Shown one piece after another: positions 1 through 55,681 of a DNA stretch of 55,681 nt; within the stretch, counting starts at the first letter, position 1; each line of letters begins with the position of its first letter. Source of the DNA: Microbacterium terregens. GTDB lineage: Bacteria; Pseudomonadota; Alphaproteobacteria; Sphingomonadales; Sphingomonadaceae. The notes beneath the pieces were generated by a model. The model saw only the letters and a program-made list of their open reading frames with translations, ran no database searches and was not told the DNA's origin. The stretch spans positions 866,709-922,389 of the forward strand of contig NZ_BSEX01000006.1 in assembly GCF_027922045.1 (NCBI RefSeq). Reading direction: 5' to 3'. The translations under genes and the position numbers were made by a program.

Positions 1-395
1 AGCGAACCGCCCCCACCTGGACCCCGGCCTCCGCCGGGGTACGGCGCCATCGAACCGCACCCGCCTCGTGCTCCTGCGAAAGCAGGAGCCCAGGGTCCCA
101 CGCGCCACGCACGTTGCTCTGCTCGGCCCTGCATCCCCACCTGCGCGGGGACACATCACGATGCGCAGCCGCCCCCCCTTCTGCGTACCCCGGCGGAGGC
201 CGGGGCCCAGTTGGGAAACACCCGCGGCTCCAGCGAACCGCCCCCACCTGGACGCCGGCCTCCGCCGGGGTACACCCTCCCGGCCCTGCCGCTGTCCTAC
301 CCCGCCAAACCATGGCATGGAGCCGCCACGCTACCCCTCCGGGCAGCCGGTGCGCCCCCGCATCTTGGACTAACTTTCGACTAACCTTTCGCGCG
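1..395. other. Repeat-rich intergenic spacer upstream of hrpB
   Basis: I see no gene in this stretch. It is built largely from short palindromic units of two families found in other spacers of the window. Family A (core ACCCCGGCCTCCGCCGGGGT, flanked by CCCA(A/C)CTGG) lies at 13-42, 185-215 and 244-273, with alternating orientation. Family B (CTCCTGCGAAAGCAGGAG followed by CCCAGGGT) lies at 68-97, with a variant at 125-152. Open frames running through it are low-complexity Pro/Arg-rich and follow the repeats. The hrpB promoter is presumably in the last 100 bases, but I cannot point to one. Confidence 0.7.
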
Positions 396-2861
396 ATGAC
401 CCTGCCGATCCACGCCGTCCTGCCCGCCCTGCTCGGCCACCTCGCCGCGCGCAGCAGCGCCGTGCTGGTCGCCCCGCCCGGCGCCGGCAAGACCACCGCG
501 GTCGCCCCCGCGCTCCTCGATCAGCCCTGGTGCACTGGCGAGGTCCTGCTCCTCTCCCCCCGCCGCATCGCCGCCCGCGCCGCTGCCGAGCGCATGGCAG
601 CACTTGCCGGCGAACCCGTCGGCCGCACCTTCGGCTACGCCACCCGCATGGACAGCCGCCGCTCGGCCGCGACGCGGGTGACGGTGGTGACCGAGGGGAT
701 CTTCGTCGCCCGCATCCAGGCCGATCCCGAACTCGCCGGCATCTCGGCGGTGCTGTTCGACGAGGTTCACGAACGCAGCCTCGACAGCGACTTCGGCCTC
801 GCCCTCGCGCTCGACGCCCAGGCGGGGCTGCGGCCGGACCTGCGCATCGTCGCCATGTCGGCGACCCTCGACGGCGCCCGCTTCGCCCGGCTGCTCGACC
901 ACGCGCCAGTGGTGGAGAGCGAGGGCCGCAGCCACCCGCTGGAGCTCCGCCACCTCGGCCGCGCCGCCGAACAGCGGATCGAGGACGGCATGGTCCGCGC
1001 GATCCGCACCGCGCTCGCCGACACCGACGGCGGCGTCCTCGCCTTCCTGCCCGGCGTCGGCGAGATCGAGCGCACGGCCGAGCGGCTGGAGGGCCTGGGC
1101 CCCGACATCGTCCTCCACCGCCTGCACGGCAGCCTGGAGCCCGGCCAGCAGCGCGCCGCGATCGCCCCCGATCCGGAAGGCCGCCGCAAGCTCGTCCTCG
1201 CCACCGCCATTGCCGAGACCTCGCTGACCCTCGACGGCATCTCGACCGTGGTCGACTCCGGCCTCGCCCGCCGCCCGCGCTACGATCGCGCCGCCGGCAT
1301 GACCCGGCTGGTGACGGAGCGCGCCAGCCAGGCCGCCGTCACCCAGCGCGCCGGCCGCGCCGCGCGCCAGCGGCCGGGCGTCGCCTACCGCCTGTGGGAG
1401 GCCGCCGCCACCGCCGGGCTACCGCGCTTCGACCCGCCCGAGATCCTGGAGGCGGACCTCTCCGCGCTGGTGCTCGACTGCGCGCGCTGGGGCGTCACCG
1501 ATCCCACCACGCTGCGCTGGCTCGATCCGCCGCCTGCCGCCGCCATCGCCGAGGCAAAGGCGCGCCTCGCCACGCTGGAGGCGATCGACGCCGACGGCCG
1601 ACCGACGCCGCACGGCGCCGTCATCGCCTCCCTCCCGCTCCCCCCGCGCCTCGGCCACATGCTGGTGCGCGCCGGCGAGCGCGGCCTCGCCCAGGTCGCC
1701 GCCGAAGTCGCGGTGCTGCTCGGCGAGCGCGGGTTGGGCGGCCAGGACGCCGACCTCGAACTGCGCCACCGCCGCTGGCGCACCGAGCGCGGCCAGCGTG
1801 CCGAAGCCGGCCGCCGCATGGCGCAACGCTGGGCAAGGCTCGTCCCCGCAGCCCCGCCCGCGGAACGTGACCCGCAAGCGCTCGCCACCTGCGTCGCGCT
1901 CGCCTTCCCCGACCGCGTCGCTCGCCGCCGTGACGCGACCGGCGAACATTGGGCGAGCGTCGGCGGCCGCGGCTTCCGCCTCGACCCCACCTCGCCGCTC
2001 GCCAGTGCCGAATGGCTCGCGGTCGCGGAGACGCAGGGCGCCGCCTCGGGCGCGCGCATCCTCTCGGCCGCCGCGCTCGACCTCGCCACGATCGAGTCGC
2101 TGTTCGGCGACCGCATCGCCGTGCGCCGCGATGTCGCCTTCGATCCCGCCACCGGCGCGATCAGCGCCGTGCGCGCCCGCGCGCTCGGCGCCCTGCGGCT
2201 GAGCTCCGGCCCCGACAGCGCCGCTTCGGCAACCGAGATCGAGGCCGCGCTGCTGGAGGGGGTCCGCACCCACGGCCTCGCCCTCCTGCCCTGGGGCGAC
2301 GACGCAGCCGCCCTGCGCGCCCGCGCGCGGTTCGCGGCCGAGATGGGCGGCATCGACGATCCCTTGTCGGACGCGGTGCTGCTCGACCGCCTCGACGAAT
2401 GGCTGCCGCCGCTCCTCTCGGGCAAGCGCCGCCTCGACGCGATCGCACCGTCCGCTCTGACGCAAGCCCTGGAGTCGCTCGCCGGCTGGGACGCGATGCA
2501 GGCCGTCCGCCGCCTCGCTCCCGCCCGCTTCGAAAGCCCCGCCGGCTCCACCCACGCGATCGACTATGGTGCCGAGGGCGGTCCGCGCGTCGAGCTGCGC
2601 CCCCAGGCGCTCTTCGGCCTCGCCCGCCACCCGACCGTTGCCGGCGGTGCGGTGCCGCTGGTCTTGAGCCTCACCTCACCCGCCGGCCGCCCGATCCAGA
2701 CGACCCGCGACCTGCCCGGCTTCTGGGCCGGCAGCTGGGCGGCGGTGGCCAAGGAGATGCGCGGCCGCTACCCCCGCCACCCCTGGCCCGACGATCCCGC
2801 CTCGGCCTCCGCGACGCTGCGCACCAAAAATGCGGATGCGCGGGCGCGCGAGGGGCGTTAG
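396..2861 (+). CDS. hrpB: ATP-dependent helicase HrpB
   Basis: DEAH-type superfamily 2 helicase of the HrpB family, 821 aa, the usual length for HrpB. The first RecA domain starts near the N-terminus. Its Walker A (GAGKTT) is at residues 29-34, the DEVH motif II at 122-125 and the SAT motif III near 155-157. The second RecA domain carries the QRAGRAAR motif VI, followed by the HA2-like region and the HrpB-specific C-terminal domain. The frame stays open upstream to 114, but the ATG at 396 puts MTLPIHAVLPAL directly before the helicase core, as in the family; the upstream part is translated repeat DNA. The cellular role of HrpB is poorly defined; in other bacteria it is a dispensable RNA helicase. 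It precedes the small complex I gene by about 40 bases. Confidence 0.93.
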   Translation: MTLPIHAVLPALLGHLAARSSAVLVAPPGAGKTTAVAPALLDQPWCTGEVLLLSPRRIAARAAAERMAALAGEPVGRTFGYATRMDSRRSAATRVTVVTEGIFVARIQADPELAGISAVLFDEVHERSLDSDFGLALALDAQAGLRPDLRIVAMSATLDGARFARLLDHAPVVESEGRSHPLELRHLGRAAEQRIEDGMVRAIRTALADTDGGVLAFLPGVGEIERTAERLEGLGPDIVLHRLHGSLEPGQQRAAIAPDPEGRRKLVLATAIAETSLTLDGISTVVDSGLARRPRYDRAAGMTRLVTERASQAAVTQRAGRAARQRPGVAYRLWEAAATAGLPRFDPPEILEADLSALVLDCARWGVTDPTTLRWLDPPPAAAIAEAKARLATLEAIDADGRPTPHGAVIASLPLPPRLGHMLVRAGERGLAQVAAEVAVLLGERGLGGQDADLELRHRRWRTERGQRAEAGRRMAQRWARLVPAAPPAERDPQALATCVALAFPDRVARRRDATGEHWASVGGRGFRLDPTSPLASAEWLAVAETQGAASGARILSAAALDLATIESLFGDRIAVRRDVAFDPATGAISAVRARALGALRLSSGPDSAASATEIEAALLEGVRTHGLALLPWGDDAAALRARARFAAEMGGIDDPLSDAVLLDRLDEWLPPLLSGKRRLDAIAPSALTQALESLAGWDAMQAVRRLAPARFESPAGSTHAIDYGAEGGPRVELRPQALFGLARHPTVAGGAVPLVLSLTSPAGRPIQTTRDLPGFWAGSWAAVAKEMRGRYPRHPWPDDPASASATLRTKNADARAREGR

Positions 2862-2902
2862 AGCGTTTGACAACGAACCCCATTTCCCGCGTGGAGAAGC
2901 TT

Positions 2903-3184
2903 GTGCCGTCCGCCCGTATCTACCAGCGCCCCAAGAATTCCACCCAGTCCGGCCGCGCCCGCACCGACATGTGGGTCCTGGAGTTCGAGTCCACCGAGCC
3001 CAAGCAGCCGGATCCGCTGACCGGCTGGGCCGGCTCGGGCGACACCCGCGACCAGGTCCGCCTGACCTTCCCGACGGCGGAAGCGGCCCGGGCCTATGCC
3101 GAAAAGCAGGGCCTGACCTATCACGTCGTCCCGGCGCCCGAGCGCAAGCTCAAGCTCCAGGCCTACGCCGACAACTTCCGCTAA
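2903..3184 (+). CDS. ETC complex I subunit (NDUFS4/18 kDa-like accessory protein)
   Basis: Small 93-aa protein of the ETC_C1_NDUFA4/NDUFS4 family, an accessory subunit of respiratory NADH:ubiquinone oxidoreductase that alphaproteobacteria share with mitochondria. The recognisable pattern is ARIYQRPKN near the N-terminus, then WVLEFE, GWAGSGDT, QVRLTFP, AYAEKQGL and the basic C-terminal AYADNFR. I chose the GTG at 2903 because GGAG at 2892-2895 lies seven bases upstream; an in-frame GTG at 2891 would add four residues and has no such site. It is not next to nuo genes, which is usual for this subunit in alphaproteobacteria. It converges on the NUDIX gene with about 20 bases between them. Confidence 0.88.
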   Translation: MPSARIYQRPKNSTQSGRARTDMWVLEFESTEPKQPDPLTGWAGSGDTRDQVRLTFPTAEAARAYAEKQGLTYHVVPAPERKLKLQAYADNFR

Positions 3185-3204
3185 GCCGGGGGCGGGGGCG
3201 GCGC

Positions 3205-3741
3205 TTACCGCCCCGCCAGGATCCCGGCGCCCAGCAGCAGCAGCAGCTTCACGTCCATCGCGAAGCCTTCGGCGCGCTTGGCGGCGATGAAGGACTCGAC
3301 CTCGGCGAGCGGCACCCGGTGGACGGTGATGTCTTCACCGTCGACGCCGCCGCCCTCGCCGGTCTTCACCAGCTCGGTCGCCCGCATTAGCGTAAAGCCT
3401 TCGGAGACCATGCCGGGCGAGGAATGGAACATGCCCACCGGCTCGATCTTGCCGGGGCGATAGCCCGTCTCCTCCTCCAGCTCGCGCGCGGCGGCGATCT
3501 CGGCCCCTTCGCCCGCGACGTCGTCGCCGATCAGTCCGGCCGGCAGCTCCAGGCAGCGCTTGCCCAGCGGCATGCGGAACTGGTCGACCAGCAGCACGCA
3601 GCCCTCGTCGTCCACCGCCAGGATCACCGCCGCCTCGATGCCGCGGGCCCGGCCCACATATTCCCACGTCCCCTGCTTCTTGGCGACGATGTACTTGCCC
3701 TCCCACATCGTCTCGACGGGGAGATTCGCATCCTTGGTCAT
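3205..3741 (-). CDS. NUDIX hydrolase, ADP-ribose pyrophosphatase type
   Basis: 178-aa protein with a perfect Nudix box, G-x5-E-x7-RE-L-E-EE-T-G-Y, at residues 72-94, which binds the metal ions used to split X-linked nucleoside diphosphates. The preceding strand ends in LELPAGL and a downstream HSSPGMVSEG segment follows; both are typical of the ADP-ribose pyrophosphatase (NudF-like) subgroup. The likely substrate is ADP-ribose, but the motif alone does not settle it. The start ATG overlaps the stop of the upstream TPM gene by four bases (ATGA, 3738-3741), so it is the last gene of the coupled lemA-TPM-TPM-NUDIX group. Confidence 0.88.
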   Translation of the reverse strand: MTKDANLPVETMWEGKYIVAKKQGTWEYVGRARGIEAAVILAVDDEGCVLLVDQFRMPLGKRCLELPAGLIGDDVAGEGAEIAAARELEEETGYRPGKIEPVGMFHSSPGMVSEGFTLMRATELVKTGEGGGVDGEDITVHRVPLAEVESFIAAKRAEGFAMDVKLLLLLGAGILAGR

Positions 3742-4409
3742 AGTTCGATCAATCGGTCCGGTAGTTCGTTGATGTCGTCGGCGCTGCGCGGGAAGTGCTC
3801 GGCGAGCACCACGCCCACCTGCTCGACCGCGCGCGCCATGCCCTCGCCGACGCGCCCCTCGCGCACGGAGGCGACCAGCGCCGCCATCGCCTCGCCCCAC
3901 ACCTCGGGCGCGACCTTGGCGTGGATGGCCTCGTCGGCGATCAGCTCGGCACGGTGCTCGGCCAGCGACAGGTAGAGCAGCACGCCGGTGCGCGCACGCG
4001 TGCGCTTCTCCGCCGCGGTGCGGAACAGCCCCACCGCCCGCCTGCGCACCCGCCGCGTCTTGGTGGCACCGGGCGTCATCGCGATCCGCAGCTTCGGGAT
4101 GGCGAGCAGCAGCCGAACGACAAGGAACGCCAGCGTCTGGAGCAGCAGCGCGATCAGCAGCAGCACGCTCGGGTGCACCACCTGTGTCCAGGGATCGAAC
4201 ACCCGCTCATACAATGCCGCCGCCATGCCGGGCCACACCGACAGCAGCGCCAGCACCAGCAGCATCGCCAGCACCGCCCAGTGCAGCGCCACGTCGTGGT
4301 ACGAGTCGGATCGGCCCGCGACCACCGTCACGATCTCGCCGTCCGTGCCGCGCTCCGCCGCGGCCACGGCGGCCGTGACCGCCGCATGATCCTGTTTGCT
4401 CAGATGCAT
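3738..4409 (-). CDS. TPM domain membrane protein
   Basis: 223-aa protein starting MHLSKQDHAAVTAAV. A TPM-like region is interrupted by two hydrophobic stretches: one near residues 42-65 (rich in Ala/Leu/Val) and a second near 80-105 (LLLIALLLQTLAFLVV). A soluble alpha/beta part follows, with GVLLYLSLAEHRAELIAD and a helical C-terminus. This is the short membrane TPM type usually encoded beside LemA and a YgcG-like protein. The start overlaps the previous stop by one base (TGATG at 4407-4411) and the end overlaps the NUDIX start by four, implying coupled translation. The biochemical role is unknown; TPM proteins have been linked to membrane integrity and, in plants, to a phosphatase activity. 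Confidence 0.85.
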   Translation of the reverse strand: MHLSKQDHAAVTAAVAAAERGTDGEIVTVVAGRSDSYHDVALHWAVLAMLLVLALLSVWPGMAAALYERVFDPWTQVVHPSVLLLIALLLQTLAFLVVRLLLAIPKLRIAMTPGATKTRRVRRRAVGLFRTAAEKRTRARTGVLLYLSLAEHRAELIADEAIHAKVAPEVWGEAMAALVASVREGRVGEGMARAVEQVGVVLAEHFPRSADDINELPDRLIEL

Positions 4410-5311
4410 CACCAGCTCCCCGAAGCGCCGCCGCCGCCGAACGACCCGCCGCCGCCGCCGCCGAAGCCGCCGCCGCCCCAGCCGCCACCGCCGGAGCCGC
4501 CGCCACCGCCACCGCCCCAACCGCCCCAGCCGCCGCGGTCGTCGTCGTCGCGCGAGCCGTGTTCGATCGCATTGGCGATGGTCCACAGCACGATCGGCCA
4601 GTCGCTGCCGCCGCCGCCCCGCGAGCGATAGCGCCGCCCGCGCCACTTGCCTCCGCTCCCGCTCCGGCCACCCCGGCCGCGGAACATCGACAGCAGCACG
4701 AACAGCAGCACCATGCCCCAGAACACCAGCCCCAGGGGGAAGCCGCCGCCGTTGCCGCGCTTGGCCGCGGTGCTGTGGGTGCGGTCATATTCGGCGGCCG
4801 CCGCCTTGGCCCGCGCCTGCGCGTCGGCGTCCGGCAGCGACAGCTGCGTCGCCAGCGCATCGGCGCCCGCGACGATCCCGCCCGCCAGGTCGCCCGCCTT
4901 GAACCGCGGCAGGATCGTGCCGTTGATGACGACGCTCGAATAGGCGTCGGTCAGCACCGGCTCCAGGCCGTAGCCGACCTCGAGGCGCACCTTGCGCTCG
5001 TTGGGGGCCACCAGCAGGATCGCGCCATTGTCGGCGTCCTTCAGGCCCACCGCCCAGGCCCGGCCCAGCCGATAGCCATAATCCTCGATCGGATAGCCCT
5101 GCAGGTCCGGCACCGTCGCCACCACCAGCTGGTGGTTGGTCTGCTGCTGGAGCTGGTCGAGCTTCTGGGTGAGCGCCGCCTCCTGGTCGGGCGGCAGGAC
5201 GTTCGCCGCATCCACCACGAAGCCGGTGAACTGGGGAAAGTCCTGCGCCTGCGCCGCGCCCGCGCTTCCCAGCGCGAGCAGCGTCGCCAGCAGCAGCCGA
5301 ACCAGCGCCAT
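4409..5311 (-). CDS. YgcG-like TPM domain protein with Gly-rich tail
   Basis: 300-aa exported membrane protein. A signal peptide (MALVRLLLATLLALGSAGAAQAQ) leads into a periplasmic TPM domain (residues about 28-155, with FVVDAANVL, LVVATVPDL, GYGLEPVLTD). One transmembrane helix lies near 196-212 (FPLGLVFWGMVLLFVLL). The C-terminus is Arg/Gly-rich and ends in a nearly pure Gly/Trp/Ser stretch over the last 50 residues. This order (signal, TPM, membrane helix, glycine tail) is that of YgcG and relatives. It follows lemA after eight bases and overlaps the next TPM gene by one base. The tail is likely disordered and varies widely in this family. Confidence 0.9.
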   Translation of the reverse strand: MALVRLLLATLLALGSAGAAQAQDFPQFTGFVVDAANVLPPDQEAALTQKLDQLQQQTNHQLVVATVPDLQGYPIEDYGYRLGRAWAVGLKDADNGAILLVAPNERKVRLEVGYGLEPVLTDAYSSVVINGTILPRFKAGDLAGGIVAGADALATQLSLPDADAQARAKAAAAEYDRTHSTAAKRGNGGGFPLGLVFWGMVLLFVLLSMFRGRGGRSGSGGKWRGRRYRSRGGGGSDWPIVLWTIANAIEHGSRDDDDRGGWGGWGGGGGGGSGGGGWGGGGFGGGGGGSFGGGGASGSW

Positions 5312-5319
5312 GGCCCGGC

Positions 5320-5910
5320 TCAGCTGGCGTTGCCGAAGTTGACCGTGGGTGCGGTCTCCGCGCCCGCCTGCGCCTGGAACGGCACCTTGGGCTTGGCGCC
5401 ATAGAAGATGCGCGCGCCCACCGCGTCGGGGAAGGTGCGGATGCGGGTGTTATAGGCCTGCACCGCCTCGTTATAGTCGCGCCGCGCGATCGCGATGCGG
5501 TTCTCGGTGCCTTCCAGCTGGCTCTGGAGCGCCATGAAATTCTGGTTGGCCGTCAGCTGCGGATAGGCCTCCACCACCGTGCGCAGCTGGCCCAGCGCCT
5601 GGGTCAGCTGGTTCTGCGCCTGGCTGAACTTCTCGAACTGCTGCGGGTCGGACAGGTCGTCGGTGGTGATGTTGATCGAGGTGGCACGCGCGCGTGCCTC
5701 GGTCACCTTGGTCAGCGTACCGGATTCATGGGCGGCATAGCCCTTCACGGTCGCGACCAGATTGGGAACCAGGTCGGCGCGGCGCTGGTACTGGTTCTGC
5801 ACCTCGCCCCACTTCGCGTTCACGTTCTCCTCGGCGGTCGGGACGCTGTTCACCCCGCAAGCCGCGAGCAGCCCCGCACCCAGCATCGTCAGCATCGTCC
5901 GAAAGCGCAT
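5320..5910 (-). CDS. lemA: LemA family lipoprotein
   Basis: 196-aa LemA family protein. The N-terminus ends in a lipobox, L15-A16-A17-C18, so it should be lipid-anchored at Cys18. The rest is the helical LemA domain: NAKWGEVQNQYQRRADLVPNL, then KVTEARARA, LGQLRTVVEAYP, NFMALQSQLEGTENRI and RRDYNEAVQAYN. The ATG at 5910 has a GAGGAGA ribosome site six to ten bases upstream, so I prefer it to longer in-frame starts. It heads the lemA-TPM-TPM-NUDIX group and is divergent from mscL with 82 bases between them. LemA's function is unclear; its fixed pairing with TPM proteins points to a shared membrane role. Confidence 0.93.
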   Translation of the reverse strand: MRFRTMLTMLGAGLLAACGVNSVPTAEENVNAKWGEVQNQYQRRADLVPNLVATVKGYAAHESGTLTKVTEARARATSINITTDDLSDPQQFEKFSQAQNQLTQALGQLRTVVEAYPQLTANQNFMALQSQLEGTENRIAIARRDYNEAVQAYNTRIRTFPDAVGARIFYGAKPKVPFQAQAGAETAPTVNFGNAS

Positions 5911-5992
5911 CTGTCTCTCCTCAAGCCTTGCCATCGTCACTTGTAGCGGGGCAGGAACGCTCCGCGAAGGGCAATCGATCAACGAGGGATTC

Positions 5993-6463
5993 ATGACGCT
6001 GTTGCACGAGTTCCGAAAGTTCGTGGCGCGCGGCAACGTGCTCGACCTGGCGGTCGGCGTCATCATCGGCGCCGCGTTCGGCACCATCACCAAGTCGCTG
6101 ACCGACGACATGATCATGCCGGTGATCGGCTGGCTGTTCGGCGGCTTCGATTTCTCGAGCTATTTCCTGCGCCTGGGGCCGATCCCCGCCACCTACACCG
6201 GCTCGCCCGACAACTACGCCGCGCTCAAGGCCGCCGGCGTGCCGCTGTTCGGCTATGGCCAGTTCGTGAGCGTGGTGATCAACTTCATCATCCTCGCCTT
6301 CATCGTCTTCCTGCTGGTGAAGTTCGTGAACCGCGCGATCGCGGTCGTGCACGAGGAGCAGAAGACCGGCACCGCACCCCCCGCCGCCGATCCGCCCGAA
6401 GTGGCGCTGCTGCGCGAGATCCGCGACGAGCTGCGCGCGCGCAGGGACGATGCGGGCGCGTAA
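5993..6463 (+). CDS. mscL: Large-conductance mechanosensitive channel MscL
   Basis: 156-aa channel that opens under membrane tension to release solutes during hypo-osmotic shock. Residues 1-60 hold the amphipathic N-terminal helix (LHEFRKFVARGNVLDLAVGVIIGAAFG) and TM1. A periplasmic loop with YFLRLGP follows, then TM2 (FVSVVINFIILAFIVFLLVKFVN) and the cytoplasmic helix ending in EVALLREIRDELRAR. Length and layout are normal, with a slightly longer periplasmic loop than in E. coli. GAGGG at 5984-5988 precedes the ATG by four bases. It is divergent from lemA and converges on hisN, with a family C palindrome between. Confidence 0.96.
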   Translation: MTLLHEFRKFVARGNVLDLAVGVIIGAAFGTITKSLTDDMIMPVIGWLFGGFDFSSYFLRLGPIPATYTGSPDNYAALKAAGVPLFGYGQFVSVVINFIILAFIVFLLVKFVNRAIAVVHEEQKTGTAPPAADPPEVALLREIRDELRARRDDAGA

Positions 6464-6470
6464 ACGCCGA

Positions 6471-6606
6471 ACCGTTCGTGCCGAGTAGAGACCGAGCAGC
6501 TCCGCAGGAGCGTGTCGAGGGCTCGTATCGAGGTACCGCCCCAGGCGCCCGCCCTTCGATACGTCGCCTCGATACGCTGCTGGCGCAGCTACTCGACGGC
6601 TATTCA
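6471..6606. repeat. Family C intergenic inverted repeat, copy 1
   Basis: Imperfect palindrome of about 130 bases between the convergent mscL and hisN. The left edge reads CCGTTCGTGCCGAGTAG and the right edge GCAGCTACTCGACGG. Inside are facing copies of GTATCGAG and CTCGATACG. Two further copies lie at about 10,328-10,438 and 20,741-20,873. The left edge here is the exact reverse complement of the right edge of the copy at 20,741-20,873. Placement after gene ends suggests a transcript-end or REP-like role. Confidence 0.75.
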
Positions 6607-6635
6607 GGGCAAACGGAAGAGAGGGGCCCCGCCCC

Positions 6636-7421
6636 TCAGTGCCCGCCGCGGCAGGCGAGCGCCTCGACCAGTTCCTCGATTCGCGCCGGGTCGCCCGCGG
6701 CGATGACCTCGCCGTTGCTGGCCGCGTGGAGCGGGTCGCCCGCCCAGTCGCACATGCGCCCGCCAGCACCCTCCACCACCGGCACCAGCGCGGCGAAGTC
6801 GTGGAGCTTCAGCCCCGCCTCGATCACCACGTCGAGGTGGCCGGAAGCCAGGCACGCATAATTATAGCAGTCGCCGCCCAGCACGGTGCTGCGCACGGCC
6901 CCGTCGACATGCTCGAACGCATGGAGCTGGTCGTCGGTGAACAGCGCGGGGCTGGTCGTCGCCAGCAGCGCGTCGGCCAGGTCGCGACAGCGGCGGGTGC
7001 GCGCCTCCTGTCCGTTGAGCGTCGTCGGGCGCCCCACCACCCCCAGCCAGCGTTCGCGCAGGATCGGCTGGTCGATGATGCCGAGCACGGGCCAGCCGTC
7101 CTCCACCAGCGCGATCAGCGTGCCGAAGATCGGCCGTCCGGCGATAAAGGCGCGGGTGCCGTCGATCGGATCGAGCACCCATTGCCGGCCGCTGGTGCCG
7201 GCGCGCTCGCCTTCCTCCTCGCCCAGGATGCCGTCCATCGGCCGCTCGGCGATCAGCAGCCGGCGCATGGCGGCCTCCGCCTCCTTGTCGGCGAGCGTCA
7301 CCGGGGAGGCGTCCTCCTTGGTCTCCAGCCCGAACTCGGTGCGGAAGCGGGGGCGGATCGCGGCGCCCGCGGCATCCGCGAGGCGCAGGGCGAGGTCGAT
7401 GTCGGTCTGGGAAACGGCCAT
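6636..7421 (-). CDS. hisN: Histidinol-phosphatase, inositol monophosphatase family
   Basis: 261-aa Mg-dependent phosphatase of the inositol monophosphatase superfamily. Metal-binding motifs are GEEEG at 67-71 and DPIDGT at 84-89; a late LKLHDFAAL segment supplies the last Asp. The subgroup look (WVLDPIDGTRAFI, then CYNYACLASGHLDVVIE) matches HisN-type histidinol-phosphatases, which complete histidine synthesis where the HAD-type HisB phosphatase is absent. A substrate such as inositol phosphate cannot be excluded. An in-frame ATG at 7427 would add two residues. It stands alone, converging on mscL and divergent from the peroxiredoxin. Confidence 0.85.
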   Translation of the reverse strand: MAVSQTDIDLALRLADAAGAAIRPRFRTEFGLETKEDASPVTLADKEAEAAMRRLLIAERPMDGILGEEEGERAGTSGRQWVLDPIDGTRAFIAGRPIFGTLIALVEDGWPVLGIIDQPILRERWLGVVGRPTTLNGQEARTRRCRDLADALLATTSPALFTDDQLHAFEHVDGAVRSTVLGGDCYNYACLASGHLDVVIEAGLKLHDFAALVPVVEGAGGRMCDWAGDPLHAASNGEVIAAGDPARIEELVEALACRGGH

Positions 7422-7532
7422 GCCCATCCCTACCCCCGGCACGGCCGCGCGCCAACCACCAAGCCGCGCGAAGCCGCGTGACGGCGCCCGGCCGCCCGGC
7501 TAGGCTGGCGCATGTCCTGCGGGAGTTCGACC

Positions 7533-8096
7533 ATGCGTCCGATGCTGCTGATCGCTTCGTTGCTGCTGCCCTTCGCCGCGCCCGCCAGTGCGGCACTCGC
7601 GCCGGGAGCCAAGGCGCCCGACTTCGTCGCCAAGGGCGCGATCGCGGGCAAGCCCTTCACCCTCCACCTGCGCTCGCAGCTCCGCAAGGGGCCGGTGGTG
7701 CTCTACTTCTTCCCGGCCGCCTTCACGGGCGGCTGCAATGCCGAGGCACGCGCCTTTGCCGAGGCGGTCGACGACTTCCGCGCCGCCGGTGCCACCGTGA
7801 TCGGCATGTCGGCCGATCCGCTGGACAAGCTGGAGGCGTTCTCCGCCCAGCATTGCGCGGGCAAGTTCGCGGTGGCGAGCGCCACCCCGCGCGTGGTGCG
7901 CGGCTATGACGTCGCGCTGGGCCGCCCGGCTCCGGGCAAGAACGCGCCGGTCCGCACCAGCCGCACCAGCTATGTGATCGCGCCGGACGGCCGCATCCTC
8001 TACGCCCATGACGACGCCAGCCCGCTCGAGCACGTCCAGCGCACGCTGGCGGCGGTCCAGAGCTGGCACCGCCAGCACGGTGGCGGGCGCAGCTGA
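7533..8096 (+). CDS. Periplasmic peroxiredoxin, AhpC/TSA-BCP type
   Basis: 187-aa thiol peroxidase. A signal peptide (MRPMLLIASLLLPFAAPASA) precedes a thioredoxin-fold domain. The peroxidatic cysteine is C68 in the motif PAAFTGGC, the PxxxTxxC signature of peroxiredoxins. C108 (QHCAGKF) is placed to be the resolving cysteine, so the atypical two-Cys BCP mechanism is likely. The C-terminus has TSYVIAPDGRILY, typical of BCP/PrxQ. The ATG at 7533 follows GGGAG at 7520-7524; an upstream in-frame ATG at 7512 would spoil the signal peptide. It reduces peroxides in the periplasm, with an unknown thiol donor. A 193-base spacer with a sigma-54 promoter follows. Confidence 0.88.
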   Translation: MRPMLLIASLLLPFAAPASAALAPGAKAPDFVAKGAIAGKPFTLHLRSQLRKGPVVLYFFPAAFTGGCNAEARAFAEAVDDFRAAGATVIGMSADPLDKLEAFSAQHCAGKFAVASATPRVVRGYDVALGRPAPGKNAPVRTSRTSYVIAPDGRILYAHDDASPLEHVQRTLAAVQSWHRQHGGGRS

Positions 8097-8113
8097 CCCG
8101 CCGCCGCGCCACG

Positions 8114-8125
8114 CACCAACTGGTG
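8114..8125. promoter_or_regulatory. Possible enhancer (UAS) for the sigma-54 promoter
   Basis: CACCAACTGGTG is an inverted repeat (CACCA/TGGTG around AC) centred about 120 bases before the predicted start point of the sigma-54 promoter at 8213-8230. That is the normal distance for a bacterial enhancer-binding protein site. Only one such element is visible, and a short palindrome can arise by chance in GC-rich DNA. Confidence 0.3.
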
Positions 8126-8212
8126 GCGCATCACACCGCGAGCGCCCGGTGACTTTCGCCAACATGATGCAGGCGGCTGTTCCCGTACTCGTGTTTTCAA
8201 GCACTTAGGAAA

Positions 8213-8230
8213 TTGGCACGACCCCTGCAA
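8213..8230 (+). promoter_or_regulatory. Sigma-54 (RpoN) promoter
   Basis: TTGGCACGACCCCTGCAA matches the RpoN consensus TTGGCACG-N4-TTGCA with one mismatch. The invariant GG (8215-8216) and GC (8227-8228) are exactly ten bases apart. The predicted start is near 8240, leaving a leader of about 50 bases before the 36-aa ORF at 8290. The leader holds a perfect hairpin, CGCCGGA-TGG-TCCGGCG, at 8247-8263. Transcription from it would need an activator ATPase; none is encoded nearby. Confidence 0.75.
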
Positions 8231-8289
8231 AGTCCCTCGCATCGATCGCCGGATGGTCCGGCGGCCGAAAGGATCAGGGAGTTTCCACC

Positions 8290-8400
8290 ATGTCGACCCG
8301 TCTCCAGACGCTGCAGTTCAGCTTCGCTTCGCTCGTCGCCGCCGTCGCCTTCGCCTCGCTGACGATCAGCGCCGCCGCATCGGTCGTCCCGGTCGCCTGA
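8290..8400 (+). CDS. Tiny hydrophobic protein (36 aa) behind sigma-54 promoter
   Basis: A 36-aa ORF beginning MSTRLQTLQFSFASL with one hydrophobic segment from about residue 10 to the end (Ala/Val/Ser/Phe-rich). It looks like a single membrane helix or an uncleaved signal-like peptide. AGGGAG at 8276-8281 lies eight bases before the ATG, and the gene starts 50 bases after a strong sigma-54 promoter, so expression is plausible. No family is recognised with confidence; small proteins of this look occur in other sphingomonads, as far as I recall. A membrane stress peptide or a leader peptide are both possible. Confidence 0.6.
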   Translation: MSTRLQTLQFSFASLVAAVAFASLTISAAASVVPVA

Positions 8401-8411
8401 CCGGGACAGCT

Positions 8412-8429
8412 TCTCCTTCGAACCGGAGA
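8412..8429 (+). promoter_or_regulatory. Hairpin that may hide the ribosome site of the 30-aa ORF
   Basis: TCTCC (8412-8416) can pair with GGAGA (8425-8429) across an eight-base loop TTCGAACC. The paired GGAGA is the ribosome binding site of the ORF at 8436, so translation of the second small ORF may depend on passage of ribosomes through the first. The stem is only five base pairs. Confidence 0.35.
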
Positions 8430-8435
8430 CCTGCC

Positions 8436-8528
8436 ATGCGCCCCTTTTTCATCGCGCTCGCATCCTTCGTCACCACCGCCACGGTGATCGTCGCGACCAG
8501 CGTGCCCTTCACCGGCGGCATCGCCTGA
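8436..8528 (+). CDS. Tiny hydrophobic protein (30 aa)
   Basis: A 30-aa ORF, MRPFFIALASFVTTATVIVAT followed by SVPFTGGIA: one hydrophobic helix of about 20 residues with a basic N-terminus. GGAGA at 8425-8429 precedes the ATG by six bases. It begins 35 bases after the 36-aa ORF and probably shares its sigma-54 transcript. The bases AACCGGAGACCTGCC just before the ATG recur exactly before the aldo-keto reductase gene at 36,241-36,255. The function is unknown; short hydrophobic peptides of this kind can be membrane stress proteins or type I toxins. It is too short to exclude chance. Confidence 0.5.
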   Translation: MRPFFIALASFVTTATVIVATSVPFTGGIA

Positions 8529-8553
8529 CGCGAACCCGTCTTTGCGCCCGCCC

Positions 8554-8638
8554 CTTGTTCCGTCTCCGCAACGACCCTTAGGGTGTGCCGGGGAGCCAAG
8601 CCGCCGCTCAGCGGTTCTCCAGGACGGAAAGCAGCAAG
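8554..8638 (+). ncRNA. Possible structured leader RNA upstream of the YbhB-like gene
   Basis: The segment folds by eye into a closed three-way junction. The outer stem pairs CTTG (8554-8557) with CAAG (8635-8638) and TTCCGTC (8558-8564) with GACGGAA (8623-8629), leaving AGCAG unpaired on one side. Inside are ACCC-TTA-GGGT (8574-8584) and GGGGAGCC (8590-8597) paired with GGTTCTCC (8613-8620). The 3' strand touches the AGAGGAA ribosome site of the gene starting at 8649, so folding could gate its translation. I do not recognise it as a known riboswitch class. Confidence 0.45.
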
Positions 8639-8648
8639 AGGAACTGGG

Positions 8649-9266
8649 ATGCTCGAACATCTACCACGCTGGCTCGGTGCGCTCCTGCACGACGTGCGCG
8701 CCGGGGCGAGCAAGCTCACCATCGTGGACCCGGCGCTCGGCGACTTCGCCGCGCTGAACCTCGCGAGCCCGGCCTTTGCCGATGGCGCGCGGCTGCCGGA
8801 ACGCTTCACCGCCGACGGCACCGGCGTGTCGCCGCCGCTCTACTGGACGGGCGTCCCGGCCGGCACCGAGTCGCTCGCGCTGGTGGTGGAGGATCCCGAC
8901 GCCCCCGCCGCCCAGCCGCTGGTGCACGCGATCGTCTGGGGCATGCCGCCCTCGACCGACCAGCTGCGCGAGGGTGCGATCCAGGCGGATGGCGACGGCG
9001 CGCTCGACGGCAGCGACGTCGGCCGCAACAGCTATCTGCGTGAAGGCTGGCTGCCGCCCGATCCACCGAGCGGCCATGGCGAGCATCGCTATGTCTTCCA
9101 GCTGTTCGCGCTCGGGCCGGGCGAGGATCTCGATCCCACTCCCGGCCGTGGCGCCGTCGTCCATGCCATGGCCGGCCGCGTGCTCGCCGCCGGCCTGCTG
9201 ACCGCCACCTATTCGCGCGACGAACCCGCCGACATCGGCCCGGTCGGAAGCGCGGTGCCCGCCTGA
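8649..9266 (+). CDS. YbhB/YbcL family protein (PEBP, Raf-kinase-inhibitor-like)
   Basis: 205-aa protein of the bacterial phosphatidylethanolamine-binding protein family. Visible signatures are FTADGTGVSPPLYWTGVP, then LALVVEDPDAP, HAIVWGMP, and later YLREGWLPPDPPSGHGEHRYVFQLFAL. These form the conserved anion-binding pocket (D-P-D-A-P and G-H-x-HRY). The N-terminal 35 residues (MLEHLPRWLGALLHDVRAG) are an extension compared with the E. coli proteins, without a signal peptide. The ATG at 8649 follows AGAGGAA at about 8637-8643. The role in bacteria is not well defined. A structured leader (8554-8638) and a sigma-54 transcript may both reach into this gene. Confidence 0.88.
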   Translation: MLEHLPRWLGALLHDVRAGASKLTIVDPALGDFAALNLASPAFADGARLPERFTADGTGVSPPLYWTGVPAGTESLALVVEDPDAPAAQPLVHAIVWGMPPSTDQLREGAIQADGDGALDGSDVGRNSYLREGWLPPDPPSGHGEHRYVFQLFALGPGEDLDPTPGRGAVVHAMAGRVLAAGLLTATYSRDEPADIGPVGSAVPA

Positions 9267-9273
9267 ACCCCAC

Positions 9274-9358
9274 GTGTCCCCGCGCAGGCGGGGACCCAGG
9301 GCCAACCAGAACACACGGCAGCGCGTGTAACCCTGGGCTCCCGCTTTCGCGGGAGCAC
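9274..9358. repeat. Pair of family B palindromes facing each other
   Basis: Two family B units lie back to back after the YbhB-like gene: GTCCCCGCGCAGGCGGGGAC followed by CCAGGGCCA at about 9274-9304, and in inverse orientation CCCTGGGCTCCCGC-TTTC-GCGGGAGCAC at 9331-9358. Each forms its own hairpin, and the pair (CCCAGGGC versus CCCTGGG) can also pair with each other. They sit between convergent genes and may act as bidirectional transcript ends. Confidence 0.75.
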
Positions 9359-9370
9359 GGGCGGACGCGC

Positions 9371-10222
9371 TTACCCGTTGACGATCGTACCGCCGTTCGG
9401 GTGCAGCACCTGCCCCGACATGTAGCTCGCATCCTCGCACGCCAGGAACAGGAAGGACGGCGCCACCTCATTGGGCTCGCCGCGCCGACCCATCGGCGTC
9501 GATTCGCCAAAGCTCTCCAGCTTCTCCGGCGTCGCGCCGCCCGAGGGATTGAGCGGCGTCCAGATCGGCCCCGGCGCCACCGCGTTCACGCGGATGCCCT
9601 TTTCGATCAGGTTTTCCGACAGGCTACGGGTGAAGGCAGTGATCGCCCCCTTGGTGGACGAATAGTCCAGCAGCTCCTTCGACCCCTGGTACATGGTGAC
9701 GGAGGTGCAGTTCACGATCGCCGCGCCCGGCTTCAGGTGCGGCATCGCCGCCTGCACCAGGAAGAACATGCCGAAGATGTTGGTCTGGAAGGTGCGGCGC
9801 AGCTGCTCCTCGGTGATGTCGGTGATCTCCTTGTCGGCATGCTGCTCGCCGGCATTGTTCACCAGTACGTCGAGCTTGCCGAACTCGGCGATCACCTGCG
9901 CCACCGCCTGCTCGCAAAACGCCTTGTCGCCGACGTCGCCGGCGATGGTGAGCGCGCGCCGGCCCTCGCCCCGCACGATCTCCGCGGTCTTCTCGGCATC
10001 GTCATGCTCGCACAGATAAACGATCGCGACGTCCGCGCCCTCGCGCGCATAGAGCGCCGCCACCGCACGGCCGATGCCGCTGTCGGCGCCCGTGACGATC
10101 GCCACCTTGTCCTTCAGCCGCCCGGAGCCGGGATAGCGCGGCGTCCAGTCGGGCTTGTCATCCATCCGGCTCTCATGGCCGGGCAGCGCATCCTCATGGA
10201 TCATCGGGTCGAAGTCGCTCAT
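9371..10222 (-). CDS. SDR family oxidoreductase, general stress type
   Basis: 283-aa short-chain dehydrogenase with the Rossmann motif TGADSGIG at residues 44-51, the NNAG strand, and the catalytic pair Y187/K191 (YSSTK). The N-terminal extension of about 35 residues ending in PRYPGSGRLKDKVAIVTG is typical of the YhdF/YhxC/YghA branch, often found in general stress regulons. The substrate is unknown; NADP-linked reduction of aldehydes or sugars is plausible. A sigma-EcfG type promoter lies 38-62 bases upstream (10,260-10,284), supporting general stress control. It is monocistronic, with a family C repeat between it and the GST gene. Confidence 0.9.
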   Translation of the reverse strand: MSDFDPMIHEDALPGHESRMDDKPDWTPRYPGSGRLKDKVAIVTGADSGIGRAVAALYAREGADVAIVYLCEHDDAEKTAEIVRGEGRRALTIAGDVGDKAFCEQAVAQVIAEFGKLDVLVNNAGEQHADKEITDITEEQLRRTFQTNIFGMFFLVQAAMPHLKPGAAIVNCTSVTMYQGSKELLDYSSTKGAITAFTRSLSENLIEKGIRVNAVAPGPIWTPLNPSGGATPEKLESFGESTPMGRRGEPNEVAPSFLFLACEDASYMSGQVLHPNGGTIVNG

Positions 10223-10259
10223 CGCGGAAGGCCTTTTCGTCTCTGGGGGTTAGCCGGAG

Positions 10260-10284
10260 AACGGGAGGCCGCAGCCGATGTTCC
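10260..10284 (-). promoter_or_regulatory. Sigma-EcfG (general stress response) promoter
   Basis: On the minus strand the sequence reads GGAAC, then 16 bases, then CGTT, an exact match to the alphaproteobacterial EcfG consensus GGAAC-N16/17-CGTT. The -35 element is at 10,280-10,284 and the -10 at 10,260-10,263. The predicted start falls about 30 bases before the ATG of the SDR gene at 10,222. Confidence 0.75.
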
Positions 10285-10327
10285 GACGTGGTCGCCTCGG
10301 CCCGATTGCCCCTTACGCCCACCCCGT

Positions 10328-10438
10328 TTGTCTCGAGTAGGGATCGAGCCCGTCGAGAGCCCGTATCGAGAGAGCCACAACAACCGGTCTCTCGATACGC
10401 CGTCTCGACGAGCTCGACGGCTACTCGAGACGAACGGA
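10328..10438. repeat. Family C intergenic inverted repeat, copy 2
   Basis: About 110 bases with complementary edges, GTTTGTCTCGAGTAG on the left and CTACTCGAGACGAAC on the right, and inner facing arms CCCGTATCGAGAGA and TCTCTCGATACG. This copy is the most symmetric of the three and could form a long cruciform or RNA hairpin. It lies between two minus-strand genes (GST and SDR), upstream of the SDR promoter. Confidence 0.75.
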
Positions 10439-10480
10439 AGAAGGTGAGGATTCGACGCTCGTTCTGAACGTCGGGCGACC

Positions 10481-11152
10481 CTACAGGTCGAGCTTTTCGT
10501 AATCCGGCGGCGGCGCCACGCCCTCCATCCGCTCGGCAAGCAGCGGGCGGAAGCTCGGGCGGCTCTTCATGCCCACGTACCAGCGCTTGGCCGTCGTGTG
10601 CGTCTTCCAGTCGATCCCGCCCAGATAGTCCGCGACAGAGATCTGCGCCGCGGCCGCCAGATCGGCCAGGCTCATCGTCGCCCCGCCCAGCCAAGCGCGG
10701 TGGTCGAGCAGATAGTCGATGTAGTCGAGATGCTCGACCGCCGCCTTCATCGCGTCGCGCAGCGCGCGCGTGTCGGGCGGCAGGCGATGGACGATGCGCT
10801 TCTCCATCCGCTCCAGCAGCAGCGGCCCGGTGATCTCGCGGAAGAAATGCGTGTCGAACCAGGTGACGAGCCGGCGGATCTCCGCCCGGTCGGCCGCGGT
10901 GCCGTTCAGCATCGCCGCCTTGTCGACCGTCTCCTCGAAATATTCGCAGATCGCCATCGAATCGATCAGCGTGACGCCGCGCTCGACATCCACCATCACC
11001 GGCGTCTGCCCGGCAGGGTTCAGGTCGAGGAACTCGTCGCGGCGCGCCCAGGGCGACTCGCGCACGGGTTCATAACCGACGCCCTTTTCCGACAAGAGCA
11101 GGCGGACCTTGCGCGAAAAGGGACACAGCGGGAATTGCAGGAGCTGCCACAT
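10481..11152 (-). CDS. Glutathione S-transferase family protein
   Basis: 223-aa GST-fold protein. The N-terminal thioredoxin-like domain starts MWQLLQFPLCPFSRKVRLLL; Cys10 in the CPFS motif is placed as the active-site cysteine. It continues with NPAGQTPVMVD (cis-Pro loop) and IDSMAICEYFEE (the glutathione gamma-glutamyl site). The C-terminal all-helical domain includes AWLGGATMSLADLAAAAQISVADYLG. The Cys-type active site suggests a thiol-transferase or reductive GST rather than a conjugating one. No good ribosome site is visible, but the ATG at 11,152 gives the standard N-terminus. It is divergent from the DUF457-like gene. Confidence 0.88.
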   Translation of the reverse strand: MWQLLQFPLCPFSRKVRLLLSEKGVGYEPVRESPWARRDEFLDLNPAGQTPVMVDVERGVTLIDSMAICEYFEETVDKAAMLNGTAADRAEIRRLVTWFDTHFFREITGPLLLERMEKRIVHRLPPDTRALRDAMKAAVEHLDYIDYLLDHRAWLGGATMSLADLAAAAQISVADYLGGIDWKTHTTAKRWYVGMKSRPSFRPLLAERMEGVAPPPDYEKLDL

Positions 11153-11216
11153 GGCTTTGCTGTTAGGCGGGCGGGCACGCGGGCGGAAGGGGCTTGATGC
11201 AGGACAGGCATAGAGA

Positions 11217-11774
11217 ATGACGGCAGTGCTGTGGCTTGCAGGGGCGATCCTGCTGGCGGAAGTGTCGCGCCACCGTGCCGCCTGCGCCGGCGCGGTGCTG
11301 CTCGCCTGCCTGTCGGGCACGACATTGCCCGACCTCGACCTCTCGCTGGGCCTGGTCCACCGCAGCATCCTCACCCACGGGCCGCTGCTGCCGGCCCTGC
11401 TGCTGCTCGGGCCGCCTCGCTGGCGAGCCGCGGCGGCGGGGCTCGCGCTCGGCATCGGCCTGCACGTCGCGGCCGACACCTTTCCCAACGCCATGACCGG
11501 CTATGCGACGGTGAAGCTGCCGTTCGCCGGCTCGATCGGCGCCACCGCCTCCTACCTCTGGCTCGCCGCCAACGCGCTCGCGCTCACCATCGCCGGCGGA
11601 ATGCTGCTGGCGCGCGAGTTCCCGCCCAGGTGGCTGGCGGCGCTACTGGCGAGCAGCGCCGCGATTGGCATCGCCTATCTGTTCGTCACCGACGGCGGCT
11701 GGCCGGCGCTGGGCGTCTACGCCGCCTTCGGCTGGCTCGCCGTCCGCCAGCGCAAGCAGGCGCGGATCGGCTGA
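11217..11774 (+). CDS. DUF457-like membrane-bound metal-dependent hydrolase
   Basis: 185-aa integral membrane protein with about five hydrophobic segments. Residues 38-54 read LPDLDLSLGLVHRSILT followed by H54; the spaced D39, D41, H48 and H54 form the metal-binding signature of the YdjM/DUF457 family of membrane metal-dependent hydrolases. A second cluster, GLHVAADTFPNA, adds His and Asp. The reaction is unknown. The ribosome site is weak. It converges on the SGNH gene with only four bases between the stops. Confidence 0.65.
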   Translation: MTAVLWLAGAILLAEVSRHRAACAGAVLLACLSGTTLPDLDLSLGLVHRSILTHGPLLPALLLLGPPRWRAAAAGLALGIGLHVAADTFPNAMTGYATVKLPFAGSIGATASYLWLAANALALTIAGGMLLAREFPPRWLAALLASSAAIGIAYLFVTDGGWPALGVYAAFGWLAVRQRKQARIG

Positions 11775-11778
11775 CGCC

Positions 11779-12648
11779 TCAGCGGCAGGTGGTGTTCGGC
11801 CGCGTCGCCTCCCACGCCACCGCCTGCAACCGCGCGGCCATGTCGCTGCCGATGCCGAGTTCGATCGCCGAAGCCTCGTCGCGGCCCAGCGTCCGCGGAT
11901 CGCGGCCGGTGATCTCGGCGAACACGATCAGCGCCTCCAGATAATAGCCGTACACGCTCGCGTGATACTGGTCGTAGGACCAGAGCGGCGCCTGGTTGTA
12001 AGCGATGCCGTCATAGGGGTTCGCATCCGCCACCCCGCGCGCGATCGCGCAGTTGAAACCCTCGCCCACCGGCAGCACCCGCGTGCCCGGCCGCACCGTC
12101 GCTGCCCGGTCGTACGCGCGGCGCAGGTCGCGTCCCATGGTCTCGATCGGCTTGCCCTTCCACGGGCTGGGCTTCTGGAACACCAGGTCCGGCCGCGACC
12201 AGGTCGCCATCAGCCGCAGGTCCACCTTGGGATTGCGCGCCGCGAACAGCGCGGACAGGCGCCGCACGCCCTCCACCAGCCCGGCGGGATCGCCCGGCTT
12301 CTCCGGATCGAGGGTGCTGTATTCCTGCAGCACCACATGGTCCCAGGCGCGGTCCAGCCGGTCGCGCCGGTTCTGCCAGTGCCAGTTGAGCGTGCGGCCC
12401 CCGGCCGTCTCCAGCGACACCTGATAGTCGAGCCCGGCCTGGTCCGCGAAGCGCTTGAACAGCGCCGGCACGCCGCCCAGCCCCTCGCCGTTCAAATCGG
12501 TGACCGTGTCGGGACGATATTTCCACGCGGGCGAGTTGGCGCCGAAGGTGAAGCTGTTGCCGACGAACAGGATCGTCTCCGCGCCCGCAGGCGCCGTCCC
12601 CGCCAGCAGCGTTGCCGCCACGATTCCGATCCAGCGTGCGAACTTCAT
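11779..12648 (-). CDS. Secreted SGNH-like hydrolase
   Basis: 289-aa exported protein. A signal peptide (MKFARWIGIVAATLLAGTAPAGA) is followed at once by ILFVGNSFTFG, a GNSF variant of the SGNH/GDSL block I with S32 as nucleophile. A C-terminal DQYHASVYGYYL would supply the Asp and His of the triad. Between them are GGRTLNWHW and VVLQEYSTL, which fit SGNH blocks II and III. Similar proteins are annotated as DUF4886 or SGNH hydrolases; the substrate, perhaps an acylated sugar, is not known. GGGAGAG stands just before the ATG at 12,648. Confidence 0.72.
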   Translation of the reverse strand: MKFARWIGIVAATLLAGTAPAGAETILFVGNSFTFGANSPAWKYRPDTVTDLNGEGLGGVPALFKRFADQAGLDYQVSLETAGGRTLNWHWQNRRDRLDRAWDHVVLQEYSTLDPEKPGDPAGLVEGVRRLSALFAARNPKVDLRLMATWSRPDLVFQKPSPWKGKPIETMGRDLRRAYDRAATVRPGTRVLPVGEGFNCAIARGVADANPYDGIAYNQAPLWSYDQYHASVYGYYLEALIVFAEITGRDPRTLGRDEASAIELGIGSDMAARLQAVAWEATRPNTTCR

Positions 12649-12762
12649 GCGTCTCTCCCGATGCGCCGCCTCTCCGGCCGCCCGCCGCTTCATCGGCATT
12701 CGGCGCGCAACTGCAACCGCCTTCGCACAAGGCGGGAGAAAAGATCCGGCGATGTGGGAGAG

Positions 12763-12836
12763 TGGATGCCCCGCGTGGATTCGAACCACGATTGACGGAG
12801 TCAGAGTCCGTAGTCTTACCATTAGACGACAGGGCA
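12763..12836 (-). tRNA. tRNA-Gln (anticodon CUG)
   Basis: Read on the minus strand, the gene starts TGCCCTG at 12,836 and forms a full cloverleaf. The D arm contains TAATGGTAAGAC. The anticodon stem ACGGA/TCCGT encloses the loop CTCTGAC, giving anticodon CTG (codon CAG). The T arm is CGTGG-TTCGAAT-CCACG, and the acceptor 3' strand is CGGGGCA. The 3' CCA is encoded at 12,763-12,765. The discriminator base is U and the first pair is U1-A72; a weak first pair is usual for glutamine tRNAs, while U73 differs from the G73 of E. coli tRNA-Gln. Confidence 0.95.
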
Positions 12837-13086
12837 ACGTCGTGAGGGCGCGCTGTTAGGGGGCGCGCGCGGCGCGGTCAAGCCTGTTTTCACGCGGATG
12901 CGCGATCGACGCGCCGCGCACGCTCCGGCGACCCCAGCGGGCGCCCCGTCGCGGAACTCGCCGTCGCCGCCGTTCCGGTTCCAGCCTCGCCTTGCCGTTG
13001 CCAGAAGGTTCCGCTAGCTTTTCCGTCAAGCACCGAGCGGCGGATCTCCGCCGTGACGGAACAGAACATAAGAAGAAAGTGACGGC
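12837..13086. other. Spacer between tRNA-Gln and ppx/gppA
   Basis: About 250 GC-rich bases between divergent transcripts: tRNA-Gln on the minus strand and the exopolyphosphatase on the plus strand. I see no gene or repeat-family unit in it. Promoters for both sides must lie here, but I cannot identify them with confidence. Confidence 0.6.
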
Positions 13087-14130
13087 ATGGGGGAATCGAC
13101 CGCCCGGTTGCCGCACCGGCGGGGCGTCGCCCCCGCCCGTTCGGGACCACATGCACCAGCGCAATCGCGCTTTGCCAAGGCACGCCATTTCGCGGCGCTG
13201 GACCTCGGCACCAACAACTGCCGGCTGCTGATCGCGCGGCCGCAAGGATCGGGCTTCGCGGTCGTCGATGCCTTTTCGCGAATCGTGCGACTCGGCGAAG
13301 GGCTTGCGGCGACCGGCCGGCTGAGCGAAGCCGCGATCGAACGCACCATCGCCGCGCTCCGGATCTGCGCCGACAAGCTGCGCCGCCGCAACGTCACCCT
13401 GTCGCGCGCCGTCGCGACCGAGGCGTGCCGGCGCGCGACCAACGGCGCCGACTTCATCCGGCGCGTACATGAGGAGACCGGTATCTTTCTGGACGTGATC
13501 TCGGCCGAGGAGGAGGCCCGCCTCGCCGTGCTCGGCTGCCATGCGCTGCTGGAGCCGGGCGACGGCCCCGCGCTGGTGTTCGACATCGGCGGGGGCTCGA
13601 CCGAACTGGTCCTGCTCGACACCGCGGGGCCGGTCCCCCGGGTCGTGGACTGGCACAGCACCCCCTGGGGCGTGGTGTCGCTGACCGAAAGCCTGGGCGC
13701 CGGCCGCGCCGCGCCGATTGCCAGCGGCGCGTTCGACGCGATGCGCGCCTGCGTGTCCGAAAGCTTCGCACCCTTTGCCGCGCGCCTGCCCGAGGTCACC
13801 GGCCAGCGCCGGCTGCTCGGCACCAGCGGCACCGTGACCACGCTTGCCAGCGTCCACCTCGGGCTCGACAGCTATGATCGCTCGGCGATCGACGGGCTGA
13901 TCGTGCCGGCCGACGCCATGCGCCAGGTCAGCCGCCGGCTCGCCGGGCTGGAGCTCTCCGGCCGCGCCAAGGTGCCCTGCATCGGGCCCGAGCGCGCCGA
14001 TCTGGTGGTGGCCGGCTGCGCCATCCTGGAGGCGATCCTGGACCTGTGGCCGGCCGAGCGCCTCGGCATCGCCGATCGCGGCATCCGCGAGGGGATTTTG
14101 CGCCGCCTGATGCAGGGGCGCTACGCATGA
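13087..14130 (+). CDS. Exopolyphosphatase / pppGpp phosphohydrolase family (Ppx/GppA)
   Basis: 347-aa protein of the ASKHA superfamily. Two glycine-rich phosphate loops are clear: ALDLGTNNCRLLIA near residues 36-49 and the later VFDIGGGSTELVLL. It contains the expected ATEACRRATNG and SAEEEARLAVLG segments between. It is the short, single-module form (E. coli Ppx and GppA are about 500 aa), as is common in alphaproteobacteria. It removes terminal phosphate from polyphosphate or pppGpp; which one cannot be told from sequence. The first 33 residues are basic and poorly conserved, so the true start could be further in. Its stop overlaps the rlmE start by four bases (ATGA). Confidence 0.88.
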   Translation: MGESTARLPHRRGVAPARSGPHAPAQSRFAKARHFAALDLGTNNCRLLIARPQGSGFAVVDAFSRIVRLGEGLAATGRLSEAAIERTIAALRICADKLRRRNVTLSRAVATEACRRATNGADFIRRVHEETGIFLDVISAEEEARLAVLGCHALLEPGDGPALVFDIGGGSTELVLLDTAGPVPRVVDWHSTPWGVVSLTESLGAGRAAPIASGAFDAMRACVSESFAPFAARLPEVTGQRRLLGTSGTVTTLASVHLGLDSYDRSAIDGLIVPADAMRQVSRRLAGLELSGRAKVPCIGPERADLVVAGCAILEAILDLWPAERLGIADRGIREGILRRLMQGRYA

Positions 14131-14807
14131 GGGGCGCACCTCCGGGGCGCCAGCGCGTCCGCACCGCCCGCGGCCGCACCGCGCAATCGACCCGCTGGCT
14201 CGAACGCCAGTTGAACGATCCCTACGTCAAGCGCGCCAAGGCCGAAGGCTATCGCAGCCGCGCCGCCTTCAAGCTGCTGGAGCTCAACGAGCGCTTCCAC
14301 CTGTTGCGCGGCGTCAAGCGCGTGGTCGACCTCGGCATCGCGCCGGGCGGCTGGTCGCAGGTGGTGCGCAAGCTCGCGCCCTCGGCCGCCATCGCCGGCA
14401 TCGACCTCTTGCCCGTCGATCCGATCGACGGCGTCACGATCTTCCAGCTCGACTTCCTCCACGAAACCGCGCCCGACCTCCTGCGCGAGGCGCTGGGCGG
14501 CGAGGCGGACCTGGTGATGTCGGACATGGCGGCCAACACCGTCGGCCATCCCCAGACCGATCACCTGCGCACCATGGCGCTGGTGGAGGCGGGCGTGATG
14601 TTCGCCTGCGAAGTGCTGCGCCCCGGCGGCGCGTTCGTCGCCAAGTCGCTGGCCGGCGGCGCGGACAATGCCCTGATCGCCGAGCTCAAGCGCAACTTCC
14701 AGACCGTGAAGCACGCCAAGCCGCCGGCGAGCCGCAAGGGTTCGTCGGAATGGTATGTGATCGCCCAAGGCTTCAAGGGCCGCGCGAAGGTGGAGCCGGA
14801 GGAGTAG
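14127..14807 (+). CDS. rlmE: 23S rRNA 2'-O-ribose methyltransferase RlmE (FtsJ/RrmJ)
   Basis: 226-aa SAM-dependent methyltransferase for U2552 of 23S rRNA. The basic N-terminus leads to [30 protein letters not shown], the FtsJ signature with the first catalytic Lys. Motif I follows as [14 protein letters not shown], then [12 protein letters not shown] (catalytic Asp), FVAKSLAGG (Lys) and SSEWYVIA (Glu), completing the K-D-K-E tetrad. The start overlaps the ppx/gppA stop by four bases, so the two are translationally coupled; this pairing is common in alphaproteobacteria. Confidence 0.95.
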
Positions 14808-15171
14808 GCGCACGGCAGGCCCGCCGCGAGGGGGGCCTCTCCACTGCCAGCTGGGCATCGTACCCCGGCGAAGGCCGCGCCTTCTGCGAAACGGGCGCCG
14901 CCATCCTCTGGTCACACCCGTATTCCTGCGCAGGCAGGAATCCAGGGCCAAGCAGACCAACGACTTGCGGTGCTTGGAACCCTGGGCTCCTGCCTCCGCA
15001 GGAGCACTGTCAGGGTTTCGCAGATGTCCCGCGTTCGTCGAGGTACAGGTCGGCCCTACCCCGCTGCGCCTGCGGGATCAGGAACTGAAGGACGAGCTCA
15101 CCACCCCTCCGTGTTTCCACGCCTCCGCCCATGCCTTGCCTTCGGCGAGGCGTTGCGCCACTCCCCGGCGC
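14808..15171. other. Repeat-bearing spacer between rlmE and hisC
   Basis: This 364-base spacer has no gene I can support. A degenerate family A unit (GTACCCCGGCGAAGGCCG) is at about 14,860-14,878. Two family B units face each other at 14,921-14,950 (ATTCCTGCGCAGGCAGGAAT) and 14,981-15,006 (GGCTCCTGCCTCCGCAGGAG). The remaining 165 bases before hisC should hold its promoter, but nothing clear stands out. Confidence 0.65.
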
Positions 15172-16263
15172 ATGAACGCTCCCGCTCCCAAGCCCTGGGT
15201 CCTCGACATCGCGCCCTACATCCCGGGCCGCGCGACCAACGACGGCGGCCGGCCGGTCGTGAAGCTCTCGGCCAACGAGAACCCGCTCGGCACCTCGCCC
15301 GAGGCGAAGGCGGCGTTCGCGGCAGCCAACGCAAGCCTGGAACGCTATCCCGACCCGAGCGCCACCGCATTGCGCGAAGCACTCGCCGCCGCCCACGGCC
15401 TGGACCCTGCACGCATCATCTACGGCACCGGCTCGGACGAGCTGCTGCACCTGGCCGCCGGCGCCTATGCCGGCCCGGGCGACGAGGCGATCTATGTTCG
15501 CTACGGCTTTGCGGTCTACGACATCGCGATCCGCCGCGTGGGGGCCACCCCGGTGGTGGCGCTCGACCGCGACTATGCCACCGACGTCGACGCGATCCTG
15601 GCCGCGGTGACCGATCGCACCACGCTGGTCTATGTCGCCAACCCCAACAACCCGACCGGCACCTTCGCGCCCGCCGCCGAGATCGCGCGCCTGCACGCAG
15701 GACTCCCGTCGCATGTGCTTCTGGTGCTCGACCAGGCCTATGCCGAATATCTGGAGCCGGAGGACGACGATCTCGGCCTCCAGCTGGTCGAGGCGCATGA
15801 CAACGTGTTCGTCACCCGCACCTTCTCCAAGATCCACGGCCTTGCCGCCGAGCGGATCGGCTGGGGCTATGGCTCGGCCGCGGCGATCGACGCGATGCAC
15901 CGCATCCGCGCCCCCTTCAACGTCACCACCGCAGGCCAGATGGCGGCGATCGCCGCCGTCGGCGATACCGGCTTCGTCGAGCGCAGCCGCGCCCACAACC
16001 GCCAGTGGCGCGAGTGGCTGGCGGGCGAGGTCGCAGCCCTCGGCAACGCCGGCCTGCGCGCGGTGCCGTCCGAAACCAACTTCCTCCTCGTCCTGTTCGA
16101 GGGGCCGGTTTCGGCGGAAACCGCCTACAAGGGGCTGATGGACGCCGGCTACATCACCCGCTGGCTGCCGGGCCAGGGCCTCGCGAACGGCCTGCGCATC
16201 ACCATCGGCACCGAAGAGCAGATGCGCGGCCTAGCCGAGGCGCTGCGGGGGATCGTCGGCTGA
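15172..16263 (+). CDS. hisC: Histidinol-phosphate aminotransferase
   Basis: 363-aa PLP-dependent class I/II aminotransferase. It has the N-terminal [14 protein letters not shown] block, [34 protein letters not shown], and the PLP lysine K220 in [18 protein letters not shown]. These identify HisC; in Zymomonas mobilis the corresponding enzyme also transaminates tyrosine and phenylalanine precursors, and the tyrC neighbour hints at the same double use here. The stop overlaps the tyrC start by one base (TGATG). The frame is open upstream, but the ATG at 15,172 gives the normal N-terminus. Confidence 0.94.
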
Positions 16264-17171
16264 TGCTGCCGTTCGCCCGCGTCGCCGTGATCGGCCTGGG
16301 GCTGATCGGCTCGTCGGTCGCGCGCGCGGTGCGCGAGGCGATGCCGGGCGTCCGCCTCACCGGCCACGACGCCGACCCCCAGGTGCGCGAGACCGCCCGT
16401 GCGCTGAACCTCGTCGACGACGTCGCCGACCATCCCGGCGCCGCCGTGCTCGATGCCGAGCTGGTCGTGCTGTGCGTGCCGGTCGGCGCGATCGGCGCCG
16501 TCGCGGCAGAGCTCGCGCCCGACCTGCCCGAAGGCGTGATCGTCACCGACGTCGGATCGAGCAAGGCGAGCGTCGCCCAGGCGCTGGCGGAGGCGCTTCC
16601 CGGCGTCGCCGTCGTCCCCGCCCACCCGGTCGCCGGCACCGAACGCTCGGGGCCGGACGCGGGGTTTGCGACGCTGTTCCGCAACCGCTGGTGCATCCTG
16701 ACGCCGGCCGAGGACGCCGACCCCGTCGCCGTCGAGCGCGTCGCCGAATTCTGGCGCCGGCTGGGCGCCGACATCGAGCAGATGGCGCCCGAGCACCACG
16801 ACCGCGTGCTCGCGGTCACCAGCCACCTGCCGCACCTGATCGCCTACACCATCGTCGGCACCGCCTCGGACCTGGAGGAAGTGACCCAGAGCGAGGTGAT
16901 CAAATATTCGGCAGGCGGCTTCCGCGACTTCACCCGCATCGCCGCGTCCGATCCGACGATGTGGCGCGACGTGTTCCTCAACAACCGCGAGGCGGTGCTC
17001 GACATGCTCCAGCGCTTCTCGGAGGATCTGTCGGCGCTGCAGCGCGCGATCCGCTGGGGCCAGGGCGACGAGCTGTTCGACCGCTTCACCCGCACCCGCG
17101 CGATCCGCCGCTCGATCGTCGAGCAAGGCCAGGACGACGCCCGCGCCGACTTCGGCCGCAGCCACGAATAG
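16263..17171 (+). CDS. tyrC: Cyclohexadienyl/prephenate dehydrogenase (TyrA family)
   Basis: 302-aa NAD(P)-dependent dehydrogenase of tyrosine synthesis. The dinucleotide motif GLGLIGSS starts at G11. Downstream are VGSSK, the substrate-binding HPVAGTERSGP, HHDRVLAVTSHLPHLIAY, and GGFRDFTRIAASDPTMW, all TyrA hallmarks. There is no fused chorismate mutase or ACT domain, so it is the compact cyclohexadienyl dehydrogenase type (TyrC) described from Zymomonas mobilis, where it also sits next to a hisC-type gene. It accepts prephenate and/or arogenate; which is preferred cannot be read from the sequence. It overlaps hisC by one base. Confidence 0.92.
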   Translation: MLPFARVAVIGLGLIGSSVARAVREAMPGVRLTGHDADPQVRETARALNLVDDVADHPGAAVLDAELVVLCVPVGAIGAVAAELAPDLPEGVIVTDVGSSKASVAQALAEALPGVAVVPAHPVAGTERSGPDAGFATLFRNRWCILTPAEDADPVAVERVAEFWRRLGADIEQMAPEHHDRVLAVTSHLPHLIAYTIVGTASDLEEVTQSEVIKYSAGGFRDFTRIAASDPTMWRDVFLNNREAVLDMLQRFSEDLSALQRAIRWGQGDELFDRFTRTRAIRRSIVEQGQDDARADFGRSHE

Positions 17172-17189
17172 GGGGGCTCACCCACCACC

Positions 17190-17434
17190 GTACCCCGGCG
17201 AAGGCCGGGGCCCAGTTGGGCAGCAGGCCGTGATGGAGCATATCCTCGCCGTGCTCCTGCGAAGGCAGGAGCCCAGGGTTCCGCGCATGATCGCCGTTGC
17301 TCTGCTTGGCCCTGGATCCCCGCCTGCGCGGGGATACGGTGAAGGGGCGAACGGGCCTGCTTCTTGAGTCAGCACGGCGGGTGTGCCGCGGCCCACCACC
17401 GCCTTCCCAACTGGACCCCGGCCTCCGCCGGGGC
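17190..17434. repeat. Cluster of family A and B palindromes between tyrC and purA
   Basis: Four palindromic units fill the spacer between convergent genes: family A at 17,190-17,220 (GTACCCCGGCGAAGGCCGGG then GCCCAGTTGGG), family B at 17,251-17,279 (CTCCTGCGAAGGCAGGAG), family B in reverse at 17,308-17,338 (ATCCCCGCCTGCGCGGGGAT), and family A in reverse at 17,406-17,434. The order A-B-(B)-(A) makes the whole block a larger nested inverted repeat of about 245 bases. Confidence 0.8.
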
Positions 17435-17445
17435 GCAAGTACGCC

Positions 17446-18735
17446 TCAGTCCGCGAACGGATCCCGCACCAGGATCGTGTCCTCGCGCTCGGGGCTGGTC
17501 GACACCAGCGCCACCGGGCACTGGATCAGCTCCTCGACGCGGCGGATGTACTTGATCGCCTGCGCCGGAAGCTCGGCCCAGCTGCGCGCACCCGCCGTCG
17601 ACTCCTGCCAGCCCGGCATCGTCTCGTAGATCGGCTCCACCTTCGCCTGGTCGGCGGCGTGGGCGGGATAATAGTCGAGCGTCTCGTTGCCGAGCTTGTA
17701 GCCCGTGCAGATCGAGATCTCCTCGAACCCGTCGAGCACGTCGAGCTTGGTCAGCGCGATGCCGGTCACGCCGGACACCGCGACCGACTGGCGCACCAGC
17801 ACCGCGTCGAACCAGCCACAGCGGCGCTTGCGGCCCGTGACCGTGCCGAACTCATGCCCGCGCTCGCCCAGCCGCTGGCCGGTCTCGTCCTCCAGCTCGG
17901 TCGGGAACGGGCCCGAACCGACGCGGGTGGTATAGGCCTTGGCGATCCCCAGCACGAAGCCGACCGCGCCCGGACCCAGGCCCGAACCGCCCGCCGCCGT
18001 GCCGGCGATGGTGTTGGACGAGGTGACGAACGGATAGGTGCCGTGATCGATGTCGAGCAGCACGCCCTGCGCGCCTTCGAACAGGATGCGACGGCCGCGG
18101 GTGCGCGCCTCGTTGAGGTCGCGCCACACCGGCCGTGCGAACGGCAGCACGAAGCCCGCGATCTCGCGCAGCTGCTCGAGCAGCGCGGCGCGGTCGATCG
18201 GCGGCTCGCCGAAGCCCGCGCGCAGCGCGTCGTGGTGGGCGGACAGGCGATCGAGCTGCGGATCGAGCGAATCGAGATGCGCCAGGTCGCACACGCGCAG
18301 CGCACGGCGGCCGACCTTGTCCTCGTACGCCGGACCGATGCCGCGGCGGGTGGTGCCGATCTTGCCGGCGCCGCTCGCATCCTCGCGCAGCCCGTCGAGG
18401 TCGCGGTGGAACGGCAGGATCAGCGTGCAATTGTCGGCGATGCGCAGCGTGTCGGGGGTAACCTCCACGCCCTGCTCGCGCAGCCGCGCCACTTCGTCGC
18501 GAAGCGCCCAGGGGTCCAGCACCACGCCGTTGCCGATGACGGACGGCGTGCCGCGCACGATGCCCGACGGCAGCAGCGACAGCTTGTAGGTCTTGCCGTC
18601 GACCACCAGCGTATGGCCGGCGTTGTGCCCGCCCTGGAAGCGCACCACCACATCGGCACGCTCCGCCAGCCAATCGACGATCTTGCCCTTGCCCTCGTCG
18701 CCCCATTGAGCGCCGATTACCGCCACGTTCGCCAC
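17446..18735 (-). CDS. purA: Adenylosuccinate synthetase
   Basis: 429-aa GTP-dependent enzyme that joins IMP and aspartate on the way to AMP. The N-terminus has the GDEGKGK phosphate loop at residues 12-18, then the GGHNAGHT segment. Later come [57 protein letters not shown] and [13 protein letters not shown], all PurA landmarks. The start is GTG at 18,735 with AAGGAAC six bases upstream. It is complete and of normal length, and monocistronic between the repeat cluster and sciP. Confidence 0.97.
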
Positions 18736-18845
18736 GCCAGTTCCTTTATATGCGTGAAAAGCGGGGCCGCCCTAAAGCGCGGGGGCGTCCGCGTCCACCC
18801 GTAGAGGACACGCGCGGCGCAGCGGGCAGCCGGGACGCAGCCCGA

Positions 18846-19145
18846 TCAGTATTTCTGCTGGCGCTCGTAGAGCGAGCGGTAATGCTGGATACGAGTCACG
18901 CGCAGCCCCGGCATGCCGGACCGGTCGATCGCGCGCTGCCAGCTGGCGAACTCCTCGGGCGAAAGCCTGTAGCGGCTGCAGACCTCGTCGATGGTCAGCA
19001 GCCCGCCGTTCACCGCCGCGACCACCTCCGCCTTGCGCCGGACGACCCACCGCGTCGTATCGGGCGGCGGCAGCGAGTCGAGCGTCAGCGGCTCGCCGAG
19101 CGGCCCGATCACCTTTGCGGGACGGATCTTCTGGTTCTCGATCAT
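18846..19145 (-). CDS. sciP: SciP-like CtrA inhibitor (DUF1153)
   Basis: 99-aa helix-turn-helix protein of the DUF1153 family, restricted to alphaproteobacteria. Its Caulobacter member SciP binds DNA and the master regulator CtrA and blocks CtrA-driven transcription during the cell cycle. Landmarks here are VIGPLGEPLTLDSLPPPDTTRWV, the RRKAEVVAAVNGGLLT helix, VCSRYRLSPEEFASWQRA (recognition helix region) and GLRVTRIQHYR. The length matches Caulobacter SciP (about 93 aa). I found no clear CtrA box (TTAA-N7-TTAA) in the 90 bases upstream. Whether it inhibits CtrA in this organism is inferred from the family. Confidence 0.85.
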   Translation of the reverse strand: MIENQKIRPAKVIGPLGEPLTLDSLPPPDTTRWVVRRKAEVVAAVNGGLLTIDEVCSRYRLSPEEFASWQRAIDRSGMPGLRVTRIQHYRSLYERQQKY

Positions 19146-19231
19146 CTTCTACCTCTAGGGGCGCCGGCCTGCCCCAACACGACCGACTCCCGGTTCTGAT
19201 CCCTGTTATGCCTGGCGGGTAAAGATTCCCT

Positions 19232-19477
19232 TCATCCCGCCCCTTCCCCTGCCGCCACCCGCGGCGGCCGCAGCGCTTCCGCCACCGCCGGATGGAAGGC
19301 CCCGTGGCGCGGCGACAGCAAGCCTTCGCTTGCCCGTGCCATGGCGACCTTTGCCTGCACCCGGGCGGTGGCGCTTGCCGCCTGGCGCGCGCTTGCCCCC
19401 GCAAGCAGCACGGCCAGATCGACGGGCAGGGCGGTGACCGCAATGCCGCGCTCCAATCGGGCGAAACTCAGGTCCAA
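19232..19477 (-). CDS. Hypothetical small protein, TTG start
   Basis: An 81-aa reading frame opposite mnmA. The TTG at 19,477 has a good ribosome site, AAGGAG, five bases upstream; a TTG at 19,492 is also in frame. The protein starts LDLSFARLERGIAVTALPVDLAVLLAG and has an Ala-rich helical middle (ARQAASATARVQAKVAMARAS). No family is recognised. Codon choice looks similar to neighbours, but in DNA this GC-rich long chance frames are common. It would be divergent from mnmA by about 110 bases. Confidence 0.35.
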   Translation of the reverse strand: MDLSFARLERGIAVTALPVDLAVLLAGASARQAASATARVQAKVAMARASEGLLSPRHGAFHPAVAEALRPPRVAAGEGAG

Positions 19478-19589
19478 CGAGGCTCCTTCCAACCGTTCGG
19501 TAGCCGTCCGGTCTAGGGAAAGATGCTAAACAGCCCGTAAAAGCGGCTCCCTTCCGTCCTGCTTTTTGCATCCGCTCGTCGCGCCTCCT

Positions 19590-20711
19590 ATGTGGCCGCC
19601 CATGATCGAAGGCGATTTCCAGCTCGAGTCCCCGGTGCGCGCACGCCGCATCGTCGTCGCCATGTCCGGCGGCGTCGACAGCTCGGTGGTGGCCGCACTG
19701 GCCGCGCGCACGGGCGCGGAGACGATCGGCGTCACGCTCCAGCTCTACGACCATGGCGCCGCCGTCGGCCGGGCGGGCAGTTGCTGCGCCGGCCGCGACA
19801 TCCGCGACGCACGCGCGGTGTGCGACAGCCTGGGCATCGCCCACTATGTCTTCGATCACGAGACCAGCTTCCGCGAGAACGTGATCGACGACTTCGCCGA
19901 CGAATATCTCGCCGGCCGCACGCCGATCCCGTGCGTGAAGTGCAACATGGGCCCGAAGTTCACCGACCTGCTGGCGCTCGCCCGCGATCTGGGCGCCGAT
20001 TGCCTGGCGACCGGCCACTATGTCCGCCGCGTGCTGGGGAGCGAGGGTGCCGAGCTCCACCGCGCCGTCGATCCAGCGCGCGACCAGAGCTACTTCCTGT
20101 TCGCCACCACCCGCGCGCAGCTCGATTTCATTCGTTTCCCGCTGGGCGGCATGCCCAAGGCGCGGGTGCGGGAGATCGCCGCGGAGATGGGCCTGGGCGT
20201 CGCGGCCAAGCCCGACAGCCAGGACATCTGCTTCGTGCCCGACGGCGACTATGCCGGGCTGGTCCGCAAGCTGCGCCCGGGCGCCGACGCCGGCGGCGAG
20301 ATCGTCGACCTGGAAGGCCGCGTCCTCGGCCGCCACACGGGCCTCGTCGGCTTCACCGTCGGCCAGCGCCGCGGCATCGAGATCGGCGGCCAACCCGAGC
20401 CGCTCTATGTCGTCCGGCTGGAGCCGGAGAACCGGCGTTTGGTGGTCGGTCCGCGCATCGCGTTGGCGGTGGGCGCTGCGCGCCTCGCCGACATCAACTG
20501 GCTGGGCGGCGACCGCGGCCAGCCGCTCACCGCCAAGGTCCGCTCGATGGCCAAGCCCGTGCCCGCGCGGCTAGAGGGCGACCGGCTGGTGTTCGAGGCT
20601 CCGGAATATGGCGTGGCACCCGGCCAGGCGGCGGTGCTCTACGCCGGCGACCGCGTGCTCGGCGGCGGCTGGATCGCGGCAACCGAGTCGGCGATGGCGC
20701 TGGCGGCCTGA
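19590..20711 (+). CDS. mnmA: tRNA 2-thiouridylase MnmA
   Basis: 373-aa enzyme that thiolates U34 of tRNAs for Lys, Glu and Gln using activated sulfur. The PP-loop ATP site MSGGVDSS lies near residue 28. Catalytic cysteines are C118 in the PCVKCN motif (C115 is the other cysteine there) and C214 in [23 protein letters not shown] and the C-terminal beta-barrel complete the family layout. The start is uncertain: ATG at 19,590 and 19,602 and a TTG at 19,566 are in frame, and none has a strong ribosome site. It is a single gene; a family C palindrome follows its stop. Confidence 0.94.
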
Positions 20712-20740
20712 CGGAGTCTTAGCGCTCTCCCCACCAACAC

Positions 20741-20873
20741 CGTTTATCCCGGGTAGCCATCGAGTAGCGGCGCAGCCGCGTATCGAGAGACAGGTTGGCG
20801 CTCGGAACCGTACCTCGATACGAGCCCTCGATACGTTGCTGGCGCAGCTACTCGGTCTACTCGGCACGAACGG
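20741..20873. repeat. Family C intergenic inverted repeat, copy 3
   Basis: About 130 bases between the convergent mnmA and PhzF genes. The left edge is CCGTTTATCCCGGGTAG and the right edge CTACTCGGCACGAACGG; inside are GTATCGAGAGA, ACCTCGATACGAG and CCCTCGATACG. The TGCTGGCGCAGCTACTC block near the right end is shared almost exactly with copy 1 at 6,578-6,595. Confidence 0.75.
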
Positions 20874-20909
20874 GGAAGGAAGGGCACAATACCCTCAGCC
20901 CGCCCACCC

Positions 20910-21704
20910 TCACGGCAGCAGGAAGCTTCCCTCGATCACCGTGACGCAGCGCCCGCCCAGGACCGCGCGCTCCCCATCCAGCCGCACGTTCAGCCGCCCG
21001 CCGCGCGCGCTCGCCTGATAGGCGGTGAAGCGGTCGCGCCCCAGCCGCTGCGTCCAATACTGCGCCATCACCGCATGGGCGGAGCCCGTCACCGGGTCCT
21101 CGGCGATCCCGCAGCCCGGCGCGAACACCCGGCTGATCACGTCGGTGTCGCGGCCCGGTGCCGTGACGATCACGATCGCCTCGCCTTCCACCATCAACCC
21201 GGCGGGATCGGGCTGGAGCTGCTCGACCGTCTCGGCATGCGCCACCACCGCCAGCGCATAGCCGTTGGCGTGCCACAGCGTCTCCTCGACCGCACAGCCC
21301 AGTGCCGCGACGATCTCCGGCAGCGGCTTCGGCTCGGGCGTCCAGGCGGGCAGCACCATCGCATAGCCGTCCCCGTCGCGCGCCACCTCCAGCACCCCGG
21401 CACGGCGCGTGCGGAACCGCACCCGCTCCAGTGCGGGATCGGCCGACAGCAGCGTGTGGCCGCTCGCCAGCGTCGCATGGCCGCACAGCATCACCTCCTC
21501 CGTGGGGGTGAACCAGCGCAGCTCGCGGTCGGCCTCGCCGCTCGCGTCGGGCACCAGGAAGGCGGTCTCCGACAGGTTGTTCTCGGCCGCGACCTGCTGG
21601 AGCACCGCGTCCTCGGGCCAGGCGTCGAGCTGGAGCACCGCCGCCGGATTGCCGCCGAAGGCCGCATCGGCGAACGCGTCGACCTGCGTGAAGGGTACCC
21701 GCAT
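20910..21704 (-). CDS. PhzF family isomerase/epimerase
   Basis: 264-aa protein of the PhzF (phenazine biosynthesis-like) fold. N-terminal VDAFADAAFGGNPAAVLQL, the NNLSETAFLV block with the catalytic Glu, LCGHATLASGH and late EDPVTGSAHAVMAQYW are all diagnostic. Members include isomerases and epimerases acting on small acids; nothing nearby points to phenazine production, so the substrate is unknown. The start is decided by GGGAGG, which sits six bases before the ATG at 21,704 but directly abuts the in-frame ATG at 21,710. Only two bases separate it from the upstream cation-efflux stop, so it is third in a pdxH-efflux-phzF operon. Confidence 0.9.
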   Translation of the reverse strand: MRVPFTQVDAFADAAFGGNPAAVLQLDAWPEDAVLQQVAAENNLSETAFLVPDASGEADRELRWFTPTEEVMLCGHATLASGHTLLSADPALERVRFRTRRAGVLEVARDGDGYAMVLPAWTPEPKPLPEIVAALGCAVEETLWHANGYALAVVAHAETVEQLQPDPAGLMVEGEAIVIVTAPGRDTDVISRVFAPGCGIAEDPVTGSAHAVMAQYWTQRLGRDRFTAYQASARGGRLNVRLDGERAVLGGRCVTVIEGSFLLP

Positions 21705-21706
21705 GC

Positions 21707-22660
21707 TCATCCTCCCACCCGCTTGCCGAACCAGTGCGGTGTCACGTCCGCTTCCACCAGCGGATTGTCGGTGTCGACGTGGCCCTCGGGATCGAGGTGG
21801 ATCAGCACCTCCACCCGCGGATAGGCGCGGCGCAGGTTCTTCTCCACCGCCTCGACGATGTCGTGCGCCTCGGCGACGCTGAGCGTGCGGTCCACCTCCA
21901 TGTGGAACTGCGCGAAGTCGTGGCTGCCGGAGCGGCGCGTGCGGAAGTCATGGATGCCGCGCAGCCCCTCCTGGCGCGCTGCCACGTCCAGGAACGCCCG
22001 CCGCTCGGCCTCGGGCCATTCCTTGTCCATCAGCTGGTCGATCGCCTGGCTCGACGCGCGGAACGCACCCCAGGCGAGCCACAGCGCGATGGCGATGCCG
22101 AACACCGGGTCGGCGCCGGACCAGCCGACATAGTGGTCGAGCGCGATCGCCACGATCACCGCCAGGTTGAGCAGCAGGTCCGACTGATAGTGGACGCTGT
22201 CCGCGCGCACCGCGACCGATCCGGTCTTGCGGATGATGGAACGTTGATAGGCGAGCAGCGCAAAGGTGCCGACGATCGCCACCATCGACACGCCGATGCC
22301 GAACTCGGGGTCGGCGGTCTCGCCCGGCTCGGCAAAGGCGGCGATCGCGCGCCAGGCGATGCCAACGGCGGAAGCCGCGATCAGCGCCACCTGGAACAGC
22401 GCCGCCAGCGCCTCCGCCTTGCCATGGCCAAAGCGGTGGTCGTGGTCCGCCGGCGTCGCCGCCAGCCGCACGCCGTACAGCGTCACGAGGCTGGCGAGCA
22501 GGTCGAGCGCGGTGTCGGCAAGGCTGCCGAGCATCGCCACCGAGCCCGTGGTCCACGCCGCCACGCCCTTGAGCGACAGCAGCGACACCGCCATCGCGAC
22601 CGACGCGATGGCGGCGCGCACCGCATAGGGGATGATCCGCCCGCGCTCGGCCTCGGTCAT
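21707..22660 (-). CDS. Cation diffusion facilitator (FieF-like) metal efflux transporter
   Basis: 317-aa CDF-family antiporter that exports divalent metals (Fe, Zn or Cd) in exchange for protons. Six membrane segments are visible in residues 10-210. The TM2 metal site LGSLADTALDLLAS has its paired Asp, followed by DHDHRFGHGKAEALA, and TM5 has RADSVHYQSDLLLN. The cytoplasmic C-terminal domain carries SGSHDFAQFHMEVD and AHDIVEAVEKNL. It matches the FieF branch best. The start overlaps the pdxH stop by four bases (ATGA at 22,657-22,660), so it is coupled to pdxH. Confidence 0.92.
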   Translation of the reverse strand: MTEAERGRIIPYAVRAAIASVAMAVSLLSLKGVAAWTTGSVAMLGSLADTALDLLASLVTLYGVRLAATPADHDHRFGHGKAEALAALFQVALIAASAVGIAWRAIAAFAEPGETADPEFGIGVSMVAIVGTFALLAYQRSIIRKTGSVAVRADSVHYQSDLLLNLAVIVAIALDHYVGWSGADPVFGIAIALWLAWGAFRASSQAIDQLMDKEWPEAERRAFLDVAARQEGLRGIHDFRTRRSGSHDFAQFHMEVDRTLSVAEAHDIVEAVEKNLRRAYPRVEVLIHLDPEGHVDTDNPLVEADVTPHWFGKRVGG

Positions 22661-23238
22661 GGGAACAGCAGCCCCTCGGTCCAGCCGTCCGCCGTGCGGG
22701 TGAACAGCCGCCGCTCGTGCAGGCGATAGGCGCGGTCCTGCCAGAACTCGATCGTGTCGGGCACGACGCGATAGCCACCCCAGTGCGGCGGGCGCGGCAC
22801 GTCGCCGCGCGCAAAGCGCGCCTGCACCTCGGCGAACCGCTCCTCGAACCGCTCGCGCGCCGCCAGCGGCCGCGACTGGAGCGACGCCCAGGCGCCGAGC
22901 TGCGAGTCGCGCGGCCGCGACGCGAAATACACGTCCGACTCGGCATCGCTCGCCTGCACCACGGCGCCTTCGATTCGTACCTGCCGGCGCAGCCCCTTCC
23001 AGTGGAACAGCAGCGCCGCCTGGGGATTGGCGGCGAGGTCGCTGCCCTTCCGGCTCTCGCGATTGGTGTAGAAGACGAAGCCCAGCTCCGGGCCATGGCC
23101 CTTCAGCAGCACCTCGCGCACCGACGGGCGCCCGCCCGCGTCCGCCGTGGCCAGCGCCATGGCATTGGGGTCGTTGGGCTCGCTCGCCGCGGCTTCGTCC
23201 AGCCAGGTGTCGAACAGCGCGAAAGGGTCGGTCGTCAT
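22657..23238 (-). CDS. pdxH: Pyridoxamine 5'-phosphate oxidase
   Basis: 193-aa FMN-dependent oxidase that turns pyridoxine or pyridoxamine phosphate into PLP. The N-terminus starts MTTDPFALFDTWLDEA, then AMALATADAGGRPSVREVLLKG, FYTNRESRKGSDLAANP and LFHWKGLRRQVRIEG (FMN site), SRPRDSQLGAWAS and PRPPHWGGYRVVPDTIEFWQ (substrate site). The C-terminus, usually RLAP, ends GWTEGLLFP here. Longer in-frame starts exist to 23,370, but the ATG at 23,238 gives the family N-terminus. It heads the operon with the CDF transporter and PhzF protein and is divergent from ku. Confidence 0.94.
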   Translation of the reverse strand: MTTDPFALFDTWLDEAAASEPNDPNAMALATADAGGRPSVREVLLKGHGPELGFVFYTNRESRKGSDLAANPQAALLFHWKGLRRQVRIEGAVVQASDAESDVYFASRPRDSQLGAWASLQSRPLAARERFEERFAEVQARFARGDVPRPPHWGGYRVVPDTIEFWQDRAYRLHERRLFTRTADGWTEGLLFP

Positions 23239-23360
23239 GCGCGGCCCTATACGCCGCTTCGGCCCGTTTCGCACCCCTGGCCCTCGTGCCGATTCCGAGC
23301 GGAGCCGGGAACGACTCTTTCTCCTGGGAATTGAATCGGTTGCGCAACAAGGAAACGGCG

Positions 23361-24299
23361 ATGGCGGCAAGGGCGTATTGGCAGGGGCAGATACGGCTCG
23401 CGCTGGTGTCGATCCCCGTGGAAATCTATCCGGCGACCAAGTCGGGCGCGGCGGTCTCCTTCCGCCAGATCCACGAGCCGACCGGAAAGCCGATCAAGTA
23501 TGAAAAGAGCGTGGCCGGCGTCGGCCCGGTCGATCCCGACGAGATCGTCAAGGGCTATGAGGTCGAGAAGGGCAACTACATCCTGCTCGAACAGGATGAG
23601 ATCGACGCCGTGAAGCTCGAGTCCAAGAAGACGCTTGAGCTCACCCAGTTCGTCGATGCCGACGAGATCGACGTGCTCTACTATGAAAAGCCCTATTTCG
23701 TGGTGCCGGCCGATGACCTCGCCGAAGAGGCGTTCATCGTCCTGCGCGAGGCGCTTCGCCGCAGCAGGAAGGTGGGCCTCGGCCAGCTCGCGCTGCGCGG
23801 CCGCGAATATGTGGTGAGCCTGAAGCCCTGCGGGCGCGGCATGATCCTGGAGACGCTGCGCTATGCCGACGAGGTGCACCGCGCGCAGGGCTATTTCCGC
23901 GACATCCCCGACGAGAAGCCCGACGAGGACCTGCTCGACCTCGCCGAGACGCTGATCGCCAAGAAAACCGCCAAGTTCGATCCGCAGGAATTCCACGACC
24001 GCTATGTCGATGCGCTGAAAGACCTGATCGAGCGAAAGAAGAAGTCCAAGGGCAAGATCGTCGACACCACCGACGACGAGGACGCGCGTCCCACCGGCTC
24101 CAACGTCGTCGACCTGATGGCCGCGCTCAAGAAGTCGCTGGAGAAGCCAGGCGACACCAGCGGCAAGCCCGCACCCAAGAAGCGCACGACGAGCAAGGCG
24201 GCGAACGACGCGGCCGAAGACAAGCCCGCGCGCAAGCCGGCCGCGAAGAAGCCGGCCGCCAAGCCCGCCGCCAAGGCCCCGGCCCGCAAACGTGCTTGA
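23361..24299 (+). CDS. ku: Non-homologous end-joining protein Ku
   Basis: 312-aa bacterial Ku, which forms a homodimeric ring on broken DNA ends and recruits LigD. It starts MAARAYWQGQIRLALVSIPVEIYPAT and runs through the Ku core, with IHEPTGKPIKYEKSV, GYEVEKGNYILLEQDEID and YYEKPYFVVP. The last 50 residues are a Lys/Ala/Pro tail (repeats of AKKPAAKPAAK type) resembling histone H1 tails, seen in many alphaproteobacterial Ku proteins and thought to add DNA binding. AAGGAAA stands before the ATG at 23,361; an in-frame upstream start at 23,286 is unlikely. ligD follows after about 150 bases containing repeats. Confidence 0.95.
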   Translation: MAARAYWQGQIRLALVSIPVEIYPATKSGAAVSFRQIHEPTGKPIKYEKSVAGVGPVDPDEIVKGYEVEKGNYILLEQDEIDAVKLESKKTLELTQFVDADEIDVLYYEKPYFVVPADDLAEEAFIVLREALRRSRKVGLGQLALRGREYVVSLKPCGRGMILETLRYADEVHRAQGYFRDIPDEKPDEDLLDLAETLIAKKTAKFDPQEFHDRYVDALKDLIERKKKSKGKIVDTTDDEDARPTGSNVVDLMAALKKSLEKPGDTSGKPAPKKRTTSKAANDAAEDKPARKPAAKKPAAKPAAKAPARKRA

Positions 24300-24322
24300 C
24301 GCTCGCCCCGCGCCCCACACCC

Positions 24323-24406
24323 GTATCCCGGCGCAGGCCGGGATCCAGAGCCCAGCAGTGCAACGGCCAGTGAGTCCCACCTGGACCCCGGCCTCCGCCG
24401 GGGTAC
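24323..24406. repeat. Family B and family A palindromes between ku and ligD
   Basis: A family B variant (TATCCCGGCGCAGGCCGGGAT then CCAG) lies at 24,323-24,350, and a family A unit (CCCACCTGG then ACCCCGGCCTCCGCCGGGGT) at 24,376-24,406. They separate ku from ligD, so the two genes may not be cotranscribed at equal levels even though they share orientation. Confidence 0.75.
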
Positions 24407-24448
24407 GGGATAGGCGGATCGCCGAGGCACCAACCGGAGGTGATCTGC

Positions 24449-26962
24449 GTGGCTGAAAAAGACCCCCTCGCCCTCTACAACGCCAAGCGCGACTTCAGCC
24501 GCACCGCAGAGCCGGCCGGCACGCTGGAGCCCGGCCACGGCAACCGCTTCATCGTCCAGAAGCACGACGCGACCCGCCTTCACTGGGACTTCCGCCTCGA
24601 ACTCGACGGCGTGCTCAAAAGCTGGGCGGTGACGCGCGGCCCCAGCCTCGATCCCGACCAGAAGCGACTGGCGGTGCGGACCGAAGACCATCCGCTCTCC
24701 TATGGCGACTTCGAAGGCACCATTCCCAAGGGCGAGTACGGCGGCGGCACGGTGATGCTGTGGGACGACGGCACCTGGGCGCCGATCAAAGGTAAGTCCG
24801 CCAAGGACCTGGAGAAGGGCCATCTCCACTTCGTCCTCGACGGCGAGCGGATGAAGGGCGAGTGGCTGCTGATCCGGCTGAAGCCGCGCGGCCGCGAGAA
24901 GAACGAGAACTGGCTGCTGCGCAAGATCGACGACGCGGAGGCCGGCGGCGCCGACACCCTGGTCGAAACCGCGCTCACCAGCGTGAAGACCGGCAGGACG
25001 ATGGACGAGATCGCCGCTGGCAAGAAGGCCGCGACCAAGCCCAAGGCAAAGGCCAAGCCGGCCGCCAAGACGGCCACCAAGGCCGCCGCCAGGCCCGAGC
25101 CCCGCGCCCCCGCCAAGTCCCGCGCGAAGACCGCGCAAGCCGGCAAGCGTCCCGCCTTCACCGAACCGCAGCTGTGCACGCTGGTCGACGCTGTGCCCGC
25201 CGGCAACAGCTGGCTGCACGAAGTGAAGTACGACGGCTATCGCGCGCTGGTCGCGATCGGCAAGGGCGGCCCCACCATCTACACCCGCAGCGGCCTCGAC
25301 TGGACGGCCAAGTTCCCCGGCATCGCCGAGGCCGCCGCCGCAATCCCCGCCGGCAGCGCCCTGATCGACGGCGAGATCGTCGCCTTCAAGGATGGCCGCC
25401 CCGACTTCTCGACGCTGCAGGAGGCGATCAGCAACGGCGGCGACATGGCCTTCTTCGCCTTCGACCTGCTCGAGGTGGACGGCGAGGACCTACGCGCCCT
25501 GCCCCAGGTGCAGCGCAAGGACCGGCTGCGCCCCCTCATCGAGAATGTCGACGCGCGGCTCCACTATTCCGAGCATGTCGTCGGCGCCGGCGAGAAGCTG
25601 TTCGAGGCGATGTGCCGGGAGGGCTATGAGGGCGTCGTCTCCAAGCGCGCCGACGCCCCCTATCGTGGCACCCGCTCCAAGGGCTGGCTCAAGACCAAGT
25701 GCATTCGCCGGCAGGAGTTCGTGATCGTCGGCTGGTCGCCCTCCACCGCCGCCAGCCGCGGCCTGCGCTCGCTGCTGCTGGCGGTGAACGGGCCCGACGG
25801 CCTGGTCTACGCCGGCAAGGTCGGCACCGGCTTCAACGCCGACACCATCGACGACCTGCGCGAGCGCCTCGACACCATCGCCACCAAGACGCCGCCGGTC
25901 TCCGTCCCCCGCGCGGCGGCGCGCGGCGCGCACTGGGTGAAGCCGAAGCTCGTCGCCGAAGTCGCCTTCGCCGAATTCACCGCCGAGCAGGTCATCCGCC
26001 ACGCGAGCTTCGTCGCCCTGCGCGAGGACAAGCGCCCGGAGGAAGTGGTCGCCGAAACGCCCGAGGCCGCGCCGGCGCGCGGCAAGGCCGAGGTGCCGAC
26101 TTCCTCGATCAAGATCACCAACCCGGACCGGGTGATCTTCCCCGAGGACGGCGCCACCAAGGGCGACCTCGCCACCTACATCGCCCAGGTCTCGCCAATC
26201 ATGCTGCCCTGGGTCGCCAACCGCCCGATCAGCCTGGTCCGCTGCCCCCAGGGGCGCGCCAAGCAATGCTTCTTCCAGAAGCACGACGCCGGCAGCTTCG
26301 GCGACCATGTCGACCATGTCGACATTCGCGAAAAGGACGGCTCGACCCAGCCCTATCTCTATGTCCGCGACCTCGATGGGCTGATGGCCTGTGTGCAGAT
26401 GGGCACGATCGAGTTCCACGGCTGGGGATCGCGCGCCGAGGATGTCGAGCGCCCCGACCGGCTGGTGTTTGACCTGGACCCCGATGAAGGCCTCGATTGG
26501 AAGGACGTCCAGCGCGCCGCCGAGGATCTGAAGCGCCACCTCGCCGACATGGGCCTCGCGAGCTTCCCGATGCTGTCGGGCGGCAAGGGCGTGCATGTCG
26601 TCGTCCCGCTCACCCCCCAGGCCGAATGGCCGGCGGTGAAGTCCTTTGCCGATCGCTTCGCCCGCGCCATGGCCGCCGCCGAGCCCGAGCGGTTCACCGC
26701 CACCATGTCGAAGGCCAAGCGCGTGGGCCGCATCTTCATCGACTGGCTGCGCAACCAGCGCGGCGCCACCGCCGTCATGCCGTACTCCGCGCGCGCCCGC
26801 CCCGGCGCCCATGTCGCAGCCCCGGTCAGCTGGGCCGAGTTCGGCGACATCGAAAGCCCCAAGCGCTTCTCGATCCACGATGCTGCCGAGCTGATCGAGC
26901 GCGCCAACGGCCGCGGCCTCGCCGGCTGGGGCATCGCCGACCAGCCCTTGCCCGATCTTTGA
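24449..26962 (+). CDS. ligD: Multifunctional DNA ligase LigD (PE-Lig-Pol)
   Basis: 837-aa NHEJ enzyme with three modules in the Pseudomonas order. The 3'-phosphoesterase comes first (HDATRLHWDFRLELDGVL, EDHPLSYGDFEGTIPKGEYGGG). A Lys/Ala-rich linker near residues 190-235 leads to the ATP-dependent ligase, with nucleophile K260 in EVKYDGYRA, IDGEIVAF and KTKCIRRQEFVIVGW. The primase-polymerase is last (KITNPDRVIFPEDGATKGDL, then DLDPDEGLDW and SGGKGVHVVVPL). With Ku it trims, fills and seals double-strand breaks. The start is GTG at 24,449, eight bases after GGAGG; an upstream GTG at 24,440 abuts that site. Confidence 0.96.
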   Translation: MAEKDPLALYNAKRDFSRTAEPAGTLEPGHGNRFIVQKHDATRLHWDFRLELDGVLKSWAVTRGPSLDPDQKRLAVRTEDHPLSYGDFEGTIPKGEYGGGTVMLWDDGTWAPIKGKSAKDLEKGHLHFVLDGERMKGEWLLIRLKPRGREKNENWLLRKIDDAEAGGADTLVETALTSVKTGRTMDEIAAGKKAATKPKAKAKPAAKTATKAAARPEPRAPAKSRAKTAQAGKRPAFTEPQLCTLVDAVPAGNSWLHEVKYDGYRALVAIGKGGPTIYTRSGLDWTAKFPGIAEAAAAIPAGSALIDGEIVAFKDGRPDFSTLQEAISNGGDMAFFAFDLLEVDGEDLRALPQVQRKDRLRPLIENVDARLHYSEHVVGAGEKLFEAMCREGYEGVVSKRADAPYRGTRSKGWLKTKCIRRQEFVIVGWSPSTAASRGLRSLLLAVNGPDGLVYAGKVGTGFNADTIDDLRERLDTIATKTPPVSVPRAAARGAHWVKPKLVAEVAFAEFTAEQVIRHASFVALREDKRPEEVVAETPEAAPARGKAEVPTSSIKITNPDRVIFPEDGATKGDLATYIAQVSPIMLPWVANRPISLVRCPQGRAKQCFFQKHDAGSFGDHVDHVDIREKDGSTQPYLYVRDLDGLMACVQMGTIEFHGWGSRAEDVERPDRLVFDLDPDEGLDWKDVQRAAEDLKRHLADMGLASFPMLSGGKGVHVVVPLTPQAEWPAVKSFADRFARAMAAAEPERFTATMSKAKRVGRIFIDWLRNQRGATAVMPYSARARPGAHVAAPVSWAEFGDIESPKRFSIHDAAELIERANGRGLAGWGIADQPLPDL

Positions 26963-27043
26963 CGGGGCACCCCGCCACCGCGAACGGTTGCGCTGCAGCA
27001 CGGATTATGGTCGACACCCTCCAGCTGCAACCGGAGTGTTGAA

Positions 27044-29530
27044 TTGGCGAGCCGCGCCCTAGCCAGCCTGTTCGACGCACGGACGATCGCCGGCCGCTGG
27101 GCCGCCGACTATTGCGCGCACGCGCCTGCGGGCGACGTGCTGTGCGACTCGGCGGACCGCGCCGCCTGGCTCGCGGCGCTGGAGGAGCTTGCCGCCACCA
27201 CCGGCGACTCGCTCGACCACGCCCGTGAACGCGCGCAGCGCCAGGCCGACGATGTCGGCCTCGGCCACCGCATGCCCGGTGAGAGCGAGGAGCGTCGCTG
27301 GCCGCTGTCGCCCGTTCCGCTGCTGATCGACAGCGACGCGTGGCAGGGCATCGCCGCCGGCATCGCCGAACGCGCCGAGCTGGTCGAGGCGGTGACCGCC
27401 GATCTCTACGGCCCCGGGCGGCTGGTGTCGGAGGGGGCGATTCCCGCCGCGCTGGTCACCGGCAGCCCCTTGTTCCTGCGGCCGATGGTCGGGGTGACCC
27501 CGCCGGGTGGCCACCATCTCCATTTCTTTGCTGCCGACCTCTGCCGCGACGCGGACGGGCGCTGGCGCGTCCTCGCCGATCATCTGCGCGCGCCGGTGGG
27601 CGCCGGCTATGCACTGGAGAACCGGCTGGCGATCGCGCGCACGCTGGGGGGCCTGCAGGGCCGGCTCAACGTCCGCCGACACGCCCCCTTCTTTGCCGCC
27701 ATGCGCGACGGCCTCGCCGCCACTTGCCGCCGCAGCGAACCGCGCATCGGCCTGCTCACCCCCGGCCGGCTTAACCCCAGCTATGCCGAGCAGGCGCATC
27801 TCGCGCGCTATCTGGGCTTCCTGCTGGTCGAAGGCGCCGACCTCGCCGTCCGCGACGACCGGCTCTACGTCCGCACCATCGCCGGGCTGAAGCGGATCGA
27901 CGCGCTGTGCCGCCGGGTCGATCCCCGCCTGCTCGATCCGCTCGCCTTCGACGCCAGCTCGACGATCGGCGTGCCGGGTCTCGTCGACGCGATGGCAGCC
28001 GGCAACGTCGTCGTCGCCAACGCGCCGGGGGCGGGCATGCTCGAGGCACCCGCCTTTTCCGCCTTCCTGCCCGCGCTCGCACAGCGGCTGAACGGCGCCC
28101 CGCTCCAGCTTCCCAACATCGCCACCTGGTGGTGCGGCCAGCCGGCCGAGCGCGCGCACGTGCTCGCCAACCTCGATCAGATGGTGGTGGCACCCGCCTT
28201 CGGCCCCGCCCCGCTCGGCCTTCCGGGCGGGGGCCCGGTGCTCGGTGCCGATCTCGATGCCGACGCGCGCCGGCTCCTGGCCGAGGACATGGCGCGCCGG
28301 CCGCAGGACTATGTCGGCCAGGAAGCGGTCTGCCTCTCGACCATGCCCTTTGCCGAGGGGGAGCGGCTCGCCCCGCGGCCGTTCACCCTCCGCGTCTTCG
28401 CCGCGCGCGACGCGGACGGCCGGTGGGCGGTGCTTCCCGGCGGCTTCGCGCGCCTGGGCGGTGAGCCGGATACCCGCGCGACCGTGATGGGCGAGGGAAG
28501 CTGGTCCGCCGACGTCTGCGTCCACGGCGCCGATCCGGTGCTCCCCGTCTCGCTCCTGCCCGTCGCCGGCGCGGTCGAGCTGCGCCGCAATCCCGGCACC
28601 CTGCCCAGCCGGGTCGCCGACAATCTCTTCTGGCTCGGCCGCTACCTGGAACGCGGCGAGGCGCTGCTGGGCGCGACCCGCGTGCTGCTCGGCCATTCGA
28701 TCAGCGCCGACACCGGCGCCGCACTCGCCGACGAGACCGTCGCGCGGCTGGTCGCGCTGATCGCCGACGCAGGTGCCGCCCCTGCGCCTGCCGGTCGCCG
28801 CCGCCGCGAGCTCGTCGAGTTCGCCCGCATCGCGATCGACGGCACCGAGGGCCAGTGGCACAACGTCCGCCAGATCAACCGGCTGGCCGCCGGCATCGGC
28901 GCCATCTCGCGCGATCGACTGTCGGCGGACATGATGCGCCTGCTCGACGCGCCCCACCCCAGCCGCGGGGGGCTGCTCGACCGTGCCGGCTCGCTCCAGC
29001 GCCGCTACGCCGCCTTGGCCGGACTCTCGGCCGAGCACATGGCGCGCACCGACGCCTGGCGCTTCCACGATCTCGGCCGGCGGCTGGAGCGGGCGCTCGC
29101 GATCACCCGCGCGCTTCGCACCTTTGCCGGCTGCGAGGCGACCTCGGACGACCTCTCCACGCTGCTGGACCTCGCCGACAGCCAGATCAGCTATCGCCAG
29201 CGCTATCTCACCAGCTTCGGGCGCCTGCCCGTGCTGGACCTGGTCGCGCTCGACCCCGGCAACCCGCGCGCCATCGCCTTCCAGGTGGGGGCGATCGCCG
29301 ATCATCTCGCCCGGCTACCCGTGCTGTCCGACTCCGGCATCGCCGAACCGCAGCAGGCACTCGCGACCGCGGTGCAGGCGATGGTCACTACCGCCACCGC
29401 CGCCAGCCTCGACCCGGCCGCCATAGGCGCACTGGAGGCCAGGCTCATGGACCTCTCCGACGCGATCGCCGCGCGCTATTTCCTCCAGGGGGCCGAGCCG
29501 TTGCGCGGCTCCGGGCTGACGCTCGCATGA
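27044..29530 (+). CDS. Circularly permuted ATP-grasp / alpha-E fusion protein
   Basis: 828-aa protein. The first ~480 residues are a circularly permuted ATP-grasp (DUF404/DUF407 type): RWPLSPVPLLIDSDAW, then LTPGRLNPSYAEQAHLARYLGFLLVEG, LRTI-like YVRTIAGLKRID, and a late PRPFTLRVFAARDADG. Residues from about 525 are a DUF403/alpha-E helical domain (LPSRVADNLFWLGRYLERGEALL, RRLERALAITRALR, YRQRYLTSFGRLPVLDL). In many bacteria these are separate genes. Family analysis links them to a predicted amide-ligase/peptide-modification system with a transglutaminase; no reaction is proven. The TTG start at 27,044 has GGAG eight bases upstream and follows an 11-codon ORF by one base. It overlaps or abuts the transglutaminase gene. 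Confidence 0.88.
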   Translation: MASRALASLFDARTIAGRWAADYCAHAPAGDVLCDSADRAAWLAALEELAATTGDSLDHARERAQRQADDVGLGHRMPGESEERRWPLSPVPLLIDSDAWQGIAAGIAERAELVEAVTADLYGPGRLVSEGAIPAALVTGSPLFLRPMVGVTPPGGHHLHFFAADLCRDADGRWRVLADHLRAPVGAGYALENRLAIARTLGGLQGRLNVRRHAPFFAAMRDGLAATCRRSEPRIGLLTPGRLNPSYAEQAHLARYLGFLLVEGADLAVRDDRLYVRTIAGLKRIDALCRRVDPRLLDPLAFDASSTIGVPGLVDAMAAGNVVVANAPGAGMLEAPAFSAFLPALAQRLNGAPLQLPNIATWWCGQPAERAHVLANLDQMVVAPAFGPAPLGLPGGGPVLGADLDADARRLLAEDMARRPQDYVGQEAVCLSTMPFAEGERLAPRPFTLRVFAARDADGRWAVLPGGFARLGGEPDTRATVMGEGSWSADVCVHGADPVLPVSLLPVAGAVELRRNPGTLPSRVADNLFWLGRYLERGEALLGATRVLLGHSISADTGAALADETVARLVALIADAGAAPAPAGRRRRELVEFARIAIDGTEGQWHNVRQINRLAAGIGAISRDRLSADMMRLLDAPHPSRGGLLDRAGSLQRRYAALAGLSAEHMARTDAWRFHDLGRRLERALAITRALRTFAGCEATSDDLSTLLDLADSQISYRQRYLTSFGRLPVLDLVALDPGNPRAIAFQVGAIADHLARLPVLSDSGIAEPQQALATAVQAMVTTATAASLDPAAIGALEARLMDLSDAIAARYFLQGAEPLRGSGLTLA

Positions 29531-30411
29531 TGCGCTACGCCATCCGGCATGTGACCCGCTTCGAATATGCCGATGCGGCGGGCTTCGCGCGGTGCAACCT
29601 CCGGCTCAAGCCGATCCTCTGGTCCGGCCAGACGCTCGACGACTATCACCTCTCCGTGGAGCCGGGCGGCGAGATCGCCCCCGCACGCGCGCAGGCAGGG
29701 CTCGCCAACGTCATGCGGCTGGTGGTCGAAAAGCCGGAGCGGGAGCTCACCATCGAAAGCCGCGCGCTGATGACGGTCGACCGGCCGCTGCCGATGCCCG
29801 CCGCCGACGACCCGACCCTGGCAGAGATCGCCGCCTGGGCGCGCGACAGCCGCGACGTCGGCCCGGCGAGCCCCGCCAGCTACCTCTTTCCTTCCCCCCA
29901 TATCCCGCTCGATCGCAACATCGGCGCCTGGTGCGCGGAGGAGCTCGATCCGGACCGCGGCGCCCTGGAGGCGGCGATCGCGCTTGCCCAGCGCATCCAG
30001 CGCGAGTTCGCCTTCGACACCACCGCCACGCTGGTCGACACGCCCCCGCACGTCGCCTTTGCCCAGCGCGGCGGCGTCTGCCAGGATTTCGCGCAGATCA
30101 TGATCTCGGGCCTCCGCGCCGCCGGGCTGCCGGCCGCCTATGCCTCGGGCTACCTGCGCACGCTTCCCCCGCCGGGCGCGCCGCGGCTGGTGGGGGCGGA
30201 CGCGACCCACGCCTGGGTGCTGCTGTGGTGCGGCGACCGCCTCGGCTGGATCGGGGTCGATCCGACCAACGGCATCTGGATGGCGAACGACCATGTTATC
30301 GTGGCCGTCGGCCGCGACTATCCAGAGATCGCGCCCATCGACGGCGTGGTGCTGGGGTCGGGCGCCCAAACCATGTCCGTCTCGGTAGACGTCGCGCCGA
30401 TCGAGGACTGA
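29530..30411 (+). CDS. Transglutaminase-like cysteine peptidase family protein
   Basis: 293-aa protein with the N-terminal beta-strand domain typical of bacterial transglutaminase-like enzymes (MRYAIRHVTRFEYADAAGFARCNLRL) and a papain-like core. The catalytic triad is visible: C184 in RGGVCQDFAQIMI, H227 in ATHAWVLLW, and D244 in WIGVDPTNG. It may act as a peptidase or amidase rather than a cross-linker. Start codons ATGATG at 29,527 and 29,530 both overlap the stop of the ATP-grasp/alpha-E gene, so translation is coupled and the two proteins probably work on the same substrate. It converges on the DUF4197 gene. Confidence 0.9.
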   Translation: MRYAIRHVTRFEYADAAGFARCNLRLKPILWSGQTLDDYHLSVEPGGEIAPARAQAGLANVMRLVVEKPERELTIESRALMTVDRPLPMPAADDPTLAEIAAWARDSRDVGPASPASYLFPSPHIPLDRNIGAWCAEELDPDRGALEAAIALAQRIQREFAFDTTATLVDTPPHVAFAQRGGVCQDFAQIMISGLRAAGLPAAYASGYLRTLPPPGAPRLVGADATHAWVLLWCGDRLGWIGVDPTNGIWMANDHVIVAVGRDYPEIAPIDGVVLGSGAQTMSVSVDVAPIED

Positions 30412-30420
30412 AGGCGCGCC

Positions 30421-31110
30421 TCAGCGCACCAGCGCGCTTCCCGTCAGCAGCGCGATCAGCGCCGGGTCCCGCGTGCTGCGCGGATCGGCACGGATCGCGG
30501 ATTCCTCGCGCCCGATCGCCCGGAAGATCGCCTGCCCCGCCTGCTCCGCGCCGGTGCGTGCCAGCGCCATATAGTCGATGCCGGTGCGCGCACCCGCCAC
30601 CGCAGTCAGGATCTCCAGAGCGTCTGATCGCAGGCCGGTCGAGAATTCGGGGAACATCGCCTCCACCAGCGCGCCGCCCACCTGCCGCTGCAGCAGGTCG
30701 GTCGCCGCCGTCGGGCCGCCGCGCAGGATCGCGATCGCGTCCGTGACGGTCATCGACCGGATCGAATCGAGCACCACCGGCGTCGCCCGCTCGGCCGCGT
30801 CCACCGCCACGTCGTTCAGCGCCATCGCCACCCGGCTGCGCACCGCATTGGTCCGCAGCAGCGCGCCCAGCACGTCGTTGCCGCCGGTGTCGGGCAGCGT
30901 CAGCCGCGTCAGCTGGTCGTCATAGAAGCCGCCGGGCTCCGTCAGCCGGGCAAAGGCGCGCTGGCTCGACAGCGTCAGCAGCCGCCGCACGCCCTCCTCC
31001 ACGCCATAGCTTCCCAGCGTCGTGGCACAGCCCGGCAGGGCAAGCAGCGGCAGCAGCAGCGCGGACTGGACGAGCAGGCGGCGGCGGGCGGGGGAAGCGC
31101 AGGCGGTCAT
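30421..31110 (-). CDS. DUF4197 lipoprotein
   Basis: 229-aa exported protein. The N-terminus is basic, then hydrophobic (LLVQSALLLPLLALPGC) ending in a lipobox with cysteine at residue 28, so it is likely a lipoprotein. The body matches DUF4197: VRRLLTLSSQRAFARLTEPGGFYDD, LTLPDT, a helical MALNDVAVDAAE, SIRSMTVTDAIAILRGGPTAATDLL and MFPEFS. Its function is unknown; DUF4197 proteins are usually single secreted or outer-membrane-linked proteins. It is divergent from the cbpA-aroC operon with about 95 bases between them. Confidence 0.8.
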   Translation of the reverse strand: MTACASPARRRLLVQSALLLPLLALPGCATTLGSYGVEEGVRRLLTLSSQRAFARLTEPGGFYDDQLTRLTLPDTGGNDVLGALLRTNAVRSRVAMALNDVAVDAAERATPVVLDSIRSMTVTDAIAILRGGPTAATDLLQRQVGGALVEAMFPEFSTGLRSDALEILTAVAGARTGIDYMALARTGAEQAGQAIFRAIGREESAIRADPRSTRDPALIALLTGSALVR

Positions 31111-31206
31111 GGCCTGCGAAACGGGTGCGCCCCGGCTTCGTTCCGCTCCGGAAATGGATGCCGTGCCCCCATTGCCGCCGCGCCCTGCACCGCCTAGCTA
31201 ACGGGC

Positions 31207-32136
31207 ATGGCAGACCCTTACGCAACCCTGGGCGTAGCCCGCGACGCGAGCGAAGCGGACATCAAGAAGGCGTATCGTACGCTCGCGAAGGAGCTGCACC
31301 CCGACCGGAACAAGGACAATCCCAACGCCGCCGAGCGCTTCAGCCAGGTGACCCAGGCCTATGACCTGCTCACCGACAAGGACAAGCGCGCCCGGTTCGA
31401 TCGCGGCGAGATCGACGGCGACGGCAATCCCACCGCGCCCTTCGGCTTCGGCGGCGGCGGCCCCCGGCCGGGCGGCGGCGGGCGCACCCAGTTCGACTTC
31501 GGCGGCGGCGGCGATGCCGGCGGCTTCGAGGATCTGTTCGAGGGGCTGTTCGGCGGCGGCCAGCGTGGTGGCGGCGGCTTCGGCGGCGGCAGCTTCGGCC
31601 GGCGCCAGGCGCCCAAGGGCGCCAACGTCCCCTATCGCCTCGCGGTCTCCTTCACCGATGCCGCGACGCTCAGCCCGCAGCGCATCATGCTGCGCGACGG
31701 CAAGACCATCGACCTGAAGCTTCCGGCCGGCCTCGAAAGCGGCACCCAGATGCGCCTCGCGGGCAAGGGCGATCCGGGCCCTGGCGGCGCCGGCGACGCG
31801 ATCGTCACCATCGAGGTGCAGCCCGACCGCTTCTTCACCCGCGACGGCGACGACGTGCGGCTCGACCTGCCGATCAGCCTGGCAGAGGCGGTGCTGGGCG
31901 GCGAGGTGCGCGTGCCCACCGTCGAGGGCGCGGTGATGCTGAAGGTGCCCAAGGGCTCGACCTCGGGCAAGGTGCTGCGCCTCAAGGGCCGCGGCTTCCA
32001 CAAGAAGGGCGGCGGTCGCGGCGACCAGCTGGTGACGCTGATGGTGGACCTGCCGGTCGGCGACGACGCGCTGGTCGAGTTCGTGCAGGGCTGGCCCGGC
32101 CGCGACCAGGATCCCCGGTCGAAGCTCGGCCTGTGA
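31207..32136 (+). CDS. CbpA-type DnaJ (type II Hsp40) co-chaperone
   Basis: 309-aa J-domain protein. The J domain (MADPYATLGVARDASEADIKKAYR) carries HPD at residues 31-33, which stimulates DnaK. A long Gly/Phe-rich linker (about residues 75-135) follows, with no CxxCxGxG zinc fingers, then the two C-terminal substrate-binding beta domains (GKTIDLKLPAGLESGTQMRLAGKG, RDGDDVRLDLPISLAEAVLGGEV). That layout is CbpA/type II Hsp40, not canonical DnaJ. It is the first gene of a five-gene chain; its TGA overlaps the next GTG by four bases (GTGA). Confidence 0.9.
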   Translation: MADPYATLGVARDASEADIKKAYRTLAKELHPDRNKDNPNAAERFSQVTQAYDLLTDKDKRARFDRGEIDGDGNPTAPFGFGGGGPRPGGGGRTQFDFGGGGDAGGFEDLFEGLFGGGQRGGGGFGGGSFGRRQAPKGANVPYRLAVSFTDAATLSPQRIMLRDGKTIDLKLPAGLESGTQMRLAGKGDPGPGGAGDAIVTIEVQPDRFFTRDGDDVRLDLPISLAEAVLGGEVRVPTVEGAVMLKVPKGSTSGKVLRLKGRGFHKKGGGRGDQLVTLMVDLPVGDDALVEFVQGWPGRDQDPRSKLGL

Positions 32137-33107
32137 GTGATCCCCGCGCCGGCTCCGACCTTCCGGTCGGCGCGGTTTCCCCCGAAAGCCCGGAGGCACG
32201 GCGGCACCGCCGCGCGCCGCTCCTGTCGCGCATGGGGCTGAGCGAGCGGGTGATCGAGATCGTCCGCCGGGTCGCGGTCGGCACCTATACCGACGGCTTC
32301 ACCCACGCCGGCAACCTCGCCTATCTCTCGCTCGTCACCCTGTTCCCCTTCTTCATCGTGGCGGCTGCGGTCGCGCGGCTGGTGGGGCGCACCGGCGATG
32401 GCGTTCACGCGGTCGAGGCGTTCCTGCGCACCGTCCCGCCCGAAGTTGCAAGCGTGCTCGAAAAGCCGATCCTGGACGTGCTCCAGGCGCGCTCGGGCTC
32501 GCTCCTGTGGCTGGGCGCGCTGGTCGGGCTGTGGACCACCACCGGCTTCATCGAGACGGTGCGCTCGATCCTGCGCCAGGCCTATGGCATCCCCTTCAGC
32601 CGGCCGTTCTGGGAATATCGCCTGGGCTCGATCGGCCTGATCGTCGGCTCGGTGATCCTGGCGATGGCGGCGTTCAGCTTTCAGGTGGCGCTCCTGGGCG
32701 TCGAGCAGTTCATCCTGCGCGTGATGCCCTTCCTGACCGACACGGCGCGCATCCTCTCGGTCGCGCGGCTCGCGCCGGCGGTCGCGCTGTTCGTCGCGCT
32801 CTACATGCTCTTCTACACCCTCACCCCCAGCAAGTATCGCTACAGCAAGTGCCCCAAATGGCCGGGTGCGGCGCTGACGGCCGGCTGGTGGCTGGGCACC
32901 ACCGCGCTGCTGCCGCTGTCGCTCGACTTGCTCGGGGGCTATGATCTCACCTACGGGAGCCTGGCAGGCGTCATGATCGCGCTGATCTTCTTCTTCGTCG
33001 TGGGGTTGGGGGTGGTCGTCGGCGCAGAGTTGAACGCGGCGCTGGCGGAAACCCCCGAAGCGGGGCTAGAGGAGCCGGCCGAGTTGAAGGAGGATACAGC
33101 GGCGTGA
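32133..33107 (+). CDS. YihY/UPF0761 family inner membrane protein
   Basis: 324-aa membrane protein of the YihY (formerly BrkB/'RNase BN') family. About six membrane helices are visible, starting after FTHAGNLAYLSLVTLFPFFIVAAAV; further landmarks are GLWTTTGFIETVRSILRQAYG, PSKYRYSKCPKWPGAALTAGWWLG and YGSLAGVMIALIFFFVVGLGVVVGAELNAAL. The physiological role is unknown; export or lipid-related functions have been suggested for the family. The start GTG lies within GTGA at 32,133-32,136, overlapping the cbpA stop, and its own stop overlaps fabI in the same way. Confidence 0.9.
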   Translation: MSDPRAGSDLPVGAVSPESPEARRHRRAPLLSRMGLSERVIEIVRRVAVGTYTDGFTHAGNLAYLSLVTLFPFFIVAAAVARLVGRTGDGVHAVEAFLRTVPPEVASVLEKPILDVLQARSGSLLWLGALVGLWTTTGFIETVRSILRQAYGIPFSRPFWEYRLGSIGLIVGSVILAMAAFSFQVALLGVEQFILRVMPFLTDTARILSVARLAPAVALFVALYMLFYTLTPSKYRYSKCPKWPGAALTAGWWLGTTALLPLSLDLLGGYDLTYGSLAGVMIALIFFFVVGLGVVVGAELNAALAETPEAGLEEPAELKEDTAA

Positions 33108-33907
33108 CGGGACTGATGCAGGGCAAGCGTGGGCTCATCATGGGGCTTGCCAACGATCGTTCGCTGGCATGGGGCATCGCCAAGGCGCTCCACGAGCAGG
33201 GCGCGGAAATGGCCTTCACCTACCAGGGTGAGGCGCTGGGCAAGCGCGTGAAGCCGCTCGCCGAGCAGCTGGGCTCCGACACGCTGATCGAATGCGACGT
33301 GTCGGACATGGGCGCCCTCGACCGCGCGTTCGACGAGCTGGCGCAGAAGTGGCCGACGATCGACTTCGTCGTCCATGCGATCGGCTTTGCCGACAAGAAC
33401 GAGCTGCGCGGTCGCTATTACGACACCAGCCTCGAAAACTTCCTGATGACCATGAACATCTCGGTCTACAGCTTCACCGCCGTCGCCAAGCGCGCGCGGG
33501 AGATGATGCCGAATGGCGGCAGCCTGCTGACGCTGACCTATTATGGCTCGGAAAAGGTCGTCCCCCATTACAACGTGATGGGCGTGGCCAAGTCCGCGCT
33601 CGACACCTCGGTCAAGTATCTGGCCGTCGACCTCGGGCGCGACAACATCCGCGTCAACGCGATCTCGGCCGGCCCGATCAAGACGCTCGCCGCCTCGGGC
33701 ATCGGCGACTTCCGCTACATCCTGAAGTGGAACGAGCTCAACTCGCCGCTCCGCCGCAATGTCACCATCGAGGATGTCGGCGGCGCCGGCCTGTACATGC
33801 TCTCCGACCTGGCGAGCGGCGTCACCGGCGAGATCCACCACGTCGACGGTGGCTACAACGTCATCGGCATGAAGGCCGAGGACGCACCCGACATCGCACT
33901 GTCGTGA
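33104..33907 (+). CDS. fabI: Enoyl-[acyl-carrier-protein] reductase (NADH) FabI
   Basis: 267-aa short-chain reductase for the last step of each fatty-acid elongation cycle. It starts MTGLMQGKRGLIMGLANDRSLAWGIAKAL, the FabI-type Rossmann motif (GLANDRSLAWGIA). The catalytic pair is Y156-x6-K163 (YNVMGVAK), the FabI spacing that separates it from ordinary SDRs. AVDLGRDNIRVNAISAGPIKTLAASGI follows. The target of triclosan is this enzyme class. The GTG start at 33,104 overlaps the yihY stop by four bases and has AGGAGG ten bases upstream; the alternative ATG at 33,116 is too far from it. Confidence 0.96.
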   Translation: MTGLMQGKRGLIMGLANDRSLAWGIAKALHEQGAEMAFTYQGEALGKRVKPLAEQLGSDTLIECDVSDMGALDRAFDELAQKWPTIDFVVHAIGFADKNELRGRYYDTSLENFLMTMNISVYSFTAVAKRAREMMPNGGSLLTLTYYGSEKVVPHYNVMGVAKSALDTSVKYLAVDLGRDNIRVNAISAGPIKTLAASGIGDFRYILKWNELNSPLRRNVTIEDVGGAGLYMLSDLASGVTGEIHHVDGGYNVIGMKAEDAPDIALS

Positions 33908-34431
33908 GCATCACCATCCGCCCGGCCTCGGGCGGGGACGTGGCCGCCATCGACGCGCTGCTGCGCACCGCCTTTCCGGCACCCGACGAGGCGATGCTGG
34001 TCCAGCGGCTGTGCATCGACGGCGACATGGTGCTGACGCTGGTCGCGGACGACGAGGACGACGGCATGCTCGCGGGCATGGTGGCGTTCAGCCGCATGGC
34101 CGTGGACATCGCGGGCAAGCCCGTCGCCGCCGTCGCGCTGGCGCCGGTCGCGGTCGCCGCCTCCCACCGCCGCCAGGGCGTGGGCGAGGCGCTGGTGCGC
34201 GCCGGGCTCCAGCATCTCGCCGACGCGGGCGTGCACCTGTGCTTCGTGCTCGGTGATCCGGACTATTACGGCCGCTTCGGCTTTGCCGCCGATTGGGCAA
34301 AGGGCTTCGCCTCGCCCTACGCGGGCGACTATCTGATGGCGCTGCCGCTGCAGCAGGGCGCCATGCCCTGCGGCGTCCGCGGCGAAGCGACGCACGCCGG
34401 CGCCTTTGCGCTGCTGGGGGAGGCCGCATGA
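33904..34431 (+). CDS. GNAT family N-acetyltransferase
   Basis: 175-aa acetyl-CoA-dependent acetyltransferase. The N-terminus is [24 protein letters not shown]. The acetyl-CoA motif A reads [24 protein letters not shown], with the R-R-x-G-x-G/A pyrophosphate loop, and [14 protein letters not shown] follows, as in the YhbS subgroup. The substrate is unknown. The start GTG overlaps the fabI stop (GTGA, 33,904-33,907), and the stop overlaps the aroC ATG by four bases. Confidence 0.9.
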
Positions 34432-35507
34432 GCGTCAACAGCTTTGGCCGGGTGTTCCGCTTCACCACCTGGGGCGAGAGCCACGGCCCGGCGATCGGCG
34501 CGGTGGTCGACGGCTGCCCGCCGGGGATCGCCCTCACCGAAGCCGAGATCCAGCCGTTCCTCGACGCGCGCCGTCCCGGCACCTCACGTTTCACCACCCA
34601 GCGCCGCGAGCCCGACGAAGTCCGCATCCTCTCCGGCGTGTTCGAGGGCCGCACCACCGGCACGCCCATCTCGCTGATGATCGAGAACGTCGACCAGCGT
34701 TCCAAGGATTATTCGGAGGTCGCCCAGGCCTATCGCCCCGGCCACGCCGACTACGCGTACGACGCCAAATACGGCTTCCGCGACTATCGCGGCGGCGGGC
34801 GCTCGTCCGCGCGCGAAACCGCGTCGCGGGTGGCCGCCGGCGCCGTCGCCCGGCTGGTGATTCCGGAAGTGACGATCACCGCCTGGGTCGAGGCGATCGG
34901 CGGCGACGCGATCGACTACGCCCGCTTCGATGCTGCCGAGATCGGCCGCAATCCCTTCTTCTGCCCCGATCCCGAAGCCGCCGTCCGTTGGGAGGCGCTG
35001 GTCGACCGCGCGCGCAAGGCCGGCTCGTCGCTTGGCGCCGTGGTCGCCTGCGAGGCGACCGGCGTGCCCGCCGGCTGGGGCGCGCCGCTCTATGCCAAGC
35101 TCGACAGCGAGCTCGCCGCCGCAGCCATGTCGATCAATGCGGTGAAGGGCGTCGAGATCGGCGACGGCTTCGCGGCCGCGGCGCTTTCGGGCGAGGAGAA
35201 TGCCGATCCGATGCGCCCGGGCGAGGACGGCCCCCGCTTCCTCGCCAACCACGCCGGCGGCATCGCGGGCGGGATCGCCACCGGCCAGCCGGTCCGCCTG
35301 CGCGTCGCCTTCAAGCCGACCAGCTCGATCCTGACGCCGATGGAGACCATCAACCGCGCCGGAGAGGCGACGACGCTCGCCACCCGCGGCCGGCACGACC
35401 CCTGCGTCGGCATTCGCGGCGTCCCCGTAGTCGAGGCGATGGTCGCGCTGGTCCTCGCCGATCAGAAACTGCTGCACCGCGCCCAATGCGGCGGAATCAA
35501 CCTATGA
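34428..35507 (+). CDS. aroC: Chorismate synthase
   Basis: 359-aa enzyme that turns EPSP into chorismate, the last step of the shikimate pathway, using reduced FMN. Signature segments are [18 protein letters not shown] near residue 17, [48 protein letters not shown], then [14 protein letters not shown] and the late [15 protein letters not shown] and [19 protein letters not shown]. All are intact and the length is normal. The ATG overlaps the GNAT stop by four bases. As the last gene of the chain, its level depends on translation of the genes before it unless an internal promoter exists. Confidence 0.97.
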
Positions 35508-35605
35508 TAAAATAAGGATTTTTCGGCCGAGAATCTTGGCGAAAACATGGCACTTCTCGCAATCCACGGCGTTGAGCCCTCGGTTTTGGAGAAGGAAACC
35601 CCATC

Positions 35606-36097
35606 ATGCGCAAGACAATCCTGATCGGTATGCTGGCGGTTTGTGGCTCAGCCGCCGCGATCGCACAGACGACCACGAGCCCGACGACGACGAACCCGAC
35701 GGCCAATCCGACGACCACGCCGGGCACGGAAACGACCACCGACTTGCAGCGCGGGACGCAGACCACCAGCCCCGACACGTCGACGACGACGACCCCCAAC
35801 CGGTCCGATCGTCCGTCGCGCCGGGGTTCGCGGACGAACCGCGGTTCCACCACGACCATGCCGGACCGTTCGAACACGCCCGGCTCGACCACCACGTCTC
35901 CGGACGGCCTCCCCGGCAGCTCGGGCGGCACCAGCGGTAGCTGGAGCAGCTCCGGCGGCAGCGGCACCACCGGCACCGGAACGACTGGCACCACCGGCAC
36001 GACCGGGACGATGGGCACCGGCAGCACCGGGAGCGGAACCACCGGCACCGGTGGCAGCTCGGGTGGCGGCACCGGCGGCAGCTCGGGCGGTCGCTGA
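35606..36097 (+). CDS. Secreted Thr/Ser/Gly-rich low-complexity protein
   Basis: 163-aa protein with a clear signal peptide (MRKTILIGMLAVCGSAAAIAQ). After it the sequence is almost entirely Thr, Ser, Gly, Pro and Asn: a Thr/Asn/Pro half (PTTTNPTANPTTTPG), a short Arg-rich patch near residues 65-80 (RSDRPSRRGSRTNRG), and a Gly/Thr/Ser tail built on TGTTG and SGG units. It has no recognisable fold and is probably disordered in the periplasm or outside. GGAGAAGGA stands nine bases before the ATG. The upstream 98 bases are less GC-rich than the surroundings and probably hold its promoter. Confidence 0.72.
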   Translation: MRKTILIGMLAVCGSAAAIAQTTTSPTTTNPTANPTTTPGTETTTDLQRGTQTTSPDTSTTTTPNRSDRPSRRGSRTNRGSTTTMPDRSNTPGSTTTSPDGLPGSSGGTSGSWSSSGGSGTTGTGTTGTTGTTGTMGTGSTGSGTTGTGGSSGGGTGGSSGGR

Positions 36098-36135
36098 TCG
36101 CCCCTCCCGGCACCCGCCGGGACCCTTCGCACGTC

Positions 36136-36162
36136 CAGCCGGCGGCACGACGCCGCTGGCTG
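36136..36162. terminator. Possible hairpin terminator after the Thr/Gly-rich gene
   Basis: CAGCCGGCGGC pairs with GCCGCTGGCTG over eleven positions (one G-T) around a five-base loop ACGAC. A second, smaller hairpin (TCCCGGC/GCCGGGA) lies just before at about 36,106-36,123. There is no clear T-run, so factor-independent termination is uncertain. Confidence 0.4.
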
Positions 36163-36257
36163 GCGCGCGCTTTCCCTGCCCGGGGCCGCGTCCGGAATAG
36201 CTCCGGCACGCCGTTGCATCTACAAGGCGCAGGCCCCCGCAACCGGAGACCTGCCGA

Positions 36258-37337
36258 ATGTCGTTCGAGCCCCCCTACCAGCCCGATCCCGCCCGCTATG
36301 ATGGGCGCATGCCCTATAGGCGGTGCGGTCGCAGCGGCCTGGACCTGCCGGCGATCAGCCTCGGCCTCTGGCAGAATTTCGGCGGCGCGGACGTGTTCGA
36401 GACCGGCCGCGCGATCCTGCGCCGCGCGTTCGACCGCGGCGTCACCCACTTCGATCTCGCGAACAACTATGGCCCGCCCTATGGCTCGGCCGAGGAGAAT
36501 TTCGGGCGCGTGATGGCGCACGACTTCCGCGCCCATCGCGACGAGCTGCTGATCTCCACCAAGGCCGGCTGGGACATGTGGCCCGGGCCGTACGGCGGCA
36601 TCGGCGGCAGCAAAAAGTATCTGATCGCCAGCTGCGACCAGAGCCTGAAGCGCATGGGCCTCGACTATGTCGACATCTTCTATTCGCACCGCGTCGATCC
36701 CGACACGCCGCTCGAGGAGACGATGGGCGCGCTCGCCCAGATCCACGCCCAGGGCAAGGCGCTCTACGTCGGCATCTCCTCCTATTCGCCCGAGCTGACC
36801 CGCCAGGCCGCGGCCATCCTCGCCGAGCACAAGGTGCCGCTCCTCATCCACCAGCCGAGCTATTCGATGCTCAACCGCTGGATCGAAGGGGGCCTGCTGG
36901 AGACGCTCGCCGACCTCGGCACCGGCTGCATCGCCTTTTCCCCGCTCGCGCAGGGCATGCTCACGAACAAATATCTCGGCGGCGTCCCCGCCGATGCCCG
37001 CGCCTCGCGCGGCGGCTCGCTATCGCAGGGGCTGCTGACGGAAGAGAATCTCGCGCGGGTACGGGCGCTGGGTGAGATCGCCCAGGCGCGCGGCCAGAGC
37101 CTCGCCCAGATGGCGATCGCCTGGGTGCTGCGCGATCCCCGCGTCACCTCCGCGCTGATCGGCGCGCGCACCGTCGCCCAGCTCGACGACAGCCTCGATG
37201 CGCTGAACCGCCTCGACTTTTCCGAGGACGAGCTCGCCCGCATCGACGCCCATGCGGCCGAAGGCGGGATCAACCTGTGGGAAGGCTCCTCCAGCCTTCG
37301 CGAGACGCCGCCGGCCGGCGGCCGCAGCGCCGCCTGA
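36258..37337 (+). CDS. Aldo-keto reductase, YghZ / L-glyceraldehyde-3-phosphate reductase type
   Basis: 359-aa NADPH-dependent TIM-barrel reductase. It has MPYRRCGRSGLDLPAISLGLWQNFG, THFDLANNYGPPYGSAEENFG with the catalytic Asp and Tyr, ISTKAGWDMWPGPYG (Lys), DYVDIFYSHRVDP (His), and a C-terminal cofactor site SALIGARTVAQLDDSL. The GPPYGSAEENFG and WPGPYG variants identify the YghZ/AKR14 branch, which reduces L-glyceraldehyde 3-phosphate and other toxic aldehydes. The ribosome site GGAGA lies in AACCGGAGACCTGCC, a string also seen before the 30-aa ORF at 8436. It converges on ligI with 15 bases between them. Confidence 0.92.
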   Translation: MSFEPPYQPDPARYDGRMPYRRCGRSGLDLPAISLGLWQNFGGADVFETGRAILRRAFDRGVTHFDLANNYGPPYGSAEENFGRVMAHDFRAHRDELLISTKAGWDMWPGPYGGIGGSKKYLIASCDQSLKRMGLDYVDIFYSHRVDPDTPLEETMGALAQIHAQGKALYVGISSYSPELTRQAAAILAEHKVPLLIHQPSYSMLNRWIEGGLLETLADLGTGCIAFSPLAQGMLTNKYLGGVPADARASRGGSLSQGLLTEENLARVRALGEIAQARGQSLAQMAIAWVLRDPRVTSALIGARTVAQLDDSLDALNRLDFSEDELARIDAHAAEGGINLWEGSSSLRETPPAGGRSAA

Positions 37338-37352
37338 CCGGACGGGGCGCTC

Positions 37353-38246
37353 CTAGCGGGCGCCCCAGTAGAGCCGCATCGGATTGTCGACCAGCAGCCG
37401 CCGCTGCAGGTCTTCGCTCGGGGCGATGCGCGGGATGATGTCCACCAGCGCGCCGTCGTCGGGCATGTGGCTGGTCATGTTGGGGTGCGGCCAGTCCGTG
37501 CCCCACAGCACCCGGTCCGGGAAGCGCTCCACCAGCGTGCGCGCGAACGGGACCACGTCGTCGTAGCTCGGCGGACCCGACTTCGACAGCCGCTCGGGGC
37601 AGCTGACCTTGCTCCAGACATTCTCGTGCTCGGCCATCAGCCGGACGAAGCGGCCGAACTCCGGCCCGTCGACCGGCTTGGTCACGTCCGGGCGGCCCAT
37701 ATGGTCGACCACCACCGTCGTCGGCAGCGACGTGAAGAAGTTCCAGCGCTCCTCCAGGTCGGCCGCCTCGAAATAGATGACGACGTGCCAGCCGAGCGGC
37801 GCGATACGGTCGATGATCGCGCGGTAATAGGCGTCGGGCTTGGGATCGACGAGCCGCCGCACGAAGTTGAAGCGCACGCCGCGGACGCCGGCCGCGTCCA
37901 GCGCCGCCAGTTCCGCGTCCGTCACCGTGTCGCGCACCGTCGCCACGCCGCGCGCGCGCCCGTCCGCCGCCTGAAGCGCATCGACCAGCGCGCGATTGTC
38001 GGCGCCGTGGCAGGTCGCCTGCACGATCACGTTGCGCGCGAAGCCCAGGTGATCGCGCAACGCGAACAGCTGCTCCTTGCTGGCGTCGCAGGGCGTGTAC
38101 TTGCGCTCCGGCGCATAGGGAAACACGTCGCCCGGCCCGAACACATGGCAATGCGCGTCCACGGCGCCCGGCGGCGGGGTGAAGCGCGGCGTGCTCGGCG
38201 CCGGGTCCCAGCACAGCCAGTTCGGATCTATCTGAAAGTCGGCCAT
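37353..38246 (-). CDS. ligI: 2-Pyrone-4,6-dicarboxylate hydrolase LigI
   Basis: 297-aa amidohydrolase-superfamily enzyme that opens 2-pyrone-4,6-dicarboxylate to 4-oxalomesaconate. It matches the Sphingobium LigI pattern closely: RFTPPPGAVDAHCHVFGPGD near residues 21-40, LFALRDHLGFARNVIVQATCHGADN, GVRGVRFNFVRRLVD, GWHVVIYFEA, VVDHMGRPD, VLWGTDWPHPNM and NPMRLYWG. LigI is unusual in the superfamily in working without a metal ion. The length is close to SYK-6 LigI (about 293 aa). Its ATG overlaps the ligJ stop by one base (TGATG), so ligJ and ligI are coupled. Confidence 0.95.
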   Translation of the reverse strand: MADFQIDPNWLCWDPAPSTPRFTPPPGAVDAHCHVFGPGDVFPYAPERKYTPCDASKEQLFALRDHLGFARNVIVQATCHGADNRALVDALQAADGRARGVATVRDTVTDAELAALDAAGVRGVRFNFVRRLVDPKPDAYYRAIIDRIAPLGWHVVIYFEAADLEERWNFFTSLPTTVVVDHMGRPDVTKPVDGPEFGRFVRLMAEHENVWSKVSCPERLSKSGPPSYDDVVPFARTLVERFPDRVLWGTDWPHPNMTSHMPDDGALVDIIPRIAPSEDLQRRLLVDNPMRLYWGAR

Positions 38247-39268
38247 CAGAGCCCCCGTGCCTTCAGCTGCGCGTCCAACCGCGGATAGACGCGGCGGGCA
38301 TTGCCCTCGAACACCTTGCGCTTGTCCGCGTCGGGAATCGCCAGCGCGTCGATATAGCGCTTGGTGTCGTCGAAATACTGGCCCGTCTGCGGGTCGATGC
38401 CGCGCACCGCGCCCACCATCTCCGACCCGAACAGGATGTTGTCCACGTCGATCACCTCGAACAGCAGGTCGATTCCCGGCTGGTGATAGACGCAGGTGTC
38501 GAAGAACACGTTCTTCATGACGTGCTCGGTAAGCGGCGGGCGCTTGAGCATGTCCGAAAGCCCGCGATACCGCCCCCAGTGATAGGGCACCGCGCCGCCG
38601 CCGTGCGGGATGATGAAGCGCAGGTCGGGGAAATCCCGGAACAGGTCGCCCTCGATGAACTGCATGAAGGCGATGGTGTCGGCGGCGATGTAGTATGCGC
38701 CGGTCGCGTGCATCGCCGGGTTGCAGCTGCCCGACACGTGGATCATCGCCGGCACGTCCAGCTCGACCATCTTCTCGAAGAACGGGTACCAGGCGCGGTC
38801 GGTGAGCGGCGGCGCGCTGAACTTGCCGCCCGACGGATCGGGATTGAGGTTGCAACCGACGAAGCCCAGCTCGGTCACGCACCGCTCCAGCTCGGCGATC
38901 GACTGGTCGATCGACAGCTCCGGCGTCTGCGGCAGCTGGCACACGCCGACGAACGTCTCGGGGTAGAGGTCGACCACCCGCTTGATGAGGTCGTTGGAGC
39001 GCTCGGCCCAGATGCGGTTGGTGGCGGCATCGCCGACGTGCGGCGCCATGGCGGAGGCGCGCGGCGAAAAGATCGTCATGTCGGCGCCGCGCTCGCGCAG
39101 CAGGCGCAGCTGGTTGGCCTCGATCGTCTCGCGGATCTCGTCGTCGCTGATCTGCGGATAGGCGGGATCGATGTCCCCGCCCGCCTTGAACGCGCCCTTC
39201 TGCTGCTCGCGCCACTCGGTGTGCTTGGCGGGTGCGGTCGTATAATGGCCGTGGCAGTCGATGATCAT
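38246..39268 (-). CDS. ligJ: 4-Oxalomesaconate hydratase LigJ
   Basis: 340-aa amidohydrolase-fold hydratase that converts 4-oxalomesaconate, or its isomer from LigU, into 4-carboxy-4-hydroxy-2-oxoadipate. The N-terminal DCHGHYT gives the two metal-binding His (H6, H8). Further landmarks are TIFSPRASAMAPHVG, GCNLNPDPSGGKFSAPPL, MIHVSGSCN, IPHGGGAVPYHWGR and NILFGSEMVGAVRG. The length matches the 341-aa LigJ of SYK-6. It overlaps the upstream dehydrogenase gene by four bases and ligI by one, forming a tight three-gene unit. Confidence 0.94.
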   Translation of the reverse strand: MIIDCHGHYTTAPAKHTEWREQQKGAFKAGGDIDPAYPQISDDEIRETIEANQLRLLRERGADMTIFSPRASAMAPHVGDAATNRIWAERSNDLIKRVVDLYPETFVGVCQLPQTPELSIDQSIAELERCVTELGFVGCNLNPDPSGGKFSAPPLTDRAWYPFFEKMVELDVPAMIHVSGSCNPAMHATGAYYIAADTIAFMQFIEGDLFRDFPDLRFIIPHGGGAVPYHWGRYRGLSDMLKRPPLTEHVMKNVFFDTCVYHQPGIDLLFEVIDVDNILFGSEMVGAVRGIDPQTGQYFDDTKRYIDALAIPDADKRKVFEGNARRVYPRLDAQLKARGL

Positions 39269-40152
39269 TGGTCGTGCTTTCCTGTGGCGGCGAGGACGGC
39301 ATCGGCCTTGGCGGCCAGCCCCTCGGGAAGCGGAGAAAGGCCGAGGCTGCCCAGCCGCTGCTGCCAGTCGGCGGTCGCGGCCGCCATGGCACCCGACGGG
39401 CCGAGCGCGGCGGCGGTGGCGGCGGATTCGCGCATCTCGGCGGCGCGGCGCAGCCCGTGGACGAGCATGCGGTCGAGGTTGTAGTCCCCCCGCGTCCGCC
39501 AGTCCCAGCCGGGGAAGCTCGCGTCGAGCGAGGCGAGCACTTCCTCCTCGATCCCGGCAGCGCGCGCGGACAGCAGGCATTCGGCGGTCAGCGCCTCCAG
39601 CCCCTTGATGACGATCGAGCGCAGCATCTTGATCGCGCTTGCGGCCCCGACGTCGCCGGGAACCACGCGCGCCCGGAAGCCGATCCGCTCCAGCAGCGCC
39701 CGGCCCGCCTCGGCATGGGGTCCCGCCACCAGCAGCGGTACCGACAGCAGCGCCGGGCGCACCGGCGCCATCACCGCCACGTCGACATAGCGGCCGCCGG
39801 CCGCCTCGATCGCGGCTGCCGCGGCGCGCTTGGTCTCGGGCGCGACGCTGTTCATGTCGAAGAACAGGCTTCCGGCCATGAGCCCCGCCGCCGCATCGCT
39901 CGCCGCCGCAAGCGCCTGGTCCGCAGTGACCAGGCTCAGCACCGCCCCGGCGCCACGGAGCGCGTCGGCGGCGCGGTCGCAGCCGGTGACCTGCCAGCGC
40001 GCATAGTCGGCGCGCTTGGCGACGGCGGCCCCGCCTTCGGTCTTGATGTCAAAGGCGCGGATCGCGCCCGGCGGCTGCGCGCCCCAGCCTTCGCAAAAGG
40101 CCTGCGCGGCTTCGCCGAAGCCGATGAACGCCAGGGATACTGCTCGGTCCAT
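39265..40152 (-). CDS. NAD(P)-dependent dehydrogenase, DUF1932/beta-hydroxyacid type
   Basis: 295-aa protein with an N-terminal Rossmann domain (LAFIGFGEAAQAFCEGW), typical of the 6-phosphogluconate/3-hydroxyisobutyrate dehydrogenase family, and a DUF1932-type C-terminal helical domain (IKMLRSIVIKGLEALTAECLLSARAAGIEEEVLASLDASFPGWDW). FFDMNSVAPETKR and YVDVAVMAPV are also family marks. It overlaps ligJ by four bases. In classic pathways a dehydrogenase (LigC) oxidises 4-carboxy-2-hydroxymuconate semialdehyde just before LigI, but LigC is of the Gfo/Idh/MocA type, so this protein is not an orthologue. It might serve a related oxidation or reduction; its substrate is unknown. Confidence 0.82.
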   Translation of the reverse strand: MDRAVSLAFIGFGEAAQAFCEGWGAQPPGAIRAFDIKTEGGAAVAKRADYARWQVTGCDRAADALRGAGAVLSLVTADQALAAASDAAAGLMAGSLFFDMNSVAPETKRAAAAAIEAAGGRYVDVAVMAPVRPALLSVPLLVAGPHAEAGRALLERIGFRARVVPGDVGAASAIKMLRSIVIKGLEALTAECLLSARAAGIEEEVLASLDASFPGWDWRTRGDYNLDRMLVHGLRRAAEMRESAATAAALGPSGAMAAATADWQQRLGSLGLSPLPEGLAAKADAVLAATGKHDQ

Positions 40153-40180
40153 GGTCCCGAGCTAGTGCGCCGGCACGTCC

Positions 40181-41431
40181 TCAGGCATATCGGAACGGTT
40201 GGCTCTCCATTGCTTTTCCGGAAGTCCAGTCCGCGCACACCTCCCGGAACAGTGCCACGAACGTGCTTTGCAGCTGCGTCGGGTGCCAGTCGTCGCGGTG
40301 GGTGAGGCCGATGCTCCGGCGCAGCGTCTCGCCCGCGCCGGCGATCTCGACCAGCAGCCCCGCGCGCTGCTCGAACAGGAACTGGTCGCGCGACATCAGC
40401 GTCAGCCAGTCGTCCTCCAGCATCAGTCCCCGCAGCACCAGCACCGATCCGCACTCGATCCGCAGCCGCGGCGGCTCCAGCCCGCGATCGACGAACATCC
40501 GCTCCCAGCGCGCGCGCACCGGCGCCCCTTCCGCGGCGATGACCCACGGGAAATCCAATAGCCGTTCGAATGCGAAGCCGGGCTCGGCGCGTAGCGGGTG
40601 CCCGGCGCGCCCGACGATCACCGGATCGTCCAGGAACAGCGGCGCCTGCACCACGTCGCCCACCGGCAGCGGATCGCGCATCGCCCCGACCAGCAGGTCC
40701 AGGTCGCCCTGCCGAAGCGCCCCCAGCATCTCCAGATACGGCCCCTCGACCACGTTCACCGACGCACCCGGGTAGGCGCGGGCGAAGCGCGCCAGGGTCT
40801 GCGGCAGGAGGATCGCGCGGGCGAGCGGCATGGTGCCGACGGTGACGCGTCCCGCCCCCTGGTTGCGCAGCGCCTCCAGCTCATCCACGCCCGCCTGCAG
40901 CTCGGCACGCGCCAGCCTGGCGAAGCGCAGCAGCCGCACCGCCGCCCGGGTCGGCTGCACCGTGCGCCCCTGCCGGGTGAGCAGCGGCACGCCCAGCAGC
41001 TGCTCCAGTTCCCGCGCGGCACGATGCAGCGCCGGCTGCGACATGCCGGTGCGGGTGGAGGCGAGCGCGAAGCTCCCCGCCTCGTCCACCGCGATCAGCG
41101 CGCGCAGCTGGCCGAGCGTGATCCGCCGTTCCACGCGCGGCAGCGGCGGCAGGCGCGCGCCCCGCCGCACGCGATGTCCGCCGCGCGCCACATAGCCGAG
41201 CGCCCGCTCGATGCGCGCGGTCATCAGCCGCCCGGCCTCGGTGGGGCTCACGCCGCCGGGCTGGCGGTCGAACAATGCGTGGCCCAGCTGCGCCTCGACC
41301 TTGGCCACCGCCTGGGTCAGCGCCGGCTGCGACAGGTTCATGGCCTGGGACGCGGCGCTGATGCTTCCCAGCCGCGCCGCCTGCGCCACCGCATCCAGGT
41401 GCCGCAGGTTCATCTGAGCGAATGCGATCAT
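40181..41431 (-). CDS. LysR-family regulator with two tandem DNA-binding domains
   Basis: 416-aa LysR-type regulator, about 110 residues longer than usual. The excess is a second winged helix: HTH 1 covers residues about 7-65 ([32 protein letters not shown]) and HTH 2 about 104-165 ([45 protein letters not shown]). A normal effector-binding domain follows from about 185 ([17 protein letters not shown]). It is divergent from ligK across 104 bases, the standard LysR arrangement, and also lies 28 bases upstream of the dehydrogenase-ligJ-ligI group. It very likely controls the protocatechuate/gallate genes. The ATG at 41,431 is preferred over GTG 41,440 or ATG 41,413. Confidence 0.9.
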
Positions 41432-41535
41432 GTGACACACTTCAGCACAGCTTATGGCTCGTGCGCAAATCCACGTCCCCGATTCCGGAACGGCGGCCTA
41501 GAGAGCGGCGCAACGAGTTTGTCGAAGGAGCCAGG

Positions 41536-42207
41536 ATGCCCAGCGTCGTCACCACCGTAGAACGCGCAGATCCGGCCGTCGTCGCCGGTCTCGCCCATGC
41601 CGGCGTCGCCACCGTGCACGAGGCGCAGGGCCGCATCGGCCTGCTCGGCAGCCGCCTGCGCCCCATCTATTCCGGCGCGCGCATCGCCGGCTGTGCGGTC
41701 ACCGTGTCGGTGCCGCCGGGCGACAATTGGATGATGCACGTCGCCATCGAGCAAGTAAAAGAAGGCGATATCCTGGTGGTGGCACCGACCTCCCCGTGCG
41801 AGGACGGCTATTTCGGTGACCTGCTCGCCACCTCCGCCCTGGCGCGCGGCTGCCGCGGGCTGGTGATCGACGCAGGCGTGCGCGACGTGCGCGACCTGAC
41901 CGAGATGGGCTTCCCCGTCTGGTCGCGCGCGATCTCGGCGCAGGGCACGGTCAAGGAGACGCTGGGATCGGTCAACGTGCCGATCGTCTGCGCCGGCGAG
42001 CTGGTGAACGCGGGCGACGTGATCGTCGCCGACGACGACGGCGTCTGCGTGGTCCGCCGCACCGATGCCGCGGCGGTGCTCGAGAAGGCCCAGGCGCGCG
42101 AGGCCAAGGAAGCCGAGAAGCGCGAGCGGCTGGCCAAGGGCGAACTCGGCCTCGACATCTATGCGATGCGCGAGCGGCTGGAACAGAAGGGCCTTCGCTA
42201 TGTCTGA
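41536..42207 (+). CDS. ligK: 4-Carboxy-4-hydroxy-2-oxoadipate aldolase LigK
   Basis: 223-aa class II aldolase of the RraA-like fold. It splits 4-carboxy-4-hydroxy-2-oxoadipate into pyruvate and oxaloacetate, the last step of protocatechuate 4,5-cleavage and gallate breakdown. Landmarks are [70 protein letters not shown] (the Arg-Asp pair binds metal and substrate) and [17 protein letters not shown] stands before the ATG at 41,536. The stop lies within the ligU gene, giving an eight-base overlap. Confidence 0.93.
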
Positions 42208-43255
42208 GGGCATTCGCGCGATGTGGATGCGCGGCGGCACGTCCAAGGGCGGCTTCTTCCTCGCCGAAGACCTGCCCGCGGAGCCGGCCGCACGCGACGC
42301 CTTCCTGCTGCGCGCCTTCGGCTCGCCCGATCCCCGCCAGATCGACGGCATGGGCGGCGCCGACCCGCTGACGTCCAAGGTCGCGGTCGTCTCGCGCTCG
42401 GCGCACGAAGGCGCCGACGTCGACTATCTGTTCCTGCAGGTGTTCGTCGACCAGACGATCGTCACCGATGCGCAGAACTGCGGCAACATGCTCGCCGGCG
42501 TCGGCCCGTTCGCGATCGAGCGCGGGCTGGTCGAGGCGCAGGACGGCGAGACCCCGGTCTCGATCTTCATGGTCAACACCGGCAAGCTCGCCACCGCGAC
42601 CGTCCGCACCCCCGGCGGCACCGTCACCTATGAAGGCGACGCCCGCATCGACGGCGTGCCCGGCACCGCCGCGCCGGTGCCGCTCGCCTTTGCCGACATC
42701 GCCGGCTCCAGCTGCGGCGCGCTGCTCCCCACCGGCAACGCCGTGGACGTGATCGGGGGCGTGGAGACCACGCTGATCGACAACGGCATGCCCTGCGTGG
42801 TGCTGCGGGCCGCCGATGTCGGCATCACCGGCTATGAGGATCGCGAGACCCTCGACGCCGACGAGTCGCTCAAGGCGCGGATCGAGGCGATCCGGCTGGA
42901 GGCTGGGCCGATGATGAACCTGGGCGATGTCGCCGACCAATCGGTGCCCAAGATGATGCTGGTCGCCGCCCCGCGACACGGCGGCGCCATCAGCGTGCGC
43001 TCCTTCATCCCGCACCGCTGCCACGCCTCGATCGGCGTGCTGGGAGCCGTCAGCGTCGCCACCGCCTGCCTGATCGACGGATCGCCCGCGCACGCGCTGG
43101 CGGTGGTGCCGGAGGGCCGCTCCAAGACGCTCGACGTCGAACATCCGACCGGTGCCACCGGCTGCGTGATCGACGTGGACGAGCGCGGCACGATCACCGG
43201 CGCGGCCATGCTGCGCACCGCCCGCAAATTGTTCGACGGCATGTTGTTCGGCTGA
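42200..43255 (+). CDS. 4-Oxalomesaconate isomerase/tautomerase (LigU/GalD, PrpF family)
   Basis: 351-aa protein of the PrpF fold. It begins [20 protein letters not shown], the PrpF signature, with [39 protein letters not shown] and a late [20 protein letters not shown]. In this setting it corresponds to GalD of Pseudomonas (oxalomesaconate tautomerase) or LigU of Sphingobium (double-bond isomerase preparing the LigJ substrate). The two differ in reaction detail, and I cannot choose between them by motif, so no symbol is given. It overlaps ligK by eight bases and precedes the dicarboxylate carrier by 35 bases. Confidence 0.88.
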
Positions 43256-43290
43256 ACCGCCGCCCGCCGCCCCAACGAGAGATAAAAAGA

Positions 43291-44610
43291 ATGACAAGCA
43301 TAGGAGAGACGACGAAGCGGGCCGGACGGTTCGGCATCTTGGGCCAGCTGTGGTTCCAGGTGCTCGCCGGCACGGTGATCGGCATCCTGCTCGGCCACTT
43401 CGCACCCGGCACCGCCGTCGCGATGAAGCCGTTCGGCGACGCCTTCATCAAGCTGATCCGCATGATGATCGGCCCGATCATCTTCGTGACGGTCGTCCAC
43501 GGCATCGCCGGCATGAACGACATGACCGCCGTGGGCCGGGTCGCGCTGAAGTCGATCCTCTATTTCGAGGTGATCACGATCATCGCGCTGGTCTTTGGCC
43601 TGGTCGCGGTCAACCTGTGGCAGCCGGGCGCGGGCATGAACATCGACGCCGCCGCGATCGATACCGCCTCGATCCAGGGCTATGTCGCCTCCGCCCACGA
43701 CCAGTCGATCACCAGCTATCTGATGGCGATCATCCCCGACACCTTCGTGAGCGCGCTGACCGAGGCGCATGTGCTGCAGGTGCTGTTCGTGGCGGTGCTG
43801 TTCGGCATCGCCATCGCCTCCATCGGCGAGCGCGCGAAGCCCGTCATCGACGTGATCGACAGCGCGTCGCAGGGCTTCTTCCGGATCATCGGCTACATCA
43901 TGTATTTCGCGCCGCTGGGCGCGTTCGGCGCGATCGCCTTCACCGTCGGCCAGTTCGGCACCGCCTCGCTGCTGTCGCTGGGCGAGCTGATCCTGGAGTT
44001 CTTCGTCGTCTGCGCCCTGTTCACCGCGGTGGTGCTGGGCGGCGTCGCCTGGTGGTGCGGCGTCAGCCTGTGGCGCCTGCTCGGCTATCTGTGGGACGAG
44101 ATCGTCGTGGTCGCCGCCACCACCTCGACCGAGACGGTGCTGCCGCGCCTCATCCAGAAGATGCAGAAGGTCGGCTGCGAGGAAAGCGTCGTCGGCTTCG
44201 TGATCCCCGCGGGCTATTCGTTCAACCTCGATGGCACCTGCCTCTATCTCACCACCGTCGCGGTGTTCCTGGCGCAGGCGACCAACACCCACCTGACCTT
44301 CGGCCACGAGCTGGCGCTGATCGCGGTGCTGCTGCTCACGTCCAAGGGCGCGGCGGGCATCGCCGGTGCGGCCTTCGTGGTGCTGGCCGCGACACTCAAC
44401 ACCACGGGCGTCATCCCGGTCGCCAGCATCGCGCTGATCCTGGGCATCCACCGCATCCTCGCCGAAGGGCTCACCTTCGTGAACCTGATCGGCAATGCGC
44501 TCGCCACCGTCGTGATCGCCAAGTGGGAGGGCAAGCTCGACGAACGCACCCTCGCCGCCACCATCGGCACGCGCAAGCTGCGCGCCAAGCACAACATCGC
44601 CGCCGCCTGA
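43291..44610 (+). CDS. dctA: DctA-type dicarboxylate/proton symporter
   Basis: 439-aa DAACS-family secondary transporter of the inner membrane. Eight membrane helices and two re-entrant loops are expected. Visible marks are FGDAFIKLIRMMIGPIIFVTVVHGI, the serine/threonine-rich hairpin TTSTETVLPRLIQKMQKVGC, and FSFNLDGT-type SFNLDGTCLYLTTVAVFLAQAT, the substrate and cation site. It resembles DctA, which imports succinate, fumarate and malate. Placed right after ligK-ligU, it may import a tricarboxylic aromatic breakdown product or a lignin-derived acid, but that is inference. Confidence 0.9.
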   Translation: MTSIGETTKRAGRFGILGQLWFQVLAGTVIGILLGHFAPGTAVAMKPFGDAFIKLIRMMIGPIIFVTVVHGIAGMNDMTAVGRVALKSILYFEVITIIALVFGLVAVNLWQPGAGMNIDAAAIDTASIQGYVASAHDQSITSYLMAIIPDTFVSALTEAHVLQVLFVAVLFGIAIASIGERAKPVIDVIDSASQGFFRIIGYIMYFAPLGAFGAIAFTVGQFGTASLLSLGELILEFFVVCALFTAVVLGGVAWWCGVSLWRLLGYLWDEIVVVAATTSTETVLPRLIQKMQKVGCEESVVGFVIPAGYSFNLDGTCLYLTTVAVFLAQATNTHLTFGHELALIAVLLLTSKGAAGIAGAAFVVLAATLNTTGVIPVASIALILGIHRILAEGLTFVNLIGNALATVVIAKWEGKLDERTLAATIGTRKLRAKHNIAAA

Positions 44611-44671
44611 TCCGGCTGCGACGACCATGACAACCGGCCGCGGCGCGAACGCGGCCGGACAGGAGATTTCG

Positions 44672-46156
44672 ATGCCCGTTCTGACCACCACCGCAGCCGC
44701 GCTGCTGCTCGCCGGACAGGCGCAGGCGGCGCCGCTGCCGCCCGACACGCGCGACGTGCCCGCCACCGCCACCCCCACCACCAGCGCACCGCCGCTGACC
44801 GGGGAGGGCGAGCGCGAGAGCGGCCGCGATGCCGCCGCCGCCTTCTCCCCGGGCGCAACCCAAGCCGCCCCCGCCGACCAGAGCAAGGCGCCCACCGGCT
44901 TCGCGCGGTTCCAGCGGAACAACGCGATCGGCAAGGCGCTACGCTCGCTCAACGACCAGGGCGTCGATCTCACGCTCGACTTCGTCGGCAACGTCGCCGC
45001 CAATCCGATCGGCGGCGTGCGCCACGGCAGCGCGGAATCGCACTGGGTGATGGCCGCTGCCGACATCGATCTCGAAAAGGCGCTCGGCTGGTCCGACACC
45101 AAGCTCCACGTCCAGGGCGCCTGGTTCACCGGCGACAGCCTGGGACGCGATTCGATCGGAAACTCGATCAGCTTCCAGCAGACGTGGCGGCCCGTCTCCG
45201 GCCCTCGCCTCACCCAGCTCAACATCGAGCATGATTTCGGCAAGCTCAACCTGATGGTGGGGCGCGCGGCGGTGAACAGCTATTTCAACAACTCGCCGCT
45301 CAACTGCGCGTTCATGAGCAACACCAGCTGCCTCACCGCCTATGGCGCGATCAGCGACATCGGCATCACCGCCTATCCGAACTCGTCCTGGGCGGCCAAG
45401 GCGCGCTATGCGATCGACGACCGCTGGTACGTCCAGACCGGCGCCTTCGAATACAACAACGACCTCAACGCCAAGGGCAAGGGCGGGCTCGACTTCTCGC
45501 TCGGCAAGGGAACGGGCGTGCTGATCCCCGGCGAAGTCGGCTACCAGACCAGCTTCGCGCAGGAGCGCCTGCCGCGTCGCTACCGCCTCGGCTTCTATCT
45601 CAACACCGACGGCGGCCAGAGCCCCTATTTTGACGCGAACGGCAATTCCGCGGCGCTGAGCGGCCTTCCCCGCGCCGGGCGCGGCGGCAACCGGCTGGGC
45701 CTGTATGCGATGGCGGACCAGACGGTGGCGCGCGCGCAAGGCGCCAGCAAGCGCAACCTGGCGCTGTTCGGCCGCTTCTTCCTCAACGCCGGCAACGTCC
45801 AGTCGATCGACTGGTTCGCCTCGGCCGGGTTCGTGAAGACCGGGACGTTCAAGGGCCGCGACAACGACACGATCGGCCTGCTCGTCACCAACACGCATTT
45901 CAGCGACCAGCAGATCGCCTATCTCCGCGACCTGCGCGCCAAGGCGGGCGGCACCGGATCGCCCGAGGCGAACGAGATCATCACCGAACTGAACTATGGC
46001 TGGGCGGCGCTGCCCGGGCTCCGGATCATGCCCAACGTCCAGTACGTCATCAATCCGGACCCGATCTATGCGACCAGCCGCAAGACCGACATTCCGGATG
46101 CCGTGGTGCTGGGCCTGCGCGTCGACGTGCACCTGGCGCAGCTGTTCGGAGGCTAG
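44672..46156 (+). CDS. OprB-type carbohydrate-selective porin
   Basis: 494-aa outer-membrane beta-barrel. A signal peptide (MPVLTTTAAALLLAGQAQA) and a Pro/Thr-rich linker of about 50 residues precede the OprB domain, which starts near LNDQGVDLTLDFVGNVAANPIGG. LHVQGAWFTGDSLGRDSIGNSISFQQTW, LTQLNIEHDF, GFYLNTDGGQSP and a late ELNYGWAALPGLRIMPNVQYVINPDP follow, with the aromatic-rich end of barrel proteins. AGGAGA stands before the ATG at 44,672. Sixty bases separate it from dctA, so it may be the outer-membrane partner of that carrier; the name OprB implies sugars, but the substrate is open. Confidence 0.88.
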   Translation: MPVLTTTAAALLLAGQAQAAPLPPDTRDVPATATPTTSAPPLTGEGERESGRDAAAAFSPGATQAAPADQSKAPTGFARFQRNNAIGKALRSLNDQGVDLTLDFVGNVAANPIGGVRHGSAESHWVMAAADIDLEKALGWSDTKLHVQGAWFTGDSLGRDSIGNSISFQQTWRPVSGPRLTQLNIEHDFGKLNLMVGRAAVNSYFNNSPLNCAFMSNTSCLTAYGAISDIGITAYPNSSWAAKARYAIDDRWYVQTGAFEYNNDLNAKGKGGLDFSLGKGTGVLIPGEVGYQTSFAQERLPRRYRLGFYLNTDGGQSPYFDANGNSAALSGLPRAGRGGNRLGLYAMADQTVARAQGASKRNLALFGRFFLNAGNVQSIDWFASAGFVKTGTFKGRDNDTIGLLVTNTHFSDQQIAYLRDLRAKAGGTGSPEANEIITELNYGWAALPGLRIMPNVQYVINPDPIYATSRKTDIPDAVVLGLRVDVHLAQLFGG

Positions 46157-46216
46157 GCCCCGCCTGGGGCGGACCCGACCCGCAGCAGCACGCGCAAAGC
46201 CTCTCGCGGTCAGGCG

Positions 46217-46248
46217 CAGCGCCCCGGGGGCAATCCCCCGGGGCGCTG
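46217..46248. terminator. Bidirectional hairpin terminator
   Basis: A perfect 14-base-pair stem, CAGCGCCCCGGGGG against CCCCCGGGGCGCTG, with a four-base loop CAAT. It lies between the convergent porin and GMC genes, four bases from the GMC stop. There is no T-run, but the stem is the strongest hairpin I see in a spacer of this window and should stop or stabilise transcripts from both sides. Confidence 0.75.
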
Positions 46249-46252
46249 CCGG

Positions 46253-47926
46253 TTACGCCCGCAGCTGCTTCACCGCATGGTCGGCCGCACGCGCGGTCAT
46301 CGCCATGTAGGTCAGCGACGGGTTGACGCAGGACGCCGACGCCATCTGCGCGCCGTCCGTCACATAGAGGTTGGACGCGTCGTGCGCCTGGTTCCAGCCG
46401 TTCAACACCGAGGTGCGGGGGTCGGCGCCCATGCGCGCGCCGCCCATCTCGTGGATGGCGTCGCCGGGCACATGCTCGCCCTCCCAGCTGCGCACGTTGA
46501 GGAGGCCGGCGCCCTTCAGCATCGCCTCGCCCTGCACCCGCGCGTCCGCCATCATCTTGAGCTCGTTCTCGCGGAAGCGCACGTCGAAGCGCATCAGCGG
46601 GATCCCGAACCGGTCCACCTTGCTGGCGTGGAGCGAGACGCGGTTGTCCTTGTACGGCAGGCATTCGCCGAACGCGCCCATGCTGAACTTCCACGGCGCA
46701 TAGCGGCGCAGGCCCTGCTTCATCGACGCGCCGAAGCCGACCGGCGGTGACGGGTCGCGGCTGGCGCTGCCCTGATAGCCATAGCCCCGCCTGAAGCCCA
46801 CGCCCTCCTCGCCGCCGATGTTGCGGAAACGCGGGATATAGACGCCGCCCGGACGCCGGCCATATTCGATCAAATCGGTCATGCCGGGGATCTCGCCCGA
46901 CACGCCCACGCGGAAGATATGGTCCATCACATAGCGGCCCAGCGTCCCGCTGCTGTCGAAGTGGCTGCGCTCGCTTCCCGGCGCGCGCGAGTTCATCAGG
47001 ATCTGGACCGACGCCATCGCCGATGCGCAGACGAACACCAGATCCGCCGACACCGTCTGCGCTTGGCCCGTCTTGGCATCGACATAGCGCACGCCCGTCA
47101 CCCGCTTGCGCGCGGAATCATATTCGACGTTGGTGACCACCGCGTCCGACTGGAGCGTCAGCCGCCCGGTCGCGCGCGCCGCCGGCAGCGTCACCGCCTG
47201 GGTCGAGAAATAGGCCCCAAACGAGCAGCCGTTGCTGCACTGGTTGCGCATCTGGCACTTGGTGCGGTTCTGCTCGGGCTTGTCCTCGGTCAGGTTCGAC
47301 AGGCGGGTGTGGATCAGCTTGCGGCCCGGGAACTTCGTCTCCAGCCGCTGCTTCAGCCACTGCTCCGCGACGTTCATCGGCATCGGCGGCTGGAACTCGC
47401 TGTCCGGCAGATAGGGCAGGTTCTCGCGCGAGCCGGATACGCCGACATACTTCTCGACATAGCTGTACCAGGGGGCGACGTCGTCATAACCGATCGGCCA
47501 GGCGCCATCGATGCCGTCGCGCTTGTTCGCCTCGAAGTCCTCGGGCGCCCAGCGGAAGCTCCACCGGCCCCAGATCAGCGACTTGCCGCCCACCGCGCCC
47601 GGGCGGATCCAGTAGAACTTGTCCCCCTCGTCATAGGCATAGGGGTTCTGCCGGTCGTCGTTGTAGAAGCGCTGGTTGCTGGGCTGCACATAGCCGTGGC
47701 GCGCGATGAAGTAATTGCTGTCCATCACCGGCTTGGGCATGATGTTGCGCGCCGGCACCTCGAACGCGGGCTTGCCGTCGTACGGATAGCCCTCGCCATG
47801 CTCGACCATGACGCCCCGGTCGAGCATCAGGACGCGCAGCCCCTTTTCGGTCAGTTCCTTGGCGGCGAAGCCTCCGCTCACGCCCGATCCGATGACGATC
47901 GCGTCGAACCTGTTGGTCGAAGCCAT
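46253..47926 (-). CDS. GMC-family FAD-dependent sugar/glycoside dehydrogenase, large subunit
   Basis: 557-aa flavoprotein. The FAD motif GSGVSGG is at residues 13-19, and the catalytic His and Asn of GMC enzymes are H492 (IHEMGGARMG) and N535 (NPSLTYMAM). C224, C230 and C234 form C-X5-C-X3-C, the spacing that holds a 3Fe-4S cluster in FAD glucose dehydrogenase and glucoside 3-dehydrogenase. There is no signal peptide; such subunits reach the periplasm bound to a Tat-exported small subunit, here probably the protein at 48,792-49,361. Electrons would pass to the cytochrome c at 50,334. Oxidation at sugar C3 (glucoside 3-dehydrogenase, LacA-like) is the best guess; gluconate 2-dehydrogenase is the alternative. 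Confidence 0.88.
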   Translation of the reverse strand: MASTNRFDAIVIGSGVSGGFAAKELTEKGLRVLMLDRGVMVEHGEGYPYDGKPAFEVPARNIMPKPVMDSNYFIARHGYVQPSNQRFYNDDRQNPYAYDEGDKFYWIRPGAVGGKSLIWGRWSFRWAPEDFEANKRDGIDGAWPIGYDDVAPWYSYVEKYVGVSGSRENLPYLPDSEFQPPMPMNVAEQWLKQRLETKFPGRKLIHTRLSNLTEDKPEQNRTKCQMRNQCSNGCSFGAYFSTQAVTLPAARATGRLTLQSDAVVTNVEYDSARKRVTGVRYVDAKTGQAQTVSADLVFVCASAMASVQILMNSRAPGSERSHFDSSGTLGRYVMDHIFRVGVSGEIPGMTDLIEYGRRPGGVYIPRFRNIGGEEGVGFRRGYGYQGSASRDPSPPVGFGASMKQGLRRYAPWKFSMGAFGECLPYKDNRVSLHASKVDRFGIPLMRFDVRFRENELKMMADARVQGEAMLKGAGLLNVRSWEGEHVPGDAIHEMGGARMGADPRTSVLNGWNQAHDASNLYVTDGAQMASASCVNPSLTYMAMTARAADHAVKQLRA

Positions 47927-47952
47927 GATGTTGTTCCCCTGCCCGTACGTGC

Positions 47953-48795
47953 TCAGAACCGCAGCGCGCGGAGCGTCTTGAAGCTGGTGGTGATGTCCGG
48001 AAGATAGGGCGCGGGCGCCTCGTCGTTCTCGACATAGAAGTGGCGGACCCCGGCGCTTCCCTTCAGGCGGAACAGCGCGGCGAAGTCGGTCTTGCCCTGG
48101 CCCACGGCGGTCATGCTGCGGTCGGCGCGCATGTCCTTGACGTGATAGGCATAGATGCGGCGGTTCAGCCGCTCGATCAGCCCGGCCACGTCCTCGCCCG
48201 CGTGTGCTGCCCAGTAGAGGTCGAGCTCCACCTGCACCAGCGACGGGTCGGTCTCCTCGATCAGCCGGTCGAACAGGCTCTTGCCGCCCGGCTTCACCGT
48301 GAATTCGAAGTCGTGGTTGTGGTAGGCAAAGCCCAGCCCCGCCTTCTTCAACTCGGCGCCGAAGCGCGCGATGTTGGGCAGCGCCGCCTTCCACCCGGCT
48401 TCTGTGCGGTGCTGGTCCGTCATGTACGGCAGCACCACCGTGTCGGCGCCCAAGGTCTTCGCCATGGTCACCGATCGCTCGAACTGGCCGAGCAGCGCGT
48501 CATAGCCGATGTGCACCGACGGCGCGCGCAGCCCCAGCCGGTCCATCGTCCGGCGCAGCAGCGCATGATCCATCGCGTCATAGCCGCCGCCGCCGAACTC
48601 GACCTCGCGATAGCCGATGCGCGCCACCTGCCCCAGCGTCGCCACCGGGTCCTTCTGGAAGAGCTCGCGCACGGTGTAGAGCTGGAGCCCCACCGCCGGG
48701 ATCTGGGCTGCATGGGCGGCCGGGATGATCCGGTTCGACAGGGCGATGGCCGCGGCGCCCCCGGCGCCCGCGAGCAGGGTACGGCGGCTGATCAT
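47953..48795 (-). CDS. Tat-exported TIM-barrel sugar isomerase/epimerase-like protein
   Basis: 280-aa protein of the AP-endonuclease-2/xylose-isomerase-like fold. The N-terminus MISRRTLLAGAGGAAAIALS is a twin-arginine signal (R4, R5), so it folds in the cytoplasm and is exported. The barrel shows IGYREVEFGG, GLRAPSVHIGYD, FAYHNHDFEF, LVQVELDLYWAAHAGED and IYAYHVKDM, giving the usual Glu/His/Asp metal set. An exported member of this fold does not act on sugar phosphates; a keto-sugar or keto-glycoside from the GMC enzyme is a likely substrate. It overlaps the subunit-3 gene by four bases and precedes GMC by 26 bases. Confidence 0.85.
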   Translation of the reverse strand: MISRRTLLAGAGGAAAIALSNRIIPAAHAAQIPAVGLQLYTVRELFQKDPVATLGQVARIGYREVEFGGGGYDAMDHALLRRTMDRLGLRAPSVHIGYDALLGQFERSVTMAKTLGADTVVLPYMTDQHRTEAGWKAALPNIARFGAELKKAGLGFAYHNHDFEFTVKPGGKSLFDRLIEETDPSLVQVELDLYWAAHAGEDVAGLIERLNRRIYAYHVKDMRADRSMTAVGQGKTDFAALFRLKGSAGVRHFYVENDEAPAPYLPDITTSFKTLRALRF

Positions 48796-49361
48796 GCGCT
48801 GTAGACCTTGTTGACTTGGGAATAGGGGAAGGCGCCGTTGTATTCGCCCGGCACCGGCAGATATTCGCGCTCCTGGGTGATGCCGATCTCCGACGTGTAA
48901 TAGCCGGTGATCACCATCTGGCGCATCGCTTCGAAGAAGTCCTTGCCGCCCGGGATCTGGCCGTTCATCGCCAGCGTCAGCAGCGCATCCTGCTGCTCGG
49001 GCGTCGCCTTGGCGGCGGAGACCTTATAGTCCTTCAGGCTGCGGGCTTCGACCGCCTCCAGCCCGGCCAGGATCGGCTTGCGATCGTCCGGCACGCCCCA
49101 ATCGGCGAGCAGCTTTTCGATGAACATCGGCACGCCCGCTGCGATCGCGCCCGGCGTGTCGGTGGTCGGGATGATCCGCTCGCTCAGCGCCGTCACCAGC
49201 GCGCGCTGGTCGGGTGTGAAGACGGCCGTGCTCGGCGGGCCGTCGGAGATCACCGGCACCCGCGATGCCTGGGCCGCACCGGCCGCGCGCGCGATCGGCG
49301 CGAACAGTCCCGCCCCGAACATCGTGACGACGCCGGCAAGCGCCGTTCTGCGATCGATCAC
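48792..49361 (-). CDS. Gluconate 2-dehydrogenase subunit 3 family protein (Tat hitchhiker subunit)
   Basis: 189-aa small subunit. A Tat signal (IDRRTALAGVVTMFGAGLFAPIARA, R4/R5) precedes the subunit-3 domain: FTPDQRALVTALSERIIPTTDTPGAIAAGVP, then GKDFFEAMRQMVITGYYTSEIG and a conserved end EYNGAFPYSQ. In FAD glucose, glucoside and fructose dehydrogenases this subunit carries the export signal for the GMC subunit and helps it fold. The GTG start at 49,361 has GGAGGAGAGG just upstream. Its stop overlaps the TIM-barrel start by four bases (ATGA). Confidence 0.9.
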   Translation of the reverse strand: MIDRRTALAGVVTMFGAGLFAPIARAAGAAQASRVPVISDGPPSTAVFTPDQRALVTALSERIIPTTDTPGAIAAGVPMFIEKLLADWGVPDDRKPILAGLEAVEARSLKDYKVSAAKATPEQQDALLTLAMNGQIPGGKDFFEAMRQMVITGYYTSEIGITQEREYLPVPGEYNGAFPYSQVNKVYSA

Positions 49362-49405
49362 TTGGCCTCTCCTCCCGTGGTGCGAAGCATTCGTGCCTCC
49401 CCTTC

Positions 49406-50320
49406 TTATTGTGCGTCGATTTCCCGATAGGCGGCGATCAGCCGGTCCTCGCCGGCGCGGCCCTTGACCGAATTGCCGTGCTCCATGCCGATCACCCCGG
49501 CATAGCGGCGCTGGCGCAGCCACCGGACGATGTTGGCGTAATGGATCTCGCCGGTGCCGGGCTCGTTGCGCCCGGGATTGTCGCCGAACTGCATATAGCC
49601 GATCTCGCTCCAGCAGGCGTCCATCACCGGGATCAGGTTCCCGGACTGGATCTGCTCGTGGTAGAGGTCGGCCAGGATCTTCACGCCCGGGCTGTTGGCG
49701 CCGCGCGCCACGGCATAGCCCTGGGCGATGCTCTGCATGTAGACGCCGGGATGGTTGGTGCGCGTGTTGAGCGGCTCCATTACCATCGCGATGCCGTGGG
49801 GTGCGACGATGTCGCCGGCGCGGCGCATGACGTCGATCACCCGCGCGGTCTGGATCTCCACCGGCACCTTGGGGTCCATGAAGCCGGTGACCACCGTCAT
49901 CCGCGTCGCATTCAGGCGCTTGGCGACGTCGATGGCGCTGCGGACGTCGGCCAGGAACGCCTCGCGCTCGGCGCCGTCGTTGGCACCCAGCAGCGGCCGC
50001 GACTGCGACCATTTCGGCATGCTGGCGACGAACACGCCCATCGCCATGCCGCGCTGCTGCAGCGCCTTGGCCATGCGCTGCTGTTCCGCGACCGGCCGGC
50101 TGCGCGCCTCATTGTCTTCCCAGGCGGTGAAGCCCTGGTCGGCGGCATAGGCGATCTGCTCGAGCAGGCCGCCGCGGCTGGCGAAGCTGCCCTCGTGCGG
50201 CGCATAGCCGAGCGAAAAGCGGGCGGCGTTGGAGCCGCCGCCGCCCTGCGCCAGGCCGGCGCTCGCCGCGAGCGGCGCGACCGCGCCGGCAGCCAGCACG
50301 GTGCGACGCGAGACCGTCAT
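49406..50320 (-). CDS. Tat-exported hydroxypyruvate isomerase-like TIM-barrel protein
   Basis: 304-aa protein. The N-terminus MTVSRRTVLAAGAVAPLAASAGLA is a Tat signal (R5, R6). The mature part is a TIM barrel of the hydroxypyruvate isomerase/IolE type: QIAYAADQGFTAWEDNEA, IAMVMEPLNTRTNHPG (first metal-binding Glu), ILADLYHEQIQSGN, IGYMQFGDNPGRNEPGTGEIHY and VIGMEHGNS (last Glu). The metal ligands look intact, so it is probably an active enzyme in the periplasm. It is a different subfamily from the exported barrel at 47,953-48,795. It lies 13 bases downstream of the cytochrome gene. Confidence 0.84.
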   Translation of the reverse strand: MTVSRRTVLAAGAVAPLAASAGLAQGGGGSNAARFSLGYAPHEGSFASRGGLLEQIAYAADQGFTAWEDNEARSRPVAEQQRMAKALQQRGMAMGVFVASMPKWSQSRPLLGANDGAEREAFLADVRSAIDVAKRLNATRMTVVTGFMDPKVPVEIQTARVIDVMRRAGDIVAPHGIAMVMEPLNTRTNHPGVYMQSIAQGYAVARGANSPGVKILADLYHEQIQSGNLIPVMDACWSEIGYMQFGDNPGRNEPGTGEIHYANIVRWLRQRRYAGVIGMEHGNSVKGRAGEDRLIAAYREIDAQ

Positions 50321-50333
50321 GCCCCCCGCCCGA

Positions 50334-50705
50334 TCATTTGCCGCCCTGCGCCTTCAGGAACGCGATGATCGCCTTGCGCTTGGCGGCGTCGGCCATGCCG
50401 ATCGGCATGCGCGTGCCCGGCACCTTCTTGGTCGGCGCGGCCAGGAACTGGTCCAGCGTCGCCTCGTCCCAGCGCAGCTTCGACGCCTTCATGGCGTTGG
50501 AATAGTTGAAGCCCGGCACCGCGGCCGCGGGCCGGCCGACCACGCCGTTCAGGTTCGGCCCGACGCCGTTGCGGCCACCCTTGTCGACCGTGTGGCAGGC
50601 CTTGCACGCGGCAAAGGCCGGCGGCGGCGCGGTCTGCGCGACGGCCGGTGCCGCGGTGACGGCCAGCATCGCTGCCGCCGCCCCCAGGCTGATGATACGC
50701 TTCAT
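50334..50705 (-). CDS. Class I cytochrome c
   Basis: 123-aa monohaem cytochrome. A Sec signal peptide (MKRIISLGAAAAMLAVTAAPAVA) is followed by the haem site CKACH at residues 34-38, then GGRNGVGPNLNGVVGRPAA and the distal Met in GTRMPIGM. The small size and GVGPNLNGVVGR pattern are those of soluble periplasmic cytochromes of the c2/c550 class. It is the likely electron acceptor of the GMC dehydrogenase, delivering to a terminal oxidase. GGGAGAG precedes the ATG, which overlaps the upstream oxidoreductase stop by four bases. Confidence 0.92.
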   Translation of the reverse strand: MKRIISLGAAAAMLAVTAAPAVAQTAPPPAFAACKACHTVDKGGRNGVGPNLNGVVGRPAAAVPGFNYSNAMKASKLRWDEATLDQFLAAPTKKVPGTRMPIGMADAAKRKAIIAFLKAQGGK

Positions 50706-51847
50706 ACACTCTCTCCCGGATCGATGCTGGTCCACTTCCGGTCCGAGGCCGCATTGGCGACCACGGCCTCGACGAATTTCATGGTGCGAAGCCCGTCGCC
50801 GACCCCGGGGAACCACCGCTCCCCTTCGCCACGGATCGCCGCCGCGAAGCCACGGTAGAGGTTGGCGAACGCCTCGACATAGCCCTCGGGATGCCCCGCG
50901 GGCGTGCGCAGCAGCCCGCTCGCACCGTCGCTCAAGCCCGGCCCGCCCGCGCGCAGGATCTCCGCCGGCCGGTCGAGCCAGCGCAGCGTCAGCGTGTTGG
51001 GCTCCATCTGCGCCCATTCCAGCCCGCCGCGCTCGCCATGGATGCGCAGCTTCAGGCCATTTTCCTCGCCGGCCGCGACCTGGCTCGCCTTCAGCGTGCC
51101 GCGCGCGCCGCCCTCGAAGCGCAGCAGCGCGCTCACGTCGTCGTCGAGCCGGCGCCCCGGCACATGGATGGTCAGGTCCGCCGCCACCGCCTCGGCGCGC
51201 AGGCCGGAGACATGCTCGGCGAGTTGGAACGCATGGGTGGCGATGTCGCCCAGGCAGCCGCCGATCCCGGCCCGCGCCGGGTCGGTGCGCCACTCGGCCT
51301 GCTTGTTGCCGGCCTCGTCGATCGGCGCGCTCAGCCAGCCCTGGAGATATTCGACCTGCACCAGACGGATCGCGCCCAGGTCGCCGCGCGCGATGCGCGC
51401 CCGCGCCTCCTCGACCAGCGCATAGCCGCTGTAGGTGAAGGCCAGCGCGAACGTCCGCCCGCTCGCCTCGGCCGCCGCCGCGATCGCCTCCGCCTCGGCG
51501 ACGCTCATCGCCATCGGCTTTTCGCAGAACACGTGGAAGCCCACCTCGAGCGCGGCGATCGCCATCGGCGCGTGGAGATGGTTCGGCGTTACGATCGCCA
51601 GCGCATCGATGCGCACTTCCGCCGGCAGCGCACGCTCGCCTGCCAGCAGGGCATCGAGCGAGTCATAGACGCGCGCGGGATCGAGCCCCAGTTGCTCGCC
51701 GGTGCGGGTGTTGCGCCCCGCATCGGTGCTGAACGCCCCTGCGGTCAGCCGCCAGTCGCCATCCAGCGCGGCGGCCATGCGATGCACGGCGCCGATGAAC
51801 GCGCCCTCGCCGCCACCCACCATGCCGAGCCGGAGCGGCTGCCGCAT
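50702..51847 (-). CDS. Gfo/Idh/MocA family oxidoreductase
   Basis: 381-aa NAD(P)-dependent dehydrogenase without a signal peptide, so cytoplasmic. The Rossmann domain begins LRLGMVGGGEGAFIGAVHRMAAALDG and has ALAIVTPNHLHAPMAIAALEVGFHVFCEKPMAMS, with the EKP catalytic lysine. The C-terminal sheet domain includes GGCLGDIATHAFQLAEH (the G-D-x-x-x-H catalytic block). In sugar clusters such enzymes reduce 3-keto sugars back to sugars or interconvert inositols; the former fits the GMC neighbour. It overlaps the cytochrome start by four bases and the upstream isomerase stop by one. Confidence 0.9.
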   Translation of the reverse strand: MRQPLRLGMVGGGEGAFIGAVHRMAAALDGDWRLTAGAFSTDAGRNTRTGEQLGLDPARVYDSLDALLAGERALPAEVRIDALAIVTPNHLHAPMAIAALEVGFHVFCEKPMAMSVAEAEAIAAAAEASGRTFALAFTYSGYALVEEARARIARGDLGAIRLVQVEYLQGWLSAPIDEAGNKQAEWRTDPARAGIGGCLGDIATHAFQLAEHVSGLRAEAVAADLTIHVPGRRLDDDVSALLRFEGGARGTLKASQVAAGEENGLKLRIHGERGGLEWAQMEPNTLTLRWLDRPAEILRAGGPGLSDGASGLLRTPAGHPEGYVEAFANLYRGFAAAIRGEGERWFPGVGDGLRTMKFVEAVVANAASDRKWTSIDPGESV

Positions 51848-52911
51848 CACTCGCCGCCTTCCTTCAGGCCCAGCAGCGATCGGATCGCGGCCCGGTCGAC
51901 GCCGCTCGCAGCGAAATCGTCGAACGGCCGCTCGGTCACGTGGATGATATGGTCGCGGATGAACGGCGCCCCCTCGCGCGCGCCATCCTCGGAACGCTTG
52001 AGCGCGCATTCCCACTCCAGCACCGCCCAACCTTTGTAGCCATATTGGGCAAGCTTGCTGAACACGCCGACGAAGTCGACCTGGCCGTCCCCGGTCGAGC
52101 GGAAGCGCCCGGCCCGGTTCACCCAGCTCTCATAGCCGCCATAGACGCCTGAGCGACCGGTCGGGTTGAACTCGGCATCCTTCACATGGAAGCACGCAAT
52201 CCGGTCGTGATAGCGGTCGATGAAGTCGAGATAGTCGAGCTGCTGCAGCACATAGTGCGACGGATCGAACAGGATGCGCGCACGCGGGTGCTCGCCCACC
52301 GCCGCCAGGAACCGCTCCCACGACGCGCCGTCGTGAATGTCCTCGCCGGCGTGGATCTCGAACGCGCAGTCCACGCCCGCATCCTCGAACGCGTCCAGGA
52401 TCGGCGTCCAGCGCCGCGCCAGTTCGGCAAACGCCTCCTCGACCAGCCCCGCGGGCCGCTGCGGCCAGGGATAGACATAGGGCCAGGCCAGCGCGCCCGA
52501 GAAGGTCGCATGCGCCGACAGCCCCAGGTTGGCGCTCGCCTTGGCGGCGAGCGTCACCTGCTCGACTGCCCAGGCCTGGCGCGCCTCGGGCTTGCCGTGC
52601 ACCTCGGCCGGCGCGAAGCCGTCGAACAGCGCGTCATAGGCCGGGTGCACCGCCACCAACTGGCCCTGGAGATGCGTCGACAGTTCGGTCGGCTCGATCC
52701 CGAACCGCGCGAGCCGCCCGCGCAGCTCGTCGCAATAATCCTTGCTCTCGGCCGCGGTCTTCAGGTCGATCAGCCGCGGGTCGCACGGGATCTGCACCCC
52801 CACGAAGCCCAGGCCCGCGGCCCATTCGGCCAGCCCGTCCAGCGTATCGAACGGCGCGGTGTCGCCCAGGAACTGCGCCAGGAAGATGCCCGGCCCCTTC
52901 ATCGCGGTCAT
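51847..52911 (-). CDS. Cytoplasmic TIM-barrel sugar isomerase/epimerase
   Basis: 354-aa protein of the AP-endonuclease-2 sugar isomerase fold, longer than the exported pair and without a signal. Visible are FDTLDGLAEWAAGLGFVGVQIPCDP, IEPTELSTHLQGQL, ALAWPYVYPWPQRPAGLVEEAFAELA, CAFEIHAGEDIHDG, ILFDPSHYVLQQLDYLDFIDRYHDRIACFHVKDAEF and WAVLEWECALKRSEDG; the Glu, Asp, His and Glu ligands of the metal site are present. Proteins like this occur beside Gfo/Idh/MocA reductases in keto-sugar loci. It overlaps the MFS stop by four bases. Confidence 0.88.
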   Translation of the reverse strand: MTAMKGPGIFLAQFLGDTAPFDTLDGLAEWAAGLGFVGVQIPCDPRLIDLKTAAESKDYCDELRGRLARFGIEPTELSTHLQGQLVAVHPAYDALFDGFAPAEVHGKPEARQAWAVEQVTLAAKASANLGLSAHATFSGALAWPYVYPWPQRPAGLVEEAFAELARRWTPILDAFEDAGVDCAFEIHAGEDIHDGASWERFLAAVGEHPRARILFDPSHYVLQQLDYLDFIDRYHDRIACFHVKDAEFNPTGRSGVYGGYESWVNRAGRFRSTGDGQVDFVGVFSKLAQYGYKGWAVLEWECALKRSEDGAREGAPFIRDHIIHVTERPFDDFAASGVDRAAIRSLLGLKEGGE

Positions 52912-54158
52912 GCGCGCGCCTCTCCCTTGGTCTCGTCGCGGAAGCTGATCTGGAACAGGATCGCGACCACCGCCGCCGCGATCGCGGGGTACCACCACAT
53001 GTGCTGCCAGTCGGCGACGCTCGGCGTCTCGGGCAGCTGGGCATAGAGCAGGCCGCCGATCTGCGAGCCCAGCAACATGCCCACGCCATAGGTGAACAGC
53101 GTCAGCATCCCCTGCGCCTGCGCGTTGACGCCCTTGGGCGACGCGATGGTGCCGGTGTAGATCGCGCCCGCCACGAAGAAGAAGTCGTAGCACACGCCGT
53201 GCAGCGCCACGCCCAGGTAGATCGCCCACAGCGAGTCGCCCCCGTCGCCGATCGCGAACAGCGCATAGCGCACTGCCCAGGCGATCATGCCGACCAGCAG
53301 CAGCGGCTTCACCCCGAAGCGGCGATAGAGCCACGGCATGGAGAACATGAAGGCGAGCTCGGACATCTGCCCGATCGTCATGGTGCCGCCGACATTCTCG
53401 ATGCCCGCCGTGCCGATATAGGCGGAGGCATAGGCGTAATACATCGCCAGCGGGATCGAGATCAGCGTCGCTGCCGCGATGAAGATCAGGAACGAGCGCT
53501 GGCGCATCAGGCCGAACGCCTCGACGCACAGCACCTGCCGGATCACGCTCTCGTCACGCGGCGCGTCCGCCTCCACATTGGGAAGGGTGGCGCTGTAGAC
53601 CCCGAGCGCGATCGAGACGACGGCGGCGACGGTGAAGATCTGCGGGCTCGCCGACAGCCCCGCCCAGCCGATGATCAGCCCCGCCGCGATCCAGCCCAGC
53701 GTGCCGAACGCGCGCACGAACGGGAAACGATCGACCCGCTCGCCAAAGCTCTTGAGGGCGATGGTATTCGCCAGGCCGACGGTCGGCATGTAGAGGATCA
53801 TGTAGCCCAGCAGCAGCCAGACGAAGCTGTCGCCATGCTCGGGCGTCACCAGCGAGGGCAGCACGAACAGCAGCACGCCGCCCACCAGGTGCAGGATCAC
53901 CATCAGCATCTTGGGGCTGAAATAGCGCGCGGCCGCCATGCCGAGCAGGAACGAGCCCACGATCGAGGCGATCGGCCCCACCGAAAAGGCGTTGGCGATC
54001 AAATTGCCGATGCCCACGGTCTGCATCACCAGACCCAGGGTCACGTTCCACGCGCCCCAGACAAAGAACTGCATGAACATCAGGGCGCTCAGCCGCCCCG
54101 TCAGCATTCCCGACGCCGGGCGCACGTCACCCGTCAACGTCCCTTCGGCAGCGACCAT
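52908..54158 (-). CDS. MFS permease of the nucleoside:H+ symporter (NupG-like) type
   Basis: 416-aa inner-membrane carrier with about twelve helices. The N-terminal helix MFMQFFVWGAWNVTLGLVM is typical of the NHS family; later come VRAFGTLGWIAAGLIIGW, MSELAFMFSMPWLYRRFGVKPLLLVGM and GVCYDFFFVAGAIYT. NHS-type permeases found in sugar-oxidation loci of this kind probably carry sugars or glycosides rather than nucleosides; that is inferred from context. GGAGGGGA precedes the ATG at 54,158. It is the first gene of the eight-gene operon and faces the lacI-type gene across 122 bases with an operator. Confidence 0.88.
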   Translation of the reverse strand: MVAAEGTLTGDVRPASGMLTGRLSALMFMQFFVWGAWNVTLGLVMQTVGIGNLIANAFSVGPIASIVGSFLLGMAAARYFSPKMLMVILHLVGGVLLFVLPSLVTPEHGDSFVWLLLGYMILYMPTVGLANTIALKSFGERVDRFPFVRAFGTLGWIAAGLIIGWAGLSASPQIFTVAAVVSIALGVYSATLPNVEADAPRDESVIRQVLCVEAFGLMRQRSFLIFIAAATLISIPLAMYYAYASAYIGTAGIENVGGTMTIGQMSELAFMFSMPWLYRRFGVKPLLLVGMIAWAVRYALFAIGDGGDSLWAIYLGVALHGVCYDFFFVAGAIYTGTIASPKGVNAQAQGMLTLFTYGVGMLLGSQIGGLLYAQLPETPSVADWQHMWWYPAIAAAVVAILFQISFRDETKGEARA

Positions 54159-54220
54159 GCGCTTATCCCCTCCGCCGCAGTTTTCCTGCTCTTGAGGACA
54201 GCCTAACAGCGCGAACCGCC

Positions 54221-54236
54221 ATGTAAAGGATTACAT
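54221..54236. promoter_or_regulatory. LacI-family operator
   Basis: ATGTAAAGGATTACAT is an inverted repeat with perfect six-base arms (ATGTAA/TTACAT), 60 bases before the MFS start and 45 before the LacI-type gene. The even-spaced TGTAA...TTACA form is typical of LacI/GalR operators, and it is an AT-rich island in GC-rich DNA. It could let one repressor control both directions. Confidence 0.7.
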
Positions 54237-54280
54237 CACCCGCTATCGACAGCGTACGCGGCACGCGACATGAAGTGGGC

Positions 54281-55282
54281 ATGACGACGATCATCCAGGT
54301 CGCCGCCGTCGCCGGGGTGTCCACCGCCACGGTGTCGCGCGTGCTGAGCCAGCCTGCGCGCGTGGCCGAGCAGACGCGCCGGCGCGTGCTCGATGCCGTC
54401 GACGCGCTTGGCTACCAGCCAAATGTCGCCGCGCGCAGCCTGCGCACGCTGCGCGCGGCCAAGATCCTGCTGACCGTCCCGGACATCTCCAATCCCTTCT
54501 TCGCCAGCGTGATCCGTGGCGCGGAGGAGGCGGCGCGCGATGCCGGCTATTCGGTGGTGGTGGGCGACACCCGCCACGATCCGGAGGTGGAGGATCAATA
54601 CGCCGACATGCTCTCGCGCCGCGAGGTCGACGGGCTGGTGTTCCTCGGGCATCGCCTGCCGGCCAGCCTCGCCCCGCTGCTCGCCGACCAGGGACCGGCG
54701 GCGCCGATCGTCAACGGCTGCGAATACAGCCCCGACATCGGCGTGCCGAGCGTCCACATCGACAACGCGGCCGCCAGCAGCGACGCGATGGAGCATCTGA
54801 TCGCGCTCGGGCACCGCGATATCGGCGTGATCACCGGCCCGGCGATCAGCCCGATCAGCCGCGATCGCCTGACGGGCGCCCTGCGTGCCGCCGACCGCCA
54901 CGGCCTCGGCGACCAGTTGCAGCTGCGTGCCGGCGACTATTCCGCCGCCTCCGCCTTCCAGCGCGCGGGCGAACTGCTTGCGGGCGGGGTCACCGCGATC
55001 TTCTGCTTCAGCGACGAGATGGCGATGGGGGCAATGAGCGCGATCGCCCAGGCAGGGTTCTCCTGTCCCGGCCAGGTCTCGGTGATCGGCTTCGACGACC
55101 TGCCCCTCGCCCGCTTCTTTTCGCCGCCGCTCACCACCATCGCCCAGCCCAAGGGCCTGATCGGCCAGCGCGCCGTGGAGCTGCTGGTCGACATCCTGCG
55201 CGGCAGCACCCCCGCCCGCCGCCAGCTGACCCTCACCCACGACCTCGTCATCCGCAACAGCACCGCCCCCGCCCGCCGCTAG
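54281..55282 (+). CDS. LacI-family transcriptional regulator
   Basis: 333-aa regulator. The N-terminal helix-turn-helix (IIQVAAVAGVSTATVSRVLSQPARV) and hinge (NVAARSLRT) are followed by a periplasmic-binding-protein-like domain starting ILLTVPDISNPFFASVIRGAEEAA. Ligand-pocket segments are VNGCEYS, DIGVITGP and FCFSDEMAMGAMSAI, VIGFDDLPLARFFSPPLTTIAQP. It should repress the divergent operon until a sugar ligand binds. The ATG at 54,281 is preferred over a GTG at 54,275, since MTTIIQVA is the usual N-terminus. Confidence 0.92.
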   Translation: MTTIIQVAAVAGVSTATVSRVLSQPARVAEQTRRRVLDAVDALGYQPNVAARSLRTLRAAKILLTVPDISNPFFASVIRGAEEAARDAGYSVVVGDTRHDPEVEDQYADMLSRREVDGLVFLGHRLPASLAPLLADQGPAAPIVNGCEYSPDIGVPSVHIDNAAASSDAMEHLIALGHRDIGVITGPAISPISRDRLTGALRAADRHGLGDQLQLRAGDYSAASAFQRAGELLAGGVTAIFCFSDEMAMGAMSAIAQAGFSCPGQVSVIGFDDLPLARFFSPPLTTIAQPKGLIGQRAVELLVDILRGSTPARRQLTLTHDLVIRNSTAPARR

Positions 55283-55581
55283 CGACCGCCCGTGGTCGGC
55301 CGCAGCACCGCGACGATCCTCTGCGCACCCACGCAACACCAGCAAAGCAGCGAAACCGCGCCTGGCGCCCGCGCTCGAAAGACGCCGTCGATCCCGGGAA
55401 CCACTTCATCGTACCCCGGCGGAGGCCGGGGCCCAGTTGCGGTGAGCCCTGTTGGGGAGCGCAGCGTATGAGGCAGGGTAGGTCTGACGCGCGCGAGCGA
55501 AGCGCCAAGGCTCGGACGCGCACGACCGCTCCCGTGCGCGATCGCCGCTTCAGGTCGTCCTCCACCGCCATGCCCCGGACG
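55283..55581. other. Spacer after the LacI gene with one family A palindrome
   Basis: I see no gene in this 300-base stretch. A single family A unit (GTACCCCGGCGGAGGCCGGG then GCCCAGTTG) lies at 55,411-55,440. The only open frames are Arg-rich and unconvincing. Confidence 0.6.
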
Positions 55582-55620
55582 CAACAAAGCCCGCTGTCTT
55601 GCGACAAGCGGGCTTTGTTG
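55582..55620. terminator. Intrinsic terminator downstream of tRNA-fMet
   Basis: CAACAAAGCCCGCT (55,582-55,595) pairs perfectly with AGCGGGCTTTGTTG (55,607-55,620), a 14-bp stem around an eleven-base loop in which GTC/GAC can pair further. It starts twelve bases after the 3' end of the minus-strand tRNA, so it should end that transcript. The A/T-rich stem ends act as the U-tract in both directions. Confidence 0.8.
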
Positions 55621-55631
55621 TGTTGTGTGTT

Positions 55632-55681
55632 TGGTTGCGGGGACAGGATTTGAACCTGTGACCTTCAGGTTATGAGCCTGA
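55632..55681 (-). tRNA. tRNA-Met (CAU), initiator type, cut by the window end
   Basis: Only the 3' two-thirds is present. On the minus strand it reads from the anticodon stem, TCAGG-CTCATAA-CCTGA, with anticodon CAT, through the T arm ACAGG-TTCAAAT-CCTGT and acceptor strand CCCCGCA, discriminator A and an encoded CCA (55,632-55,634). The acceptor end CCCCGCAACCA is that of bacterial initiator tRNA, in which A72 faces C1 without pairing; the 5' half that would confirm C1 lies outside. The three pairs above the anticodon loop are AGG/CCT rather than the GGG/CCC of most initiators. Confidence 0.88.

Follow-up and report, generated by a model that had tools for sequence, protein, structure and literature searches.

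A Sphingomonas operon predicted to divide 3-keto-glycoside elimination and sugar reduction between periplasm and cytoplasm

The eight-gene operon found in the 55,681-nucleotide stretch of DNA analysed here (the window) is predicted to serve glycoside utilisation, with oxidation and elimination placed in the periplasm, the two later steps, hydration and reduction, placed in the cytoplasm, and a TIM barrel protein (TIM-A) as a fifth, exported enzyme. We place the probability of this reading at about 0.8; homology, conserved residues, predicted fold, gene neighbourhood and predicted compartments form its basis, and from these we infer which reactions occur in Sphingomonas, which compound is transported, how wide the substrate range is and what TIM-A does. 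In the proposed pathway, a GMC flavoprotein with a Tat-exported subunit 3 and a cytochrome c would oxidise the C3 hydroxyl of a hexopyranoside in the periplasm, where TIM-B, a putative metal-dependent 3-keto-glycoside beta-eliminase, would free the aglycone or second sugar and yield a 2-hydroxy-3-keto-glycal. An NHS-type permease would take up the small sugar product, to which the cytoplasmic barrel HYD would add water to give 3-keto-glucose, and a Gfo/Idh enzyme would reduce this to glucose, with a LacI-family protein as the probable controller of the operon. TIM-A would act on the keto sugar outside the cytoplasm, most likely holding it, as an isomerase or epimerase, in a form acceptable to the eliminase.

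Judged by sequence, the operon is the Sphingomonas form of a known route of oxidation, elimination, hydration and reduction, because HYD matches the hydratase structure PDB 8RO4 and TIM-B falls in the eliminase family with all eight active-site residues of AtOGE from Agrobacterium tumefaciens. A first-pass annotation of this DNA had proposed conversion or cleavage of a 3-keto glycoside by the exported barrels; the chemistry is already described for Agrobacterium (PMC10628242). What is new is the arrangement, predicted to be split by the membrane, TIM-A itself, and a clade of 13 loci that lack subunit 3 and have signal-less barrels.

Organization and conservation of the operon

According to the ORF coordinates and translations of the window, the eight genes run in one direction on the minus strand, from 54158 to 46253. 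The order is NHS-type MFS permease (52908-54158; PF03825, E 6e-84), HYD (51847-52911; PF01261), Gfo/Idh/MocA oxidoreductase (50702-51847; PF01408/PF22725), cytochrome c (50334-50705; PF00034), TIM-A (49406-50320; PF01261), subunit 3 with a GTG start (48792-49361; PF13618, E 2e-36), TIM-B (47953-48795; PF01261) and the GMC flavoprotein (46253-47926; PF00732/PF05199). The Pfam matches of all eight products exceed the curated cut-offs, and the families are ordinary ones. The eight genes are likely to form a single operon, since four adjacent pairs overlap by 1 or 4 bases and the remaining gaps measure only 13, 44 and 26 bases. The first-pass annotation had placed every one of these genes correctly, and their bounds have been refined here. 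Directly 3' of the GMC stop codon lies a GC-rich inverted repeat (46212-46252), terminator-like by eye and without a T run.

A LacI-family regulator (54275-55282, plus strand; PF00356/PF13377) is encoded divergently from the operon. Between it and the permease gene lies a putative LacI-type operator, TGTAATCCTTTACA (54222-54235), of the form TGTAAN4TTACA; it is the sole copy of this pattern in the window, and of 44 relatives whose LacI gene is divergent, 33 have the pattern in the gap between that gene and the operon.

The neighbourhood was surveyed by a TIM-A scan of named genomes, of which the best 80 of 429 confirmed loci were kept, so that close relatives dominate. By title, most of these 80 belong to Sphingomonas, Sphingobium or Novosphingobium, and Caulobacter and Asticcacaulis contribute two loci each; the record titles were taken as given for L058 (Bacillus) and L106 (Microvirga). 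Within the same best 80 of 429, GMC, TIM-B with a Tat flag and cytochrome were each found in 74 loci, HYD and Gfo each in 73, LacI in 64 and an MFS permease in 71, the last count pooling two permease types as NHS (the second type occurs in S. parapaucimobilis, L044). Six of the 80 lacked GMC, and two of these (L077 and L108) are cut by contig ends. In the Caulobacter pair and the Asticcacaulis pair, TIM-A stands without the operon, and those four genomes hold GMC genes elsewhere. In one Asticcacaulis contig (L129, 357-3462) it follows an ORF that is alpha-galactosidase-like by eye. A search of viral contigs found nothing.

An OprB carbohydrate-selective porin gene (44627-46156), possibly for outer-membrane entry, is convergent with the GMC gene; a close copy adjoins the operon in only one (L002, genome G001) of 88 loci. 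Beside the operon, positions 37353-44610 hold an apparent protocatechuate/gallate 4,5-cleavage set, with two ORFs that resemble amidohydrolases (by eye, LigI and LigJ) and Pfam matches to DUF1932/NAD-binding, LysR, RraA-type aldolase, PrpF and SDF dicarboxylate symporter families. This set was considered as a part of the system and rejected, as among the 88 loci it adjoins the operon only in L002, apart from a single PrpF match lying at an edge of L100.

The dehydrogenase complex

The GMC protein is signal-less and carries the motif CQMRNQCSNGC (C-x5-C-x3-C) at residue 224, which is present in 79 of 79 GMC homologues examined; its best PDB match is the large subunit of fructose dehydrogenase (E 4e-38). 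The N terminus of subunit 3, VIDRRTALAG, is Tat-like. Signal calls throughout are heuristic, made by eye and with a simple script rule for Tat-like N termini, and by this measure an RR-plus-hydrophobic start is found in 62 of 74 subunit 3 proteins. Subunit 3 presumably carries the signal-less GMC protein across the membrane, and the single-haem cytochrome c (CKACH) is the predicted electron acceptor of the complex. The window holds both the GMC protein with an RR-signal Tat subunit known from the four-step pathway and the trio of GMC, cytochrome c and subunit 3 known from LacABC-type operons. The motif, the missing GMC signal and the export signals had been read correctly in the first-pass annotation, and its proposal that the three proteins together oxidise glycosides at C3 is supported by homology.

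TIM-B as an exported eliminase homologue

TIM-B has a Tat-like N terminus (MISRRTLLAG) and, judged by sequence comparison, is a member of the 3-keto-glycoside eliminase/lyase family of AtOGE, AL1 and BT1. Identity is only 29% to AtOGE and 26% to the Bacteroidota 3-keto-beta-glucopyranoside-1,2-lyases AL1 and BT1 (PDB 8TCD, 8TCR, 8TCT). Eight metal or catalytic residues of AtOGE are named in PMC10628242, and all of these metal ligands and catalytic histidines are kept in TIM-B (E66, H95, H159, H161, E190, D192, H218 and E256); in an alignment of 20 sequences, E190 is nearly invariant and the other seven are invariant. The three solved folds nearest to the predicted fold of TIM-B are all titled 3-keto-beta-glucopyranoside-1,2-lyase. 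The TIM-B profile gave E values of 1e-73 against 8BVK, 1e-51 against 8TCT and 1e-5 against 8RO4, placing it closer to the eliminases than to HYD, and a hydratase assignment for TIM-B was rejected on this ground. The idea in the first-pass annotation that the exported barrels cleave or convert the keto glycoside is thus supported by homology for a lyase route by TIM-B, but the hydratase appears to be the cytoplasmic barrel, not an exported one.

Hydration, reduction and uptake

HYD, for which no signal peptide was seen, matches the 2-hydroxy-3-keto-glucal hydratase 8RO4 along its length (residues 2-349, E 3.8e-178), which gives the operon the hydratase homologue of the four-step pathway; the evidence for AtHYD in Agrobacterium is called preliminary in PMC10628242. 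The Gfo/Idh protein, found with HYD in most related loci, is predicted to be the 3-keto-glucose reductase; its PF01408 match is an ordinary family match, and the substrate is a prediction. The B. thetaiotaomicron glycoside 3-dehydrogenase family of BT_2158 is of the Gfo type, not GMC, and the NCBIfam model named for BT_2158 matches the Gfo protein of the window. The predicted cargo of the NHS permease is the compound left by cleavage in the periplasm; 5 of the 32 loci that combine HYD and Gfo with an exported eliminase have no NHS gene. The proposal of the first-pass annotation that uptake precedes a probable reduction in the cytoplasm also has support from homology.

A simple alcohol, inositol or gluconate was also considered as the substrate of the operon instead of glycosides. 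PF13618 is named for gluconate 2-dehydrogenase and weak matches to IolE and IolG models exist, yet these NCBIfam matches fall far under the cut-offs, and the entries matched by HYD and TIM-B take their names from 3-keto-glucoside chemistry, which makes such a substrate highly improbable.

Comparison with known pathways

The reaction order in A. tumefaciens is GlycDH, OGE, HYD and Gfo, and the operon shares with that pathway the GMC dehydrogenase with its Tat protein, an OGE-type eliminase with its active-site residues, HYD and the Gfo reductase (PMC10628242); a TIM-A counterpart is not mentioned in the sections consulted. The alignment of AtOGE (8BVK, 259 residues) to the barrel begins at AtOGE residue 6, so that a signal would not fit, provided that the construct is complete; AtOGE therefore looks cytoplasmic, unlike the exported TIM-B. 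In a Rhizobium relative (L042), genes for OGE and HYD, both without signals, adjoin ABC transporter genes, and the stretch fetched contains no GMC gene.

The lac operon of Caulobacter (LacABC and DUF1080; PMC9007349) shares GMC, cytochrome c, subunit 3, a permease, two TIM barrels and a reductase with the window, but has a DUF1080 gene, whereas the window lacks one and has TIM-A within the operon. According to the same source, lactose use depends to an important degree on the DUF1080 protein, a proposed 3'-ketolactose hydrolase, alongside these genes; cleavage in Caulobacter may thus rest on more than the TIM-B type. Two Caulobacter sp. loci encode a TIM-B-type barrel with an RR signal (33% identical to that of the window), Gfo (52-53%), HYD (70%), GMC (47-48%) and, beside the similar operon, LacI (57-59%), as well as DUF1080, NHS, cytochrome c and subunit 3. 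Their NHS, RR-signal barrel, Gfo and HYD presumably correspond to the C. crescentus genes, a correspondence drawn from the Caulobacter sp. sequences only.

The levoglucosan pathway LgdA-B1-B2-C of Bacillus smithii follows the same sequence of oxidation, elimination, hydration and reduction, with elimination and hydration done, as predicted here, by two enzymes annotated as sugar phosphate isomerases; its first step is NAD-dependent, and neither a GMC complex nor an exported barrel is mentioned in the available part of PMC7676230.

Absence of DUF1080

A tblastn search of the window for DUF1080 found no such gene (best E 1.2), as the first-pass annotation had noticed. From this absence it had suggested that the barrels may do the job by a lyase, hydratase or epimerase route; the lyase part agrees with the family of TIM-B, but the absence says little, as most of the relatives examined carry DUF1080. 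Among 74 complete related loci (from the best 80 of 429), the gene was present in 62, adjoining TIM-A or subunit 3 in 58 and elsewhere in the locus in 4, and 12 were without it. Because those 58 loci carry it beside TIM-A or subunit 3, DUF1080 was most likely lost secondarily in the lineage of the window, where its position in many relatives corresponds to the 44-base gap between TIM-A and subunit 3 (49362-49405, minus strand). C-terminal DUF1080 remnants are clear by eye only in 3 of the 12 DUF1080-less loci (L071, L106 and L115). A short frame in the window that ends GEAK like the DUF1080 of L102 was considered as a scar, but was not counted since those bases probably serve subunit 3 as its ribosome-binding site. 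In the nearest genome (G001), three PF06439 matches lie on a different contig, in the vicinity of Gfo-type genes.

Barrel signals and the likely compartment of the dehydrogenase

GMC homologues were sampled from 83 loci, of which 79 were counted after dropping 4 without GMC above threshold; the sample is uneven, with 36 of the 83 coming from one family search. Some of the loci later counted had contributed to the barrel profiles (A4 and A5), and only the contrast in signals, not barrel presence, is independent. In the 66 loci with subunit 3, an eliminase-type barrel was found in 39, with a signal-like N terminus in 39 of 39, and an isomerase-type barrel in 17 (18 proteins, 17 with a signal and one, in L026, without); of the 66, 38 had HYD, 37 Gfo, 27 NHS, 20 cytochrome and 45 DUF1080. 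In the 13 loci without subunit 3, by contrast, none of the 11 eliminase-type barrels and none of the isomerase-type barrels (present in 13 of 13) had a signal; HYD occurred in 10 and Gfo in 11 of these loci, and NHS, cytochrome and DUF1080 in none of the 13. A PF13618 match was absent genome-wide in G257 and G312, and within the locus stretch in the other eleven cases. These 13 loci form one clade (GMC 76-100% identical to that of L035) and count as one natural comparison, not as 13 independent events. With signals present alongside subunit 3 and absent without it, L026 excepted, both barrels appear to follow the compartment of the dehydrogenase, which fits an action on its product.

Two genomes (G837 and G862) hold both forms (L141/L165 and L146/L164), namely one GMC locus that lacks subunit 3 and encodes an isomerase-type barrel with no signal, and another that has subunit 3 together with an eliminase-type barrel that is exported. 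A Croceicoccus plasmid (L046, 2978-4392) has genes for a TIM barrel and, next, a DUF6379 protein in the vicinity of HYD, Gfo, subunit 3 and GMC; the TIM barrel and DUF6379 pair is reminiscent of C-glycoside eliminases.

TIM-A, an exported isomerase-like barrel

TIM-A has a Tat-like N terminus (MTVSRRTVLA) and shares the fold, the E-D-Q-E residues and a GRxEP motif with the hydroxypyruvate isomerase/2-oxo-tetronate isomerase family, from which it differs by its predicted Tat export and by scores below both NCBIfam cut-offs (129 against 353.45 bits for hydroxypyruvate isomerase, TIGR03234, and 116 against 325 bits). It may be a keto-glycoside isomerase or epimerase. Carbonyl-shift chemistry is known for this family, and 2-keto-glycosides can arise spontaneously from 3-keto-glycosides. 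One version, which we consider doubtful as a whole, is that TIM-A is the founding member of an exported branch within the hydroxypyruvate-isomerase fold and acts as a periplasmic ketol isomerase returning 2-keto-glycosides to a form that the eliminase can cut, in a five-enzyme pathway with oxidation, rescue and cleavage in the compartment of the dehydrogenase and hydration and reduction in the cytoplasm.

E. coli YcjR is a 3-keto-hexoside epimerase (3-keto-glucoside 4-epimerase), and a YcjR-like C4 or C2 epimerase converting 3-keto-galactosides or -mannosides to 3-keto-glucosides for the eliminase is a possible, if rather unlikely, assignment for TIM-A. Against it, the third metal position is Gln244 in TIM-A and Gln in 80 of 81 close homologues, not His as in YcjR, although this residue is not established as defining function; Gln is also found there in 3NGF and in 1K77, which we take to be OtnI. 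TIM-A likewise falls on the 3NGF/1K77 side of the tree with middling support (94/85), and the trees, with their long branches and open forks, serve as hints only. In 26 TIM-A-type proteins outside the named Sphingomonad set, the position is His in 14 and Gln in 12; the two exported groups may therefore differ in reaction, and one common reaction is not assured. For distant TIM-A matches, where the automated Tat check was too permissive, the N termini themselves were inspected and showed RR in the named loci. In L007, which also contains TIM-A, a second, divergent isomerase-type barrel (7876-8820, 34%) with an RR start adjoins GMC.

As a third option, TIM-A could be a periplasmic hydratase of the 2-hydroxy-3-keto-glycal, with import of 3-keto-glucose rather than the glycal. 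Hydratases do belong to the same TIM-barrel superfamily (8RO4, and LgdB2 in PMC7676230), and such an enzyme could replace the lost DUF1080 if that family hydrates. We judge this improbable, as a signal-less HYD accompanies TIM-A in 73 of the best 80 of 429 loci, the TIM-A type is kept with HYD in the same compartment in 10 of the 13 loci without subunit 3, and the active-site residues match those of isomerases. An isomerase or epimerase acting on the keto sugar is the favoured role.

Implications

The proposed route gives a concrete pathway for an operon found in many Sphingomonadaceae, with barrels that carry the annotation of sugar phosphate isomerase or hydroxypyruvate isomerase. TIM-A is singled out as a protein that recurs with the pathway and for which no role was found in the open-access literature searched. 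The predicted split by the membrane makes the transported intermediate directly testable, and the related loci, with a dehydrogenase lacking the export subunit and both barrels lacking signals, offer a natural comparison.
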